From NCBI GenBank assembly GCA_028684065.1, contig JAQUGO010000007.1, positions 1 through 39,506 on the forward strand: 39,506 nt of DNA. The letters are read 5' to 3'. A model generated the notes under the pieces. It ran no database searches. It saw only the letters and a program-made list of their open reading frames with translations, and was not told the DNA's origin. The position numbers and the translations under genes were made by a program. Origin of the DNA: Sulfurospirillaceae bacterium (GTDB taxonomy: Bacteria > Campylobacterota > Campylobacteria > Campylobacterales > Sulfurospirillaceae). Of the stretch, positions 1 through 39,506 are shown piece by piece; within the stretch, counting starts at the first letter, position 1; every line of letters starts with the position of its first letter.

Positions 1-126
1 GTCGCCCTCTTCTTTTTTTAAGAGTTCTATGACTTCTGCGGTCTTTTTTACATCGAGTGGCAATGCTGGCACCCCTAACTTCGCTCGCTCTTTTACTTCT
101 GCTTCGTATGCTTCTATAAATTTCAT
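1..126 (-). CDS. acnB: Aconitate hydratase B, N-terminal fragment (runs off the window)
   Basis: Only the first 42 codons are present. The translation begins MKFIEAYEAEVKERAKLG and continues VPALPLDVKKTAEVIELL, matching the start of AcnB-type aconitases (E. coli AcnB begins with the same E-Y-x3-V-x-E-R-A and P-L-x pattern). AcnB interconverts citrate and isocitrate in the TCA cycle through a 4Fe-4S cluster whose ligands lie beyond this window. The start is supported by AAGGAG 8 nt upstream (minus strand). A TACAAT -10-like box (168-173) and a 7-bp inverted repeat (141-147/159-165) lie between ftsK and this gene, suggesting its own promoter. Identification rests on a short stretch, but the pattern is characteristic. 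Confidence 0.8.
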   Translation of the reverse strand, partial: MKFIEAYEAEVKERAKLGVPALPLDVKKTAEVIELLKKEEGD

Positions 127-191
127 TATAACTCGCTCCTTAGAAATGATTTAAAACTATTTCTAGGATTGTAACAAAAAAATGATGTTTT

Positions 192-2270
192 TTAGATTAT
201 TTCACGTTGCCCTTTAGAGTTTTGTGATGAAAGTATTCCCATGGCTTCTAATTGTTCTACAATCGTGGCAGCTCGATTATAGCCAATGCCCAAACGCCTT
301 TGAATATAACTAATAGAACTTTTACGTTCATTCACGACAATCGCTTTTGCATCTTCAAAAAGTTCATCTAAATCGCCACCACTTGAGTTACTTGAAGTGC
401 TAAAACCATTCTCTTCACTCTCTTTTAAAAAACTTTCATCGTATTTGACAGGGCGTTGTTTTTTTAGGTATTCAACCACTTTATCAATTTCAACCTCACT
501 CGCATAAGGGGCATGCAAACGAATAAGACCCGATGTGCCTGGTGGGGTAAAGAGCATGTCACCATTACCTAAAAGTGAATCTGCACCACTGGCATCAAGA
601 ATAACTTTTGAATCTATCTTTTGGCCTACTTTAAAACTAATGCGTGAAGGAAGATTGGCTTTAATCAGACCTGTCACAACATCAACAGAAGGTCTTTGTG
701 TCGCTACAATAAGATGGATTCCACTAGCGCGGGCCATTTGAGCAAGACGAGCAATATAAAATTCTACATCTTTACCACTTGTCATCATTAAATCTGCTAA
801 TTCATCAATAATAATAACAATATAAGGCATAGGTTCCAAACCAATTGTTTTTGCTTTTTCATTATAATTTTCAATATTTTTAGTTTTCGAATGACTCATT
901 ATTTGATAACGTCGTTCCATCTCATTGACCATATTAGCAAGTGCAATAATCGCTTGTTTTGGCTTTGTAATGACAGGAGTTAGAAGATGAGGAATGTCAT
1001 TGTAAATAGAAAACTCTAACATTTTAGGATCAATCATCAAAAATCGTAACGTATCTGGAGAATTGCGATACAGTAACGAAAGAAGCATTGCATTGATACC
1101 GACACTTTTACCACTACCAGTCGTTCCTGCAATTAACAGATGAGGAAGTTTTTTAAGATCTGTTACAAAAGCATTTCCAACGATATCTTTTCCTAATGCA
1201 ATAGTCAGTGGTGATGAAGATTTTTGAAAAATTTCACTTTCTAAAATTTCTTTTAAATAAATAGTTTCTATTTTTTGATTAGGTACTTCGATACCGACAA
1301 CATCTTTACCTGGGACAGGTGCTTGAATGCGAATTGTCTTTGCTTTGAGTGCCATTGCTAAATCATCTTGCAATGTGAGAATCTTTGATACTTTAACATG
1401 CGGTGCTGGTTTAAATTCAAAAGTTGTTACTACGGGTCCTGAGTAAGTACGAACAACATCGCCATCAATCTTAAAACGTCTCAGTTTTTCCAATAAATCT
1501 GAAATTTTTTGATCAATTTCACTTTCATTGACATGGTTTGATTTTGCAGGAGGAGACGCTAAAAAAGTGAGTGGTGGTAATTTGAAATCTTTTGGTTTAT
1601 CACATTCGCCTTGATCTATTTCTGATAAGATTTTTTTATTTTCTTCAACAACATTGAGAATTTCTACTTTTTTACTATTTTTAGATTTACTGATTTTTTC
1701 AAGCACCTCTTTTTCCTCAGGAACAATACTCTCTTCTTGGAAAGGTTCAGATTCTTGCTCAAGGGCTAAGCGCTCTTTAATACTTAATTCAACTTGTTGT
1801 TCTTTATCATCAAAGATGCCTTTATACTCTTTGATTTTTGTTTTAGTAAAAGTTGGTTTTAGCAATGTTAAGAAATCACTAATACTTGATTCTACTAATA
1901 GTGTCATAGAAAGAGAAAATATAGAGATAATAAAAATCCAAACTCCCATAATTCCAATTAGTCCTATTAGTTTCTCAACAATGGCATTTCCAAAGTATCC
2001 ATTAAAGTCGCCTTTAATAATAATAGATTGTGCCATTAAAAGGGCAAATGAAAGAATCAAAGAGGCTAAAGCAATTCCTATACGGCGCTCGCATAATTTA
2101 CTATCTTTATAAAAAATAAAAGCAGGTATGACAAGAACAAAAGGATAGAAAAATGAAAAATAACCAAACCACTGTTTATTCCACAACCCAAGATAAGCGC
2201 CATATTTTCCAACAATTGAAGCATCTGGTAAAACAGTAGAAATACCTAAAAAAAGTAACAATGCAACCAT
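192..2270 (-). CDS. ftsK: DNA translocase FtsK
   Basis: 692 aa, a compact FtsK/SpoIIIE translocase that pumps DNA toward dif during chromosome segregation at the septum. Residues 1-130 hold several hydrophobic segments (inner-membrane anchor). A charged linker follows, then the RecA-like motor with Walker A GTTGSGKS and Walker B-type IIIIDELADLMM. The C-terminal winged-helix gamma domain, which reads KOPS-like polar sequences, is visible in the last 65 residues (SISYIQRRLGIGYNRAA). The start at 2270 has no strong Shine-Dalgarno and I see no better in-frame ATG/GTG/TTG before the upstream stop. A TATAAT box (minus strand, 2329-2334) between flgL and ftsK suggests a separate promoter, flanked by two TTACATGTAA palindromes. 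Confidence 0.95.
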   Translation of the reverse strand: MVALLLFLGISTVLPDASIVGKYGAYLGLWNKQWFGYFSFFYPFVLVIPAFIFYKDSKLCERRIGIALASLILSFALLMAQSIIIKGDFNGYFGNAIVEKLIGLIGIMGVWIFIISIFSLSMTLLVESSISDFLTLLKPTFTKTKIKEYKGIFDDKEQQVELSIKERLALEQESEPFQEESIVPEEKEVLEKISKSKNSKKVEILNVVEENKKILSEIDQGECDKPKDFKLPPLTFLASPPAKSNHVNESEIDQKISDLLEKLRRFKIDGDVVRTYSGPVVTTFEFKPAPHVKVSKILTLQDDLAMALKAKTIRIQAPVPGKDVVGIEVPNQKIETIYLKEILESEIFQKSSSPLTIALGKDIVGNAFVTDLKKLPHLLIAGTTGSGKSVGINAMLLSLLYRNSPDTLRFLMIDPKMLEFSIYNDIPHLLTPVITKPKQAIIALANMVNEMERRYQIMSHSKTKNIENYNEKAKTIGLEPMPYIVIIIDELADLMMTSGKDVEFYIARLAQMARASGIHLIVATQRPSVDVVTGLIKANLPSRISFKVGQKIDSKVILDASGADSLLGNGDMLFTPPGTSGLIRLHAPYASEVEIDKVVEYLKKQRPVKYDESFLKESEENGFSTSSNSSGGDLDELFEDAKAIVVNERKSSISYIQRRLGIGYNRAATIVEQLEAMGILSSQNSKGQREII

Positions 2271-2307
2271 AATAATAAAAAGTGTCTCTTTTAAGATAAC
2301 GAATCCT

Positions 2308-2352
2308 TTACATGTAAATCAAAGTCATATTATAACAGATAATTACATGTAA
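2308..2352 (-). promoter_or_regulatory. Putative ftsK promoter flanked by two TTACATGTAA palindromes
   Basis: A TATAAT -10 box reads on the minus strand at 2329-2334. The perfect 10-bp palindrome TTACATGTAA occurs at 2343-2352 (about the -35 position, overlapping the flgL stop) and again at 2308-2317 in the leader, 35 bp apart centre to centre. The -35 hexamer itself is poor, which would fit activator or repressor control. The promoter call is by eye. Confidence 0.4.
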
Positions 2353-5003
2353 TTTAAAAGAGACATTGAATTTATCTTTGAAATAGATGAAAGCATCGCC
2401 TGATAAGAAAGACTCAGTTGGTTTAATTGTAAGTAAGCTTCTGCATCATCAACGCCAATGACACTGGTGCGAACAGTCTGTACATTAAGGCTGAGATACG
2501 TTGCTCTATCACTGGCATTGCGTAAGGCATTAGAATAAGTTCCTATCGTAGTATGTACTTTTGTGACATGGTCTAAGATATGACTCAATCTATCAATAGA
2601 ATTTTGAATACCAATATTGCGTGGATTATCAGAGTCACTATCCATTCTAAAATTTCCCGTTCTCACAGCTTCAATCATACTATTCAAATCTTTAAAAAAA
2701 TCAATTGAAGGATTTGAAATGGCTACTGAATCGTTTGCCATAAAAGAAAGTGCTGTACTACTTATTCCTGTAAAATCTGTTGCACTTTTATCATACATTG
2801 TAAAGTCTATTTTTGTTTCAGATGTATTTTTATCTAATATATTGATACGGCCTTTATAATCAAGCGATACATTTACATTATTTTTAGCAATGTTTAAATG
2901 AAAATTATACTCTTCTCTATTTGCATTAATCAATGCTTCATCTTTGGATGCTTTTGCTTTAGCTTCTGCCACTGGATCAGGTATAGCAGCAGCTCTTACT
3001 TCAGCTATACCAAAATCTATGACTTGTTGAATATATTCTGCTGTCTTTGTGCTAACACCTAATTTAGCACTTGCTGTTGCAGCAACACCATCTGTCAAAG
3101 GATTGCCATCAGTCGACTCGTTAATAGCTGTTTGAATATCAATTGCAGCTTGAGCAGAAACCCCCAGTTTTGGAAGACTGCTCGAAGTTGCCATACTAAT
3201 AACATCCATAAGTTGTTGATACGTCATTTCGTCAGCTTTAGTTAATCCGCCTGTACCATTATAAATTGAAAAAGTTTCATTTGGAAAAAGTGGATTAAAT
3301 GCAGGGTTAGTCGGATCTGATGTTGCGATACCATTACCATCAAGGTCAATTGAAAATGTTGTATCGGATATATCTAAATTCAGTGTTCCTGTTCTTTGTA
3401 TACCATTTTTATCTGTAAAATCAAAAACTAATTGTTTTCCATTTAAACTATCTACTCCTGCAACATCAACTAATTTTGTTAAAGCAGTAGCATAGTTATT
3501 ACTACTTTTGATAACTTGAGAAATATTAGAAGAAAGTTCATTACCATCTTTCTCAAAACCTCTTCGTGCATAATTCATAGCATCGGGGAGTTCATCACCT
3601 TGTGCTAAAGTATTAGAAGCATTCATAGGAATAATGATTATCGTAGAATTATTAGTTATAATTTGTCCATCAAGTAATGTAGCTCCCCCAGCGCCTAAGC
3701 CATATTCGGATTCTATGGCTGTCATTAAATCTTGTACTGTTTTACCAGAAATAGAAAAAGATGTAGCACCAAAATCTAAATGGTCTACGTCAGAGGGAAA
3801 AAGATTTTGTAAAGATGTTGTCGTTGTAATATTAGATGTTGCTGCGTCTTTAATAGGGAAGTTCAATGCAAAAGAGCCTGCTATACTGGTTGGTGTTGTT
3901 CTCATAACTAAATCAGGAGAAGAAGCAGATGTCGCGAAATCACTTTTGTTAAATGCAATAATATCAACATTAGCTTTGGTCAATAAATTATCACTATTCA
4001 TCACTTGTAAGGCATCTCCCGTTTGTCCCACCAGAGCCTTTCTATCTATTGCACCAAAAAGATTCATTTCCAATAATTGATTGCCTGGTTTTAAATCTTT
4101 GACTTCTATTTGCCCGTAATCATTCATACTGACAGTAACTACACTATTTTCTGAAGAGTTTCCATAGGCTATTCCAATGCTTTCTAACAAATCTGAAACT
4201 TTTGAACTTGTGTCAATTGCAATAGGTGTAGAAAATGTAGTACCATCACTTCTACGTCCAGAAAGATAAAAAACAGCCTTTGGGTCATCAGCAGCAATTT
4301 CATTAGTATCGCCAACCAAATCTCTAATAATGTCATCTTTAGTTAAATAAACTTTTTCTGAACTTAAATTTCCGTCTTTTTCAGTCATAACATTTGGATT
4401 TAATTTGGATTGATTATACATTTTGACATTGGTTGATACAGCTCGATTATAATCATTATCACGCCCAAAAAAGAGAGATTGCCCATCTATATTATAAGAG
4501 AGTTCAACTCCCGAACCTACAACTGCTTTTAAATTCTCATCATTCCCATTATATGTACCATCAGTATTTAAAGGTTTTGTCAATAATGCACTACCAGAAA
4601 AAAGAAATTGTCCATTAATTGAAGTATTGCCGATGTTTAACATATGTGTTTTTAAAGCTTCAAGTTCGTCAGCTAATGCACCTAAACTTGTTGTGGAATT
4701 GCTAGCACTAGAGGCTTGAATGAGTTTTGTTTTAAATTGTTCTAGGGCATCTTCAAATTGATTCATAGTTGAATCAGTATTATTTGCAAAAGTTTGAGCT
4801 TTAGAACTTGTTTCTTTTGTTTGCTCAAGTGTTGCAATTTCATAATTTAAACGCATTGTATCGACAAAAATTCCACTATTCTCATAACTATTTTGTATTT
4901 TTAATCCTGTCGACATTTGCCTATTAATATCATATAAGTTCTTCATTGCTTTTTGTTGCTCAAATGAAGAATTTGTATAAAAAAGTGAATTTGTAATTCT
5001 CAT
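2343..5003 (-). CDS. flgL: Flagellar hook-associated protein 3 (hook-filament junction)
   Basis: 886 aa from the chosen start. FlgL joins the hook to the flagellin filament outside the cell and is exported by the flagellar type III system. The N-terminus (MRITNSLFYTNSSFEQQKAM, then LYDINRQMSTGLKIQ) and C-terminus (ATYLSLNVQTVRTSVIGVDD, then YQAMLSSISKINSMSLLNYM) are the conserved coiled-coil ends of the flagellin/FlgL family; the roughly 700-residue middle is the variable surface region, far larger than in E. coli FlgL (317 aa), as seen in Campylobacterota. The reading frame stays open further upstream to 5135, but the ATG at 5003 has GGAGAAA just before it, gives the canonical MRI start, and lies downstream of a sigma-54 promoter. 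Two KLGVS-x-A-x2-IQ-x2-I repeats sit in the variable region. Confidence 0.93.
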   Translation of the reverse strand: MRITNSLFYTNSSFEQQKAMKNLYDINRQMSTGLKIQNSYENSGIFVDTMRLNYEIATLEQTKETSSKAQTFANNTDSTMNQFEDALEQFKTKLIQASSASNSTTSLGALADELEALKTHMLNIGNTSINGQFLFSGSALLTKPLNTDGTYNGNDENLKAVVGSGVELSYNIDGQSLFFGRDNDYNRAVSTNVKMYNQSKLNPNVMTEKDGNLSSEKVYLTKDDIIRDLVGDTNEIAADDPKAVFYLSGRRSDGTTFSTPIAIDTSSKVSDLLESIGIAYGNSSENSVVTVSMNDYGQIEVKDLKPGNQLLEMNLFGAIDRKALVGQTGDALQVMNSDNLLTKANVDIIAFNKSDFATSASSPDLVMRTTPTSIAGSFALNFPIKDAATSNITTTTSLQNLFPSDVDHLDFGATSFSISGKTVQDLMTAIESEYGLGAGGATLLDGQIITNNSTIIIIPMNASNTLAQGDELPDAMNYARRGFEKDGNELSSNISQVIKSSNNYATALTKLVDVAGVDSLNGKQLVFDFTDKNGIQRTGTLNLDISDTTFSIDLDGNGIATSDPTNPAFNPLFPNETFSIYNGTGGLTKADEMTYQQLMDVISMATSSSLPKLGVSAQAAIDIQTAINESTDGNPLTDGVAATASAKLGVSTKTAEYIQQVIDFGIAEVRAAAIPDPVAEAKAKASKDEALINANREEYNFHLNIAKNNVNVSLDYKGRINILDKNTSETKIDFTMYDKSATDFTGISSTALSFMANDSVAISNPSIDFFKDLNSMIEAVRTGNFRMDSDSDNPRNIGIQNSIDRLSHILDHVTKVHTTIGTYSNALRNASDRATYLSLNVQTVRTSVIGVDDAEAYLQLNQLSLSYQAMLSSISKINSMSLLNYM

Positions 5004-5037
5004 GACTTTCTCCAGCATATTATCTTGTAATTTAAGT

Positions 5038-5055
5038 AAGCAATTTTGATTCCTT
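5038..5055 (-). promoter_or_regulatory. Sigma-54 promoter of flgL
   Basis: The minus strand reads AAGGAATCAAAATTGCTT: GG (plus-strand cc 5052-5053), exactly 10 nt, then GC (plus-strand gc 5040-5041), with TTGCTT at -12. This fits the sigma-54 -24/-12 consensus. Transcription would start near 5028, about 25 nt before the flgL ATG at 5003. Sigma-54 (RpoN/FlgR) control of middle and late hook genes is established in Campylobacter; use at flgL here is inferred. Confidence 0.7.
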
Positions 5056-5107
5056 GTAAAAAATATCGACTTTTTGGGCATATTCTTTAATTTTTTCAAA
5101 AAGAATA

Positions 5108-5136
5108 TTGTCTTTTTTTTAAAAAAATTGTACAAT
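5108..5136 (+). promoter_or_regulatory. Sigma-70-type promoter of the HU gene
   Basis: TTGTCT (5108-5113), a 17-bp spacer, then TACAAT (5131-5136); transcription would start near 5143, about 28 nt before the HU start codon. Close to consensus at both boxes with ideal spacing. Confidence 0.7.
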
Positions 5137-5170
5137 CCTCACATTACTATATTTTCATAAGGAATGAGGA

Positions 5171-5449
5171 ATGAAAAAAGCGGAATTTATCCAAGCGGTA
5201 TCTGAAAAAGCGGGTCTTTCAAAGAAAGATACTCAAAAAGCTGTTGATGCAGCATTAGAAGCCATAAGTGATGCACTTGTAGCGGGCAAAGATGTAAGCT
5301 TTATTGGTTTTGGTACATTCAGTACTGCAGTAAGAGCTGCTAGAAAAGCAAGAGTTCCAGGAACTGACAGAGTTGTTGATGTTGCAAAAACAACTGCTGT
5401 AAAATTCAAAGTAGGTAAAAAACTTAAAGACGCTGTTGCTAAAGCGTAA
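5171..5449 (+). CDS. hup: HU-family nucleoid DNA-binding protein
   Basis: 92 aa, the usual length for HU. The N-terminus MKKAEFIQAVSEKAGLSKKD, the core (GFGTFSTAVRAARKARVPGT) and the tail (AVKFKVGKKLKDAV) are diagnostic for the HU/IHF fold. As a homodimer it bends and compacts DNA without strong sequence preference. AAGGA lies 7 nt before the ATG. It is a monocistronic gene divergent from flgL, with a good promoter at 5108-5136 and a strong terminator at 5463-5504. IHF-type subunits are the main alternative, but the sequence is typical of single-gene HU. Confidence 0.95.
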   Translation: MKKAEFIQAVSEKAGLSKKDTQKAVDAALEAISDALVAGKDVSFIGFGTFSTAVRAARKARVPGTDRVVDVAKTTAVKFKVGKKLKDAVAKA

Positions 5450-5462
5450 TTACGTTTCTTTC

Positions 5463-5504
5463 AAAGCTTAAACGCTATATTTATTGGCGTTTAAGCTTTT
5501 TTTT
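5463..5504 (+). terminator. Rho-independent terminator after the HU gene
   Basis: A perfect 13-bp stem (AAAGCTTAAACGC at 5463-5475 with GCGTTTAAGCTTT at 5487-5499), an 11-nt loop, then a T run to 5504. Its right arm overlaps the -35 region of the tRNA-Leu promoter. Confidence 0.9.
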
Positions 5505-5511
5505 GTATAAT
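5484..5511 (+). promoter_or_regulatory. tRNA-Leu promoter
   Basis: TATAAT at 5506-5511, 19 nt before the mature tRNA, with a fair -35 TTGGCG at 5484-5489 (16-bp spacer) that sits inside the HU terminator stem. Confidence 0.6.
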
Positions 5512-5530
5512 TCCAATCTTTAAAATAAGT

Positions 5531-5615
5531 GCCTGAGTGGTGAAATTGGTAGACGCGCTAGACTCAAAATCTAGTATGGAGACATATGCCGGTTCGAGTC
5601 CGGCCTCAGGTACCA
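5531..5615 (+). tRNA. tRNA-Leu (anticodon CAA), CCA encoded
   Basis: An 85-nt class II tRNA. The acceptor stem GCCTGAG pairs with CTCAGGT (one G-T pair). The anticodon stem CTAGA/TCTAG encloses loop CTCAAAA, giving anticodon CAA. The extra arm TATG-GAGA-CATA is the long variable arm expected of tRNA-Leu. GGTTCGAGTCC is the T arm, and the gene ends ACCA. The element to the right integrated into its 3' half and restored it, so the gene remains intact. Confidence 0.96.
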
Positions 5616-5618
5616 TCC
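5561..5618 (+). repeat. attL: 58-bp direct repeat, 3' end of tRNA-Leu
   Basis: Starts GACTCAAAATCTAG in the anticodon loop and ends CAGGTACCATCC just past the CCA. It recurs at 31098-31155 with one mismatch (G against A in the loop of the tRNA variable arm). This is the left attachment site of the integrated element. Confidence 0.92.
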
Positions 5619-5679
5619 CCTTTAAATCGAGCTTCAAAAGCTTTTTCTTCCCATAAATATATCGTCTTTAAAATTTTAA

Positions 5680-5706
5680 GGGTACGGTATAGGGTACGGT
5701 TTTAGA
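5680..5706 (+). repeat. Left-end paired GGGTACGGT repeats (candidate integrase arm sites)
   Basis: GGGTACGGT at 5680-5688 and the longer GGGTACGGTTTTAGA at 5692-5706, in the same orientation and 12 bp apart. The same doublet occurs at the right end (30972-30997, 11 bp apart). Tyrosine integrases of the lambda type bind such arm sites on both sides of the core. Confidence 0.6.
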
Positions 5707-5708
5707 AT

Positions 5709-5981
5709 TTACTTGAACAGTTTTGCATGCTTACCAACCTCTACTAAAACTAATTCCACTTCATCATTATCGATTTTGTAAATAAGTAATAAGTCTGGTT
5801 TCACATGACATTCTCTACATCCTTTATAGTCACCTATCAAAAGATGGTCTTTATATTTGTCATCCAAGCTCTCACCATTGGCAAGTTTAATAATAATCTC
5901 GAAAACGAGCTCTTGGTCTATTGAAGAAAGTTTTTTGTAGGCTTTTTTAAAAGAAGAAGTACGAAAAATAGAATATTTCAT
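5709..5981 (-). CDS. yafQ: YafQ-family mRNA interferase toxin
   Basis: 90 aa, RelE superfamily, YafQ branch. These toxins cleave mRNA in the ribosomal A site until bound by a DinJ antitoxin. The pattern DHLLIGDYKGCRECHVKPD, then LLLIYKI, then VEVGKHAKLF matches YafQ. By alignment from memory H46, H59, D63, H85 and F89 correspond to YafQ catalytic positions H50, H63, D67, H87 and F91, so it looks active. It overlaps the antitoxin gene by 4 bp (ATGA), the usual co-translated arrangement, and ends about 90 bp from attL. Its likely role is stabilising the element. Confidence 0.88.
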   Translation of the reverse strand: MKYSIFRTSSFKKAYKKLSSIDQELVFEIIIKLANGESLDDKYKDHLLIGDYKGCRECHVKPDLLLIYKIDNDEVELVLVEVGKHAKLFK

Positions 5982-6229
5982 GATTCAAGATTAGCTTTTA
6001 AAGCTTCGATTGAATCAAATGACTTTCCTTCTCTCTTCTCTAACTCTTTCAGTGCTTTATTCATACGATCTGTTGGTACTCTTAATTCAAATGGTATAGA
6101 GTATGTCATTGCTACTTGTTTGCAAAAAAGGTTAATACCTTCGCTCAAACTCATACCATATTGTTTTAATACTTCGGATGCAATAAGCTTGGTCTCTTCG
6201 TCAATACGAACACTGGTACTTGCTCTCAT
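5978..6229 (-). CDS. dinJ: DinJ/RelB-family antitoxin
   Basis: 83 aa. The N-terminal ribbon-helix-helix (STSVRIDEETKLIASEVLKQ, then YGMSLSEGINLFCKQVA) is typical of DinJ/RelB antitoxins, followed by a toxin-wrapping tail. It precedes and overlaps the toxin gene. AAGGAGA lies 6 nt before the ATG. The promoter region carries a perfect ATTGTACC-N8-GGTACAAT inverted repeat, fitting autorepression by the antitoxin or the toxin-antitoxin complex. Confidence 0.88.
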   Translation of the reverse strand: MRASTSVRIDEETKLIASEVLKQYGMSLSEGINLFCKQVAMTYSIPFELRVPTDRMNKALKELEKREGKSFDSIEALKANLES

Positions 6230-6254
6230 ATCTTCTCCTTATTTATTTTAAGAA

Positions 6255-6278
6255 ATTGTACCACAAATGAGGTACAAT
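6255..6278 (-). promoter_or_regulatory. Operator/promoter of the dinJ-yafQ pair
   Basis: The perfect inverted repeat ATTGTACC (6255-6262) / GGTACAAT (6271-6278) has an 8-bp spacer. On the minus strand the proximal arm contains the TACAAT -10 box, with TTGTAT 18 bp upstream as -35, so occupancy would block RNA polymerase. Confidence 0.75.
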
Positions 6279-6320
6279 ATACAAGAAGCTCTATACTGCA
6301 TTAGATTTTATATTAGCATT

Positions 6321-7613
6321 TTAAAAAAGATTGTTTTCTTGTTCAACTCTTGCTTCTATATAAGACTGAATCCCCTCTTCTTTCTCAATACTATCTATAA
6401 TATTAATCTTGTTATTGGTAACGTCAAAAATTAGCCATTTATCATTATGTTTTAAAAAGCCAAAATAAGTACTTTTATAACACGCAATTTTGATATTCCA
6501 AGCCTGAAAGACGATAGTATATTTTTCAATATATTGGTGATGTTTTTTGCTCATTGAAATCCATGCTCTAAGCATTTTTGATTCATCTAGTGATGGTGTT
6601 TGTTGTTTTATTGCAGGTATATTTTGACCTTTAATAAATTGCTCGACAATAAATTGACTACCAGCTTTTTTTATAATATTAATTTTGCCAATTTCATCTA
6701 CAGTATATATGAAGTAATCTGTTCTTATTCGTGCAACACATACAACTTGAGCCTGTATTCCCACATGATATTTTTGCAAATTATGCCACTTTAAATTATC
6801 TGATCTATCATGGTAAAATGATAGCATTTGTGAACAAACTTGTAAATCCTCACTATCAAACATAGAAAGGTCTTTATAACCTAAAATAGTAACAATGAAG
6901 TCTTTATAGTCATCAAGTTTGATATAAGGTTGCTGTTTTTTTTGATTAAAATTAGACTGTCGTAATGTGATTGAGGAATGTTGATTAGAAATCTGCTGAC
7001 TTGTTAAAATGTTCTTGTTGTCTATCTGATTAATTAATAAATCAGATAAATATGCCTTTGCTTGGTCATGGTTCTTTTTGATCGATTCTATATTTATCTC
7101 TAAAATTAATGAATTACCACGATATGATAAAAGTTCTTCACGGTACATATCATTACGTCCTTCCACATATCCCTCTCCTGTTAAGAAATAAACAAATACG
7201 GTACCAATAGATGTATTTAACTTCAAATCAAATGTAAATTGATATTCTGCTGAATAGCCTTCTTCAACACTTTGAATTTTTATTAGTGTTGTATTGTTGA
7301 TTTTTGGAATATGGATGAATGTGGCTTGTTCTAGTATCTGTTCAGCGATAGACCTGATTGATACCCAATAAGAGATTTTACACTCAGTTTCTGCTTTTTT
7401 ATGATGGGCAAAATGAGCAATTCTTTGTTTATTTCCTTGCCTTGCTTTGACTTGCATACCACATGAAATACAAACACAATTACAGGCTAGTCCATTTGGT
7501 ACTTCATCAATACCAACACGTTGTCCTGTTTGGATGTCTTTTGCAAAAGGCATTAAAACAGTTGATGTTCTTTGCATAAAAATTCTTGATTTTCTTGAAT
7601 TATATTTAATCAT
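6321..7613 (-). CDS. CoiA-like protein with N-terminal zinc-finger-type domain
   Basis: 430 aa. Residues 14-75 match the CoiA-like N-terminal domain: PFAKDIQTGQRVGIDEVPNG, then LACNCVCISCGMQVKARQG, then HFAHHKK, with Cys and His residues that could bind zinc. CoiA proteins act in competence and carry a nuclease-like domain; many unlabelled relatives sit on plasmids and islands. The remaining 350 residues are not recognised. The ATG at 7613 overlaps the stop of the upstream gene (ATGATTAA); an alternative start is the Met 12 codons in (MQRTSTVLM). It forms a minus-strand run with the two genes upstream and is divergent from the transfer operon. Function in the element is unknown. Confidence 0.55.
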   Translation of the reverse strand: MIKYNSRKSRIFMQRTSTVLMPFAKDIQTGQRVGIDEVPNGLACNCVCISCGMQVKARQGNKQRIAHFAHHKKAETECKISYWVSIRSIAEQILEQATFIHIPKINNTTLIKIQSVEEGYSAEYQFTFDLKLNTSIGTVFVYFLTGEGYVEGRNDMYREELLSYRGNSLILEINIESIKKNHDQAKAYLSDLLINQIDNKNILTSQQISNQHSSITLRQSNFNQKKQQPYIKLDDYKDFIVTILGYKDLSMFDSEDLQVCSQMLSFYHDRSDNLKWHNLQKYHVGIQAQVVCVARIRTDYFIYTVDEIGKINIIKKAGSQFIVEQFIKGQNIPAIKQQTPSLDESKMLRAWISMSKKHHQYIEKYTIVFQAWNIKIACYKSTYFGFLKHNDKWLIFDVTNNKINIIDSIEKEEGIQSYIEARVEQENNLF

Positions 7614-8523
7614 CTAACGATAAAATATCTTTACCCAGAGAATCTTTTTTCGCCCCGCCCTCTTTAAAACGAATCATATTTTTTTCTTGATAAAAGAATT
7701 TGGGCTTATCTTTACTCTCTTTATATGCTATTGCAATAGGATGTTTGCTTGTATCAAGATTTTCACGATATACAATTCTTTCATTATTATTTTTAAAAAA
7801 TCTCTTTAAATTGACATCTTCTTTAAATTTTGTGTAATGAACTTCTTCACAACCTGCAACTAAATTTATTGGACAATCCACTAAACTTGTAAAATATAAA
7901 TCTTGCTGTAGACCTTCAGCCTCATACCATGGTTCAGAATCTTTATTAACATACCCAATATCTCTTACAATTTGACCTTGTTTATTTTTGACCATTAAAA
8001 CTTTATCCCAAATGGTTACTTCTCGACCAATCCATCCTTTGTATGTGTATAAAACAATATAATTAATAAAATTGTTTCTTGTATGCATAGAACTTTGGGT
8101 TCCTAGTCTCTTTGTAATAATAAATTCATTTTTATGATTTACAAAAAAATATTCGTCTGCTCTTATTTTTTGTTTAGTTGTTTCAGTTTCATTAAAATAG
8201 CTTGTTGCTCCAATCATTTTTAGTGCATCAACTTGAATTTCTTTCATTTTATTATTAGCTGCATTTATCACTTCAGTAAAATCTTTTTCTATATTTGGTT
8301 CAGGAAATTTTGCTGAATTTTTAGTTATATTTCGTTCGATCTCGCGTACTTGTAGTTTATCTTTCAAAACACTTCCAACACTAACAAGTATTATGCTAAT
8401 AATTACTCCATAAATAACTTTTTTCCATAACTTATACCGTGTTATAATTGTTACAGTAAAAAATAAAATCACTCCCCCAAAGAGCATCATAAAAATTATG
8501 ATTGTACCTATCCCTGCAATCAT
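7606..8523 (-). CDS. Hypothetical membrane protein with two N-terminal membrane helices
   Basis: 305 aa, no family recognised. Two hydrophobic segments (about residues 4-26 and 36-52, IYGVIISIILVSVGSVL) suggest a hairpin anchor, followed by a soluble domain of some 250 residues rich in aromatic and charged residues. It overlaps the CoiA-like gene by 8 bp and follows the gene at 8549-9469 by 25 bp, so the three are probably co-transcribed. No catalytic motif is visible. Confidence 0.5.
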   Translation of the reverse strand: MIAGIGTIIIFMMLFGGVILFFTVTIITRYKLWKKVIYGVIISIILVSVGSVLKDKLQVREIERNITKNSAKFPEPNIEKDFTEVINAANNKMKEIQVDALKMIGATSYFNETETTKQKIRADEYFFVNHKNEFIITKRLGTQSSMHTRNNFINYIVLYTYKGWIGREVTIWDKVLMVKNKQGQIVRDIGYVNKDSEPWYEAEGLQQDLYFTSLVDCPINLVAGCEEVHYTKFKEDVNLKRFFKNNNERIVYRENLDTSKHPIAIAYKESKDKPKFFYQEKNMIRFKEGGAKKDSLGKDILSLDD

Positions 8524-8548
8524 TTAAAACTCCTTTGTGCCAAGGTAT

Positions 8549-9469
8549 TTATTTGTTGTTTTGAATTTCTTTTAGTAACTTTTGAAGTTTTTTGATATCA
8601 ATTGTAAACCTTGAACTACCAAGTTCAGGATCATAACTTACAACATCAACTACTTGACGATAAACTTCATTAATATTCAGTGGAGAGTCATATTTATAGA
8701 GATTAAACTGAATACAAAACCACAAAGCGATCTCAGCATGTCGTGGGTGGAATCTTATACATTGTCTTACGAGTGAGACAAAGTTTGTTTCATATAAGTT
8801 AAAAAGAACTTCTTGATAATTAGGATACTTCGGATATTCTTTTCGAAAAGCTTCTAAAAAGACTCCTAATGAAGAGGATTTGATTTTACGATTTCCAAAT
8901 CCTTGTTTAAGTACAAACATATCATAACAATTCATAATTTGTTGAGATATGTTATCTACTGTAAAATCTTCACTACTCTCAAATTTTCCTTCACTAAAAA
9001 CCAATGCAAGATATATAAGTCCTTCATTATCCTTGATTATATTAGAATATAACATTTCATAGAGTGAATCTTTACTTAGTTCAAAAAGATCATCTAATGT
9101 TTCATTGGATGTCAATAAATCATCATTTTCATCTAATGTTTCATCATCAAAGGGTGATATATAACCTAAAAACTCATCTGGTTCGTTTCGACCATATTCT
9201 TCATAGAGTTTTTGATATTCCTCTTGCGAATAAAGCTCTACAAATCTTTTAACAGCATTTAAAACATTTAAAAATTCAGCAGCTTGTACTGAATAATTTT
9301 GAATGTTCGCAAATTCAAGCTTTTCTATGGTTCCATATTCTAAAAATTCTTGTAAATCTTCTCTAGTAAAGTACTTTTCAAGTAATGATATGATTGGTCT
9401 TGCTTCTCTTTTCCAAACATAATATGAGTTTCTAGAAAACATACATAATTTAACTATTTGAGTAACCAT
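8549..9469 (-). CDS. Hypothetical protein with HTH-like N-terminus, divergent from the excisionase gene
   Basis: 306 aa from the ATG at 9469, which has GAGGAAG 5 nt upstream; the open frame to 9538 adds only AT-rich leader sequence and is rejected. The first 50 residues (TQIVKLCMFSRNSYYVWKRE, then LEKYFTREDLQEFLEYG) have the look of a small helix-turn-helix with a following helix, and the rest is acidic and helical. No family is named with confidence. Position at a divergent control region beside an excisionase-like gene fits an element regulator; that is inference. Confidence 0.5.
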   Translation of the reverse strand: MVTQIVKLCMFSRNSYYVWKREARPIISLLEKYFTREDLQEFLEYGTIEKLEFANIQNYSVQAAEFLNVLNAVKRFVELYSQEEYQKLYEEYGRNEPDEFLGYISPFDDETLDENDDLLTSNETLDDLFELSKDSLYEMLYSNIIKDNEGLIYLALVFSEGKFESSEDFTVDNISQQIMNCYDMFVLKQGFGNRKIKSSSLGVFLEAFRKEYPKYPNYQEVLFNLYETNFVSLVRQCIRFHPRHAEIALWFCIQFNLYKYDSPLNINEVYRQVVDVVSYDPELGSSRFTIDIKKLQKLLKEIQNNK

Positions 9470-9491
9470 TATACTTCCTCGGTATTTTATT

Positions 9492-9606
9492 ATTACATTA
9501 TATAACAAAATTATAAAAAAATAAATAATATAGTACAAAATATAAGGTTATTTTAAATAATGTAATATTACAATACTAATTATATTTATAAAATATATTT
9601 TGTAAT
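9492..9606. promoter_or_regulatory. Divergent control region with TGTAAT/ATTACA motifs
   Basis: Between the divergent genes starting at 9469 (minus) and 9635 (plus), the hexamer ATTACA or its complement occurs at 9492-9497, at 9561-9572 as the perfect palindrome TGTAATATTACA, and at 9601-9606. A minus-strand TATAAT (9497-9502) touches the first site. The region is very AT-rich. It is a plausible operator cluster for one of the two flanking HTH proteins. Confidence 0.45.
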
Positions 9607-9634
9607 ATATTAGTTCACTTTGAAGGAAAAAGAG

Positions 9635-9883
9635 ATGGAACAGAGAATAGCAATAGTTCATGAGAACACAATTAACATCATCTTAGAACAACAACAAAAA
9701 ATACTCCAACTTCTACAAGGCAAGAATAGGATTACTGAACAAAGTGTTTTTTGCAATGTTCGAGAAGCGGCACAAATCTTATGTGTATCAGAACAAAAAA
9801 TTAGGCAAATGATTGATAACGATGAGTTGAAATACAAAAAGTTGGGAAAATCTATTCGTATCTATAGGTCAAGTTTAGTGTAA
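9635..9883 (+). CDS. Excisionase-type (MerR-like HTH) DNA-binding protein
   Basis: 82 aa from the ATG at 9635 (AAGGAAAAAG upstream; a TTG 15 nt earlier is also open). The C-terminal half, NVREAAQILCVSEQKIRQMI followed by DNDELKYKKLGKSIRIYRSS, is the winged-HTH shared by excisionases and plasmid regulators. Residues 1-30 form a short coiled coil. It is the only excisionase-like gene in the element and could act as recombination directionality factor, although it lies 21 kb from the integrase in the linear form (about 5 kb across the circle junction). A control protein for the transfer operon is the alternative. Confidence 0.7.
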   Translation: MEQRIAIVHENTINIILEQQQKILQLLQGKNRITEQSVFCNVREAAQILCVSEQKIRQMIDNDELKYKKLGKSIRIYRSSLV

Positions 9884-9937
9884 CTCTTCTTTCTTATTCT
9901 TTCCTGTCTGCAAACGTTGAGAATTGAGAAAGAAGAG
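9884..9937 (+). other. Long hairpin directly after the excisionase-like gene
   Basis: CTCTTCTTTCT (9884-9894) pairs perfectly with AGAAAGAAGAG (9927-9937) across a 32-nt loop. No T run follows, so it is not a simple terminator. It lies just upstream of the terminator at 9958-9998 and could be part of an attenuation or RNA-protection structure. Confidence 0.4.
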
Positions 9938-9957
9938 CTTGCACCGTTCATGTGAAT

Positions 9958-9998
9958 GAGGGTGTGGTCTGTAATTTTACCACAAATCCCTCTTTTTT
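9958..9998 (+). terminator. Rho-independent terminator or attenuator before the rep gene
   Basis: GAGGG-TGTGGT (9958-9968) pairs with ACCACA (9979-9984) and CCCTC (9988-9992), with AAT bulged, followed by six T. It lies between the excisionase-like gene and the rep-type gene, so it either ends the first transcript or controls read-through into the transfer operon. Confidence 0.7.
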
Positions 9999-10035
9999 AA
10001 AACTTAGAAAATTGAAAAAACACAAAGGGATAACT

Positions 10036-10677
10036 ATGTCCAAAAATCAGGACTTTTTTCCACATCCAAGTAACTTGCGGAACCATCCAAACATGTTACG
10101 GCTCAACAAAGAACTACCCAATGCAACGGGTTATGGAACTGTTGTTTGGCTTTTTGAAAAACTAAGAAGCGAAGATGGGTTCAAGTATTTAAAAAAGAAT
10201 ATTGATCTTTTAGCTGATGAATCACGAATATCTAGTGCTATTTTGATACTTGTAATTGACTACAGTGGTTTTTTTGTTACAGAGCAAGACGATAACGGTG
10301 ATTTCTTTTTTTCTCCTCTTTTTAACACATTAATGCTTCCATACAATGAGCGCAAAAAGATAAAAAGCCAAGCAGGTCAAATTAGTGCAAAAAAACGTGA
10401 ATTAGAACGCCTTGAGCAAATCAAAGAACTTGAAAATAAGTTGAGTAACATAGACTCAATTCAACAAAATCCTACAGTACTTACCTTTAGTGAAGATGAC
10501 TCAACTCAACAGATAAGAGAAGATATAGATCATTCATCTCAATACAAAAAGAAATTTTATAAAGAAAAAACCCCACCCTCTTCTCTTTTAAAAAACTCTC
10601 GTCCCGATCAAGTCTTTAAAACCGAAGATGCAATCATCTTAATCCACAAACGCTATAAAACAAATGTGCGGGGCTAA
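10036..10677 (+). CDS. Replication-type protein with DUF4373 (Lin1244/Lin1753-like) N-terminus
   Basis: 213 aa. The N-terminal 100 residues (FPHPSNLRNHPNMLRLNKEL, ATGYGTVVWLFEKLRSEDGF, DLLADESRISSAILILVIDY) fit the DUF4373 domain found at the start of many phage and mobile-element replication initiators. A charged coiled-coil follows (residues 120-150), then a basic tail. The start at 10036 has AAAGGG 6 nt upstream; the open frame from 9952 runs through a terminator and is rejected. It is the first gene of the dense plus-strand operon, with the next start 2 nt after its stop. Its role in element replication is inferred. Confidence 0.55.
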   Translation: MSKNQDFFPHPSNLRNHPNMLRLNKELPNATGYGTVVWLFEKLRSEDGFKYLKKNIDLLADESRISSAILILVIDYSGFFVTEQDDNGDFFFSPLFNTLMLPYNERKKIKSQAGQISAKKRELERLEQIKELENKLSNIDSIQQNPTVLTFSEDDSTQQIREDIDHSSQYKKKFYKEKTPPSSLLKNSRPDQVFKTEDAIILIHKRYKTNVRG

Positions 10678-10679
10678 CC

Positions 10680-10883
10680 ATGAAAGCAACAGAACAATAT
10701 CAGCTTTGCACTAAGCGTGAACAGCAACAAATCCAAAAAATTTTTTATTTCTTAGAAAAAAAGAAAGTCAAAAACATGAACAAACTCTTTCAAATCGCAA
10801 AAGGCTTAGTTGCAGAACAACGAGCATACCTACAAGCTAATGCAGGAGAGTTTTTAAAAAAAAGGAGAGAAGAATGTTTATAA
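10680..10883 (+). CDS. Small hypothetical protein
   Basis: 67 aa, basic and helical, no family recognised. It starts 2 nt after the rep-type gene stop and overlaps the next gene by 10 bp, so it is translated within the operon. The segment EQQQIQKIFYFLEKKKVKNM followed by IAKGLVAEQRAYLQANAGEF suggests a short helical bundle. Confidence 0.5.
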   Translation: MKATEQYQLCTKREQQQIQKIFYFLEKKKVKNMNKLFQIAKGLVAEQRAYLQANAGEFLKKRREECL

Positions 10884-13003
10884 GATCACTTATTTTGTTC
10901 AGCGTGATTGCTTTACATGTACATGCAGAGAACAATGTTACTGAGAATATTTTCTTAGCTGAAAAGCCTGATGGCTCTTCTTTTGTACTCAATACCAAAG
11001 AAGGCTATTTTGCTAAATTAAAAGATATTGATGTTGTTAAAGGTGAGATCAAATACAAGATTTTCACAAAAGGAAGTGAAGAAGAAAGTGGGTATTACAA
11101 CTACATAAACAATATACTTAAAAACAGTGTTGCCATCAGTCAAAATGCCATCAATGAACAAATAGCCTCTTTTCCTAAAAATGAAACATTATCCAAAACA
11201 GAAGAGATCAAAGAGATTCAAAAAGCAGAAAATGCACTTGATCTAAGCCAATTTCTCATTTCAGTTTTTTTATTGGATAGCGATAAAATCAACATTGAAG
11301 AGACTTTACTCAATAACAAAATAATCCTAGTAAATCCTTATACAAGAGCTTTTAAAGCAGACACACTGGATGAAAGAGCGTTGATATTTTACATAAAATT
11401 ATTTGTAAAAGCCGATGAATTTCTCCTTGATATTAATTCATTCGTATTCTTTCTTTTTATGCCCTATATTGTACTTGCATACCTAGCTAAACGATTTTTA
11501 AAAGCGTTCAAAGATGATGCAGAAGAAAGTACTTTAGAGCGTGCCTTGGTGGGTTGTTTTATCCTTTATCTCTTTTACTTTGCGCACACTTCAAACCAAG
11601 TAAGCAGAACACATTTTCAAACTGCGTACAGTGTGTTTATTCAAGAGACTTTAGAGCTTTCAACTAAACTCACTTCTATTTTTAGCAGTACTTTTACCTC
11701 ATACCAAGCCAGAAACAGCGGTTTGTTAGACAAACAAGAGCTAGAAAAAGTCATTACCAATTCTTTGCAAAATGAAAAAGTACTCCCTAAGTATAAGGCA
11801 TATTTTGAGCAATGTTTAGATATCTACAATACCGATATTCATTTCCCACGCAATGATGAGGGTTTTATCTTTCCAAAGAACTTAACGACCAATCACCTAG
11901 GTTCAACATGGAGTGAGCGATCTACTCAAAAAGACACTTCAGTTATTCAAATTACAAGCCTTGAGTTTTGTCATAACGTAGAAGCAAAGATTAAATACTT
12001 GACTTTAAAACAAGTAGAAAATACAAAGATACTTCAAGATTACCAAGCTGCATCCGCTGATAGACTGAACGAACAACAGCTTGTTTTACTCCAAAAAATG
12101 CAGATGCAAAACGTACATGATCTTGGTTTTTTAGCAGCACCTATCATTGCATCAAACAACATGTTCAGCGAGAACTTGAATATGTTTCAACGCACACAAC
12201 GAAGTGCTAACGATATCGAAACAGCCATTGCACAAAAAGATAAAAATCAAGATATGCAAAAAGGTGTTATCGCAGATTCTGTTCTAGGAGACATCATTGA
12301 GCTACTTCCTTATATGCTAGTACCAGGATCGGATTCAATCAAAAAGACAGTAACCGATACCCTCGGCACAGTATCCTCAAAACTGGAGGCATTGCCTTTG
12401 GTAGGTAAATTTGTCAGTACTGCTAAACAAGGTGTTGGAATTGGTGTTGCCATATTTTTGATCAAGTATGTGATTATTTATCTTCCATTTGTTGCACTCA
12501 TATTAGCATCATTTCTTGTGACAGTGTATTACCTGATTTCAGTCATTATTTACCTCAATCTTGCACCATTTTTAGCGGCGTTCGCCTTTGCTAGAGGACA
12601 AACGGAACAGCTCAAAGCATTCTTTACCAAAGGTGTGCTGATTGGCTTAAAACCGCTTATCCTTGTTATTTCTATCATCATGGGCGTTATAGGATTAGAT
12701 CTTGTTAAAGCCTTTAATTTGCTCATCATTGAAGAGCAATTCAATAATTTTTTTGCAATCACTATGACACAAGAAACACTTAGCACCGCTTACGCTTTTT
12801 CAGATTATGGACTTTTATTTCTAAAAGGCTTTATTGCTCTTATTATTTCCATCACAGCGGCAATTATTGTTTTCTATGTTGTCCTCAATGGTGCTGATGT
12901 GATTACTAGGATCCTTGGAATAGATGAAAAAACTAGCGGTGATACTCAAAATGTCGTAGGTAATCAGATCGAGCAAAAAACTTCTAGATTTTCAAAAATG
13001 TAA
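10874..13003 (+). CDS. VirB6/TraG-N-like polytopic membrane protein
   Basis: 709 aa. A signal peptide (residues 1-18, cut near HVHA) precedes a periplasmic-looking domain. Two membrane helices fall near 190-235 (FVFFLFMPYIVLAYLA; GCFILYLFYFAH), then comes a long coiled/soluble middle, and a C-terminal block (about 515-690) has at least four strongly hydrophobic segments. This layout fits inner-membrane channel proteins of type IV secretion (VirB6/TrbL) or the N-terminal part of F-type TraG. GGAGAGAAG precedes the ATG. No other channel gene is present; some mobilisable islands (SGI1) carry single TraG-like substitutes for the helper's subunit, which would fit. Family assignment is by topology, not a clear motif. 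Confidence 0.5.
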   Translation: MFIRSLILFSVIALHVHAENNVTENIFLAEKPDGSSFVLNTKEGYFAKLKDIDVVKGEIKYKIFTKGSEEESGYYNYINNILKNSVAISQNAINEQIASFPKNETLSKTEEIKEIQKAENALDLSQFLISVFLLDSDKINIEETLLNNKIILVNPYTRAFKADTLDERALIFYIKLFVKADEFLLDINSFVFFLFMPYIVLAYLAKRFLKAFKDDAEESTLERALVGCFILYLFYFAHTSNQVSRTHFQTAYSVFIQETLELSTKLTSIFSSTFTSYQARNSGLLDKQELEKVITNSLQNEKVLPKYKAYFEQCLDIYNTDIHFPRNDEGFIFPKNLTTNHLGSTWSERSTQKDTSVIQITSLEFCHNVEAKIKYLTLKQVENTKILQDYQAASADRLNEQQLVLLQKMQMQNVHDLGFLAAPIIASNNMFSENLNMFQRTQRSANDIETAIAQKDKNQDMQKGVIADSVLGDIIELLPYMLVPGSDSIKKTVTDTLGTVSSKLEALPLVGKFVSTAKQGVGIGVAIFLIKYVIIYLPFVALILASFLVTVYYLISVIIYLNLAPFLAAFAFARGQTEQLKAFFTKGVLIGLKPLILVISIIMGVIGLDLVKAFNLLIIEEQFNNFFAITMTQETLSTAYAFSDYGLLFLKGFIALIISITAAIIVFYVVLNGADVITRILGIDEKTSGDTQNVVGNQIEQKTSRFSKM

Positions 13004-13024
13004 TTTATAAAAAAAGGAGAAAAC

Positions 13025-13312
13025 ATGTTACAGGTTCAAAAAGCCCTACAGGGTATCAGTTACGGGATTATAGGTGCGCTTATCGTGCAAGTATCGTTTA
13101 ATGCCATTTCACAAAAGAAGCAAGAACAGGATTTAACAAAACCCGTCTTACTAAAAGATCTAAGTCAAAAACAAATCGAGAGTATGAGTCAACTTAGCAA
13201 CACAGTTACCTTGGTACCTGTTAAGTCAAATCAAGAGCAAAATAGCTCACTAAAGAGCTTTATAGTTAAACCTATTCCTACCCATGAAAACGAAACAGAG
13301 GCGAAAAAATGA
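13025..13312 (+). CDS. Small single-pass membrane protein
   Basis: 95 aa with one N-terminal hydrophobic segment (ISYGIIGALIVQVSFNAI), then a polar tail. AAAAAGGAGAAAAC lies before the ATG. It overlaps the following gene by 4 bp (ATGA). No family is recognised; its position between the VirB6-like and coiled-coil genes suggests a transfer-related envelope role. Confidence 0.5.
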   Translation: MLQVQKALQGISYGIIGALIVQVSFNAISQKKQEQDLTKPVLLKDLSQKQIESMSQLSNTVTLVPVKSNQEQNSSLKSFIVKPIPTHENETEAKK

Positions 13313-13938
13313 AGCCCGAAGATATCAAGGATTTGCGTGAATTGCTTGGCAATATCGAGTTTGCAAATGCAGAGCTTCAACAAGCTACGCAAAAGCTTGA
13401 GCAATTCAAGGATATAGAGAAGCTTGTGCCTGTACTGAACAGTATAAAGGAAATTGACCTTGGAAAGCACATTCAAAAAATCGATTTCACCAAAATTGGA
13501 GAAGAGGTATTTCAAGGAGTAAGGCAAAGCATCAATGCTCAAAATACCATCATTACTAATTCGGTGCAAGCACTAGAGAAAAAGAGCAAAGACCTTAACG
13601 CTATTGTGCAAGATCTTCAAGAATTAGATGAACTTTCTATAAGCCTTCAAACACTCAAAAAAGGCATACAAGGCTTCAATACCAAGATGATTGCAGGAAG
13701 CCTCATTCTAGGCTTAGGATTAGGCACTATAGGCGGTTATGTCTATTCTGCCTACATTCAACCAAAACCATTTGAAAAGCTTTTATCAAAGCGTGCCTAT
13801 ACGGTAGAAGAAAGCAATGGCTACAAAGATATTTTAGTAATCACAACCCCTTTTCAAAGTGGTAATTTCAAAGATGGATCAGCATGGATTGCATTTACTT
13901 TTCCACAACAAACCAATCAAAATAAGGAACAAAAATGA
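13309..13938 (+). CDS. Coiled-coil protein with one membrane segment (mobilisation accessory candidate)
   Basis: 209 aa. Residues 1-120 are almost entirely amphipathic helix (IEFANAELQQATQKLEQFKD; NAQNTIITNSVQALEKKSKD), followed by a single glycine-rich membrane segment near 130-150 (MIAGSLILGLGLGTIGGYVY) and a 60-residue C-terminal domain. This resembles MbeB/MobB-type accessory proteins that tether relaxosomes to the membrane, but I see no specific signature. It overlaps both neighbours by 4 bp. Confidence 0.5.
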   Translation: MKPEDIKDLRELLGNIEFANAELQQATQKLEQFKDIEKLVPVLNSIKEIDLGKHIQKIDFTKIGEEVFQGVRQSINAQNTIITNSVQALEKKSKDLNAIVQDLQELDELSISLQTLKKGIQGFNTKMIAGSLILGLGLGTIGGYVYSAYIQPKPFEKLLSKRAYTVEESNGYKDILVITTPFQSGNFKDGSAWIAFTFPQQTNQNKEQK

Positions 13939-14279
13939 CCAAGGAAACCTATAAAAAATACCTACTTCTCTTAGGAAAAATCGAGTATGTAGAAGTGTTT
14001 GGAAAAAACATCCGAATAAGAGGTGAAAAGTATTGGGTACGAAAATACAATCTACCCTGTTTAGTGGACGCTCTTATCCAAACAAGCCACTTACCGAACA
14101 TTACATGTAAAACCGTTTTAGAACTTACTGATGCAATATACAAAGCTAAAGTAAGTTGGAAATTTTATTGCGTCAAAAATAAATCGGAAGAAGCCATAAA
14201 GCTTTTCTTAGAACTAGTCAAAACTCCAAATTCTGATTTAGAAGCAAGGTTGTTTAAAGAGCTAAAAACGGCGGCATAA
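13935..14279 (+). CDS. Hypothetical protein in the mobilisation operon
   Basis: 114 aa, basic, no membrane segment and no family recognised. It overlaps the previous stop (ATGA) and the next gene starts 3 nt after its stop, so translation is coupled. It contains one TTACATGTAA palindrome (14101-14110). Confidence 0.5.
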   Translation: MTKETYKKYLLLLGKIEYVEVFGKNIRIRGEKYWVRKYNLPCLVDALIQTSHLPNITCKTVLELTDAIYKAKVSWKFYCVKNKSEEAIKLFLELVKTPNSDLEARLFKELKTAA

Positions 14280-14282
14280 CCC

Positions 14283-14573
14283 ATGAAGACACTAGAGCAA
14301 TTTTGTAAACAAAATAAACCCAAAAGGAGACAACACAAACTAGAGGCATTTAAAGATGAAATTTTACAGCTCTACAATGAAAGCTATACGATAGAGCAAA
14401 TTCAAGCATATTTAGAAACACAAAGAATAACAGCTTCACGAAGCCATGTTTATTCGTATATCAAAAAGTGCTTTATGGGAAATACCAAAACCTGTATGCA
14501 AGGTGCTCAAAAACAAACTATTGAGCCAACATCGAAATCAAAAGCGACTGAAAGCTTTATGAAAAGATTTTAA
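14283..14573 (+). CDS. HTH DNA-binding protein, relaxosome or regulator candidate
   Basis: 96 aa. Residues 15-60 (HKLEAFKDEILQLYNESYTI, then EQIQAYLETQRITASRSHVY, then SYIKK) form a resolvase/transposase-like helix-turn-helix, as in small relaxosome accessory and plasmid-stability proteins. The C-terminal tail is polar. It sits directly before the ParA-like gene, as small DNA-binding partners of StbB/ParA often do. Confidence 0.55.
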   Translation: MKTLEQFCKQNKPKRRQHKLEAFKDEILQLYNESYTIEQIQAYLETQRITASRSHVYSYIKKCFMGNTKTCMQGAQKQTIEPTSKSKATESFMKRF

Positions 14574-14586
14574 AAAGGATCATCAA

Positions 14587-15411
14587 ATGTCAAAGATATA
14601 CGTAGTCGTTAATACAAAAGGTGGTGTTGGAAAATCAACATTAAGTTGGCATGTCTTACCTGCATTATTAAACCATTTGGGTAAAAGTTTCAAAATATTT
14701 GAAGTAGATAATAACAACGTTTCAAATATCTATGAACAAAGCGACATTATCAAAGATAATACAAAAAATCTAAAAACACATGATAAGAACATTGCCGCCG
14801 AAATTATCTTTGAAACGCTCACAAGCACAGATGACATAATTATAGACTCAGGGGGTGGAGATGATGCCTTGCAAGTCATAGATATTGTGAAAAGTGTCGG
14901 TCAAGACGTTGAAGTAAGATGGCTTATCCCTATCAACCAAAACCTAGCACAGCTTAAAAATGCAATTGATACCTATCAAAAAATAGATGATCAATCTAAT
15001 ACATTTTTTGTACTGAATGGGTATCGTGATCTTTCTCAGATTGAAAATGAGTTTGTATTTTATTTTGGTAATTCCAATATGAATCTTCAAAGCATTAGAT
15101 CATCATTGAATATTCAGACTGAATTTAAAGTGCCGTTCTCCAATTTATTTGAGCTCGCAGAACTTCAAAATTACACCATTGGAGATCTTGCATGTATCGC
15201 TAGAGAACTTCCAAAAGAAAAAGCTAAAGCATTTTTCTTTGAAAAATTTTCAAGCAATAGAAGTCAATTTTTGAAGGCATGGAACGACTACCAAAACTCT
15301 GAATTGGCAGGAATTGTATTGGAACGCATCTTTGCTGATTTTTTACCGTTTTTCGATGAAAATCCGCAAATATCTACAAATGTCTCTAAGAAATCCACAA
15401 AAGTGAACTAA
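14587..15411 (+). CDS. ParA/StbB-like P-loop ATPase
   Basis: 274 aa. The deviant Walker A KGGVGKST is at residues 11-18 and a Walker A'-like DDIIIDSGGG lies near residue 80. It lacks the DNA-binding extension of large ParA proteins. Position directly before a MobF relaxase, behind a small HTH protein, resembles stbA-stbB of R388, where StbB is needed for conjugation and plasmid positioning. It could therefore serve segregation of the excised form, relaxosome delivery, or both. AAAAGGATC precedes the ATG. Confidence 0.75.
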   Translation: MSKIYVVVNTKGGVGKSTLSWHVLPALLNHLGKSFKIFEVDNNNVSNIYEQSDIIKDNTKNLKTHDKNIAAEIIFETLTSTDDIIIDSGGGDDALQVIDIVKSVGQDVEVRWLIPINQNLAQLKNAIDTYQKIDDQSNTFFVLNGYRDLSQIENEFVFYFGNSNMNLQSIRSSLNIQTEFKVPFSNLFELAELQNYTIGDLACIARELPKEKAKAFFFEKFSSNRSQFLKAWNDYQNSELAGIVLERIFADFLPFFDENPQISTNVSKKSTKVN

Positions 15412-15550
15412 AGTGCAGTGTAAGTCCTTATTTATCCTTATATGTACGCTTAATGTCTCAAAATATCCACCAAAAATGCACTCGGAAGAGTTTACACCTG
15501 ACGGAGGTTGCACCTCCATAAGATGTTTTTTAAGATAGGGAAAGGGAAAA
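15412..15550 (+). other. Candidate oriT region upstream of the relaxase gene
   Basis: 139 bp, the largest gap in the transfer operon. It holds AGTGCA (15412-15417) with TGCACT (15477-15482) as a distant inverted repeat, a direct repeat TCCTTAT at 15425 and 15435, and a tight hairpin GGAGGT-TGC-ACCTCC at 15503-15517. MobF oriTs often lie near stb/relaxase genes and carry such repeats. I do not recognise a nic sequence, so the assignment is tentative. Confidence 0.35.
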
Positions 15551-18442
15551 ATGCTATCAATTGCTAATGTAAATGTTGAAATGGCATCTACTTATTATGA
15601 ACAGGATAACTATTATACTCAGCAAAGAGGTGAGTATTTCGGAAGTTTAAAGGATGAGTTAGGTCTAGCAGATCTAACTCATGAATCTTTTCAAGACTTA
15701 ATACGAGGAAAAGCAAATGGCATACAGCTAATTCAAAATGGTGCAAATGGTAAGCACCGTGCAGGTTATGATCATGTTTTTACTGCTCCTAAAAAACTCT
15801 CCATTGCCTTGGAAATGGCAGAAGCAAAAGGCAATCAAGAACTTTCCGAGGCAATCCGCAAAGCACACGATAAAGCCGTAAATGCAACTTTAGAGCATAT
15901 TGAAGCACATTATATTACCTACAACAATAAAGAGGGTAATATTAGTAATCATATTCTCTCTCGTCGCATGATTAGTGCTAAATTCGAACATGATACTACC
16001 CGTGAGCTAGATCCTGAACTCCATACACATTGTGTCATTACGAATATCACAAAAGATGCTAATGGCAATTTTCGTGCAATCTCTAATGAAGAATTATATA
16101 ACCATAAAATGCTCAACGGTCAATACTACAGATCAGAGCTTGCTAAGAATTTAAAAGAACTTGGGTTTGATTTAGAAATGACCGATGCTAAAACCATGCT
16201 CTTTGACATTAAAGGTATTGATCAATCGTTGCACGATGAATTCTCAAGGCGTTCTGTTCAAATCAAAGAGCTTTTAGCACAACTTCGGGAAAAATATCCA
16301 AATGCAAGTCTAGCAGAACTCAAACAATACGCAGCACTGGAGAGCCGTAAAGCCAAAAAAGAGGTCAATCGTGATGAAGTACGCCAAGAGAACTTGGAAC
16401 GTGCTTCTAAGCTCACAGAGGTAGATCAGCTCCTTAGCTCTCTCCAAAAGCCATCCATTGCACATGAAATCAATCCGCAAGAGTATATTCAAAAAGCAGC
16501 GCAAATTCTCACAGAGCAAGAGAGCGTTATCAAAAAAGAAGAGCTTTTCAAAGTATCAATGACACTTAGTCTAGGAGAAGTGGGCGCCAAAGAGCTATTG
16601 CAAGAGATTGACAAAGCCAATCTCATCAAAATCGATGAAAATAGTTATACCACACAAGAGATGTACGATATCGAACATGAAATCATAGAGCTTGCAAATG
16701 CCTCAAAAAATATCAAAGAAAAACTCCTCAACACAGAAATACCGCTTGATCCATCGATGACCGATGATCAAAACAAAGCTTTAAAACATATTCTCACCTC
16801 TCAAGATATGGTAATCGGAATACAAGGCGATGCGGGAAGTGGAAAAACGACACTTCTCAAGCAACTCAAAGAGCTGTTAAACGATAAAAACATTGAATTA
16901 CAAGGGCTAGCCTATACGGGAAGTGCCGTAGATGAATTACAAAAAGGCTCAGGCATTGCCTCTCAAACATTGCACTCTTTCTTTGCTACGCAAGCCCAAG
17001 AAAGTGAAGTTCCAAAAGAAAAGGTTTATATCGTTGATGAAGCATCGATGATCGGTAGCCGACAGATGCACCAACTCATCTTAAAAGCCCAAGAACAAAA
17101 TGCACGCATCGTCTTAATCGGTGATACCAAACAATTTCAAACCATAAGCGCAGGTGCTATTTTCGAGCAATTACAGCAACGAGGTATGCAAACCGTTGTG
17201 ATGGAAGAATCTCTTCGCCAAAAGACTCAAAATCTCAAAGAGTGCGTACAGTTTATAAAAAACAAAGAGACCGATAAAGCGTTTGAAGTCTTAGAAAAAG
17301 AAAATCTCGTTTTAGAAAAAGATGACCTCGTAGGATCTGCATTACAATCGTACAAAGAAGATGCCAATGCGCTTCTTATCGTTTCAAAAAATGCACTTCG
17401 AACACGCATCAATGATACCATCCGAGCACACAAAATTCTCAAAAACGAAATCAGTGCCACACAAAGTGTACAAGTAAAAGAATCCATCAACCTAACAGCC
17501 CAAGAGAAGCTTTTTATCAACACCTATCACAAAGATCATATTGTATTCGTGAACGAATCCAAAAACGGTTTAAAGGCTGGTTCTGAGGCAAGCATTGAAT
17601 CCATTAGCCCAGATACACATGAAATCACTCTAAAGTTTAAAGATGATTCTATAAAAACCATCTCTATCTCAAAACACGGTGATCAATTATCGCTCTTTAC
17701 ATGTAAAGAGAAATCATTTGGTATCGGCGACAAGATCGCCTTTACTAAAAACGATAAAAAGCTCAATGTTAAAAACGGCAATATCGGTACCGTTCAAGCC
17801 TTGGATGAACAAGGCAATGTCACAATCGATATACAAGGTAAAACGGTTAATTTTAACCTCAAGCAATACAACTACTTAGATCACGGTTATGCCGTAACCG
17901 ACTTTAAAGCCCAAGGTGCCACGGCTGATAATGTGGTCATTATTGCGGACTCAAAAATGGCGCATATCAAAAGCTTTTACACCCAAGTCACCCGTGCTAA
18001 ATACAATGTCAAAGTCATCACCGATAGCATCGAACAGCTCAAAGAAAATGTTATGCGCAATCCTACCAAAAGTACCACATTAGACCATATAGATGCCTCG
18101 CTCGATCAAGCAAGAGCACTTTTAAAGGCATCCAAACGCACTCATATCCAAAAATTACTTGCACAGATCAAAGAATATCATCAAATACTCAAGGAGAAGT
18201 TACATGAACGAATTAAACACCATTTTGCTGAAAGAGATCAGCAATCAGAACGTGATCATGATCGAACAGCAGAAAACGATCTCGGAACTCTTGCTAGAGA
18301 TAGCGCAGATGCTCAGTCCCAAAGAACAGGAGTTGAATCCGAACGAACCAACGTTGAAAGAGTTGATGATGGAAGCCTTAGCGAGGCTTACCAACATCGA
18401 AAACAACCTACACAACAAATAGAAGATGAAATGGAGCGATAA
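15551..18442 (+). CDS. MobF-family conjugative relaxase-helicase (TraI/TrwC type)
   Basis: 963 aa. The N-terminal relaxase has two tyrosine pairs (Y15-Y16 and Y21-Y22) and the histidine triad H147, H158, H160 (FEHDTTRELDPELHTHCVI), with the GYDHVFTAPK motif at 72-81. The C-terminal helicase has Walker A GDAGSGKTT (about 426-434), VDEASMIGS (about 495) and GDTKQFQTISAG. Such proteins nick oriT, stay linked to the 5' end and unwind the transferred strand. The last 80 residues are a hydrophilic low-complexity tail, and a second gene appears nested there. AAAGGGAA precedes the ATG. Both active centres look intact. Confidence 0.94.
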   Translation: MLSIANVNVEMASTYYEQDNYYTQQRGEYFGSLKDELGLADLTHESFQDLIRGKANGIQLIQNGANGKHRAGYDHVFTAPKKLSIALEMAEAKGNQELSEAIRKAHDKAVNATLEHIEAHYITYNNKEGNISNHILSRRMISAKFEHDTTRELDPELHTHCVITNITKDANGNFRAISNEELYNHKMLNGQYYRSELAKNLKELGFDLEMTDAKTMLFDIKGIDQSLHDEFSRRSVQIKELLAQLREKYPNASLAELKQYAALESRKAKKEVNRDEVRQENLERASKLTEVDQLLSSLQKPSIAHEINPQEYIQKAAQILTEQESVIKKEELFKVSMTLSLGEVGAKELLQEIDKANLIKIDENSYTTQEMYDIEHEIIELANASKNIKEKLLNTEIPLDPSMTDDQNKALKHILTSQDMVIGIQGDAGSGKTTLLKQLKELLNDKNIELQGLAYTGSAVDELQKGSGIASQTLHSFFATQAQESEVPKEKVYIVDEASMIGSRQMHQLILKAQEQNARIVLIGDTKQFQTISAGAIFEQLQQRGMQTVVMEESLRQKTQNLKECVQFIKNKETDKAFEVLEKENLVLEKDDLVGSALQSYKEDANALLIVSKNALRTRINDTIRAHKILKNEISATQSVQVKESINLTAQEKLFINTYHKDHIVFVNESKNGLKAGSEASIESISPDTHEITLKFKDDSIKTISISKHGDQLSLFTCKEKSFGIGDKIAFTKNDKKLNVKNGNIGTVQALDEQGNVTIDIQGKTVNFNLKQYNYLDHGYAVTDFKAQGATADNVVIIADSKMAHIKSFYTQVTRAKYNVKVITDSIEQLKENVMRNPTKSTTLDHIDASLDQARALLKASKRTHIQKLLAQIKEYHQILKEKLHERIKHHFAERDQQSERDHDRTAENDLGTLARDSADAQSQRTGVESERTNVERVDDGSLSEAYQHRKQPTQQIEDEMER
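18204..18422 (+). CDS. Nested small protein inside the relaxase 3' end (different frame)
   Basis: 72 aa beginning MNELNTILLKEISNQNVIMI. AAGGAG lies 8 nt before the ATG, better than most genes in this operon. The product is a leucine-rich acidic helix (QQKTISELLLEIAQML; TLKELMMEALARLTNIENNL), likely a coiled coil, whereas the overlapping relaxase tail is low-complexity. It ends 22 nt before the next ORF's start at 18444. I recognise no family. The strong RBS and regular heptad-like pattern argue that it is real. Confidence 0.5.
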   Translation: MNELNTILLKEISNQNVIMIEQQKTISELLLEIAQMLSPKEQELNPNEPTLKELMMEALARLTNIENNLHNK

Positions 18443-18443
18443 C

Positions 18444-18644
18444 ATGAAAATTCAAATCGAAACATCACGAAATGCAGAGAAAGAGCAAGAGAATGAAAGT
18501 GTCCTAGAAGATCTTTGCCAAGATCTTCTAAAAAATGGTATTGAATCCATTATTGAAGATGGCATGATCTCTTTAAAAATGCCACTGGAGCTTTTTATGG
18601 AATTGGGGCTTGATGCACTGTTAGAAAGGGGGATGGAGCGATGA
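18444..18644 (+). CDS. Small acidic hypothetical protein between relaxase and coupling protein
   Basis: 66 aa from the ATG at 18444, which has GGAGCG 6 nt upstream; an in-frame ATG at 18426 lacks a good RBS. The product is acidic and helical (SVLEDLCQDLLKNGIESIIE; LELFMELGLDALLERGMER). It overlaps the coupling-protein start by 4 bp (ATGA). No family recognised. Confidence 0.55.
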   Translation: MKIQIETSRNAEKEQENESVLEDLCQDLLKNGIESIIEDGMISLKMPLELFMELGLDALLERGMER

Positions 18645-20509
18645 GTACAGGTGTCATTGTCATTCTCTCCACTCTTGGGCTAATGATGGGTTTTATACTC
18701 TACCCACGCAAAAAAGAAGAACACGGCTTCGTGTATGAAAGCTATCCTTTGTCACGCTTTGCGTGGGGTAGCGGTGCTAATCCACGCCAGTATATTAAAG
18801 GTTATCTTTGGAGTCCTTATTTTAGGCTCCAACAACTCTTTAACAAACCATCCAATACTGTATTTTTAGATGAGTTTCGTTTTTTACCTGAATTTATCAG
18901 TGAATCACGCATGAATGGCTTTTTTAGAAAAAAAGCAGAATCCGTAAAAATCTCTTTATCTGCATTACAACTCACCCAAGGAATGCTCATTACTGGTATG
19001 ATGGGCTCAGGTAAAACGATGTTTTATAATAACCTCTTTGTACAACCCTTTTATGATCGTGCGCTAATACATGAAATCAAACAAGATACCATTCAAACTC
19101 TGTATGTACCACGTAAAGATTTTATTCTCTGCCCTTACGATGAACGAAGTCATCTTTGGGATGTTATGAGTGAAGATGAAGGCATCATTCAAACGTTCTT
19201 TTTAGAGTATATGAATGCCATTATTGGTGAAAAGACCGATTACTTTAAAGCAGCAGCGCAAAAACGTTTTAATGATGTGGCACTACAGGTTAAAACCTCA
19301 TATAAAAATGCAACGTCCGCTCAAAAATGGCTTTTATTTATCAAACTCCTTAGAGATATGTTTGATGAGATAGAAACTTCAAATCAAAAGAGCCAAAAAG
19401 ATGTTCAAGCCACTATGGAGCAAATTTTAGAGCCACTAGAAATTATGACATTTCAAATGCAAGATCCACATCAAAAATGCTTTACAATCAAAGATTTTTT
19501 TAAAAGAAAAAATCAATCTAAACTCATCTTATCCAATATCGCAGAATACGATAAGGCACTCAAACCACTCTTTTGTGCCTTTATTGCCTGCTTTACGCAG
19601 ATCCATGTTTCAATGCCTGATACCAAAACCGATTTCACACTCTATGCCCTAGATGAATACCTCAATTTTGTTCAGAACATGGATGAATCCTCACGCAAGC
19701 GTATTCATACACTGATACGCTCTAAAGGCGGTATGTTAGTAGGCGGTGTACAATATTTGCCAATCAACGATAAAAAGCTCTTAGAAGAACTCACAAGCTC
19801 TGCATTTGCATGGCTTTACTTTTCAACGATTCAGCCTGAAACGGCTGATTTTTTTATCAACAGCGTTAAAGAAACAGAATACAGTTACGAAGAACGCAAT
19901 GAAAGCTACACAGATGGCAAAAAGAGTGTTTCATATCAAACCAAAAAAGAATCAACACATCTTCTAAATTCTCATATTCTTAACGGTCTAGGTGAAGATT
20001 TTTCACACATTACTTTTATACCTCAAAAACAAGTGCTCTACAAAGGGTACACGCCTGTTGTAGAGCTTACCAAACGACATGAGGGCTTCATTAAAAAAGA
20101 TCTCTCAGGCTTCTATGAACTCAAATACAAATCCCATAAAAAAATAGATCCAAACTCATTAAAAGTCGAAGATATGTTTGCACGCTCCATGAGCAAGCTT
20201 GAAAAATTCAAGCTTTTCAAACGCTACGAAGCTTCTGGGAACAAAGAAGCCTTTGCAAAAGAAAACAACCTGCAAGATGTCAATTTCGAACTTTTTTTCA
20301 AAGAGTTTATCCCTGATGAGATGATCATACAGAGCAAAATGAAATTATTAAGCCTACAAGAGCGTTTCGACCTTGCAGGCAAATGGCATTCAATCCCAAA
20401 AGAAAACAGCGAAGCCCAATTATCATTCATTGAACAATATCAATTATATGGTGCGTTACCAGATATTTTTAATTTCACCACTACTCAACTTCAAAAGATT
20501 AATTTCTAA
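18641..20509 (+). CDS. Type IV coupling protein (TraD/VirD4 family)
   Basis: 622 aa. One N-terminal membrane segment (VIVILSTLGLMMGFILY), then a P-loop motor with Walker A GMMGSGKT (about 118-125) and Walker B FTLYALDEYLNFV (about 330-342). Coupling proteins are hexameric inner-membrane ATPases that bring the relaxase-DNA complex to a type IV secretion channel. The motif MLVGGVQYLPINDKKLLEEL matches the family's ATPase core. Carrying its own coupling protein but no VirB4 fits a mobilisable element. Translationally coupled to the preceding gene. Confidence 0.88.
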   Translation: MSTGVIVILSTLGLMMGFILYPRKKEEHGFVYESYPLSRFAWGSGANPRQYIKGYLWSPYFRLQQLFNKPSNTVFLDEFRFLPEFISESRMNGFFRKKAESVKISLSALQLTQGMLITGMMGSGKTMFYNNLFVQPFYDRALIHEIKQDTIQTLYVPRKDFILCPYDERSHLWDVMSEDEGIIQTFFLEYMNAIIGEKTDYFKAAAQKRFNDVALQVKTSYKNATSAQKWLLFIKLLRDMFDEIETSNQKSQKDVQATMEQILEPLEIMTFQMQDPHQKCFTIKDFFKRKNQSKLILSNIAEYDKALKPLFCAFIACFTQIHVSMPDTKTDFTLYALDEYLNFVQNMDESSRKRIHTLIRSKGGMLVGGVQYLPINDKKLLEELTSSAFAWLYFSTIQPETADFFINSVKETEYSYEERNESYTDGKKSVSYQTKKESTHLLNSHILNGLGEDFSHITFIPQKQVLYKGYTPVVELTKRHEGFIKKDLSGFYELKYKSHKKIDPNSLKVEDMFARSMSKLEKFKLFKRYEASGNKEAFAKENNLQDVNFELFFKEFIPDEMIIQSKMKLLSLQERFDLAGKWHSIPKENSEAQLSFIEQYQLYGALPDIFNFTTTQLQKINF

Positions 20510-20524
20510 TACAAGGAACATACT

Positions 20525-21616
20525 ATGCAATTATCTTATGATCAAATCAAAGCACTCCAAAAACAAACTGCTGATGAATTACATGTAAATGATCCTACAC
20601 CTATCTTGCAAGCACTCAATCTTGATTTTAAACCTGTTGGCAATGATAGCTATAAACTCAAAGTCCGTCCCGAGAATCATGCCTCAGCCTATATCACTAT
20701 CCGTCAAGGGGTATGGAAGTTCAAGGACTTTGGAACAAATAAAAATGGTACCATTGAAAACGTAGTCATGGAAGCCACAGGAAGAGACTATAAATCGGCA
20801 TTGCAATTTTGCTTAGATACACTTAATATCCGCAACAGGCTTGAAGAAGCGATCCATCACAATAAGATGGATTACTCACTCAGCCAAGAAGAGCAAGAGC
20901 ACATCCAAGCCATGAAAGAGCAAAATAGCCAACGAGAAAAGAGCTTACCCGTTTCACGGGTACTAGATACAAAAGAGATTAGCAGTTATGCACCTGCTGT
21001 TGAATACCTTGTAAGCCGAGGTATTCATAAGATACCACCACAATTTAAACTCATTAATGGTGAATACTACACTAAAGAGGGTGTTGCTAAAAAAGCATTT
21101 GGTGTTGGGATCCTTACACAAGGTAATGGCGCCGATATCCATTTTTTAAAGCGTATTGGTGATTTAAAAAGTATGAGTTTTGGGAATAAGGATATTTCAT
21201 TGTTTCTCAATGAAAATTCAAAGAAAGTTGCAGTGTTTGAGAGCAAGATGGATTACGCAGCAGCGTATCAGCAGATTGATCTATCACAGGTAAATGTTGT
21301 CATTGCCAATACTACAAGTAATGCTCATAAAATAGCTGAATTTTTAAAAGAAAAGGAGTATGAACACATCACTTTTTTTAACCAAAATGATCAGGCAGGT
21401 ATCGAGTTTTTCAATACTATTGTTAAAGAAGCCAATATTCAAAAATACAGTTCACTTCAATACCAAGAGGATGAGCAAGGGAAAGATGTGAATGATTTGA
21501 TTTTTACGAATCATAATTTATTTGGGCGTATCAAAACAGTTGAAAATTGCCAGATTTGTAATTTGGCTAATGAAACTTTAAAGATATCCAATGAAACCAA
21601 TATAGAGAAGGAATAA
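20525..21616 (+). CDS. Toprim-domain primase with cysteine-less CHC2-like N-terminus
   Basis: 363 aa. Residues 30-105 follow the CHC2 primase fold (YKLKVRPENHASAYITIRQG, WKFKDFGTNKNGTIENVVME, DYKSALQFCLD), but the zinc ligands are absent. The C-terminal Toprim-2 domain shows the catalytic-Glu motif VAVFESKMDYAAA and an acidic motif FFNQNDQAGIEF. Mobile-element primases of this kind prime the transferred strand in the recipient or element replication. AAGGAA lies before the ATG. Last gene of the plus-strand operon; its stop codon is inside the terminator hairpin. Confidence 0.7.
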   Translation: MQLSYDQIKALQKQTADELHVNDPTPILQALNLDFKPVGNDSYKLKVRPENHASAYITIRQGVWKFKDFGTNKNGTIENVVMEATGRDYKSALQFCLDTLNIRNRLEEAIHHNKMDYSLSQEEQEHIQAMKEQNSQREKSLPVSRVLDTKEISSYAPAVEYLVSRGIHKIPPQFKLINGEYYTKEGVAKKAFGVGILTQGNGADIHFLKRIGDLKSMSFGNKDISLFLNENSKKVAVFESKMDYAAAYQQIDLSQVNVVIANTTSNAHKIAEFLKEKEYEHITFFNQNDQAGIEFFNTIVKEANIQKYSSLQYQEDEQGKDVNDLIFTNHNLFGRIKTVENCQICNLANETLKISNETNIEKE

Positions 21617-21647
21617 AGCCAAATAGCTATTCCTGCTCTATATTTTT
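21601..21647 (+). terminator. Rho-independent terminator of the transfer operon
   Basis: TATAGAG (21601-21607) pairs with CTCTATA (21636-21642) and GGAATA (21610-21615) with TATTCC (21628-21633), separated by a 2x2 internal loop, then five T. The stop codon of the primase gene (21614-21616) lies within the stem. It separates the operon from the convergent cargo genes. Confidence 0.85.
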
Positions 21648-21660
21648 AGCCCTGATATAT

Positions 21661-22647
21661 TCATTTTTTAGTTTTTTTGATATCAATAAATTCTGTAATT
21701 AATTTATTTCCTTTCTTTGTTTTAATAACTTCTTGATAATTTTTAGAGATTTCTATCTCTTTTTTTACACGATTACACATTTGTAATGTTCGATTATTTT
21801 TAGATTCAATAAAACTTGAACTCCAGTTAAAATCATGCCAAATTTCTAAAAAATTGGCATCATAATCAGATAAAAAATCAATACTCGCTCTTATTTGTAC
21901 AAATCCTTCTTTCGAAGAGACATTCCATAAAAATTTTTCTCCAAATCTCAATTCAGCGACCAATTTCAATCTTTCTTTTGTAAAATGTACTTTCTGCAAA
22001 GTGGAGAAGGATCTTATTTCTTTGCTGATTTCCATATTGGGTAGTAAATACCATTTAAATTCATCGTAAACGGAATAATCAAGTGGATTTGTAAAGGGCT
22101 GAAACATTTGTGTCATATAATGAGAATTTGCACATTGATTAGATAATTCAGCAGGTAACTCTTGATTAATTAAAATTCTACACCCTTTTGCTAAGCCTTC
22201 TAATTTTACTGCATTTGTAACGGCATCACCAACTATAAACTTACCAAGCCTGTGATTATCATTATTATCTGTTTCAATAATTTCGCCATATGCTAACCCT
22301 CCACGACATAATAATCCAGACTTAATAGCTCGAGTCATAAAATTATTAGCAAAAACAACAATATCTAATATTTTTTCTGACCATATAAAAGCACAATCTG
22401 AAAGCTGAGCTATCTGAACATTTACAAATTGGTTTTGCATTTCAAATAAAATAGATCGAAATGTACTTAATAAAGATGCTGCTAAAAATTGATTTGTATA
22501 GCGAATAGATGAATCATTTAATTTATAGGATTCAAGCCAAGGTTTAAAATCAATCTTCTTTAGCTTTATTTTATTTTGAATTAATGCACCAAAACCTAAA
22601 ATATCAACAAAAAACACTGCGCCATTTGTTTTTTTAGCAAATTCCAT
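21661..22647 (-). CDS. Class III nucleotide-cyclase-like protein in the defence cargo
   Basis: 328 aa. The N-terminal 170 residues carry class III cyclase landmarks: VFFVDILGFG with metal-binding candidate D15, QLSDCAFIWS with D84, CRGGLAYGEI, and GDAVTNAVKLEGLAKGCRIL with the conserved Asn/Leu pattern. The C-terminal half is unrecognised. Pycsar uridylate/cytidylate cyclases belong to this superfamily and make cCMP or cUMP on phage infection, so an antiviral signalling role is possible; base specificity cannot be read here. Usual Pycsar effectors (a TM-linked or TIR protein) are not next to it; the neighbour is a STAND nuclease 87 bp upstream. Confidence 0.6.
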   Translation of the reverse strand: MEFAKKTNGAVFFVDILGFGALIQNKIKLKKIDFKPWLESYKLNDSSIRYTNQFLAASLLSTFRSILFEMQNQFVNVQIAQLSDCAFIWSEKILDIVVFANNFMTRAIKSGLLCRGGLAYGEIIETDNNDNHRLGKFIVGDAVTNAVKLEGLAKGCRILINQELPAELSNQCANSHYMTQMFQPFTNPLDYSVYDEFKWYLLPNMEISKEIRSFSTLQKVHFTKERLKLVAELRFGEKFLWNVSSKEGFVQIRASIDFLSDYDANFLEIWHDFNWSSSFIESKNNRTLQMCNRVKKEIEISKNYQEVIKTKKGNKLITEFIDIKKTKK

Positions 22648-22733
22648 GTAATACTACCTTTTAATATTAATTTGATTTATTATCCGTATATGTATCAAAA
22701 CCTTATTATCAGAGATTGTTAACTAAGTTTATT

Positions 22734-25700
22734 CTATATAATACTTTCTCTTAGCATATATCCAGTAACCGAGCCTTTTTCGGTTAAAAAGTTTAAAATG
22801 ACAAGGAGCATACTCTTTATGGCAGGTGTTTTTTTAATTTTTTCATGATTTTGATATATATATTTTTTAGTTAAATTTTCTATATAAAAAATTGTATCTG
22901 AATTGGCTTTTTTAGATTGATAATAATCTTTGTTGATATTCAAAATATTAGAAATCCAATATACCCCATCATCTAAATATACTTCCCCAATTGTATTTAA
23001 TAATTTTGATATGGAATATAAAACTGATGGGCAATGCCCTATTTTTTTTGAAATTTCATCAAAAAACTTTTTATCTATTTCTTTAAATGATCGCCAATCT
23101 TTTGCTGTATCTTTCCATTGTAGCTGAGCAAAAAGGTAACTTTCAACTACTATGTCTATATAAGAATAACTGTCTCCATCTTTACACATAAAAAACACTT
23201 TTTCTTGGAAAACTTTCCATACATACCAAAAATTATCATAGGTATTTAAATCATCTTCAATACGAATAAATTCTTTAAATAAATCTGAAATAACTTCTGA
23301 TGGTTTGAAATGATCAATAAATGGTTTCAAATAATCCATAATTTCATTTTCTGGTGCATTTAGCACAAAATGAACATAACTATTTACAAAGCTATGTCGA
23401 ATTTTATAATCTATTTTTTCATCTCTATTATTTAATAACAGCTGTTTAATAATAGATGGAATAATGATTTTGGCTATTTTTTTGTGATCTTCATTATTAA
23501 TTTTTTTCGGTAGTAATTTCAATACAATCTTGATCATATTCAAATCTAATCTATCAAGATTAGTTATATCACTCAATGTCAATTTGCATTCAAAAATTTT
23601 TTCTAAATCTTCTTCATTTTCTTTAATGAACTTTGTCAGCACCTCATTAGAAGAAAAATTATAATTCTTTCGCTTATAATTTCTATTTCTAATTTTTACA
23701 AATAGTTTGTCATATCTTGGTTTCAATAATATATAACCTAATAATAAAGACTGAGCAATATTGAAATGAATTTCCCATAATTGATGAATTGTAATAATAA
23801 AACTTGCATGATTTTCTTTTAGTACGCCAAAAAGTAAAAAGTTTTTTATATCTATATGTTCCTCAGGAAAAAGTTGCAACAATATAGGAAGAGACAAAAT
23901 AGCCTGTTCGACACCATCAGACACTTGGTAACGATAGTCTGGGCGAAATGCTGAAGATACTACAAAAAAAAGAACTTCTTTACAAAATTTTTTTTCTTCA
24001 GCAACTAAATCATTTGCATAATCCCTTAAAAGAACAGCACATACATAAGCAGGAATAGAATGATTAAAGAAATAAAAACCGTTTTGTCCAAAGGAATCCA
24101 TATCCAAAGGATCGGGGTTCTCAATCATATTTAATTTTTCACTAATTTCTTTTGCTTCTTCTAATGCTTTCTTTGGATTTAATTCATATATATCATACTG
24201 TTTATATCTATCATCACCTTTAAACTTATATTCAGCCCAAAGCTTCAAAGAGATATGCTTTATAAATTGCGAACTTTCAAGCAAAGAATCTTCTCTATAT
24301 TTTTCAAGGCTAGAGTCAATTTGTGGATTGAATTGGATGACAAGCCCATCTTGTATTTTTTCAGTTGTAATGTTCATTTGTCTCCTATCCATACTAGCTA
24401 GATAAAGCCTCCAAGTTTTATCTCTGTCTGATTGCTCAGATTCTTGTGGCAAATGTTCATAATAATTATCTAATATTTCCCATAATATTTTTTGCCTATT
24501 GTTAGCTTCTTCTTCACTAATTTTTCCACTTCGAAAACATTGATATTTTAAAAATAATCCTTCCAAATTTGATTGACGATGTTTATCTTCACATGTTTTA
24601 ATTCTTTCATTATCACAAAATTTATTAGTAGTTATACCCATATTTTGTGCCATTGAGTATAAAGATTTCGCCTCAGATTCTTGTGCCATTCTGATAGTAT
24701 CATTCATAATAAATTCTTGTGTTTTGAAAAGAATTCTTGCAATATTAAATGTTTTTTCAGGATAAGCTAACACAATACTTGTTACCACAGAAGAAATCGA
24801 TGCTGATATAGTATTCCTCAGAAGATATAACAACCAACTTTCCAATATATCTGCTTTAGCATTTTTCCCCATCTCAAGAAAATATTTTTCTAAAGCCATA
24901 TGTATAGATTGAAGTAATTCAGGGCTTATAGGAGAACTTGTCCCTCTATACATATTCCAAAGACAATGGCTTATATATTGTTTTTGTATATCTTCTTCAT
25001 CCAAATAAACATCAACATTTATGACCGTTTTATCAAAGTCAGAATGAGCATATTTCTCTGTTGCTTGATTAGTAAACTCTAATATAAAATCCACTGTACC
25101 TTGCAAATTAGAGTGTAATAACTGATATATTGGTGTTTGATAGGCACTTCCAGGTTGATAATTGAAATGATTCTCTTCCAAGCCAAAATATTCTTCAGCA
25201 CCGAAACTAGAACGACTATAATATGAATCATCATCCTCTTCTGATTGACTTACCCAAAATAAATCTGCTAATTTATAAATATATTCAGGAAGAGTCTTTA
25301 TAACAGCTATTCCATCAAATTTTGTCAAAATTACATCAACTAAATCATAGTAAGGATTACTATGTTGTCTCCAATTATTTTGAATAATCTCATCAAAAAT
25401 ATTTTTTAACTCATTTTGTATTTCAGAAGCACTATAAAGAATTGTTTGTATAAGTTTTTCTTTCGTATCATCACGAGAAAAATAAATATCTTTTTCTATA
25501 GTCAATTGATAAAATTTCAATGCTATAAGTCCTGAAATTCTTGTTGTTTCACCTTCTTTTATTTTTGCAGTCCAATCGTGAAGTACAGGTAAAATAAAAT
25601 TAATATTTTTAATTCCAATAACGTCTAAATTATCAAAAACAAATTTTATAAGACTTTGCCATCCTCGTCCTCTAGGTTTTGTTAAAACATATTTTAAAGA

Positions 25701-27446
25701 TAAAATATCAAAAGATTTAAGTCCTAATTGTTGAAAAAAATCATCGTCAAGTTCTTTGCAAGCAAGTCTAAGTAAAAAAGTAATTTTTTTTAATAGTTCT
25801 TGTTGATTACTTAATAACTCCGTTTTAAAAAAATTAAAAAAGGTTGTTGAATACTCTGAAAGTAAAACTGAAACAATAATTTCATCTTTCCAAAATGACT
25901 CAATTTCATTATTAACAATACTTTTTTCAATAAATTGTTTAATCTCTTTTGTTTCCAACAAGAGATTTTCTGACAACCAGTTTCTAAAACTTCTTCTGAT
26001 AGGTAAAGATTGACCTATTTTATTAAAAAAATCCTGCTCATTGATTTTTTTAATAAATTCATTAGTGATGCTTTTTTCTAATGACCATTCTTCATAGATG
26101 TCATGAGTGATAAAATAACCAGCATTTTCATATCCTAAAATGCCATCTTCTAACAACTCAGTGAGTAGTGTTGATTCACAATTTGGAGTTATATAAAATT
26201 GCCCACTATTTGCTCTTTCAGAAGCTATTTTTAAGAAACAAATTTCTCTTGCAGGTTTGTTTCTTCTGATAATTTTATTCCATAAGATTCCTTTGAATTC
26301 ACTATAATTTAGAGTATCAGCTTCTGTATGAAATTTTAAATATTCACTTAAATAAAATGAATTTCTTAACAACTCTAGAAATTTCGTATCACTAGGCAAT
26401 GTGAAAGAGTATTTTTCTGATAAACTCTCTAATTCATTTAATTCTAAAATTTTAATTTGTATATTTAGCGGTTTAATATTATATATCTGAAAAAATTCAT
26501 AATTTAAATCATCCAAATAATTATTTCTCGTTGTAAAAATAATTTTCCATTTTTCTTGGATTAGAGATAATAAAAACTCTTTAAAAGGATCAGAATTCTT
26601 TAAATCTAGAAGTTTTTCAGCAGAGTCGATGACAATAGTTTTTTCTTCTATATCTTTGTGAATATTTAGAAAGTCATAAAAACTAGATGTTCGAAATAAT
26701 TCATTTAAATTGCTTAATTCAAATTCAGTTGCTTTAAATACATAAAATGGATTTTTATCTTTTGATTTTTCATAAAGTTTTTTTATAATTGCAGTTTTTC
26801 CAACACCGCCAACACCACTTAATATTAAAGCTTGTCTTTTTTCATCTTCAATTTGTGTAATGTCTTTAGTTCTATCAATTTCAATAATACTATTTTTAAA
26901 GGAGATCCCAGTATGTATTGAATATAAAATGTTTTCAGTATGTTTTTGTTGATCTAAAACAAAATCAAAAATACTTTTTTCTAATAAAAAGAAATGCTTT
27001 GCCAGTGTTTCATTAGTTATCGATACAAACTCCGACTCAAAAAAACTAGCAGTTCTCCATTCTAAATTAATGCCTAAATCTTTTGCTTTTATATTTATAT
27101 CTATTAAACCTTGTGGCTCTTTTCCTTTAGATTGACCCCATTCTTGATTGGTAAATAAAAGAAGCTTTGTAATATTGGGATAATCTCTTTTTGCATTTCC
27201 AAGAGTTGAAAGTAATTCCTCTTTATGCTCTGATAGTGCAGTATCATAGAATTTTGATTGCCATCCAATTACTTCTTCATTAATTTCGATAGGATTTGTT
27301 TCAAGTGCAGATTGATTTTTATATCTGAAAATACCGTATGGTTTGTTAAACTCTTTGCAAAATAATAAATAACAAAACCATTCAAAAGTTGCCTGTGTAT
27401 TTCCACTAAATTTTACTTTGAAGATGTCCCAATTTAATTTAATCAT
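22734..27446 (-). CDS. Avs4-like antiviral STAND NTPase with N-terminal Mrr-like nuclease
   Basis: 1570 aa. Residues 15-110 look like a PD-(D/E)xK nuclease of the Mrr/Cap4 type: FEWFCYLLFC, acidic residues near 49-57, then IGWQSKFYD with Q63 and K65. The STAND module has Walker A SGVGGVGKTAI (211-218), Walker B TIVIDSAEKLLD and a sensor IIFTTRNN. The last 1000 residues are long, alpha-helical and repeat-like, as in sensor domains. This nuclease-STAND-sensor layout and the length match Avs4 of the AVAST systems, which recognise phage portal proteins and then cleave DNA. Which Avs class it is, and its trigger, are inferred. An extended -10 promoter lies upstream. Confidence 0.65.
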   Translation of the reverse strand: MIKLNWDIFKVKFSGNTQATFEWFCYLLFCKEFNKPYGIFRYKNQSALETNPIEINEEVIGWQSKFYDTALSEHKEELLSTLGNAKRDYPNITKLLLFTNQEWGQSKGKEPQGLIDINIKAKDLGINLEWRTASFFESEFVSITNETLAKHFFLLEKSIFDFVLDQQKHTENILYSIHTGISFKNSIIEIDRTKDITQIEDEKRQALILSGVGGVGKTAIIKKLYEKSKDKNPFYVFKATEFELSNLNELFRTSSFYDFLNIHKDIEEKTIVIDSAEKLLDLKNSDPFKEFLLSLIQEKWKIIFTTRNNYLDDLNYEFFQIYNIKPLNIQIKILELNELESLSEKYSFTLPSDTKFLELLRNSFYLSEYLKFHTEADTLNYSEFKGILWNKIIRRNKPAREICFLKIASERANSGQFYITPNCESTLLTELLEDGILGYENAGYFITHDIYEEWSLEKSITNEFIKKINEQDFFNKIGQSLPIRRSFRNWLSENLLLETKEIKQFIEKSIVNNEIESFWKDEIIVSVLLSEYSTTFFNFFKTELLSNQQELLKKITFLLRLACKELDDDFFQQLGLKSFDILSLKYVLTKPRGRGWQSLIKFVFDNLDVIGIKNINFILPVLHDWTAKIKEGETTRISGLIALKFYQLTIEKDIYFSRDDTKEKLIQTILYSASEIQNELKNIFDEIIQNNWRQHSNPYYDLVDVILTKFDGIAVIKTLPEYIYKLADLFWVSQSEEDDDSYYSRSSFGAEEYFGLEENHFNYQPGSAYQTPIYQLLHSNLQGTVDFILEFTNQATEKYAHSDFDKTVINVDVYLDEEDIQKQYISHCLWNMYRGTSSPISPELLQSIHMALEKYFLEMGKNAKADILESWLLYLLRNTISASISSVVTSIVLAYPEKTFNIARILFKTQEFIMNDTIRMAQESEAKSLYSMAQNMGITTNKFCDNERIKTCEDKHRQSNLEGLFLKYQCFRSGKISEEEANNRQKILWEILDNYYEHLPQESEQSDRDKTWRLYLASMDRRQMNITTEKIQDGLVIQFNPQIDSSLEKYREDSLLESSQFIKHISLKLWAEYKFKGDDRYKQYDIYELNPKKALEEAKEISEKLNMIENPDPLDMDSFGQNGFYFFNHSIPAYVCAVLLRDYANDLVAEEKKFCKEVLFFVVSSAFRPDYRYQVSDGVEQAILSLPILLQLFPEEHIDIKNFLLFGVLKENHASFIITIHQLWEIHFNIAQSLLLGYILLKPRYDKLFVKIRNRNYKRKNYNFSSNEVLTKFIKENEEDLEKIFECKLTLSDITNLDRLDLNMIKIVLKLLPKKINNEDHKKIAKIIIPSIIKQLLLNNRDEKIDYKIRHSFVNSYVHFVLNAPENEIMDYLKPFIDHFKPSEVISDLFKEFIRIEDDLNTYDNFWYVWKVFQEKVFFMCKDGDSYSYIDIVVESYLFAQLQWKDTAKDWRSFKEIDKKFFDEISKKIGHCPSVLYSISKLLNTIGEVYLDDGVYWISNILNINKDYYQSKKANSDTIFYIENLTKKYIYQNHEKIKKTPAIKSMLLVILNFLTEKGSVTGYMLRESII

Positions 27447-27500
27447 ATCTTTATTCCATTAAGAGATTGTATTCATGATAACATCGAGGTGATACCCAAT

Positions 27501-27509
27501 ATTATAGCA
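27501..27509 (-). promoter_or_regulatory. Extended -10 promoter of the STAND gene
   Basis: The minus strand reads TGCTATAAT, an extended -10 element, about 55 nt before the start codon at 27446. No good -35 is visible, as expected for extended -10 promoters. It gives the STAND-cyclase pair its own transcript. Confidence 0.5.
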
Positions 27510-27594
27510 CTTACAGAAAAAATTACATTGGCAGCATCATTACTTTGAAAAGATCTCCAAAGCGTTCTAATCCAAAATAATGTAAATAAAATAA

Positions 27595-28287
27595 CTATGG
27601 ATAACTTAAATCTTGTCTAGGTCGCCGAATGACTTGAATGTGAAAAGGTTCATTGAATATTATTGATCTATTCATTTGATCTAATGATACTGCTAGTATC
27701 TCTAATGACCCTTTCATTGATGGATATAATCTAGATTCCCAATATGAACCATTCATTAACTCCCAATCGCCAAGATAATCACAAACAGCGATGTGACATA
27801 ATTTATCTTCATGATGACTAATTTCACACATCCCAAGCTCTTTTTGCTCACCATTATATTTAAAATAAATTCTTACACCATCTTCATTAGGAGAATTGTT
27901 AAATCTATTAAACCAATGAAAATGTGCTGATCCATTAGCATCTGTACCATATATACTTTTATGACCAATAATGGAAAACATTGTTTTAAGGCTCGTAGTA
28001 TGCGTCAATAAGCATTCATTAGAATTTTTAGAATACGCTATTTCAATTTTTAAGTCTTTCCATGATTTTATAGGATATTGATACAACGTAAAATTATGCT
28101 TCACATATAAATCAAAAAAATATTTTTGTTCGTTTTCTGTATCTATTTTTAGATTTTGCTTCACTTCTTTATTAAAAATATCAAAAGATATCAACTTGTC
28201 GTAATCAATAACTTTTAGATAAAAGAACTTGTATTTATATATTATTTTCCATAGTAAAAATAAATATTTATTTGGAAGGTTTTGCAT
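27595..28287 (-). CDS. Hypothetical cargo protein
   Basis: 230 aa, not recognised. The N-terminal 75 residues are basic and aromatic. A central stretch (CLLTHTTSLKTMFSIIGHKS followed by IYGTDANGSAHFHWF) faintly recalls the NAD-binding opening of ADP-ribosyltransferases such as DarT (H-x-T-x2-L-x3-I), but the rest of that fold is not evident and I would not assign it. It starts 8 nt after the stop of the preceding gene, so the two form an operon. Confidence 0.45.
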   Translation of the reverse strand: MQNLPNKYLFLLWKIIYKYKFFYLKVIDYDKLISFDIFNKEVKQNLKIDTENEQKYFFDLYVKHNFTLYQYPIKSWKDLKIEIAYSKNSNECLLTHTTSLKTMFSIIGHKSIYGTDANGSAHFHWFNRFNNSPNEDGVRIYFKYNGEQKELGMCEISHHEDKLCHIAVCDYLGDWELMNGSYWESRLYPSMKGSLEILAVSLDQMNRSIIFNEPFHIQVIRRPRQDLSYP

Positions 28288-28295
28288 ATAATTTT

Positions 28296-28706
28296 TTATT
28301 GTAATGTTAAATTATTTGTTCCCGTCCAACCAGTTTTATTTTGACATATGCCATCTAAAACTTTAACTTTTACATATGTTGCATATATACTTGACGGATC
28401 TTGTTTTTGCTCTATAATTTGAACTCTTGCTCCTTTTTCTATATCACAAACAGGAATTTGTTTAGTAACCATCAATCCTCCTTCTTCAAAAAGCTTGGTG
28501 GATTGATTCATTACATGTACTCGTTCATTTTGATGAACAGAACTTGAAGTAGAAATTACAACCGAATTATTGTTACCATTAATAATTTGTCCCTGATTGC
28601 TACCTTGAATATTGTTAACATTAGTTATAGGGCTAACTTCTGCATTAATAGAAAATGCCATAGTTATGCCTAATACCAAACTAGCAGTTATTACACTTGT
28701 TTTCAT
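28296..28706 (-). CDS. Possible in-frame internal gene: exported SH3-like protein
   Basis: Codon 177 of the 312-aa frame is an ATG with AAGGAG exactly 6 nt upstream. From there the product (136 aa) starts MKTSVITASLVLGITMAFSI with cleavage plausible after INA, an ideal signal peptide, followed by the linker and SH3-like domain. Either two products are made from one frame, or two ancestral genes became fused. Only the sequence features are seen; use of the start is inferred. Confidence 0.4.
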   Translation of the reverse strand: MKTSVITASLVLGITMAFSINAEVSPITNVNNIQGSNQGQIINGNNNSVVISTSSSVHQNERVHVMNQSTKLFEEGGLMVTKQIPVCDIEKGARVQIIEQKQDPSSIYATYVKVKVLDGICQNKTGWTGTNNLTLQ

Positions 28707-29234
28707 AGGATGCTCCTTAAGTTTTAATTGGACTTTATCAAGCCTTGTGGGATTATCTAACCTATATAATTTTGAATACCGAATTCGGTCAATTACCTTT
28801 TTGATTTCTTTTAAAAGATCAATTTGTTTTTCATATATTACAACCATTTGTTCTATTGACCAAAGAGGATTTTCTTCTTTGCTAACTTGTTCTTTAACCT
28901 TTTTGATAAAATCTTCACATTCACCAATCTTATCAATCCAACTATTTTCAAATGATTTGACGTAAGATGTTATATTAATGTATTGATCAGGATAATTAAA
29001 TTCTTGAAGTTGACTTTGAAAATATATTGCAATATTCCTTCCATCAATATAGAGTTGTTGGTAAAGCCCTCTTATATTTGCATCTAATGAATAAACCTGA
29101 TCAAAATCTTCTCTATGCTTTAGATGCGCCCAATCAACAACATTAAATTCCTTAAATGTTTTATAATATTCAAGAAAAACATTTAAATACTCTGATATAG
29201 ATTCAAAATCTTTTCTAATTGTTATCTCTGCCAC
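28296..29234 (-). CDS. Membrane-anchored protein with C-terminal SH3-like domain
   Basis: 312 aa from a GTG start (AGGA 9 nt upstream). Residues 1-175 are soluble and helical; 178-197 (TSVITASLVLGITMAFSINA) are hydrophobic; then comes a Gln/Asn-rich linker with a SNQGQIINGNNNSVVIS repeat-like stretch; the last 65 residues (CDIEKGARVQIIEQ, YVKVKVLDGICQNKTGWTG) look like a bacterial SH3 domain. The second half resembles a complete exported protein with its own start and RBS at 28706 (separate entry). Function unknown; its partner downstream is also unrecognised. Confidence 0.55.
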   Translation of the reverse strand: MAEITIRKDFESISEYLNVFLEYYKTFKEFNVVDWAHLKHREDFDQVYSLDANIRGLYQQLYIDGRNIAIYFQSQLQEFNYPDQYINITSYVKSFENSWIDKIGECEDFIKKVKEQVSKEENPLWSIEQMVVIYEKQIDLLKEIKKVIDRIRYSKLYRLDNPTRLDKVQLKLKEHPMKTSVITASLVLGITMAFSINAEVSPITNVNNIQGSNQGQIINGNNNSVVISTSSSVHQNERVHVMNQSTKLFEEGGLMVTKQIPVCDIEKGARVQIIEQKQDPSSIYATYVKVKVLDGICQNKTGWTGTNNLTLQ

Positions 29235-29282
29235 AAGCGATATCCTAATTAAAATTCAGAGAGTATTTTTCATTCAAAATAT

Positions 29283-29552
29283 TTACTGATCCTCATAAAC
29301 ATCTTTTCGATGAGCTACTTTTAAAACTAAAATAGTAATTTCTTGATCTGCAATTTTGGTAATAATACGATAATCACCAACTCTATATCTCCAAAACTCT
29401 TTTAGCTTACCCTTGAGCTGTTTACCTTTGTGCCTAGGATCATCGGAAGAGCCTAAATTTTGCAAAAACTCAATAAGCTTCTTGGCAATGGGCTTATCGA
29501 GCTTTGAAAGCTCTTTTTTGGCACTCTCTTTAAATTTAACGATCCAAACCAA
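29283..29552 (-). CDS. relE: RelE/ParE-superfamily toxin
   Basis: 89 aa. VWIVKFKESAKKELSKLDKP, LKGKLKEFWRYRVGDYRIIT and ITILVLKVAHRKDVYED match RelE-type mRNA interferases, including the conserved R-Y-R-V-G-D-Y-R-I core and the HRKDVY tail. It overlaps the antitoxin gene by 17 bp. It lies next to the integrase at the right end and probably discourages loss of the element. Confidence 0.9.
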   Translation of the reverse strand: MVWIVKFKESAKKELSKLDKPIAKKLIEFLQNLGSSDDPRHKGKQLKGKLKEFWRYRVGDYRIITKIADQEITILVLKVAHRKDVYEDQ

Positions 29553-29751
29553 GTTCTTTTACCACTTCATCTAAAGTATAAATTCTCTCAGGTGTTTGGT
29601 CTGCTTTTTCTGCCAAATAATAATCTTCCAAATTCTCAAAATAATCCTCAAATAATTTGCGGATGTAAAAGGATTTTGGACGATCTGTTAATGTTGCTAA
29701 ACGTGATAGTCTAACCTCAAAACTCTCTTCAAGTCTAATTGAAGTAGCCAT
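29536..29751 (-). CDS. relB: Ribbon-helix-helix antitoxin of the RelE pair
   Basis: 71 aa. ATSIRLEESFEVRLSRLATL followed by TDRPKSFYIRKLFEDYFEN is the RHH DNA-binding domain of this antitoxin type; the acidic tail (EADQ-like, then RIYTLDEVVKELGL) would bind the toxin. AGGAGG lies 6 nt before the ATG. Preceded by a TATAAT box and a palindromic operator, fitting autoregulation. Confidence 0.88.
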   Translation of the reverse strand: MATSIRLEESFEVRLSRLATLTDRPKSFYIRKLFEDYFENLEDYYLAEKADQTPERIYTLDEVVKELGLDR

Positions 29752-29764
29752 AATATCCTCCTTT

Positions 29765-29797
29765 ATGAATACATGTATTTTGTGTATTCATATTATA
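29765..29797 (-). promoter_or_regulatory. Operator/promoter of the relB-relE pair
   Basis: ATGAATACA (29765-29773) and TGTATTCAT (29783-29791) form a perfect inverted repeat with a 9-bp spacer, and AATACATGTATT (29768-29779) is itself a 12-bp palindrome. A minus-strand TATAAT lies directly upstream at 29792-29797, so the operator covers the transcription start. Confidence 0.7.
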
Positions 29798-29800
29798 GCA

Positions 29801-30955
29801 TTAATTTGATATATCATTCATATATTCATTCAAAACTTTATCAGCGGTTGCCAAACTAGTCTTAGCATATCTCTTAGTAACAGATATACTGCTATGCCCA
29901 AGGACTTTACCAATAGCTTCTAAACTTGTTCCTTTATTGACCATTGTATTACCAAGTAGATGTCTCGTATCATGGATACGCATTTGATCAATTCCTGCAA
30001 TTTTAAGTACATTTTTCCAATGTTGTCTAAAGGTATGTGCCGTTACATGATCTGTTATCTGTCCACTAAAAATAAAGCCATATTTTTGAACTTCATAGTT
30101 TTGCAAGAAAGACTCTAATGGTGCCAAAAGAGGATATTCTTGTCTCTTTCTAATTTTTGAGTAACGATCTTCAATCACATATGTATGTTGATCAAATAAA
30201 ATATTTTCCCATCGTAATGTTAATGCCTCATTTAGCCTTCTACCAAAATATAAAAAGAGCATAATTCCTTTATATTTTTCAATCTCGTAATTTTGTATAG
30301 CCTCATATAATTTGAAGCGTTTATCATCAGATAATTGAAAATCTACCGTGTTATCAAAAGATGGCAATGTAACTTTCATTGTAGGATTAGATACAACAAT
30401 ATCTATATCCATTGCATACTTAAAAAGAGGTCTTAATAGCTGCTTGATGGTTTGTGCAGTGCGAGGCTTATGACCTTTTCTTAAAATCGAATTGACGATG
30501 TTTTGAATATCTGTTGTACGTATTTTGTCAATTGCCATACAGCCAATTGCAGGTCTAATCCACTTGTCATATGATTTTTTCATAATATAGATATTATTGG
30601 CAGAAAGTGAATCGCTTTTTAACTCTATATACTCTTCCCAAAGCTCATCCAATGTCTTATATTTTTTAGTTGTTATTGTACCCTTCTCTTCTAGCTCTTT
30701 TTTAAGCCCTATTCGCTCTACAATAGCTTTTTTAACTGCTTGTAAGCCAGTGAGTTGATGGAAATGTAAAGTCTTTTTTATTGTCTTAGAACGATGCCAA
30801 AATTTCACAACAATATCAATTGGTTGGTTGTCTAACTTCTTCAATTCAGATTTGTCAATAGCTTCCTTAAACATGTTGTCTTTATCTTTAAGATATAATC
30901 CTGATGTATCAAGACCTAGAAGTTCAATTTTTTTGAGTTGATCATTGAGAGCCAA
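29801..30955 (-). CDS. int: Tyrosine recombinase (integrase) of the tRNA-Leu element
   Basis: 384 aa. An SAM-like core-binding domain (about 100-185) is followed by the catalytic domain with LYFGRRLNEALTLRW (first Arg), HDTRHLLGN (H-x-x-R) and LGHSSISVTKRYAKTS (second His and the nucleophile Tyr). It starts at TTG with AAGGA 7 nt upstream. It lies about 140 bp from attR, with two GGGTACGGT repeats in between, and shares its promoter-proximal region with those sites. All catalytic residues appear present. Confidence 0.93.
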   Translation of the reverse strand: MALNDQLKKIELLGLDTSGLYLKDKDNMFKEAIDKSELKKLDNQPIDIVVKFWHRSKTIKKTLHFHQLTGLQAVKKAIVERIGLKKELEEKGTITTKKYKTLDELWEEYIELKSDSLSANNIYIMKKSYDKWIRPAIGCMAIDKIRTTDIQNIVNSILRKGHKPRTAQTIKQLLRPLFKYAMDIDIVVSNPTMKVTLPSFDNTVDFQLSDDKRFKLYEAIQNYEIEKYKGIMLFLYFGRRLNEALTLRWENILFDQHTYVIEDRYSKIRKRQEYPLLAPLESFLQNYEVQKYGFIFSGQITDHVTAHTFRQHWKNVLKIAGIDQMRIHDTRHLLGNTMVNKGTSLEAIGKVLGHSSISVTKRYAKTSLATADKVLNEYMNDISN

Positions 30956-30971
30956 ATGATATCCTTTATAT

Positions 30972-30997
30972 GGGTACGGTTTGGGTACGGTTTTAGA
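30972..30997 (+). repeat. Right-end paired GGGTACGGT repeats (candidate integrase arm sites)
   Basis: GGGTACGGT at 30972-30980 and GGGTACGGTTTTAGA at 30983-30997, in the same orientation and near-identical to the doublet at 5680-5706. In the excised circle the two doublets would flank the 58-bp core, about 100 bp on one side and 60 bp on the other. Confidence 0.6.
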
Positions 30998-31097
30998 TAT
31001 AAAAACATAGCATAATATATAATAGATTAATCTTTAGAATGCCTATTTTATCGAGAAGATATTACTAAACATAACAATATATAACTATATGTTTTTG

Positions 31098-31155
31098 GAC
31101 TCAAAATCTAGTATGGAAACATATGCCGGTTCGAGTCCGGCCTCAGGTACCATCC
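31098..31155 (+). repeat. attR: displaced 3' end of tRNA-Leu
   Basis: 57/58 identical to attL (5561-5618). It contains the tRNA from the anticodon loop through CCA, without the 5' half or promoter, so it is not a functional tRNA. The AT-rich 100 bp between the GGGTACGGT pair and this core holds no gene. Confidence 0.92.
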
Positions 31156-31273
31156 TTCTTTTTTTTAACATCCAAAAAAGTTATTTAAGTCTTCAAAAAC
31201 CCAATTTTTAGGCATTTTTATTGTTTTCAGATGTCTTTTAAGTCCACTAATATCTTTCTTAGTCTACAAATCT

Positions 31274-31335
31274 TTACAGTAATTTATACAGTAACTGATA
31301 TAATTACTGCAAATAATGAAAGAGAGTTACTGTAA
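31274..31335 (+). promoter_or_regulatory. Promoter and operator-like repeats of the second integrase
   Basis: TACAGTAAC (31287-31295) is a perfect inverted match to GTTACTGTA (31326-31334), with a further TTACAGTAA at 31274-31282. Between them is an extended -10 TGATATAAT (31296-31304). The arrangement suggests repression of integrase expression by a factor bound on both sides of the transcription start. Confidence 0.5.
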
Positions 31336-31341
31336 AAAATC

Positions 31342-32577
31342 ATGCCAAAGTCGATAGCACCGCTTTCTGAAGCACAGATACGAACAACAAAGCGAAAAGA
31401 AAAAGATTATAAACTTTATGATGGTGGTGGATTATATCTATTAGTATATGCCAATGAAAATAGGCAAAAAATTTGGCTTTTTGATTATTCGTTCCAAAAT
31501 AAACGAAAAAGTATTTCATTTGGGACCTATCCACAGACTTCGTTAGCAGAAGCAAGAAAAAAAAGACAAGAAGCTAAAGCAAAAATTCTTTTAGGAATAG
31601 ATCCTTCCGAAGAACGTAAAGAAGTAAAAAAAGAATTAGAACATCCTAGTACTCTAAAAAGTATTTCTGAGGAGTGGTTTAATATTAAAGCAGGAAAACT
31701 TGCTCAAACAACAATCAAAAAGAAAAAAAGCTTTTTAATTAACCATGTTTATGATGGAATTGGAAAAAAAGATATCAAAATCATTACTCGCCTGGACATC
31801 ATTGCAACTTTGAAAGAAATTCAAGCAAAAGGTGCTTTTGAAGTTGCAGATCGTGTTTTAAATATGCTTAATAATATTTGGCGCTACGCTGTTACCATGC
31901 AAATAGTTGAACATAATATTATTGCTGATATTGAAAAGAGCATGGTTATTCAAGCTCAAGAGCGTAAGCATTTTCCAACAATTACAAATCCTAAAGATAT
32001 TGGCACCCTACTCCATGCTATTGATAACTACAAAGGTGATATAAATACGAAATTGGCCTTGATGATTTCTCCATATATTTATTTACGCTCAGCTAATATG
32101 AGAATGCTAGAATGGAAAGAAATTGATTTTGAAAAAAGAGAAATTAAAATACCAGCGCATAAAATGAAAATGAAAGCTCCACATATAGTTCCACTCACAG
32201 ACAGAACAATTGAAATTTTAAAACTAGCGCATACTATTAGTGGCCATTGTAGTATATATGTTTTCCCCTCTTCTATCTCAAATGTCAAAATAATGAGTGA
32301 AAATACGCTGAATTATGCATTAAGACGATTAGGTTATGGAAAAGATGAAATTGTTTATCATGGATTTCGCGCTATGGCGTCAACTTTACTGCATGAAAAA
32401 ATTAGTGAACATGGAATTCATAGTGATGCTATTGAGAGACAATTGGCACATGCTGAACGTTCTGGTGTAAAAGCTGCCTACAATCATGCTGAATATTTAA
32501 AAGAAAGAAAAAGTTTAATGCAATGGTGGAGTGATTATTTGGATGAATTAAAAGATAATACATTGAGTCTATTATAA
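31342..32577 (+). CDS. P4-type tyrosine integrase of a second island
   Basis: 411 aa. The N-terminal DUF4102-type domain (LYDGGGLYLLVYANENRQKI; SISFGTYPQTSLAEARKKRQ) is typical of P4/IntS integrases, which target tRNA 3' ends. Catalytic residues: Arg in YLRSANMRMLEW, Lys region in KMKMKAPHIVPL, HGFRAMAST, LAHAERSGV and the Tyr in AAYNHAEY. It starts 187 bp after the displaced tRNA 3' end, the classical attL-int layout of P4-like islands, and reads away from it. No Shine-Dalgarno of note. It looks intact, but no matching right border is seen in this window. Confidence 0.9.
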   Translation: MPKSIAPLSEAQIRTTKRKEKDYKLYDGGGLYLLVYANENRQKIWLFDYSFQNKRKSISFGTYPQTSLAEARKKRQEAKAKILLGIDPSEERKEVKKELEHPSTLKSISEEWFNIKAGKLAQTTIKKKKSFLINHVYDGIGKKDIKIITRLDIIATLKEIQAKGAFEVADRVLNMLNNIWRYAVTMQIVEHNIIADIEKSMVIQAQERKHFPTITNPKDIGTLLHAIDNYKGDINTKLALMISPYIYLRSANMRMLEWKEIDFEKREIKIPAHKMKMKAPHIVPLTDRTIEILKLAHTISGHCSIYVFPSSISNVKIMSENTLNYALRRLGYGKDEIVYHGFRAMASTLLHEKISEHGIHSDAIERQLAHAERSGVKAAYNHAEYLKERKSLMQWWSDYLDELKDNTLSLL

Positions 32578-33186
32578 ATATGTATTTTTGATCGATAGCT
32601 AACAACACTTGTTCATTATAAATGCAAGGTATTCTATTTTTTAAAGCGTCTATGGTTTTATAAGGCTGCTAAAACACCCTCTTAATCTTCGTTTAGGTTC
32701 CTCTAATGCGAGTAAAAATGAAATAAGGTTATTTATGTATATTAATATGTAAAATTATATATAAAAATTATTATTTTTAACGTGTAGAACATAAATATTG
32801 AAAAAATAAACTATATATTTGTACTTTAATTCTTTATAACCAACTGGTAAGTTTTGCCATAATACGATTGAATGTGATCTTTATGGTTGTTTTGCTAATT
32901 TATGGTTAAGTCAATACCTTCTCAAGCGGACTCACTATAGATGGCACTACTTCATCGCATGGTGTAAACCATATTTCCATGCAGTTGGTTAAGACCAGTT
33001 TGTACTATAGGACCCAGCCTTTTGTTGGTTGAACAGCATATAGCACTACTTAAGTCTTTAATATTGCCAATTAAACCTATAACTGCAGATATTTTGTAAT
33101 ACAACTCTTTTCTAAGTCTATGATTAAGTCTATTTTGAATAAATTGAATCTATTCTATTTTCAGTAAAACAAATATTGTAAATTGT
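32578..33186. other. 609-bp stretch without a recognisable gene
   Basis: No complete gene on either strand. Around 32957-32982 two mutually exclusive hairpins are possible (ATGGT/ACCAT at 32959-32972, or GCATGG/CCATGC at 32957-32982). A minus-strand open stretch of about 65 codons ends near 32953; it contains LYYKISAVIGLIGNIKDLSS and lacks a start with an RBS. This could be debris of a decayed gene at the island junction. I recognise no family. Confidence 0.4.
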
Positions 33187-34251
33187 CTATGAATCTCTTT
33201 TTTGCTTAATGATGTACCCAAAACCAGAAGGAGCTTTTGTCACAGTAATTCCGATATTGCTTCGAGCATATTCATGTGCTTCTTCAGCTGTTTCAAAATC
33301 ATATTCTTTTACAGTAGTCTCAGAAAGATTTTTTATGTTGCTTATACAATGATAAACAAATTGCTCTTCTGTGTAATCGATTGTAATATTTTCAGGTTGA
33401 GTGTCAGTTGTGAGTAATAAGCGTGAAATATTTTTTTTAAATTCAGTATTAATTGCTCTCAATACTGATCTAGCTCCCATATTTGGGTCAAATCCAATTT
33501 CATTTAATACATTTTTAGCATTTGAAGTTATTAATAATTTCAAGTCTTTTTTGTAAAGCTGTTTGGATAAATCATCTAAAAATTTATCAGTAATATGAAC
33601 AATCATCTCTTTAGTTAATTTTTTAAATTCTAATATTTTATCAATTCTATTTCTAAACTCTGGGGCTAAAAATTCTAAAATAGCCATTTCTTTATATAAA
33701 TTTTTATTTCCAAAACCAATACCATTTTGCTCAGTAGCACCTAAATTGGATGTCATAATGATGATAGTCTTAGTGAAGTCTGCTTTTTTCCCCTTGGTAT
33801 CAGTTAACACCCCATAATCTAATACTTGTAAAAAAGTATTATAGACTTTATGATGTGCTTTTTCAATCTCATCAAGCAATAAAATAGCATTTGAATTTTT
33901 TATGATAGCGTTAGTAAGTAACCCACCGTCTTCATAACCTACTAGTCCAGCTTGACCACCTATTAATGTTCGTGCAGAATGTTCATCAGCGTACTCACTC
34001 ATATCAAAGCGAATAAGCTCCTTGTTTAATAATGTAGCCAATTCTTTTGCAAATTCTGTTTTACCAACTCCTGTAGGCCCAGTAAATAAAAAGGATGCTA
34101 TTGGCTTTGTATCATCAGATAATCCTGCCATACTAATACCTATCATATCTATTACATGGCCAATAATGTGATCTTGTCCAAAAATTCTACTTTTAAGTTT
34201 TTTCTCGATTGTTAAGATATCATTAGAATTTTGTCGCATTATTTTTTTCAC
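33187..34251 (-). CDS. D2-only ClpA-like AAA+ unfoldase
   Basis: 354 aa, GTG start with AAGGA 6 nt upstream. It corresponds to the second ATPase ring and C-domain of ClpA/ClpB: Walker A GPTGVGKT (58-65), Walker B LLLDEIE (124-130), sensor TSNLGA, APEFRNRID with the Arg finger, and GFDPNMGARSVLRAI sensor-2. The N-domain and D1 ring of ClpA (about 750 aa) are absent. An IGF loop (178-180) sits where ClpA/ClpX dock on ClpP. The pore-loop GYVG is GLVG, lacking the usual aromatic. The last 55 residues are unrecognised. Last gene of the WYL-HtrA-PcfJ cluster, 75 bp behind it. Confidence 0.85.
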   Translation of the reverse strand: MKKIMRQNSNDILTIEKKLKSRIFGQDHIIGHVIDMIGISMAGLSDDTKPIASFLFTGPTGVGKTEFAKELATLLNKELIRFDMSEYADEHSARTLIGGQAGLVGYEDGGLLTNAIIKNSNAILLLDEIEKAHHKVYNTFLQVLDYGVLTDTKGKKADFTKTIIIMTSNLGATEQNGIGFGNKNLYKEMAILEFLAPEFRNRIDKILEFKKLTKEMIVHITDKFLDDLSKQLYKKDLKLLITSNAKNVLNEIGFDPNMGARSVLRAINTEFKKNISRLLLTTDTQPENITIDYTEEQFVYHCISNIKNLSETTVKEYDFETAEEAHEYARSNIGITVTKAPSGFGYIIKQKRDS

Positions 34252-34326
34252 AGAGGATCCTTTAAATTATTCATCTATGAATATTATAAAAGATTATATG
34301 GTCATATTGTGTCTAAAAATAAAAAA

Positions 34327-35799
34327 TTAACTGCTTCTAATAAAGCGATGGAACCATGTTTTAAGTACTTCATTTTGAGCATCTGAAAGTTTTCCATTAC
34401 TGATACCACTAGCTTGCCTTATGACTCCATCTGTAATTTCAACTGCAAATTCAATTTTACTATGCAAAAAGAAGCCATAAATTGTCGTATGATTATTATT
34501 TATTGCATCAAAATACCCAGATATACAGTTGTGCAGACCTTCTGCCCAATCAAATAATTCTGCTCCATTGTAGGGTAGTTTAATATCGTAATTTAGTACA
34601 CTAGCCTCTGCTTTTTCTTGTCCGCTGTGATAAGTGATATTTTTCTGAAATATTTGTTTATAGTATTTATAATGAGAACACTTTACAAATGCATCGTGTA
34701 GTGCAACTAAGGTACATTTTGGTCTTTTAAATAGCTCATCTAAGTCTTTACCAATAAAGATAAACTCTCTTAAAAGATCTGTAAGATAGCTTGTATCATC
34801 AAGTTCTTTTAAAAAAGAGACAATCTGTTTTTCACTATAGTGTTTTTGTAAAAAAAGGATTAGTTGTTTTAAATGTTGTTCTTCGTCTAAAGTAATACCT
34901 TGACAATGTAAATCACGATTTAATAATTCTGCTACAAAATTAGGGTCTTTGATAGTTCCAAGGATAGTGTTTATAAGGGTTGTTTTAAAATAATGATATT
35001 GCTGTAGTTGCTTTTGATAATTCTGATAAAGCCCTTTTTTAATCGATTTTTCATTTCTCCCTTTGAGTAAATAATCAAAGGCATTTTGTATGGTTATATC
35101 TTCTTTTGGCAACTGATTAACATCTTCCCAAAAATAAAAATCAAACTCTTTGAGCCAAGGATAATTACCAAAAAATAGAATGATTTGGTAATTTAAATTG
35201 GTATTTTTATCTGATATTGGAATGTTAAAAATATTTTGATGCGTTTGAATATAAGTATTAAGATTTTGTCTCAGAGTTGTAAATACATGATGATCGTATT
35301 GCATACAATAACTTTCAGTATTACTACCATCTTTGTAGAGGGTCAAAGCATAAAGATCAATAGGCTGTGAAATAATTTTACCTCTTGCATAATCTATCTC
35401 TTTTGGAATGGTCGATAATGGTCGATAGCTTGATACAATTTTATCACCATCATTTATAAGAACATAGTCATACTCTAAAGGGAGTGTACTTTTATCCAAA
35501 AAGGAGAGTATGCACTTTTTTTTATCACGAGAATCAAAAGTATCAAGATAATAAGTTTCGTCAGGATAAATACTAATAAAGTGTTCAAAAGATTTGTGTG
35601 CCAAGTTAGCATCATAAAAACAGATATTGTCACATTCAGGGCAACGATACTCTATGTCTTGAAAGGAAGCACGCAATAGGATTGTTTCATGCCCACAAGC
35701 ACAGATATACCCATCAACCATGTATTCTGTTTGCACAACACCATAAAAAAGTTGATGTTGTTCATTATCAAGGTATTTACTAATTCTCCAAGACATCAT
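34327..35799 (-). CDS. PcfJ-like protein with N-terminal zinc ribbon
   Basis: 490 aa. Four cysteines in a zinc-ribbon arrangement (C33-x-C35 and C53-x2-C56) open the protein. The C-terminal 110 residues match the PcfJ-like domain: AELFDWAEGLHNCISGYFDA, TIYGFFLHSKIEFAVEITDG and VIRQASGISNGKLSDAQNEV. PcfJ-like proteins are known from conjugative plasmids and phage-like elements, without an established activity. The middle is helical and unrecognised. The start lies 5 nt after the HtrA-like gene, with AGAAGG in the end of that gene, so translation is coupled. The tight pairing with a protease gene is unusual. Confidence 0.65.
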   Translation of the reverse strand: MMSWRISKYLDNEQHQLFYGVVQTEYMVDGYICACGHETILLRASFQDIEYRCPECDNICFYDANLAHKSFEHFISIYPDETYYLDTFDSRDKKKCILSFLDKSTLPLEYDYVLINDGDKIVSSYRPLSTIPKEIDYARGKIISQPIDLYALTLYKDGSNTESYCMQYDHHVFTTLRQNLNTYIQTHQNIFNIPISDKNTNLNYQIILFFGNYPWLKEFDFYFWEDVNQLPKEDITIQNAFDYLLKGRNEKSIKKGLYQNYQKQLQQYHYFKTTLINTILGTIKDPNFVAELLNRDLHCQGITLDEEQHLKQLILFLQKHYSEKQIVSFLKELDDTSYLTDLLREFIFIGKDLDELFKRPKCTLVALHDAFVKCSHYKYYKQIFQKNITYHSGQEKAEASVLNYDIKLPYNGAELFDWAEGLHNCISGYFDAINNNHTTIYGFFLHSKIEFAVEITDGVIRQASGISNGKLSDAQNEVLKTWFHRFIRSS

Positions 35800-35804
35800 A
35801 TATT

Positions 35805-37211
35805 TTAGAGCCTTCTATCACTACTCAAACCATAAATCTCTTTGATGTCTTTAAAGCTTTCTTTGACTTTTTGAGTATCAAAGATAATTTTTTTGTAATC
35901 TTCATCAATAAATTCTATCGTTGTATAAGGGTTATCAACCGCATCAATGAGTTTCACAAAATGTGCAAAATCAACAACTAAAGTGCCATTAACAGATTTT
36001 ACAAGATCACCATGTGCTGTATAGCCAATATTGATATCATGAGGCAGAACCTCATATTGCATCATAACTGCTTCTTTAATGTGCTTAGTTCTGCAATTAT
36101 CAAAGAAAAAAAGTTCGAAATTGGATGATGTTAAATCAATGGCAGCAAGATAATTATTCGTCAATGGGCTAAAAATAAATCCTCCATATATAACATAGCG
36201 AGGAAGTGCATTTTTCTCAGTATAAACAATTTGATGTTTTTGTTTTAAATTGTAAACAAGATTGATAGTTTTTTTATCTCTAATGAGTTTTATATTCATT
36301 TTATCGCCAACTGGTTTTGAATGAAAAGCAAAGCTATAGTTCGTGTAACCATACGGTGTTTTAATCATGCCATCATTTGAGATAGGCTTATCATCAATTG
36401 CTAAAATAATATCACCTAGCATAAGATCATTTTCATTCTTATCTAAATGCGTAACCACAATACCTATATCATTTTGAATACCATAGTATTTTTTCAAAGT
36501 ATTGTTATTTAAAAATTGTACACTCGTTCTAGAATTATCGTATCCATCGACCTTTCCATCTTTGATATCAAGTAAAAAAGTATTCACTATGATGGATGGA
36601 ATAATATAAGAGATATTGCTTGCTTTGATTAAGCTCTGCATTGCAATACCTACGACTTCGCCTTTAGAATTTATAGCTGCACCTCCACTGTTCCCTGGAT
36701 TAATGGCAGCATCTACTTGAATAGCAAGCATAGTTTCATTACTCCAAGAATACTTACTTGGCTCAATACGAGAAATAACTCCTTTAGTCGTAGAAAGTGT
36801 TTTACCTCCCATGGGATAGCCTAAGACGGTAATAGCATCGCCTTGTTTAATCTCATTGGTAAATTTCAACGCTTGAATACTATCGAAAAAGCTTTTATCC
36901 TGTACTTCCAATAGTGCTAAATCTGCTTGATGTGAGATAAATTTTAACTTCGCACTATATTTTTTAGAGTTATTTTCTTTAGAAACTTGTATAAATTTTG
37001 CATTGGATACTACATGTGCTGAAGTAATAACCATATTATCTACGATAATAACGCCAGACCCAGTATAGTCTTCTATTTTACCACTTTGCCATGGGTATTG
37101 ATAATTAGGAGCTGATGTTGATGAAAATATTTGAACAATAGATTGCGTTGGCAATACTGCTGACCAAGTAAATGAAATAGTAATTACTAGTATGGTAACG
37201 ATTTTGAGCAT
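35805..37211 (-). CDS. Exported HtrA/Deg-like serine protease
   Basis: 468 aa. A signal peptide (residues 1-18, cut near TWSA) is followed by a chymotrypsin-fold protease with an intact triad: H66 (ITSAHVVS), D97 (SHQADLALLEV) and S175 (NPGNSGGAAI). A PDZ-like domain (about 235-320: DIGIVVTHLDKNENDLMLGD, IILAIDDKPI) and an extended C-terminal region of 140 residues follow, closer to Deg proteins with atypical second PDZ domains than to DegP. Predicted periplasmic, unlike its cytoplasmic operon partners. AAGGAAG lies before the ATG; the WYL gene ends 52 bp upstream. Confidence 0.85.
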   Translation of the reverse strand: MLKIVTILVITISFTWSAVLPTQSIVQIFSSTSAPNYQYPWQSGKIEDYTGSGVIIVDNMVITSAHVVSNAKFIQVSKENNSKKYSAKLKFISHQADLALLEVQDKSFFDSIQALKFTNEIKQGDAITVLGYPMGGKTLSTTKGVISRIEPSKYSWSNETMLAIQVDAAINPGNSGGAAINSKGEVVGIAMQSLIKASNISYIIPSIIVNTFLLDIKDGKVDGYDNSRTSVQFLNNNTLKKYYGIQNDIGIVVTHLDKNENDLMLGDIILAIDDKPISNDGMIKTPYGYTNYSFAFHSKPVGDKMNIKLIRDKKTINLVYNLKQKHQIVYTEKNALPRYVIYGGFIFSPLTNNYLAAIDLTSSNFELFFFDNCRTKHIKEAVMMQYEVLPHDINIGYTAHGDLVKSVNGTLVVDFAHFVKLIDAVDNPYTTIEFIDEDYKKIIFDTQKVKESFKDIKEIYGLSSDRRL

Positions 37212-37263
37212 ATGTATCTTCCTTGCGGTACTCTAAATTTTTCAAAGACAAAATTATTTATAA

Positions 37264-38247
37264 TCAACTTTGATCATCTATATATGTTCTCAATTCAGTG
37301 AGTATTTGCTCTTTAAGCTCCAATGGTTCAATGACTTTAACATAAGGCAACCATTGCTTAATAAGTGCGTCAATTTCTCTGAGTTGTGTAACCTTATAAG
37401 TGACAATGATATTGCCATTTTCTTTAGTATCTAAAATATTTTGTGAGCGCAAAAACTTTTTAGCATGGAAGAAAAAGGCTTTGGATTTATCCACTTCAAT
37501 GACAACATCAATCAAATACTTTCTAAAATCTTGCCTATAAATGGAAAATGGGGTTTGCATAAATTTTATGAACTCTACAATGTCTGGATTCTTTTGATAA
37601 GTCTTTTTAGTATCTTCAATATTTCGAATTTTTGATATTCTAAACATTGAAAATTCATAGTTTTCATCATCAACCTCACACGTGAGATAGAAGTTTTCTT
37701 GGATAAAGACTATCTTATAAGGCTTTACCTCTTTTTTCTGAAATACACCATTTTTATCGGGATATTCAAGAATGAGGTATTTTTGAAACTCAATAGCGTT
37801 TTCTAGTTTTTTAAAGAGTTTATAGTCGTCTTTTTTACTCTCCAACGGTTTGTTTTTAAATTCATAATATTTATTAGCTTGGTTAACTTTACTAGTCAAG
37901 ATTTTCCGCTCATCACTGTCCATATCAAAGTTATCAAACAGATCGCTGCGTTGGGCTATATTAAAAGTCTGAATGAGTAAAGACAGGACATCTGGTTTTA
38001 AAAAATTATCAAACATAGATTGTGTGATCGCTTTATAGCATCCTCTCTCTCCCTTTCCTCCTCTGATAAGTTCAAGAGAGATTTTGAATGAATTTATAAT
38101 GACTTCAAGATCTCTTCTAATCGTCTTTTCGCTTTTACCTTGCCATAGAGGGTCTTTTTCTAAAGCATCAATACAGACTTTTTGACCATCGTTAAAGCGT
38201 TTAAGCAGTTCTAAAACGCGTGCGGTTTGATTGGTAATGACTGACAT
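37264..38247 (-). CDS. WYL-domain transcriptional regulator
   Basis: 327 aa. A winged-HTH (TARVLELLKRFNDGQKVCID; SEKTIRRDLEVIINSF) is followed by a WYL-type domain (EVKPYKIVFIQENFYLTCEV; FSMFRISKIRNIE) and a C-terminal extension (WLPYVKVIEPLELKEQILTE), the layout of BrxR/CapW-type repressors that guard defence operons. The WYL triad itself is degenerate (FYL). AAAGGAAGAATT precedes the ATG. Its promoter carries GACAAAATATGTC, a 4-bp-arm palindrome overlapping the -10 flank, so autoregulation and control of the three downstream genes is likely. Confidence 0.8.
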   Translation of the reverse strand: MSVITNQTARVLELLKRFNDGQKVCIDALEKDPLWQGKSEKTIRRDLEVIINSFKISLELIRGGKGERGCYKAITQSMFDNFLKPDVLSLLIQTFNIAQRSDLFDNFDMDSDERKILTSKVNQANKYYEFKNKPLESKKDDYKLFKKLENAIEFQKYLILEYPDKNGVFQKKEVKPYKIVFIQENFYLTCEVDDENYEFSMFRISKIRNIEDTKKTYQKNPDIVEFIKFMQTPFSIYRQDFRKYLIDVVIEVDKSKAFFFHAKKFLRSQNILDTKENGNIIVTYKVTQLREIDALIKQWLPYVKVIEPLELKEQILTELRTYIDDQS

Positions 38248-38283
38248 AGAATTCTTCCTTTAATTTTAAGTAGTTTATCGGAC

Positions 38284-38302
38284 ATTATAGACATATTTTG
38301 TC
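38284..38302 (-). promoter_or_regulatory. Promoter/operator of the WYL-led operon
   Basis: On the minus strand GACAAAATATGTC (38290-38302) abuts a TATAAT -10 box (38284-38289), and a further TGTC follows, giving TGTC-TATAA-TGTC. The -35 is weak. Such repeats at the -10 are where WYL repressors of the BrxR/CapW kind bind. Confidence 0.45.
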
Positions 38303-38311
38303 TTATGGTTA

Positions 38312-39442
38312 TTAAAAGCTGTTATTTTTCTGGCAATGTTGGTCTTTGTCATCAATGGCTTTATCAAAATTATTGTCAATCTCATCAAAACACGAATTTC
38401 CACTCTCAAAGCCTTCAGGATTTGGGTCTATTTTAAGATAGCGCCTTGGAATATGTCTCCATAGTTCAATAAAATGCTCTTTATACTGTTTGGTAAGTGA
38501 AGTATTTTCGATAATAACCGTGTTTTCATCGTTTTTACTCTCCCCTGCTTTGGTAAAATTCATCGATCCACTGATAATAAACCTATCATCAATAATCATT
38601 GATTTTGCATGCATCTTCCCACCAAAGTTTTCAACCTTTACCTCAATACCTACATCTCTTAAGATGTGGTGAGTAGAGTATTTGTTTTTAGCAGCACTTG
38701 CATCTAGGATAACTTTAATCTCTACACCTCTTTTATGCGCATCTATAAGTTCTTCGCTTAATCGTTTGTGGGTGAGATAAAAAATTGGTATATAAATATA
38801 TTTTTTTGCACCACGAATGAGAGGCTCAATGCAATTTTCATAGGTGGATGATTTAGGAGAAAAGCTTAGTGTGATAATAGAATCAGAGGTTTTAATATGA
38901 GTATAGAGAGTCGCTTCTTTTTTTGAATTAAAATGGTTTTTATTAAACATTTGCTCAAACTCTTGCTGATAGATTTTAGCTACTTTTTTATCTTCAATAA
39001 CAACCACATTATTAGCGTTATAGCCCCCAGTATCTGTATCACTAATATTAGAAGAACCTGTCCAGACTGTTTTTTGATCAAAGACAAAGAATTTATTGTG
39101 CATGATAGAGCTTTTATGGTCACTTTTGATATCAAAGAGTTCATACAAACGATGAGTATCTTCATAATAGTTTTTACCATGTGTATCACTATCGACAACC
39201 CCTTTGATATGCACACCTCGTTTTTTAGCATCAATAAGTGCTTGTAAAATCTCATCTTGTGCTCTTAGACCATATATTGCAAAATAAATTTCTTTGTGGC
39301 TTTGGTTAATAAGTCGAATAAGTTCTTTTCCAAAAGAGGTTTCGGTTTTTTTAGAAGGGTATGGGCTTGGCATATTGAGATAAAGGGTCTCTTTCGCAAA
39401 AAGATGGCACAAAAGCACAACGATGAGCATAAGTAATTTCAA
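38312..39442 (-). CDS. Exported phospholipase D-family protein
   Basis: 376 aa. A signal peptide (MKLLMLIVVLLCHLFA) precedes two HKD motifs: HNKFFVFDQKTVWTGSSN and HAKSMIIDDRFIISGSMN, both complete, so a two-motif phosphodiesterase acting on phospholipid or nucleic acid in the envelope is expected. The C-terminus (CFDEIDNNFDKAIDDKDQHC) looks like a short calcium-binding, cysteine-closed loop. The start is TTG with AAAGGA 7 nt upstream. Its stop is 64 bp from the WYL start; the WYL promoter sits in that gap, so it may be a separate chromosomal gene rather than part of the cluster. Confidence 0.88.
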   Translation of the reverse strand: MKLLMLIVVLLCHLFAKETLYLNMPSPYPSKKTETSFGKELIRLINQSHKEIYFAIYGLRAQDEILQALIDAKKRGVHIKGVVDSDTHGKNYYEDTHRLYELFDIKSDHKSSIMHNKFFVFDQKTVWTGSSNISDTDTGGYNANNVVVIEDKKVAKIYQQEFEQMFNKNHFNSKKEATLYTHIKTSDSIITLSFSPKSSTYENCIEPLIRGAKKYIYIPIFYLTHKRLSEELIDAHKRGVEIKVILDASAAKNKYSTHHILRDVGIEVKVENFGGKMHAKSMIIDDRFIISGSMNFTKAGESKNDENTVIIENTSLTKQYKEHFIELWRHIPRRYLKIDPNPEGFESGNSCFDEIDNNFDKAIDDKDQHCQKNNSF

Positions 39443-39506
39443 AATGGTTTCCTTTAATCTTTTGGGATGTTCTTGGGTGACTATTTTTTGTATTTTTCCA
39501 AAATAA

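Follow-up and report, generated by a model that had tools for sequence, protein, structure and literature searches.

A mosaic, island-borne gene set with a shared operator in Sulfurospirillaceae suggests an inducible, WYL-controlled response to invading or damaged DNA

Four clustered genes of a Sulfurospirillaceae bacterium, encoding a WYL regulator, an HtrA protease, a PcfJ-like protein and a truncated Clp unfoldase, are part of a larger set of genes that carry one common operator, and such a shared-operator regulon on islands of sulfur-cycling Campylobacterota is well supported. On balance, we favor the view that the four genes form the distal portion of a mobile, mosaic gene set run as a WYL regulon, probably for inducible defence. 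Rather than one machine of four genes, the arrangement suggests a response to invading or damaged DNA that can be induced, and defence against phage or invading DNA would be the most likely role of the regulon.

Gene layout on a mobile island

The window, i.e. the whole stretch of 39,506 nt that was analyzed, and the adjoining DNA contain the following features.

5531..5615, plus strand: tRNA-Leu(caa), into which the ICE and the cargo island are inserted
31098..31155, plus strand: repeat of the 3' end of tRNA-Leu, 58 bp (57/58), where the ICE meets the cargo island
31342..32577, plus strand: P4-type tyrosine integrase (Arm-DNA-bind_3) of the second (cargo) island
33187..34251, minus strand: CLP, 354 aa, ClpA-type unfoldase reduced to its second AAA+ domain (D2)
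34300..34314, minus strand: operator AGACACAATATGACC in the CLP promoter, 11 nt upstream of its -10 box TATAAT
34327..35799, minus strand: PcfJ-like protein, 490 aa, N-terminal CxC...CxxC zinc ribbon and C-terminal PcfJ domain
35805..37211, minus strand: HtrA/Deg serine protease, 468 aa, Trypsin_2, PDZ and PDZ_3
37264..38247, minus strand: wHTH-WYL-WCX regulator, 327 aa, WYL (1.6e-7) and WCX (6.9e-9) above cut-off
38289..38303, minus strand: operator AGACAAAATATGTCT in the promoter of the WYL-HtrA-PcfJ string, matching the consensus perfectly, 11 nt upstream of the -10 box TAAACT
38312..39442, minus strand: PLD-family nuclease, predicted to be exported, signal peptide and two HxK(x)4D motifs
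39481..39506, minus strand: end of the s123 gene, whose product has 123 aa and two TM segments
G000:C2:39481-~40690, outside the window: s123, s95, s104 and s74, with their own operator at G000:C2:40731
G000:C2:92947-92966: 20-bp tRNA-Leu repeat

Re-examination of the open reading frames placed the four minus-strand genes at 33187-38247 with intergenic gaps of 75, 5 and 52 bp, as an earlier note on this DNA had described, and Pfam domains agree with its naming of the products as WYL, HtrA, PcfJ-like and D2-only Clp proteins. Its delimitation of the set to these four genes behind one WYL-type promoter did not hold. The same-strand string runs on past the window end, giving the co-oriented order s74-s104-s95-s123-exported PLD nuclease-WYL-HtrA-PcfJ-ClpA(D2), and is read from three promoters, with one palindrome common to all, which head s74-s104-s95-s123-PLD (from outside the window), WYL-HtrA-PcfJ and CLP, respectively. 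No Rfam families were found in 31000-39506.

The island, about 62 kb long and equipped with a P4-type integrase, shares tRNA-Leu with an ICE, the two being arranged in tandem. The P4-like integrase proposed in the earlier note is borne out by its Arm-DNA-bind_3 domain, and the tRNA hotspot by the two tRNA-Leu repeats listed above and by an empty insertion site in the sister genome G413. Neighbors of the cluster are the Shosta gene ShosA (6e-69) and STAND NTPase defence genes. Cargo for conjugation or plasmid establishment was considered as an explanation, as PLD, SSB and PcfJ also occur on conjugative elements, and dropped: the ICE stops at 31.1 kb, and the cluster is part of the element that follows.

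The shared operator and its WYL regulator

The palindrome AGACA-N5-TGTCT (A-GAC-N7-GTC-T) has its centre over the -35 region and is followed by the -10 box after 11 nt. With this fixed -10 it was counted 38 times in 121.6 kb (13 cluster stretches), compared with a mean of 0.97 sites (max 4) in shuffled DNA and 3 sites in 254.5 kb of control DNA; for these counts, the scan consensus had itself been built on sites of this set, and the related loci are not independent of each other. Most sites lie 52-68 bp ahead of an ORF on the correct strand. When half-sites were tested as GAC-Nk-GWC, clear upstream enrichment appeared at k=7 only (21 sites), and 21/21 of these pairs had a -10 box at the fixed distance. 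Such constant spacing at every site fits activators that contact RNA polymerase. In related loci the operator precedes genes for WYL, HtrA, PcfJ, Clp, PLD, s123 and ZorAB-like motors, and also for LRR proteins, MYG1 exonuclease, lipoproteins and type III CRISPR proteins. WYL orthologues with matching upstream sites occur in our genome and in L082, G408, G418 and G195. G377 has two operator sites, but its best WYL match (E 5e-7) is not a close orthologue. The heat-shock regulons of HspR and HrcA were considered and dropped, since their known boxes differ from this palindrome. Variant operator sites are present in Sulfurimonas genomes.

In searches of the PDB, the WYL sequence matched 7u02, 7tzv, 9cu3, 9pfq and 8tp8 (DriD-type) up to E 1e-4, and these five chains were the sole matches of its profile up to E 0.1; 7TZV and 9PFQ are DriD (PMC12340889). 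The similarity is weak (E ~2e-6) and spans WYL-WCX only, and the AlphaFold model (mean pLDDT 45) is confident only in the wHTH (pLDDT 69-85, residues 11-50). DriD is an activator with ssDNA as effector, and its consensus ATACGAC-N7-GTCGTAT lies over the -35 at a constant distance to the -10 (PMC12340889). Our protein shares with DriD, which acts in the SOS-independent DNA damage response of Caulobacter crescentus, the wHTH-WYL-WCX architecture in 327 aa, the GAC-N7-GTC core centred over -35 with constant -10 distance, a site before the regulator gene and a nuclease gene among the targets. In contrast, it comes from another phylum, and its putative targets are genes carried on islands, for proteases, a nuclease, Clp and Zorya-like/CRISPR proteins. 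These data point to a WYL protein closer to DriD, an ssDNA-activated WYL activator, than to BrxR/CapW, and by analogy it may sense ssDNA.

The earlier note had taken the regulator for a repressor of the BrxR/CapW kind. Under such a model, WYL would block these promoters until a phage-derived ligand frees it. The palindrome overlaps the -35 of the promoter that reads the WYL gene itself, a position open to a repressor site, and defence islands are guarded by WYL proteins of the BrxR family (PMC9122601). A WYL regulator within a defence-type island is common to our cluster and to the BREX/CBASS islands of BrxR/CapW. However, the best PDB matches and the only profile matches are DriD, and at E up to 1 the sequence recognized the five DriD-type chains and a Reg576 fragment but no BrxR/CapW chain. 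Moreover, no BREX or CBASS genes were seen in the cluster, several fixed-spacing operators are found here instead of one promoter heading an operon, and the constant -10 spacing speaks for activation. The claim is thus weakened, and we regard repression as rather unlikely.

The encoded proteins and known systems

In Pfam terms CLP consists of AAA_2 and ClpB_D2-small only, without N domain or D1; its alignment to ClpA is confined to ClpA residues 439-721, and it carries an additional C-terminal extension of about 55 aa. The canonical ClpA of the same genome is a separate gene. The D2 AAA+ domain is ~45-50% identical to that of ClpA/ClpC and keeps Walker A/B, the Arg finger, sensor 2 and the IGF ClpP-docking loop (IGF at residue 178), whereas the pore loop reads GLVG instead of GYVG, with Tyr replaced by Leu in 4/4 relatives aligned. 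CLP also resembles Dodola DolB (E 2e-32) and the PADLOC candidate PDC-M37B (E 2e-35), which are D2-type AAA+ ClpB-like proteins, but this likeness is that of any Clp D2 domain, and neither DolA nor another Dodola/PDC-M37 partner was found among the five locus proteins tested. For the PcfJ-like protein, the PcfJ domain (PF14284) scored 33.1 bits against a Pfam cut-off of 25 and carries the invariant NC pair; the AlphaFold model has a mean pLDDT of 40, and no match was found in the PDB.

HtrA has a predicted signal peptide (hydrophobic N-terminus) and the triad H66-D97-S175. Its full-length match to plant Deg2 (4fln, 1e-63) and to Deg9 makes these its closest solved relatives, from which it differs in being island-borne and linked to WYL and Clp(D2). 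The PLD nuclease ends in an Asp-rich, Cys-bounded tail. Examined for DISARM, it gave only DrmC-like matches below the NCBIfam cut-off, with no DrmA/DrmB beside it. Pairs resembling the ZorA2 and ZorB2 of Zorya type II (ZorA2-ZorB2-ZorE) adjoin the PLD/s123 module in related loci, but the ZorA there has only 212 aa, which leaves no room for a long cytosolic tail; our cluster has PLD/s123 without a Zor gene, neither ZorA nor ZorB being found among its proteins tested. No PADLOC system matches the set, in line with the earlier note, which had proposed this comparison.

Related loci and the proposed response

Among 44 genomes of the family, CLP occurs in 5/44 and HtrA in 4/44. The association of the genes claimed earlier is upheld for the orthologues of HtrA, Clp(D2) and WYL, which co-occur beyond chance (Fisher p 4e-5 to 5e-4; CLP-HtrA p=3.7e-5, HtrA-WYL p=1e-4). 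All four genes lie on one contig in our genome and in two Sulfurospirillum loci, within 25 kb in G418 and, with broken frames, within 12 kb in G412, while G408 has WYL, CLP and HtrA without PcfJ, and G377 lacks HtrA and WYL. A fixed four-gene unit in the same order across islands, as first supposed, is not what the loci contain: gene order differs at each of them, spacing is not kept and other genes intervene. The separation of the genes in close relatives, which the earlier note regarded as telling against its proposal, is seen for PcfJ (alone in G123, G146 and others) and WYL (G195, G331), but not for HtrA and Clp(D2) within the family. In G195, WYL stands beside type III CRISPR genes that are preceded by the shared operator.

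It is therefore very improbable that the four proteins form a dedicated proteolysis machine working in two compartments under one repressor, as the earlier note proposed; the three loci holding all four genes would fit it, but PcfJ, HtrA and WYL are each missing from one of the loci, and three promoters read the genes instead of one. A much stronger contender, to which we give somewhat less than even weight, is that HtrA, PcfJ, Clp(D2) and PLD are independent defence or stress genes linked only by an acquired WYL operator. The variable order in every locus, the solitary PcfJ genes, the WYL gene beside CRISPR and the many genes with their own operator agree with this, but HtrA orthologues are always accompanied by Clp(D2) within the family (4/4), s123 and PLD are present at 5/5 Clp(D2) loci, and s123 at every related locus. 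The DriD-like regulator and operator, together with a cargo of SSB, MYG1-type exonuclease, HtrA, Clp and lipoproteins, would also suit a host SOS-independent DNA-damage or envelope proteostasis response of DriD/PafBC type that resides on an island and is not defence, and the same HtrA subfamily stands among housekeeping genes in other Campylobacterota families (f4, f8). However, the genes are patchily distributed and integrase-borne, Shosta, STAND, Zorya-like and CRISPR genes adjoin them, and the CRISPR genes carry the same operator; we consider such a host response improbable, about as much so as repression.

In the favored reading, an inducible WYL regulon, the WYL protein would bind the shared palindrome. 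Single-stranded DNA arising from foreign-DNA entry or DNA damage would bind its WYL domain, as in DriD and PafBC, and the ssDNA-bound protein would then recruit RNA polymerase. Entering DNA and proteins may be cut in the periplasm by the PLD nuclease, near small membrane proteins, and by the Deg2-type HtrA; the cytoplasmic Clp ring, made of D2 only, may dock on host ClpP via its IGF loop and degrade restricted targets, perhaps chosen by the PcfJ zinc-ribbon protein. The modules would not be subunits of a single machine of four proteins but cargo that can be exchanged beneath a common switch. More tentatively, we suggest as a possibility that this is an undescribed immune regulon of Campylobacterota, in which an ssDNA-sensing DriD-like activator switches on an exported nuclease and its membrane partners, an exported Deg2-type protease and a D2-only Clp that uses host ClpP with PcfJ as adaptor and, in other strains, type III CRISPR and a Zorya-like motor lacking the tail. 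If true, the sensing of foreign DNA would be coupled to destruction in both periplasm and cytoplasm.

Because gene order in the islands is scrambled, co-localization alone fails, and the operator offers a computable handle on which genes belong together in Campylobacterota islands. The prediction that a DNA-damage-type WYL activator, not a BrxR/CapW repressor, commands nuclease, protease, Clp, Zorya-like and CRISPR genes makes the switch-on signal of the island directly testable, and draws attention to PcfJ, s123, s95, s104 and s74 and to a natural one-ring ClpA.

Scans of viral contigs gave no relatives of PLD or PcfJ, and the ClpA/ClpB-type matches found there had no PcfJ, HtrA, PLD or s123 homologue nearby. 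PcfJ occurs in phages and plasmids as distant single genes only, with the other partners absent in the stretches read, and no PLD was found in plasmids. Near PLD relatives in other phyla (mostly Gastranaerophilales) the other genes of the set are absent; the exceptions are L116, with a MotAB-like pair, and L145, with a generic HtrA.

Gene content and predicted proteins

All four ORFs described in the earlier note are present, with the strand and spacing that it had stated, and the adjoining gene encodes an exported PLD-family nuclease (PLD):

33187-34251, minus: CLP, a stand-alone second AAA+ domain (D2) of a ClpA-type unfoldase
34327-35799, minus: PcfJ
35805-37211, minus: HtrA
37264-38247, minus: WYL
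38312-39442, minus: PLD

Upstream of WYL, the co-oriented string runs on through PLD, s123 (a two-TM protein), s95, s104 and s74, these small proteins being named by their length in aa. On a short contig (locus L082), whose PLD is 84% identical to that in the window, the gene order is s93, s104, s95, s123, an 89-aa ORF, PLD and WYL.

Pfam-type domains in the four proteins are D2-only Clp, PcfJ, Trypsin_2 with PDZ_3, and WYL with WCX, respectively. Alignment of the Clp protein covered only residues 439-721 of ClpA; its Walker A (residue 58), Walker B (124), IGF loop (178), PEFRNR (197) and GAR (259) motifs are kept, and the pore motif is GLVG in all four relatives aligned, versus GYVG in the canonical ClpA of the same genome. 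HtrA retains H66, D97 and S175 together with a hydrophobic N-terminus, and its nearest solved structures over the full length are plant Deg2 and Deg9. PcfJ relatives have CxC/CxxC and an invariant NC pair in common, and PLD carries a predicted signal peptide and two HxK(x)4D motifs. PADLOC returned no system covering the gene set, and the literature, incompletely covered, yielded nothing on this gene combination and hardly any mention of the PcfJ domain except in gene lists.

A shared operator and a DriD-like regulator

Related palindromes were found in the gaps before WYL and CLP. When cluster DNA (13 stretches, 121.6 kb) was scanned with AGACAAAATATGTCT, allowing up to 3 mismatches and requiring TANNNT 25-27 nt from the start of the motif, 38 sites were recovered; shuffled DNA gave a mean of 0.97 sites (maximum 4), and control DNA 3 sites in 254.5 kb. 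Most operator sites lie 52-68 bp ahead of an ORF on the correct strand. Because the scan consensus was derived from the same site set, a less biased test for GAC-Nk-GWC half-sites (k=3-12) upstream of ORFs was added. Clear enrichment was seen at k=7 only (21 sites), and all 21 sites have a -10 element at a fixed distance.

In the window's genome, the sites define three promoters, for s74...PLD, WYL-HtrA-PcfJ and CLP. Among the genomes compared (G numbers), sites precede WYL here and in L082, G408, G418 and G195, CLP here and in G412, PcfJ in G412 and G377 (with one also near PcfJ in G287), and both HtrA and PLD in G418. They also precede s93/s74, LRR, MYG1 and lipoprotein genes, s123 and an 82-aa gene ahead of ZorAB in Sulfurimonas, and Cas2 and a neighbouring CRISPR-locus gene in G195. 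Locus L026 of G377 has two sites, though that genome yielded no close WYL orthologue; these may be read by another regulator, or the WYL gene may be absent from the assembly.

Besides a weak fragment, the only solved-structure match of the WYL protein and its orthologue profile was DriD, the Caulobacter crescentus WYL activator. DriD occupies sites (ATACGAC-N7-GTCGTAT) that overlie the -35 region and keep a constant spacing to -10, and it activates once its WYL domain binds ssDNA (PMC12340889); ssDNA likewise activates PafBC (PMC11804915). The operator here shares the GAC-N7-GTC core; judged by spacing, it is centred within the -35 hexamer, and its -10 also lies at a fixed distance. We infer that the WYL protein binds the shared element, senses ssDNA and activates transcription. 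Judging from motifs and export signals, the nuclease and protease would act in the periplasm, and in the cytoplasm a Clp ring would work with the presumed host ClpP, with PcfJ as a possible adaptor. Both defence islands and damage regulons controlled by WYL proteins are already known; the DriD-type operator joining these genes in Campylobacterota islands appears to be new.

Co-occurrence in related genomes

The family, which has Sulfurospirillum among its named members, was represented by 44 genomes: 5 carry stand-alone Clp(D2), 4 this type of HtrA, 6 PcfJ and 6 a WYL orthologue (at least 55% identity; the G412 copy is in pieces, 59% and 44%). Fisher tests on these phylogenetically non-independent genomes, several of them incomplete, gave 3.7e-5 for CLP-HtrA, 1.1e-4 for HtrA-WYL, 5e-4 for CLP-WYL and CLP-PcfJ, and 0.025 for PcfJ-WYL. 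G412 holds WYL, PcfJ, s93, s74, s104, s123, PLD, SSB, HtrA, MYG1, lipoproteins and CLP within 12 kb, several reading frames being broken. G418 has HtrA, WYL, PLD, PcfJ, s123 and CLP across 25 kb, interspersed with ZorAB-like and helicase genes; G408 has WYL, CLP, s123, PLD, SSB, HtrA and MYG1 without PcfJ, and G377 has PcfJ, CLP, s123 and PLD without HtrA or WYL. Gene order differs in every related locus compared; s123 lies near PLD in most, and several genes apart from it in G418 and G377. Across the wider phylum, Clp(D2) was detected in this family alone at the threshold used, and in the Campylobacterota families f4 and f8 the HtrA subfamily is chromosomal, amid housekeeping genes. The s95-s123 pair, or distant relatives, stands alone at chromosomal sites in many Campylobacterota (L186, L187, L189, L190, L193); this membrane pair therefore has a putative core function apart from islands.

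The island and neighbouring systems

The last 20 bases of tRNA-Leu(caa) recur at G000:C2:92947-92966 (the window's own contig, numbered beyond the window end), and a 58-bp repeat of its sequence, with 57 positions identical, lies at 31098-31155. In the sister genome G413, the FAD gene, which lies at 94142 here, comes immediately after the HU gene and tRNA-Leu. On the basis of these repeats and the uninterrupted site, the inserted DNA amounts to ~88 kb and consists of an ICE (~25.5 kb) and, in tandem with it, a ~62-kb island that has its P4-type integrase (31342-32577) beside the gene cluster.

5531-5615: tRNA-Leu(caa)
5616-31155: ICE in tRNA-Leu
15551-18442: ICE relaxase/helicase
18641-20509: ICE coupling protein
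22734-27446: ICE cargo, 1570-aa P-loop STAND-like protein
29283-29751: ICE RelE-type toxin-antitoxin pair
29801-30955: ICE integrase

Past the window, upstream of the cluster, the same island encodes ShosA/ShosT (Shosta) homologues (L021:11384-12897 = G000:C2:41383-42896) and a DUF4062-NACHT-TPR STAND NTPase (L021:13291-17148 = G000:C2:43290-47147).

In Sulfurimonas loci, ZorA2/ZorB2-like genes come after or before s123-PLD. Such pairs, with a short ZorA of 212 aa, a partner of 190-196 aa and an 82-aa protein, occur in both Sulfurimonas and Sulfurospirillum, next to or not far from s123 and the exported PLD nuclease (L069:5500-7367, L083:11125-13209, L084:101-2994, L088:11125-13215, L089:2747-4830, L184:1165-3248), and together with the periplasmic nuclease possibly form an undescribed Zorya-related system. 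A type III CRISPR-Cas locus in G195 (L218:802-10923; RAMP, Cas2, arrays) lies beside a 62% identical WYL orthologue, with the shared operator ahead of Cas2, a 128-aa gene and WYL itself.

PcfJ or Clp(D2) is also accompanied by a recurring block of a UvrD/PIF1-like helicase, two large uncharacterised proteins and a short LRR protein (L024:2052-9643, L183, L216:15766-19499, L071:3328-9230), some of whose genes are preceded by the same operator. Near a PcfJ gene in G356 (L022:14150-16588), an 812-aa NERD-UvrD helicase carries a fused C-terminal WYL-WCX and matches the WYL query strongly (4e-53).
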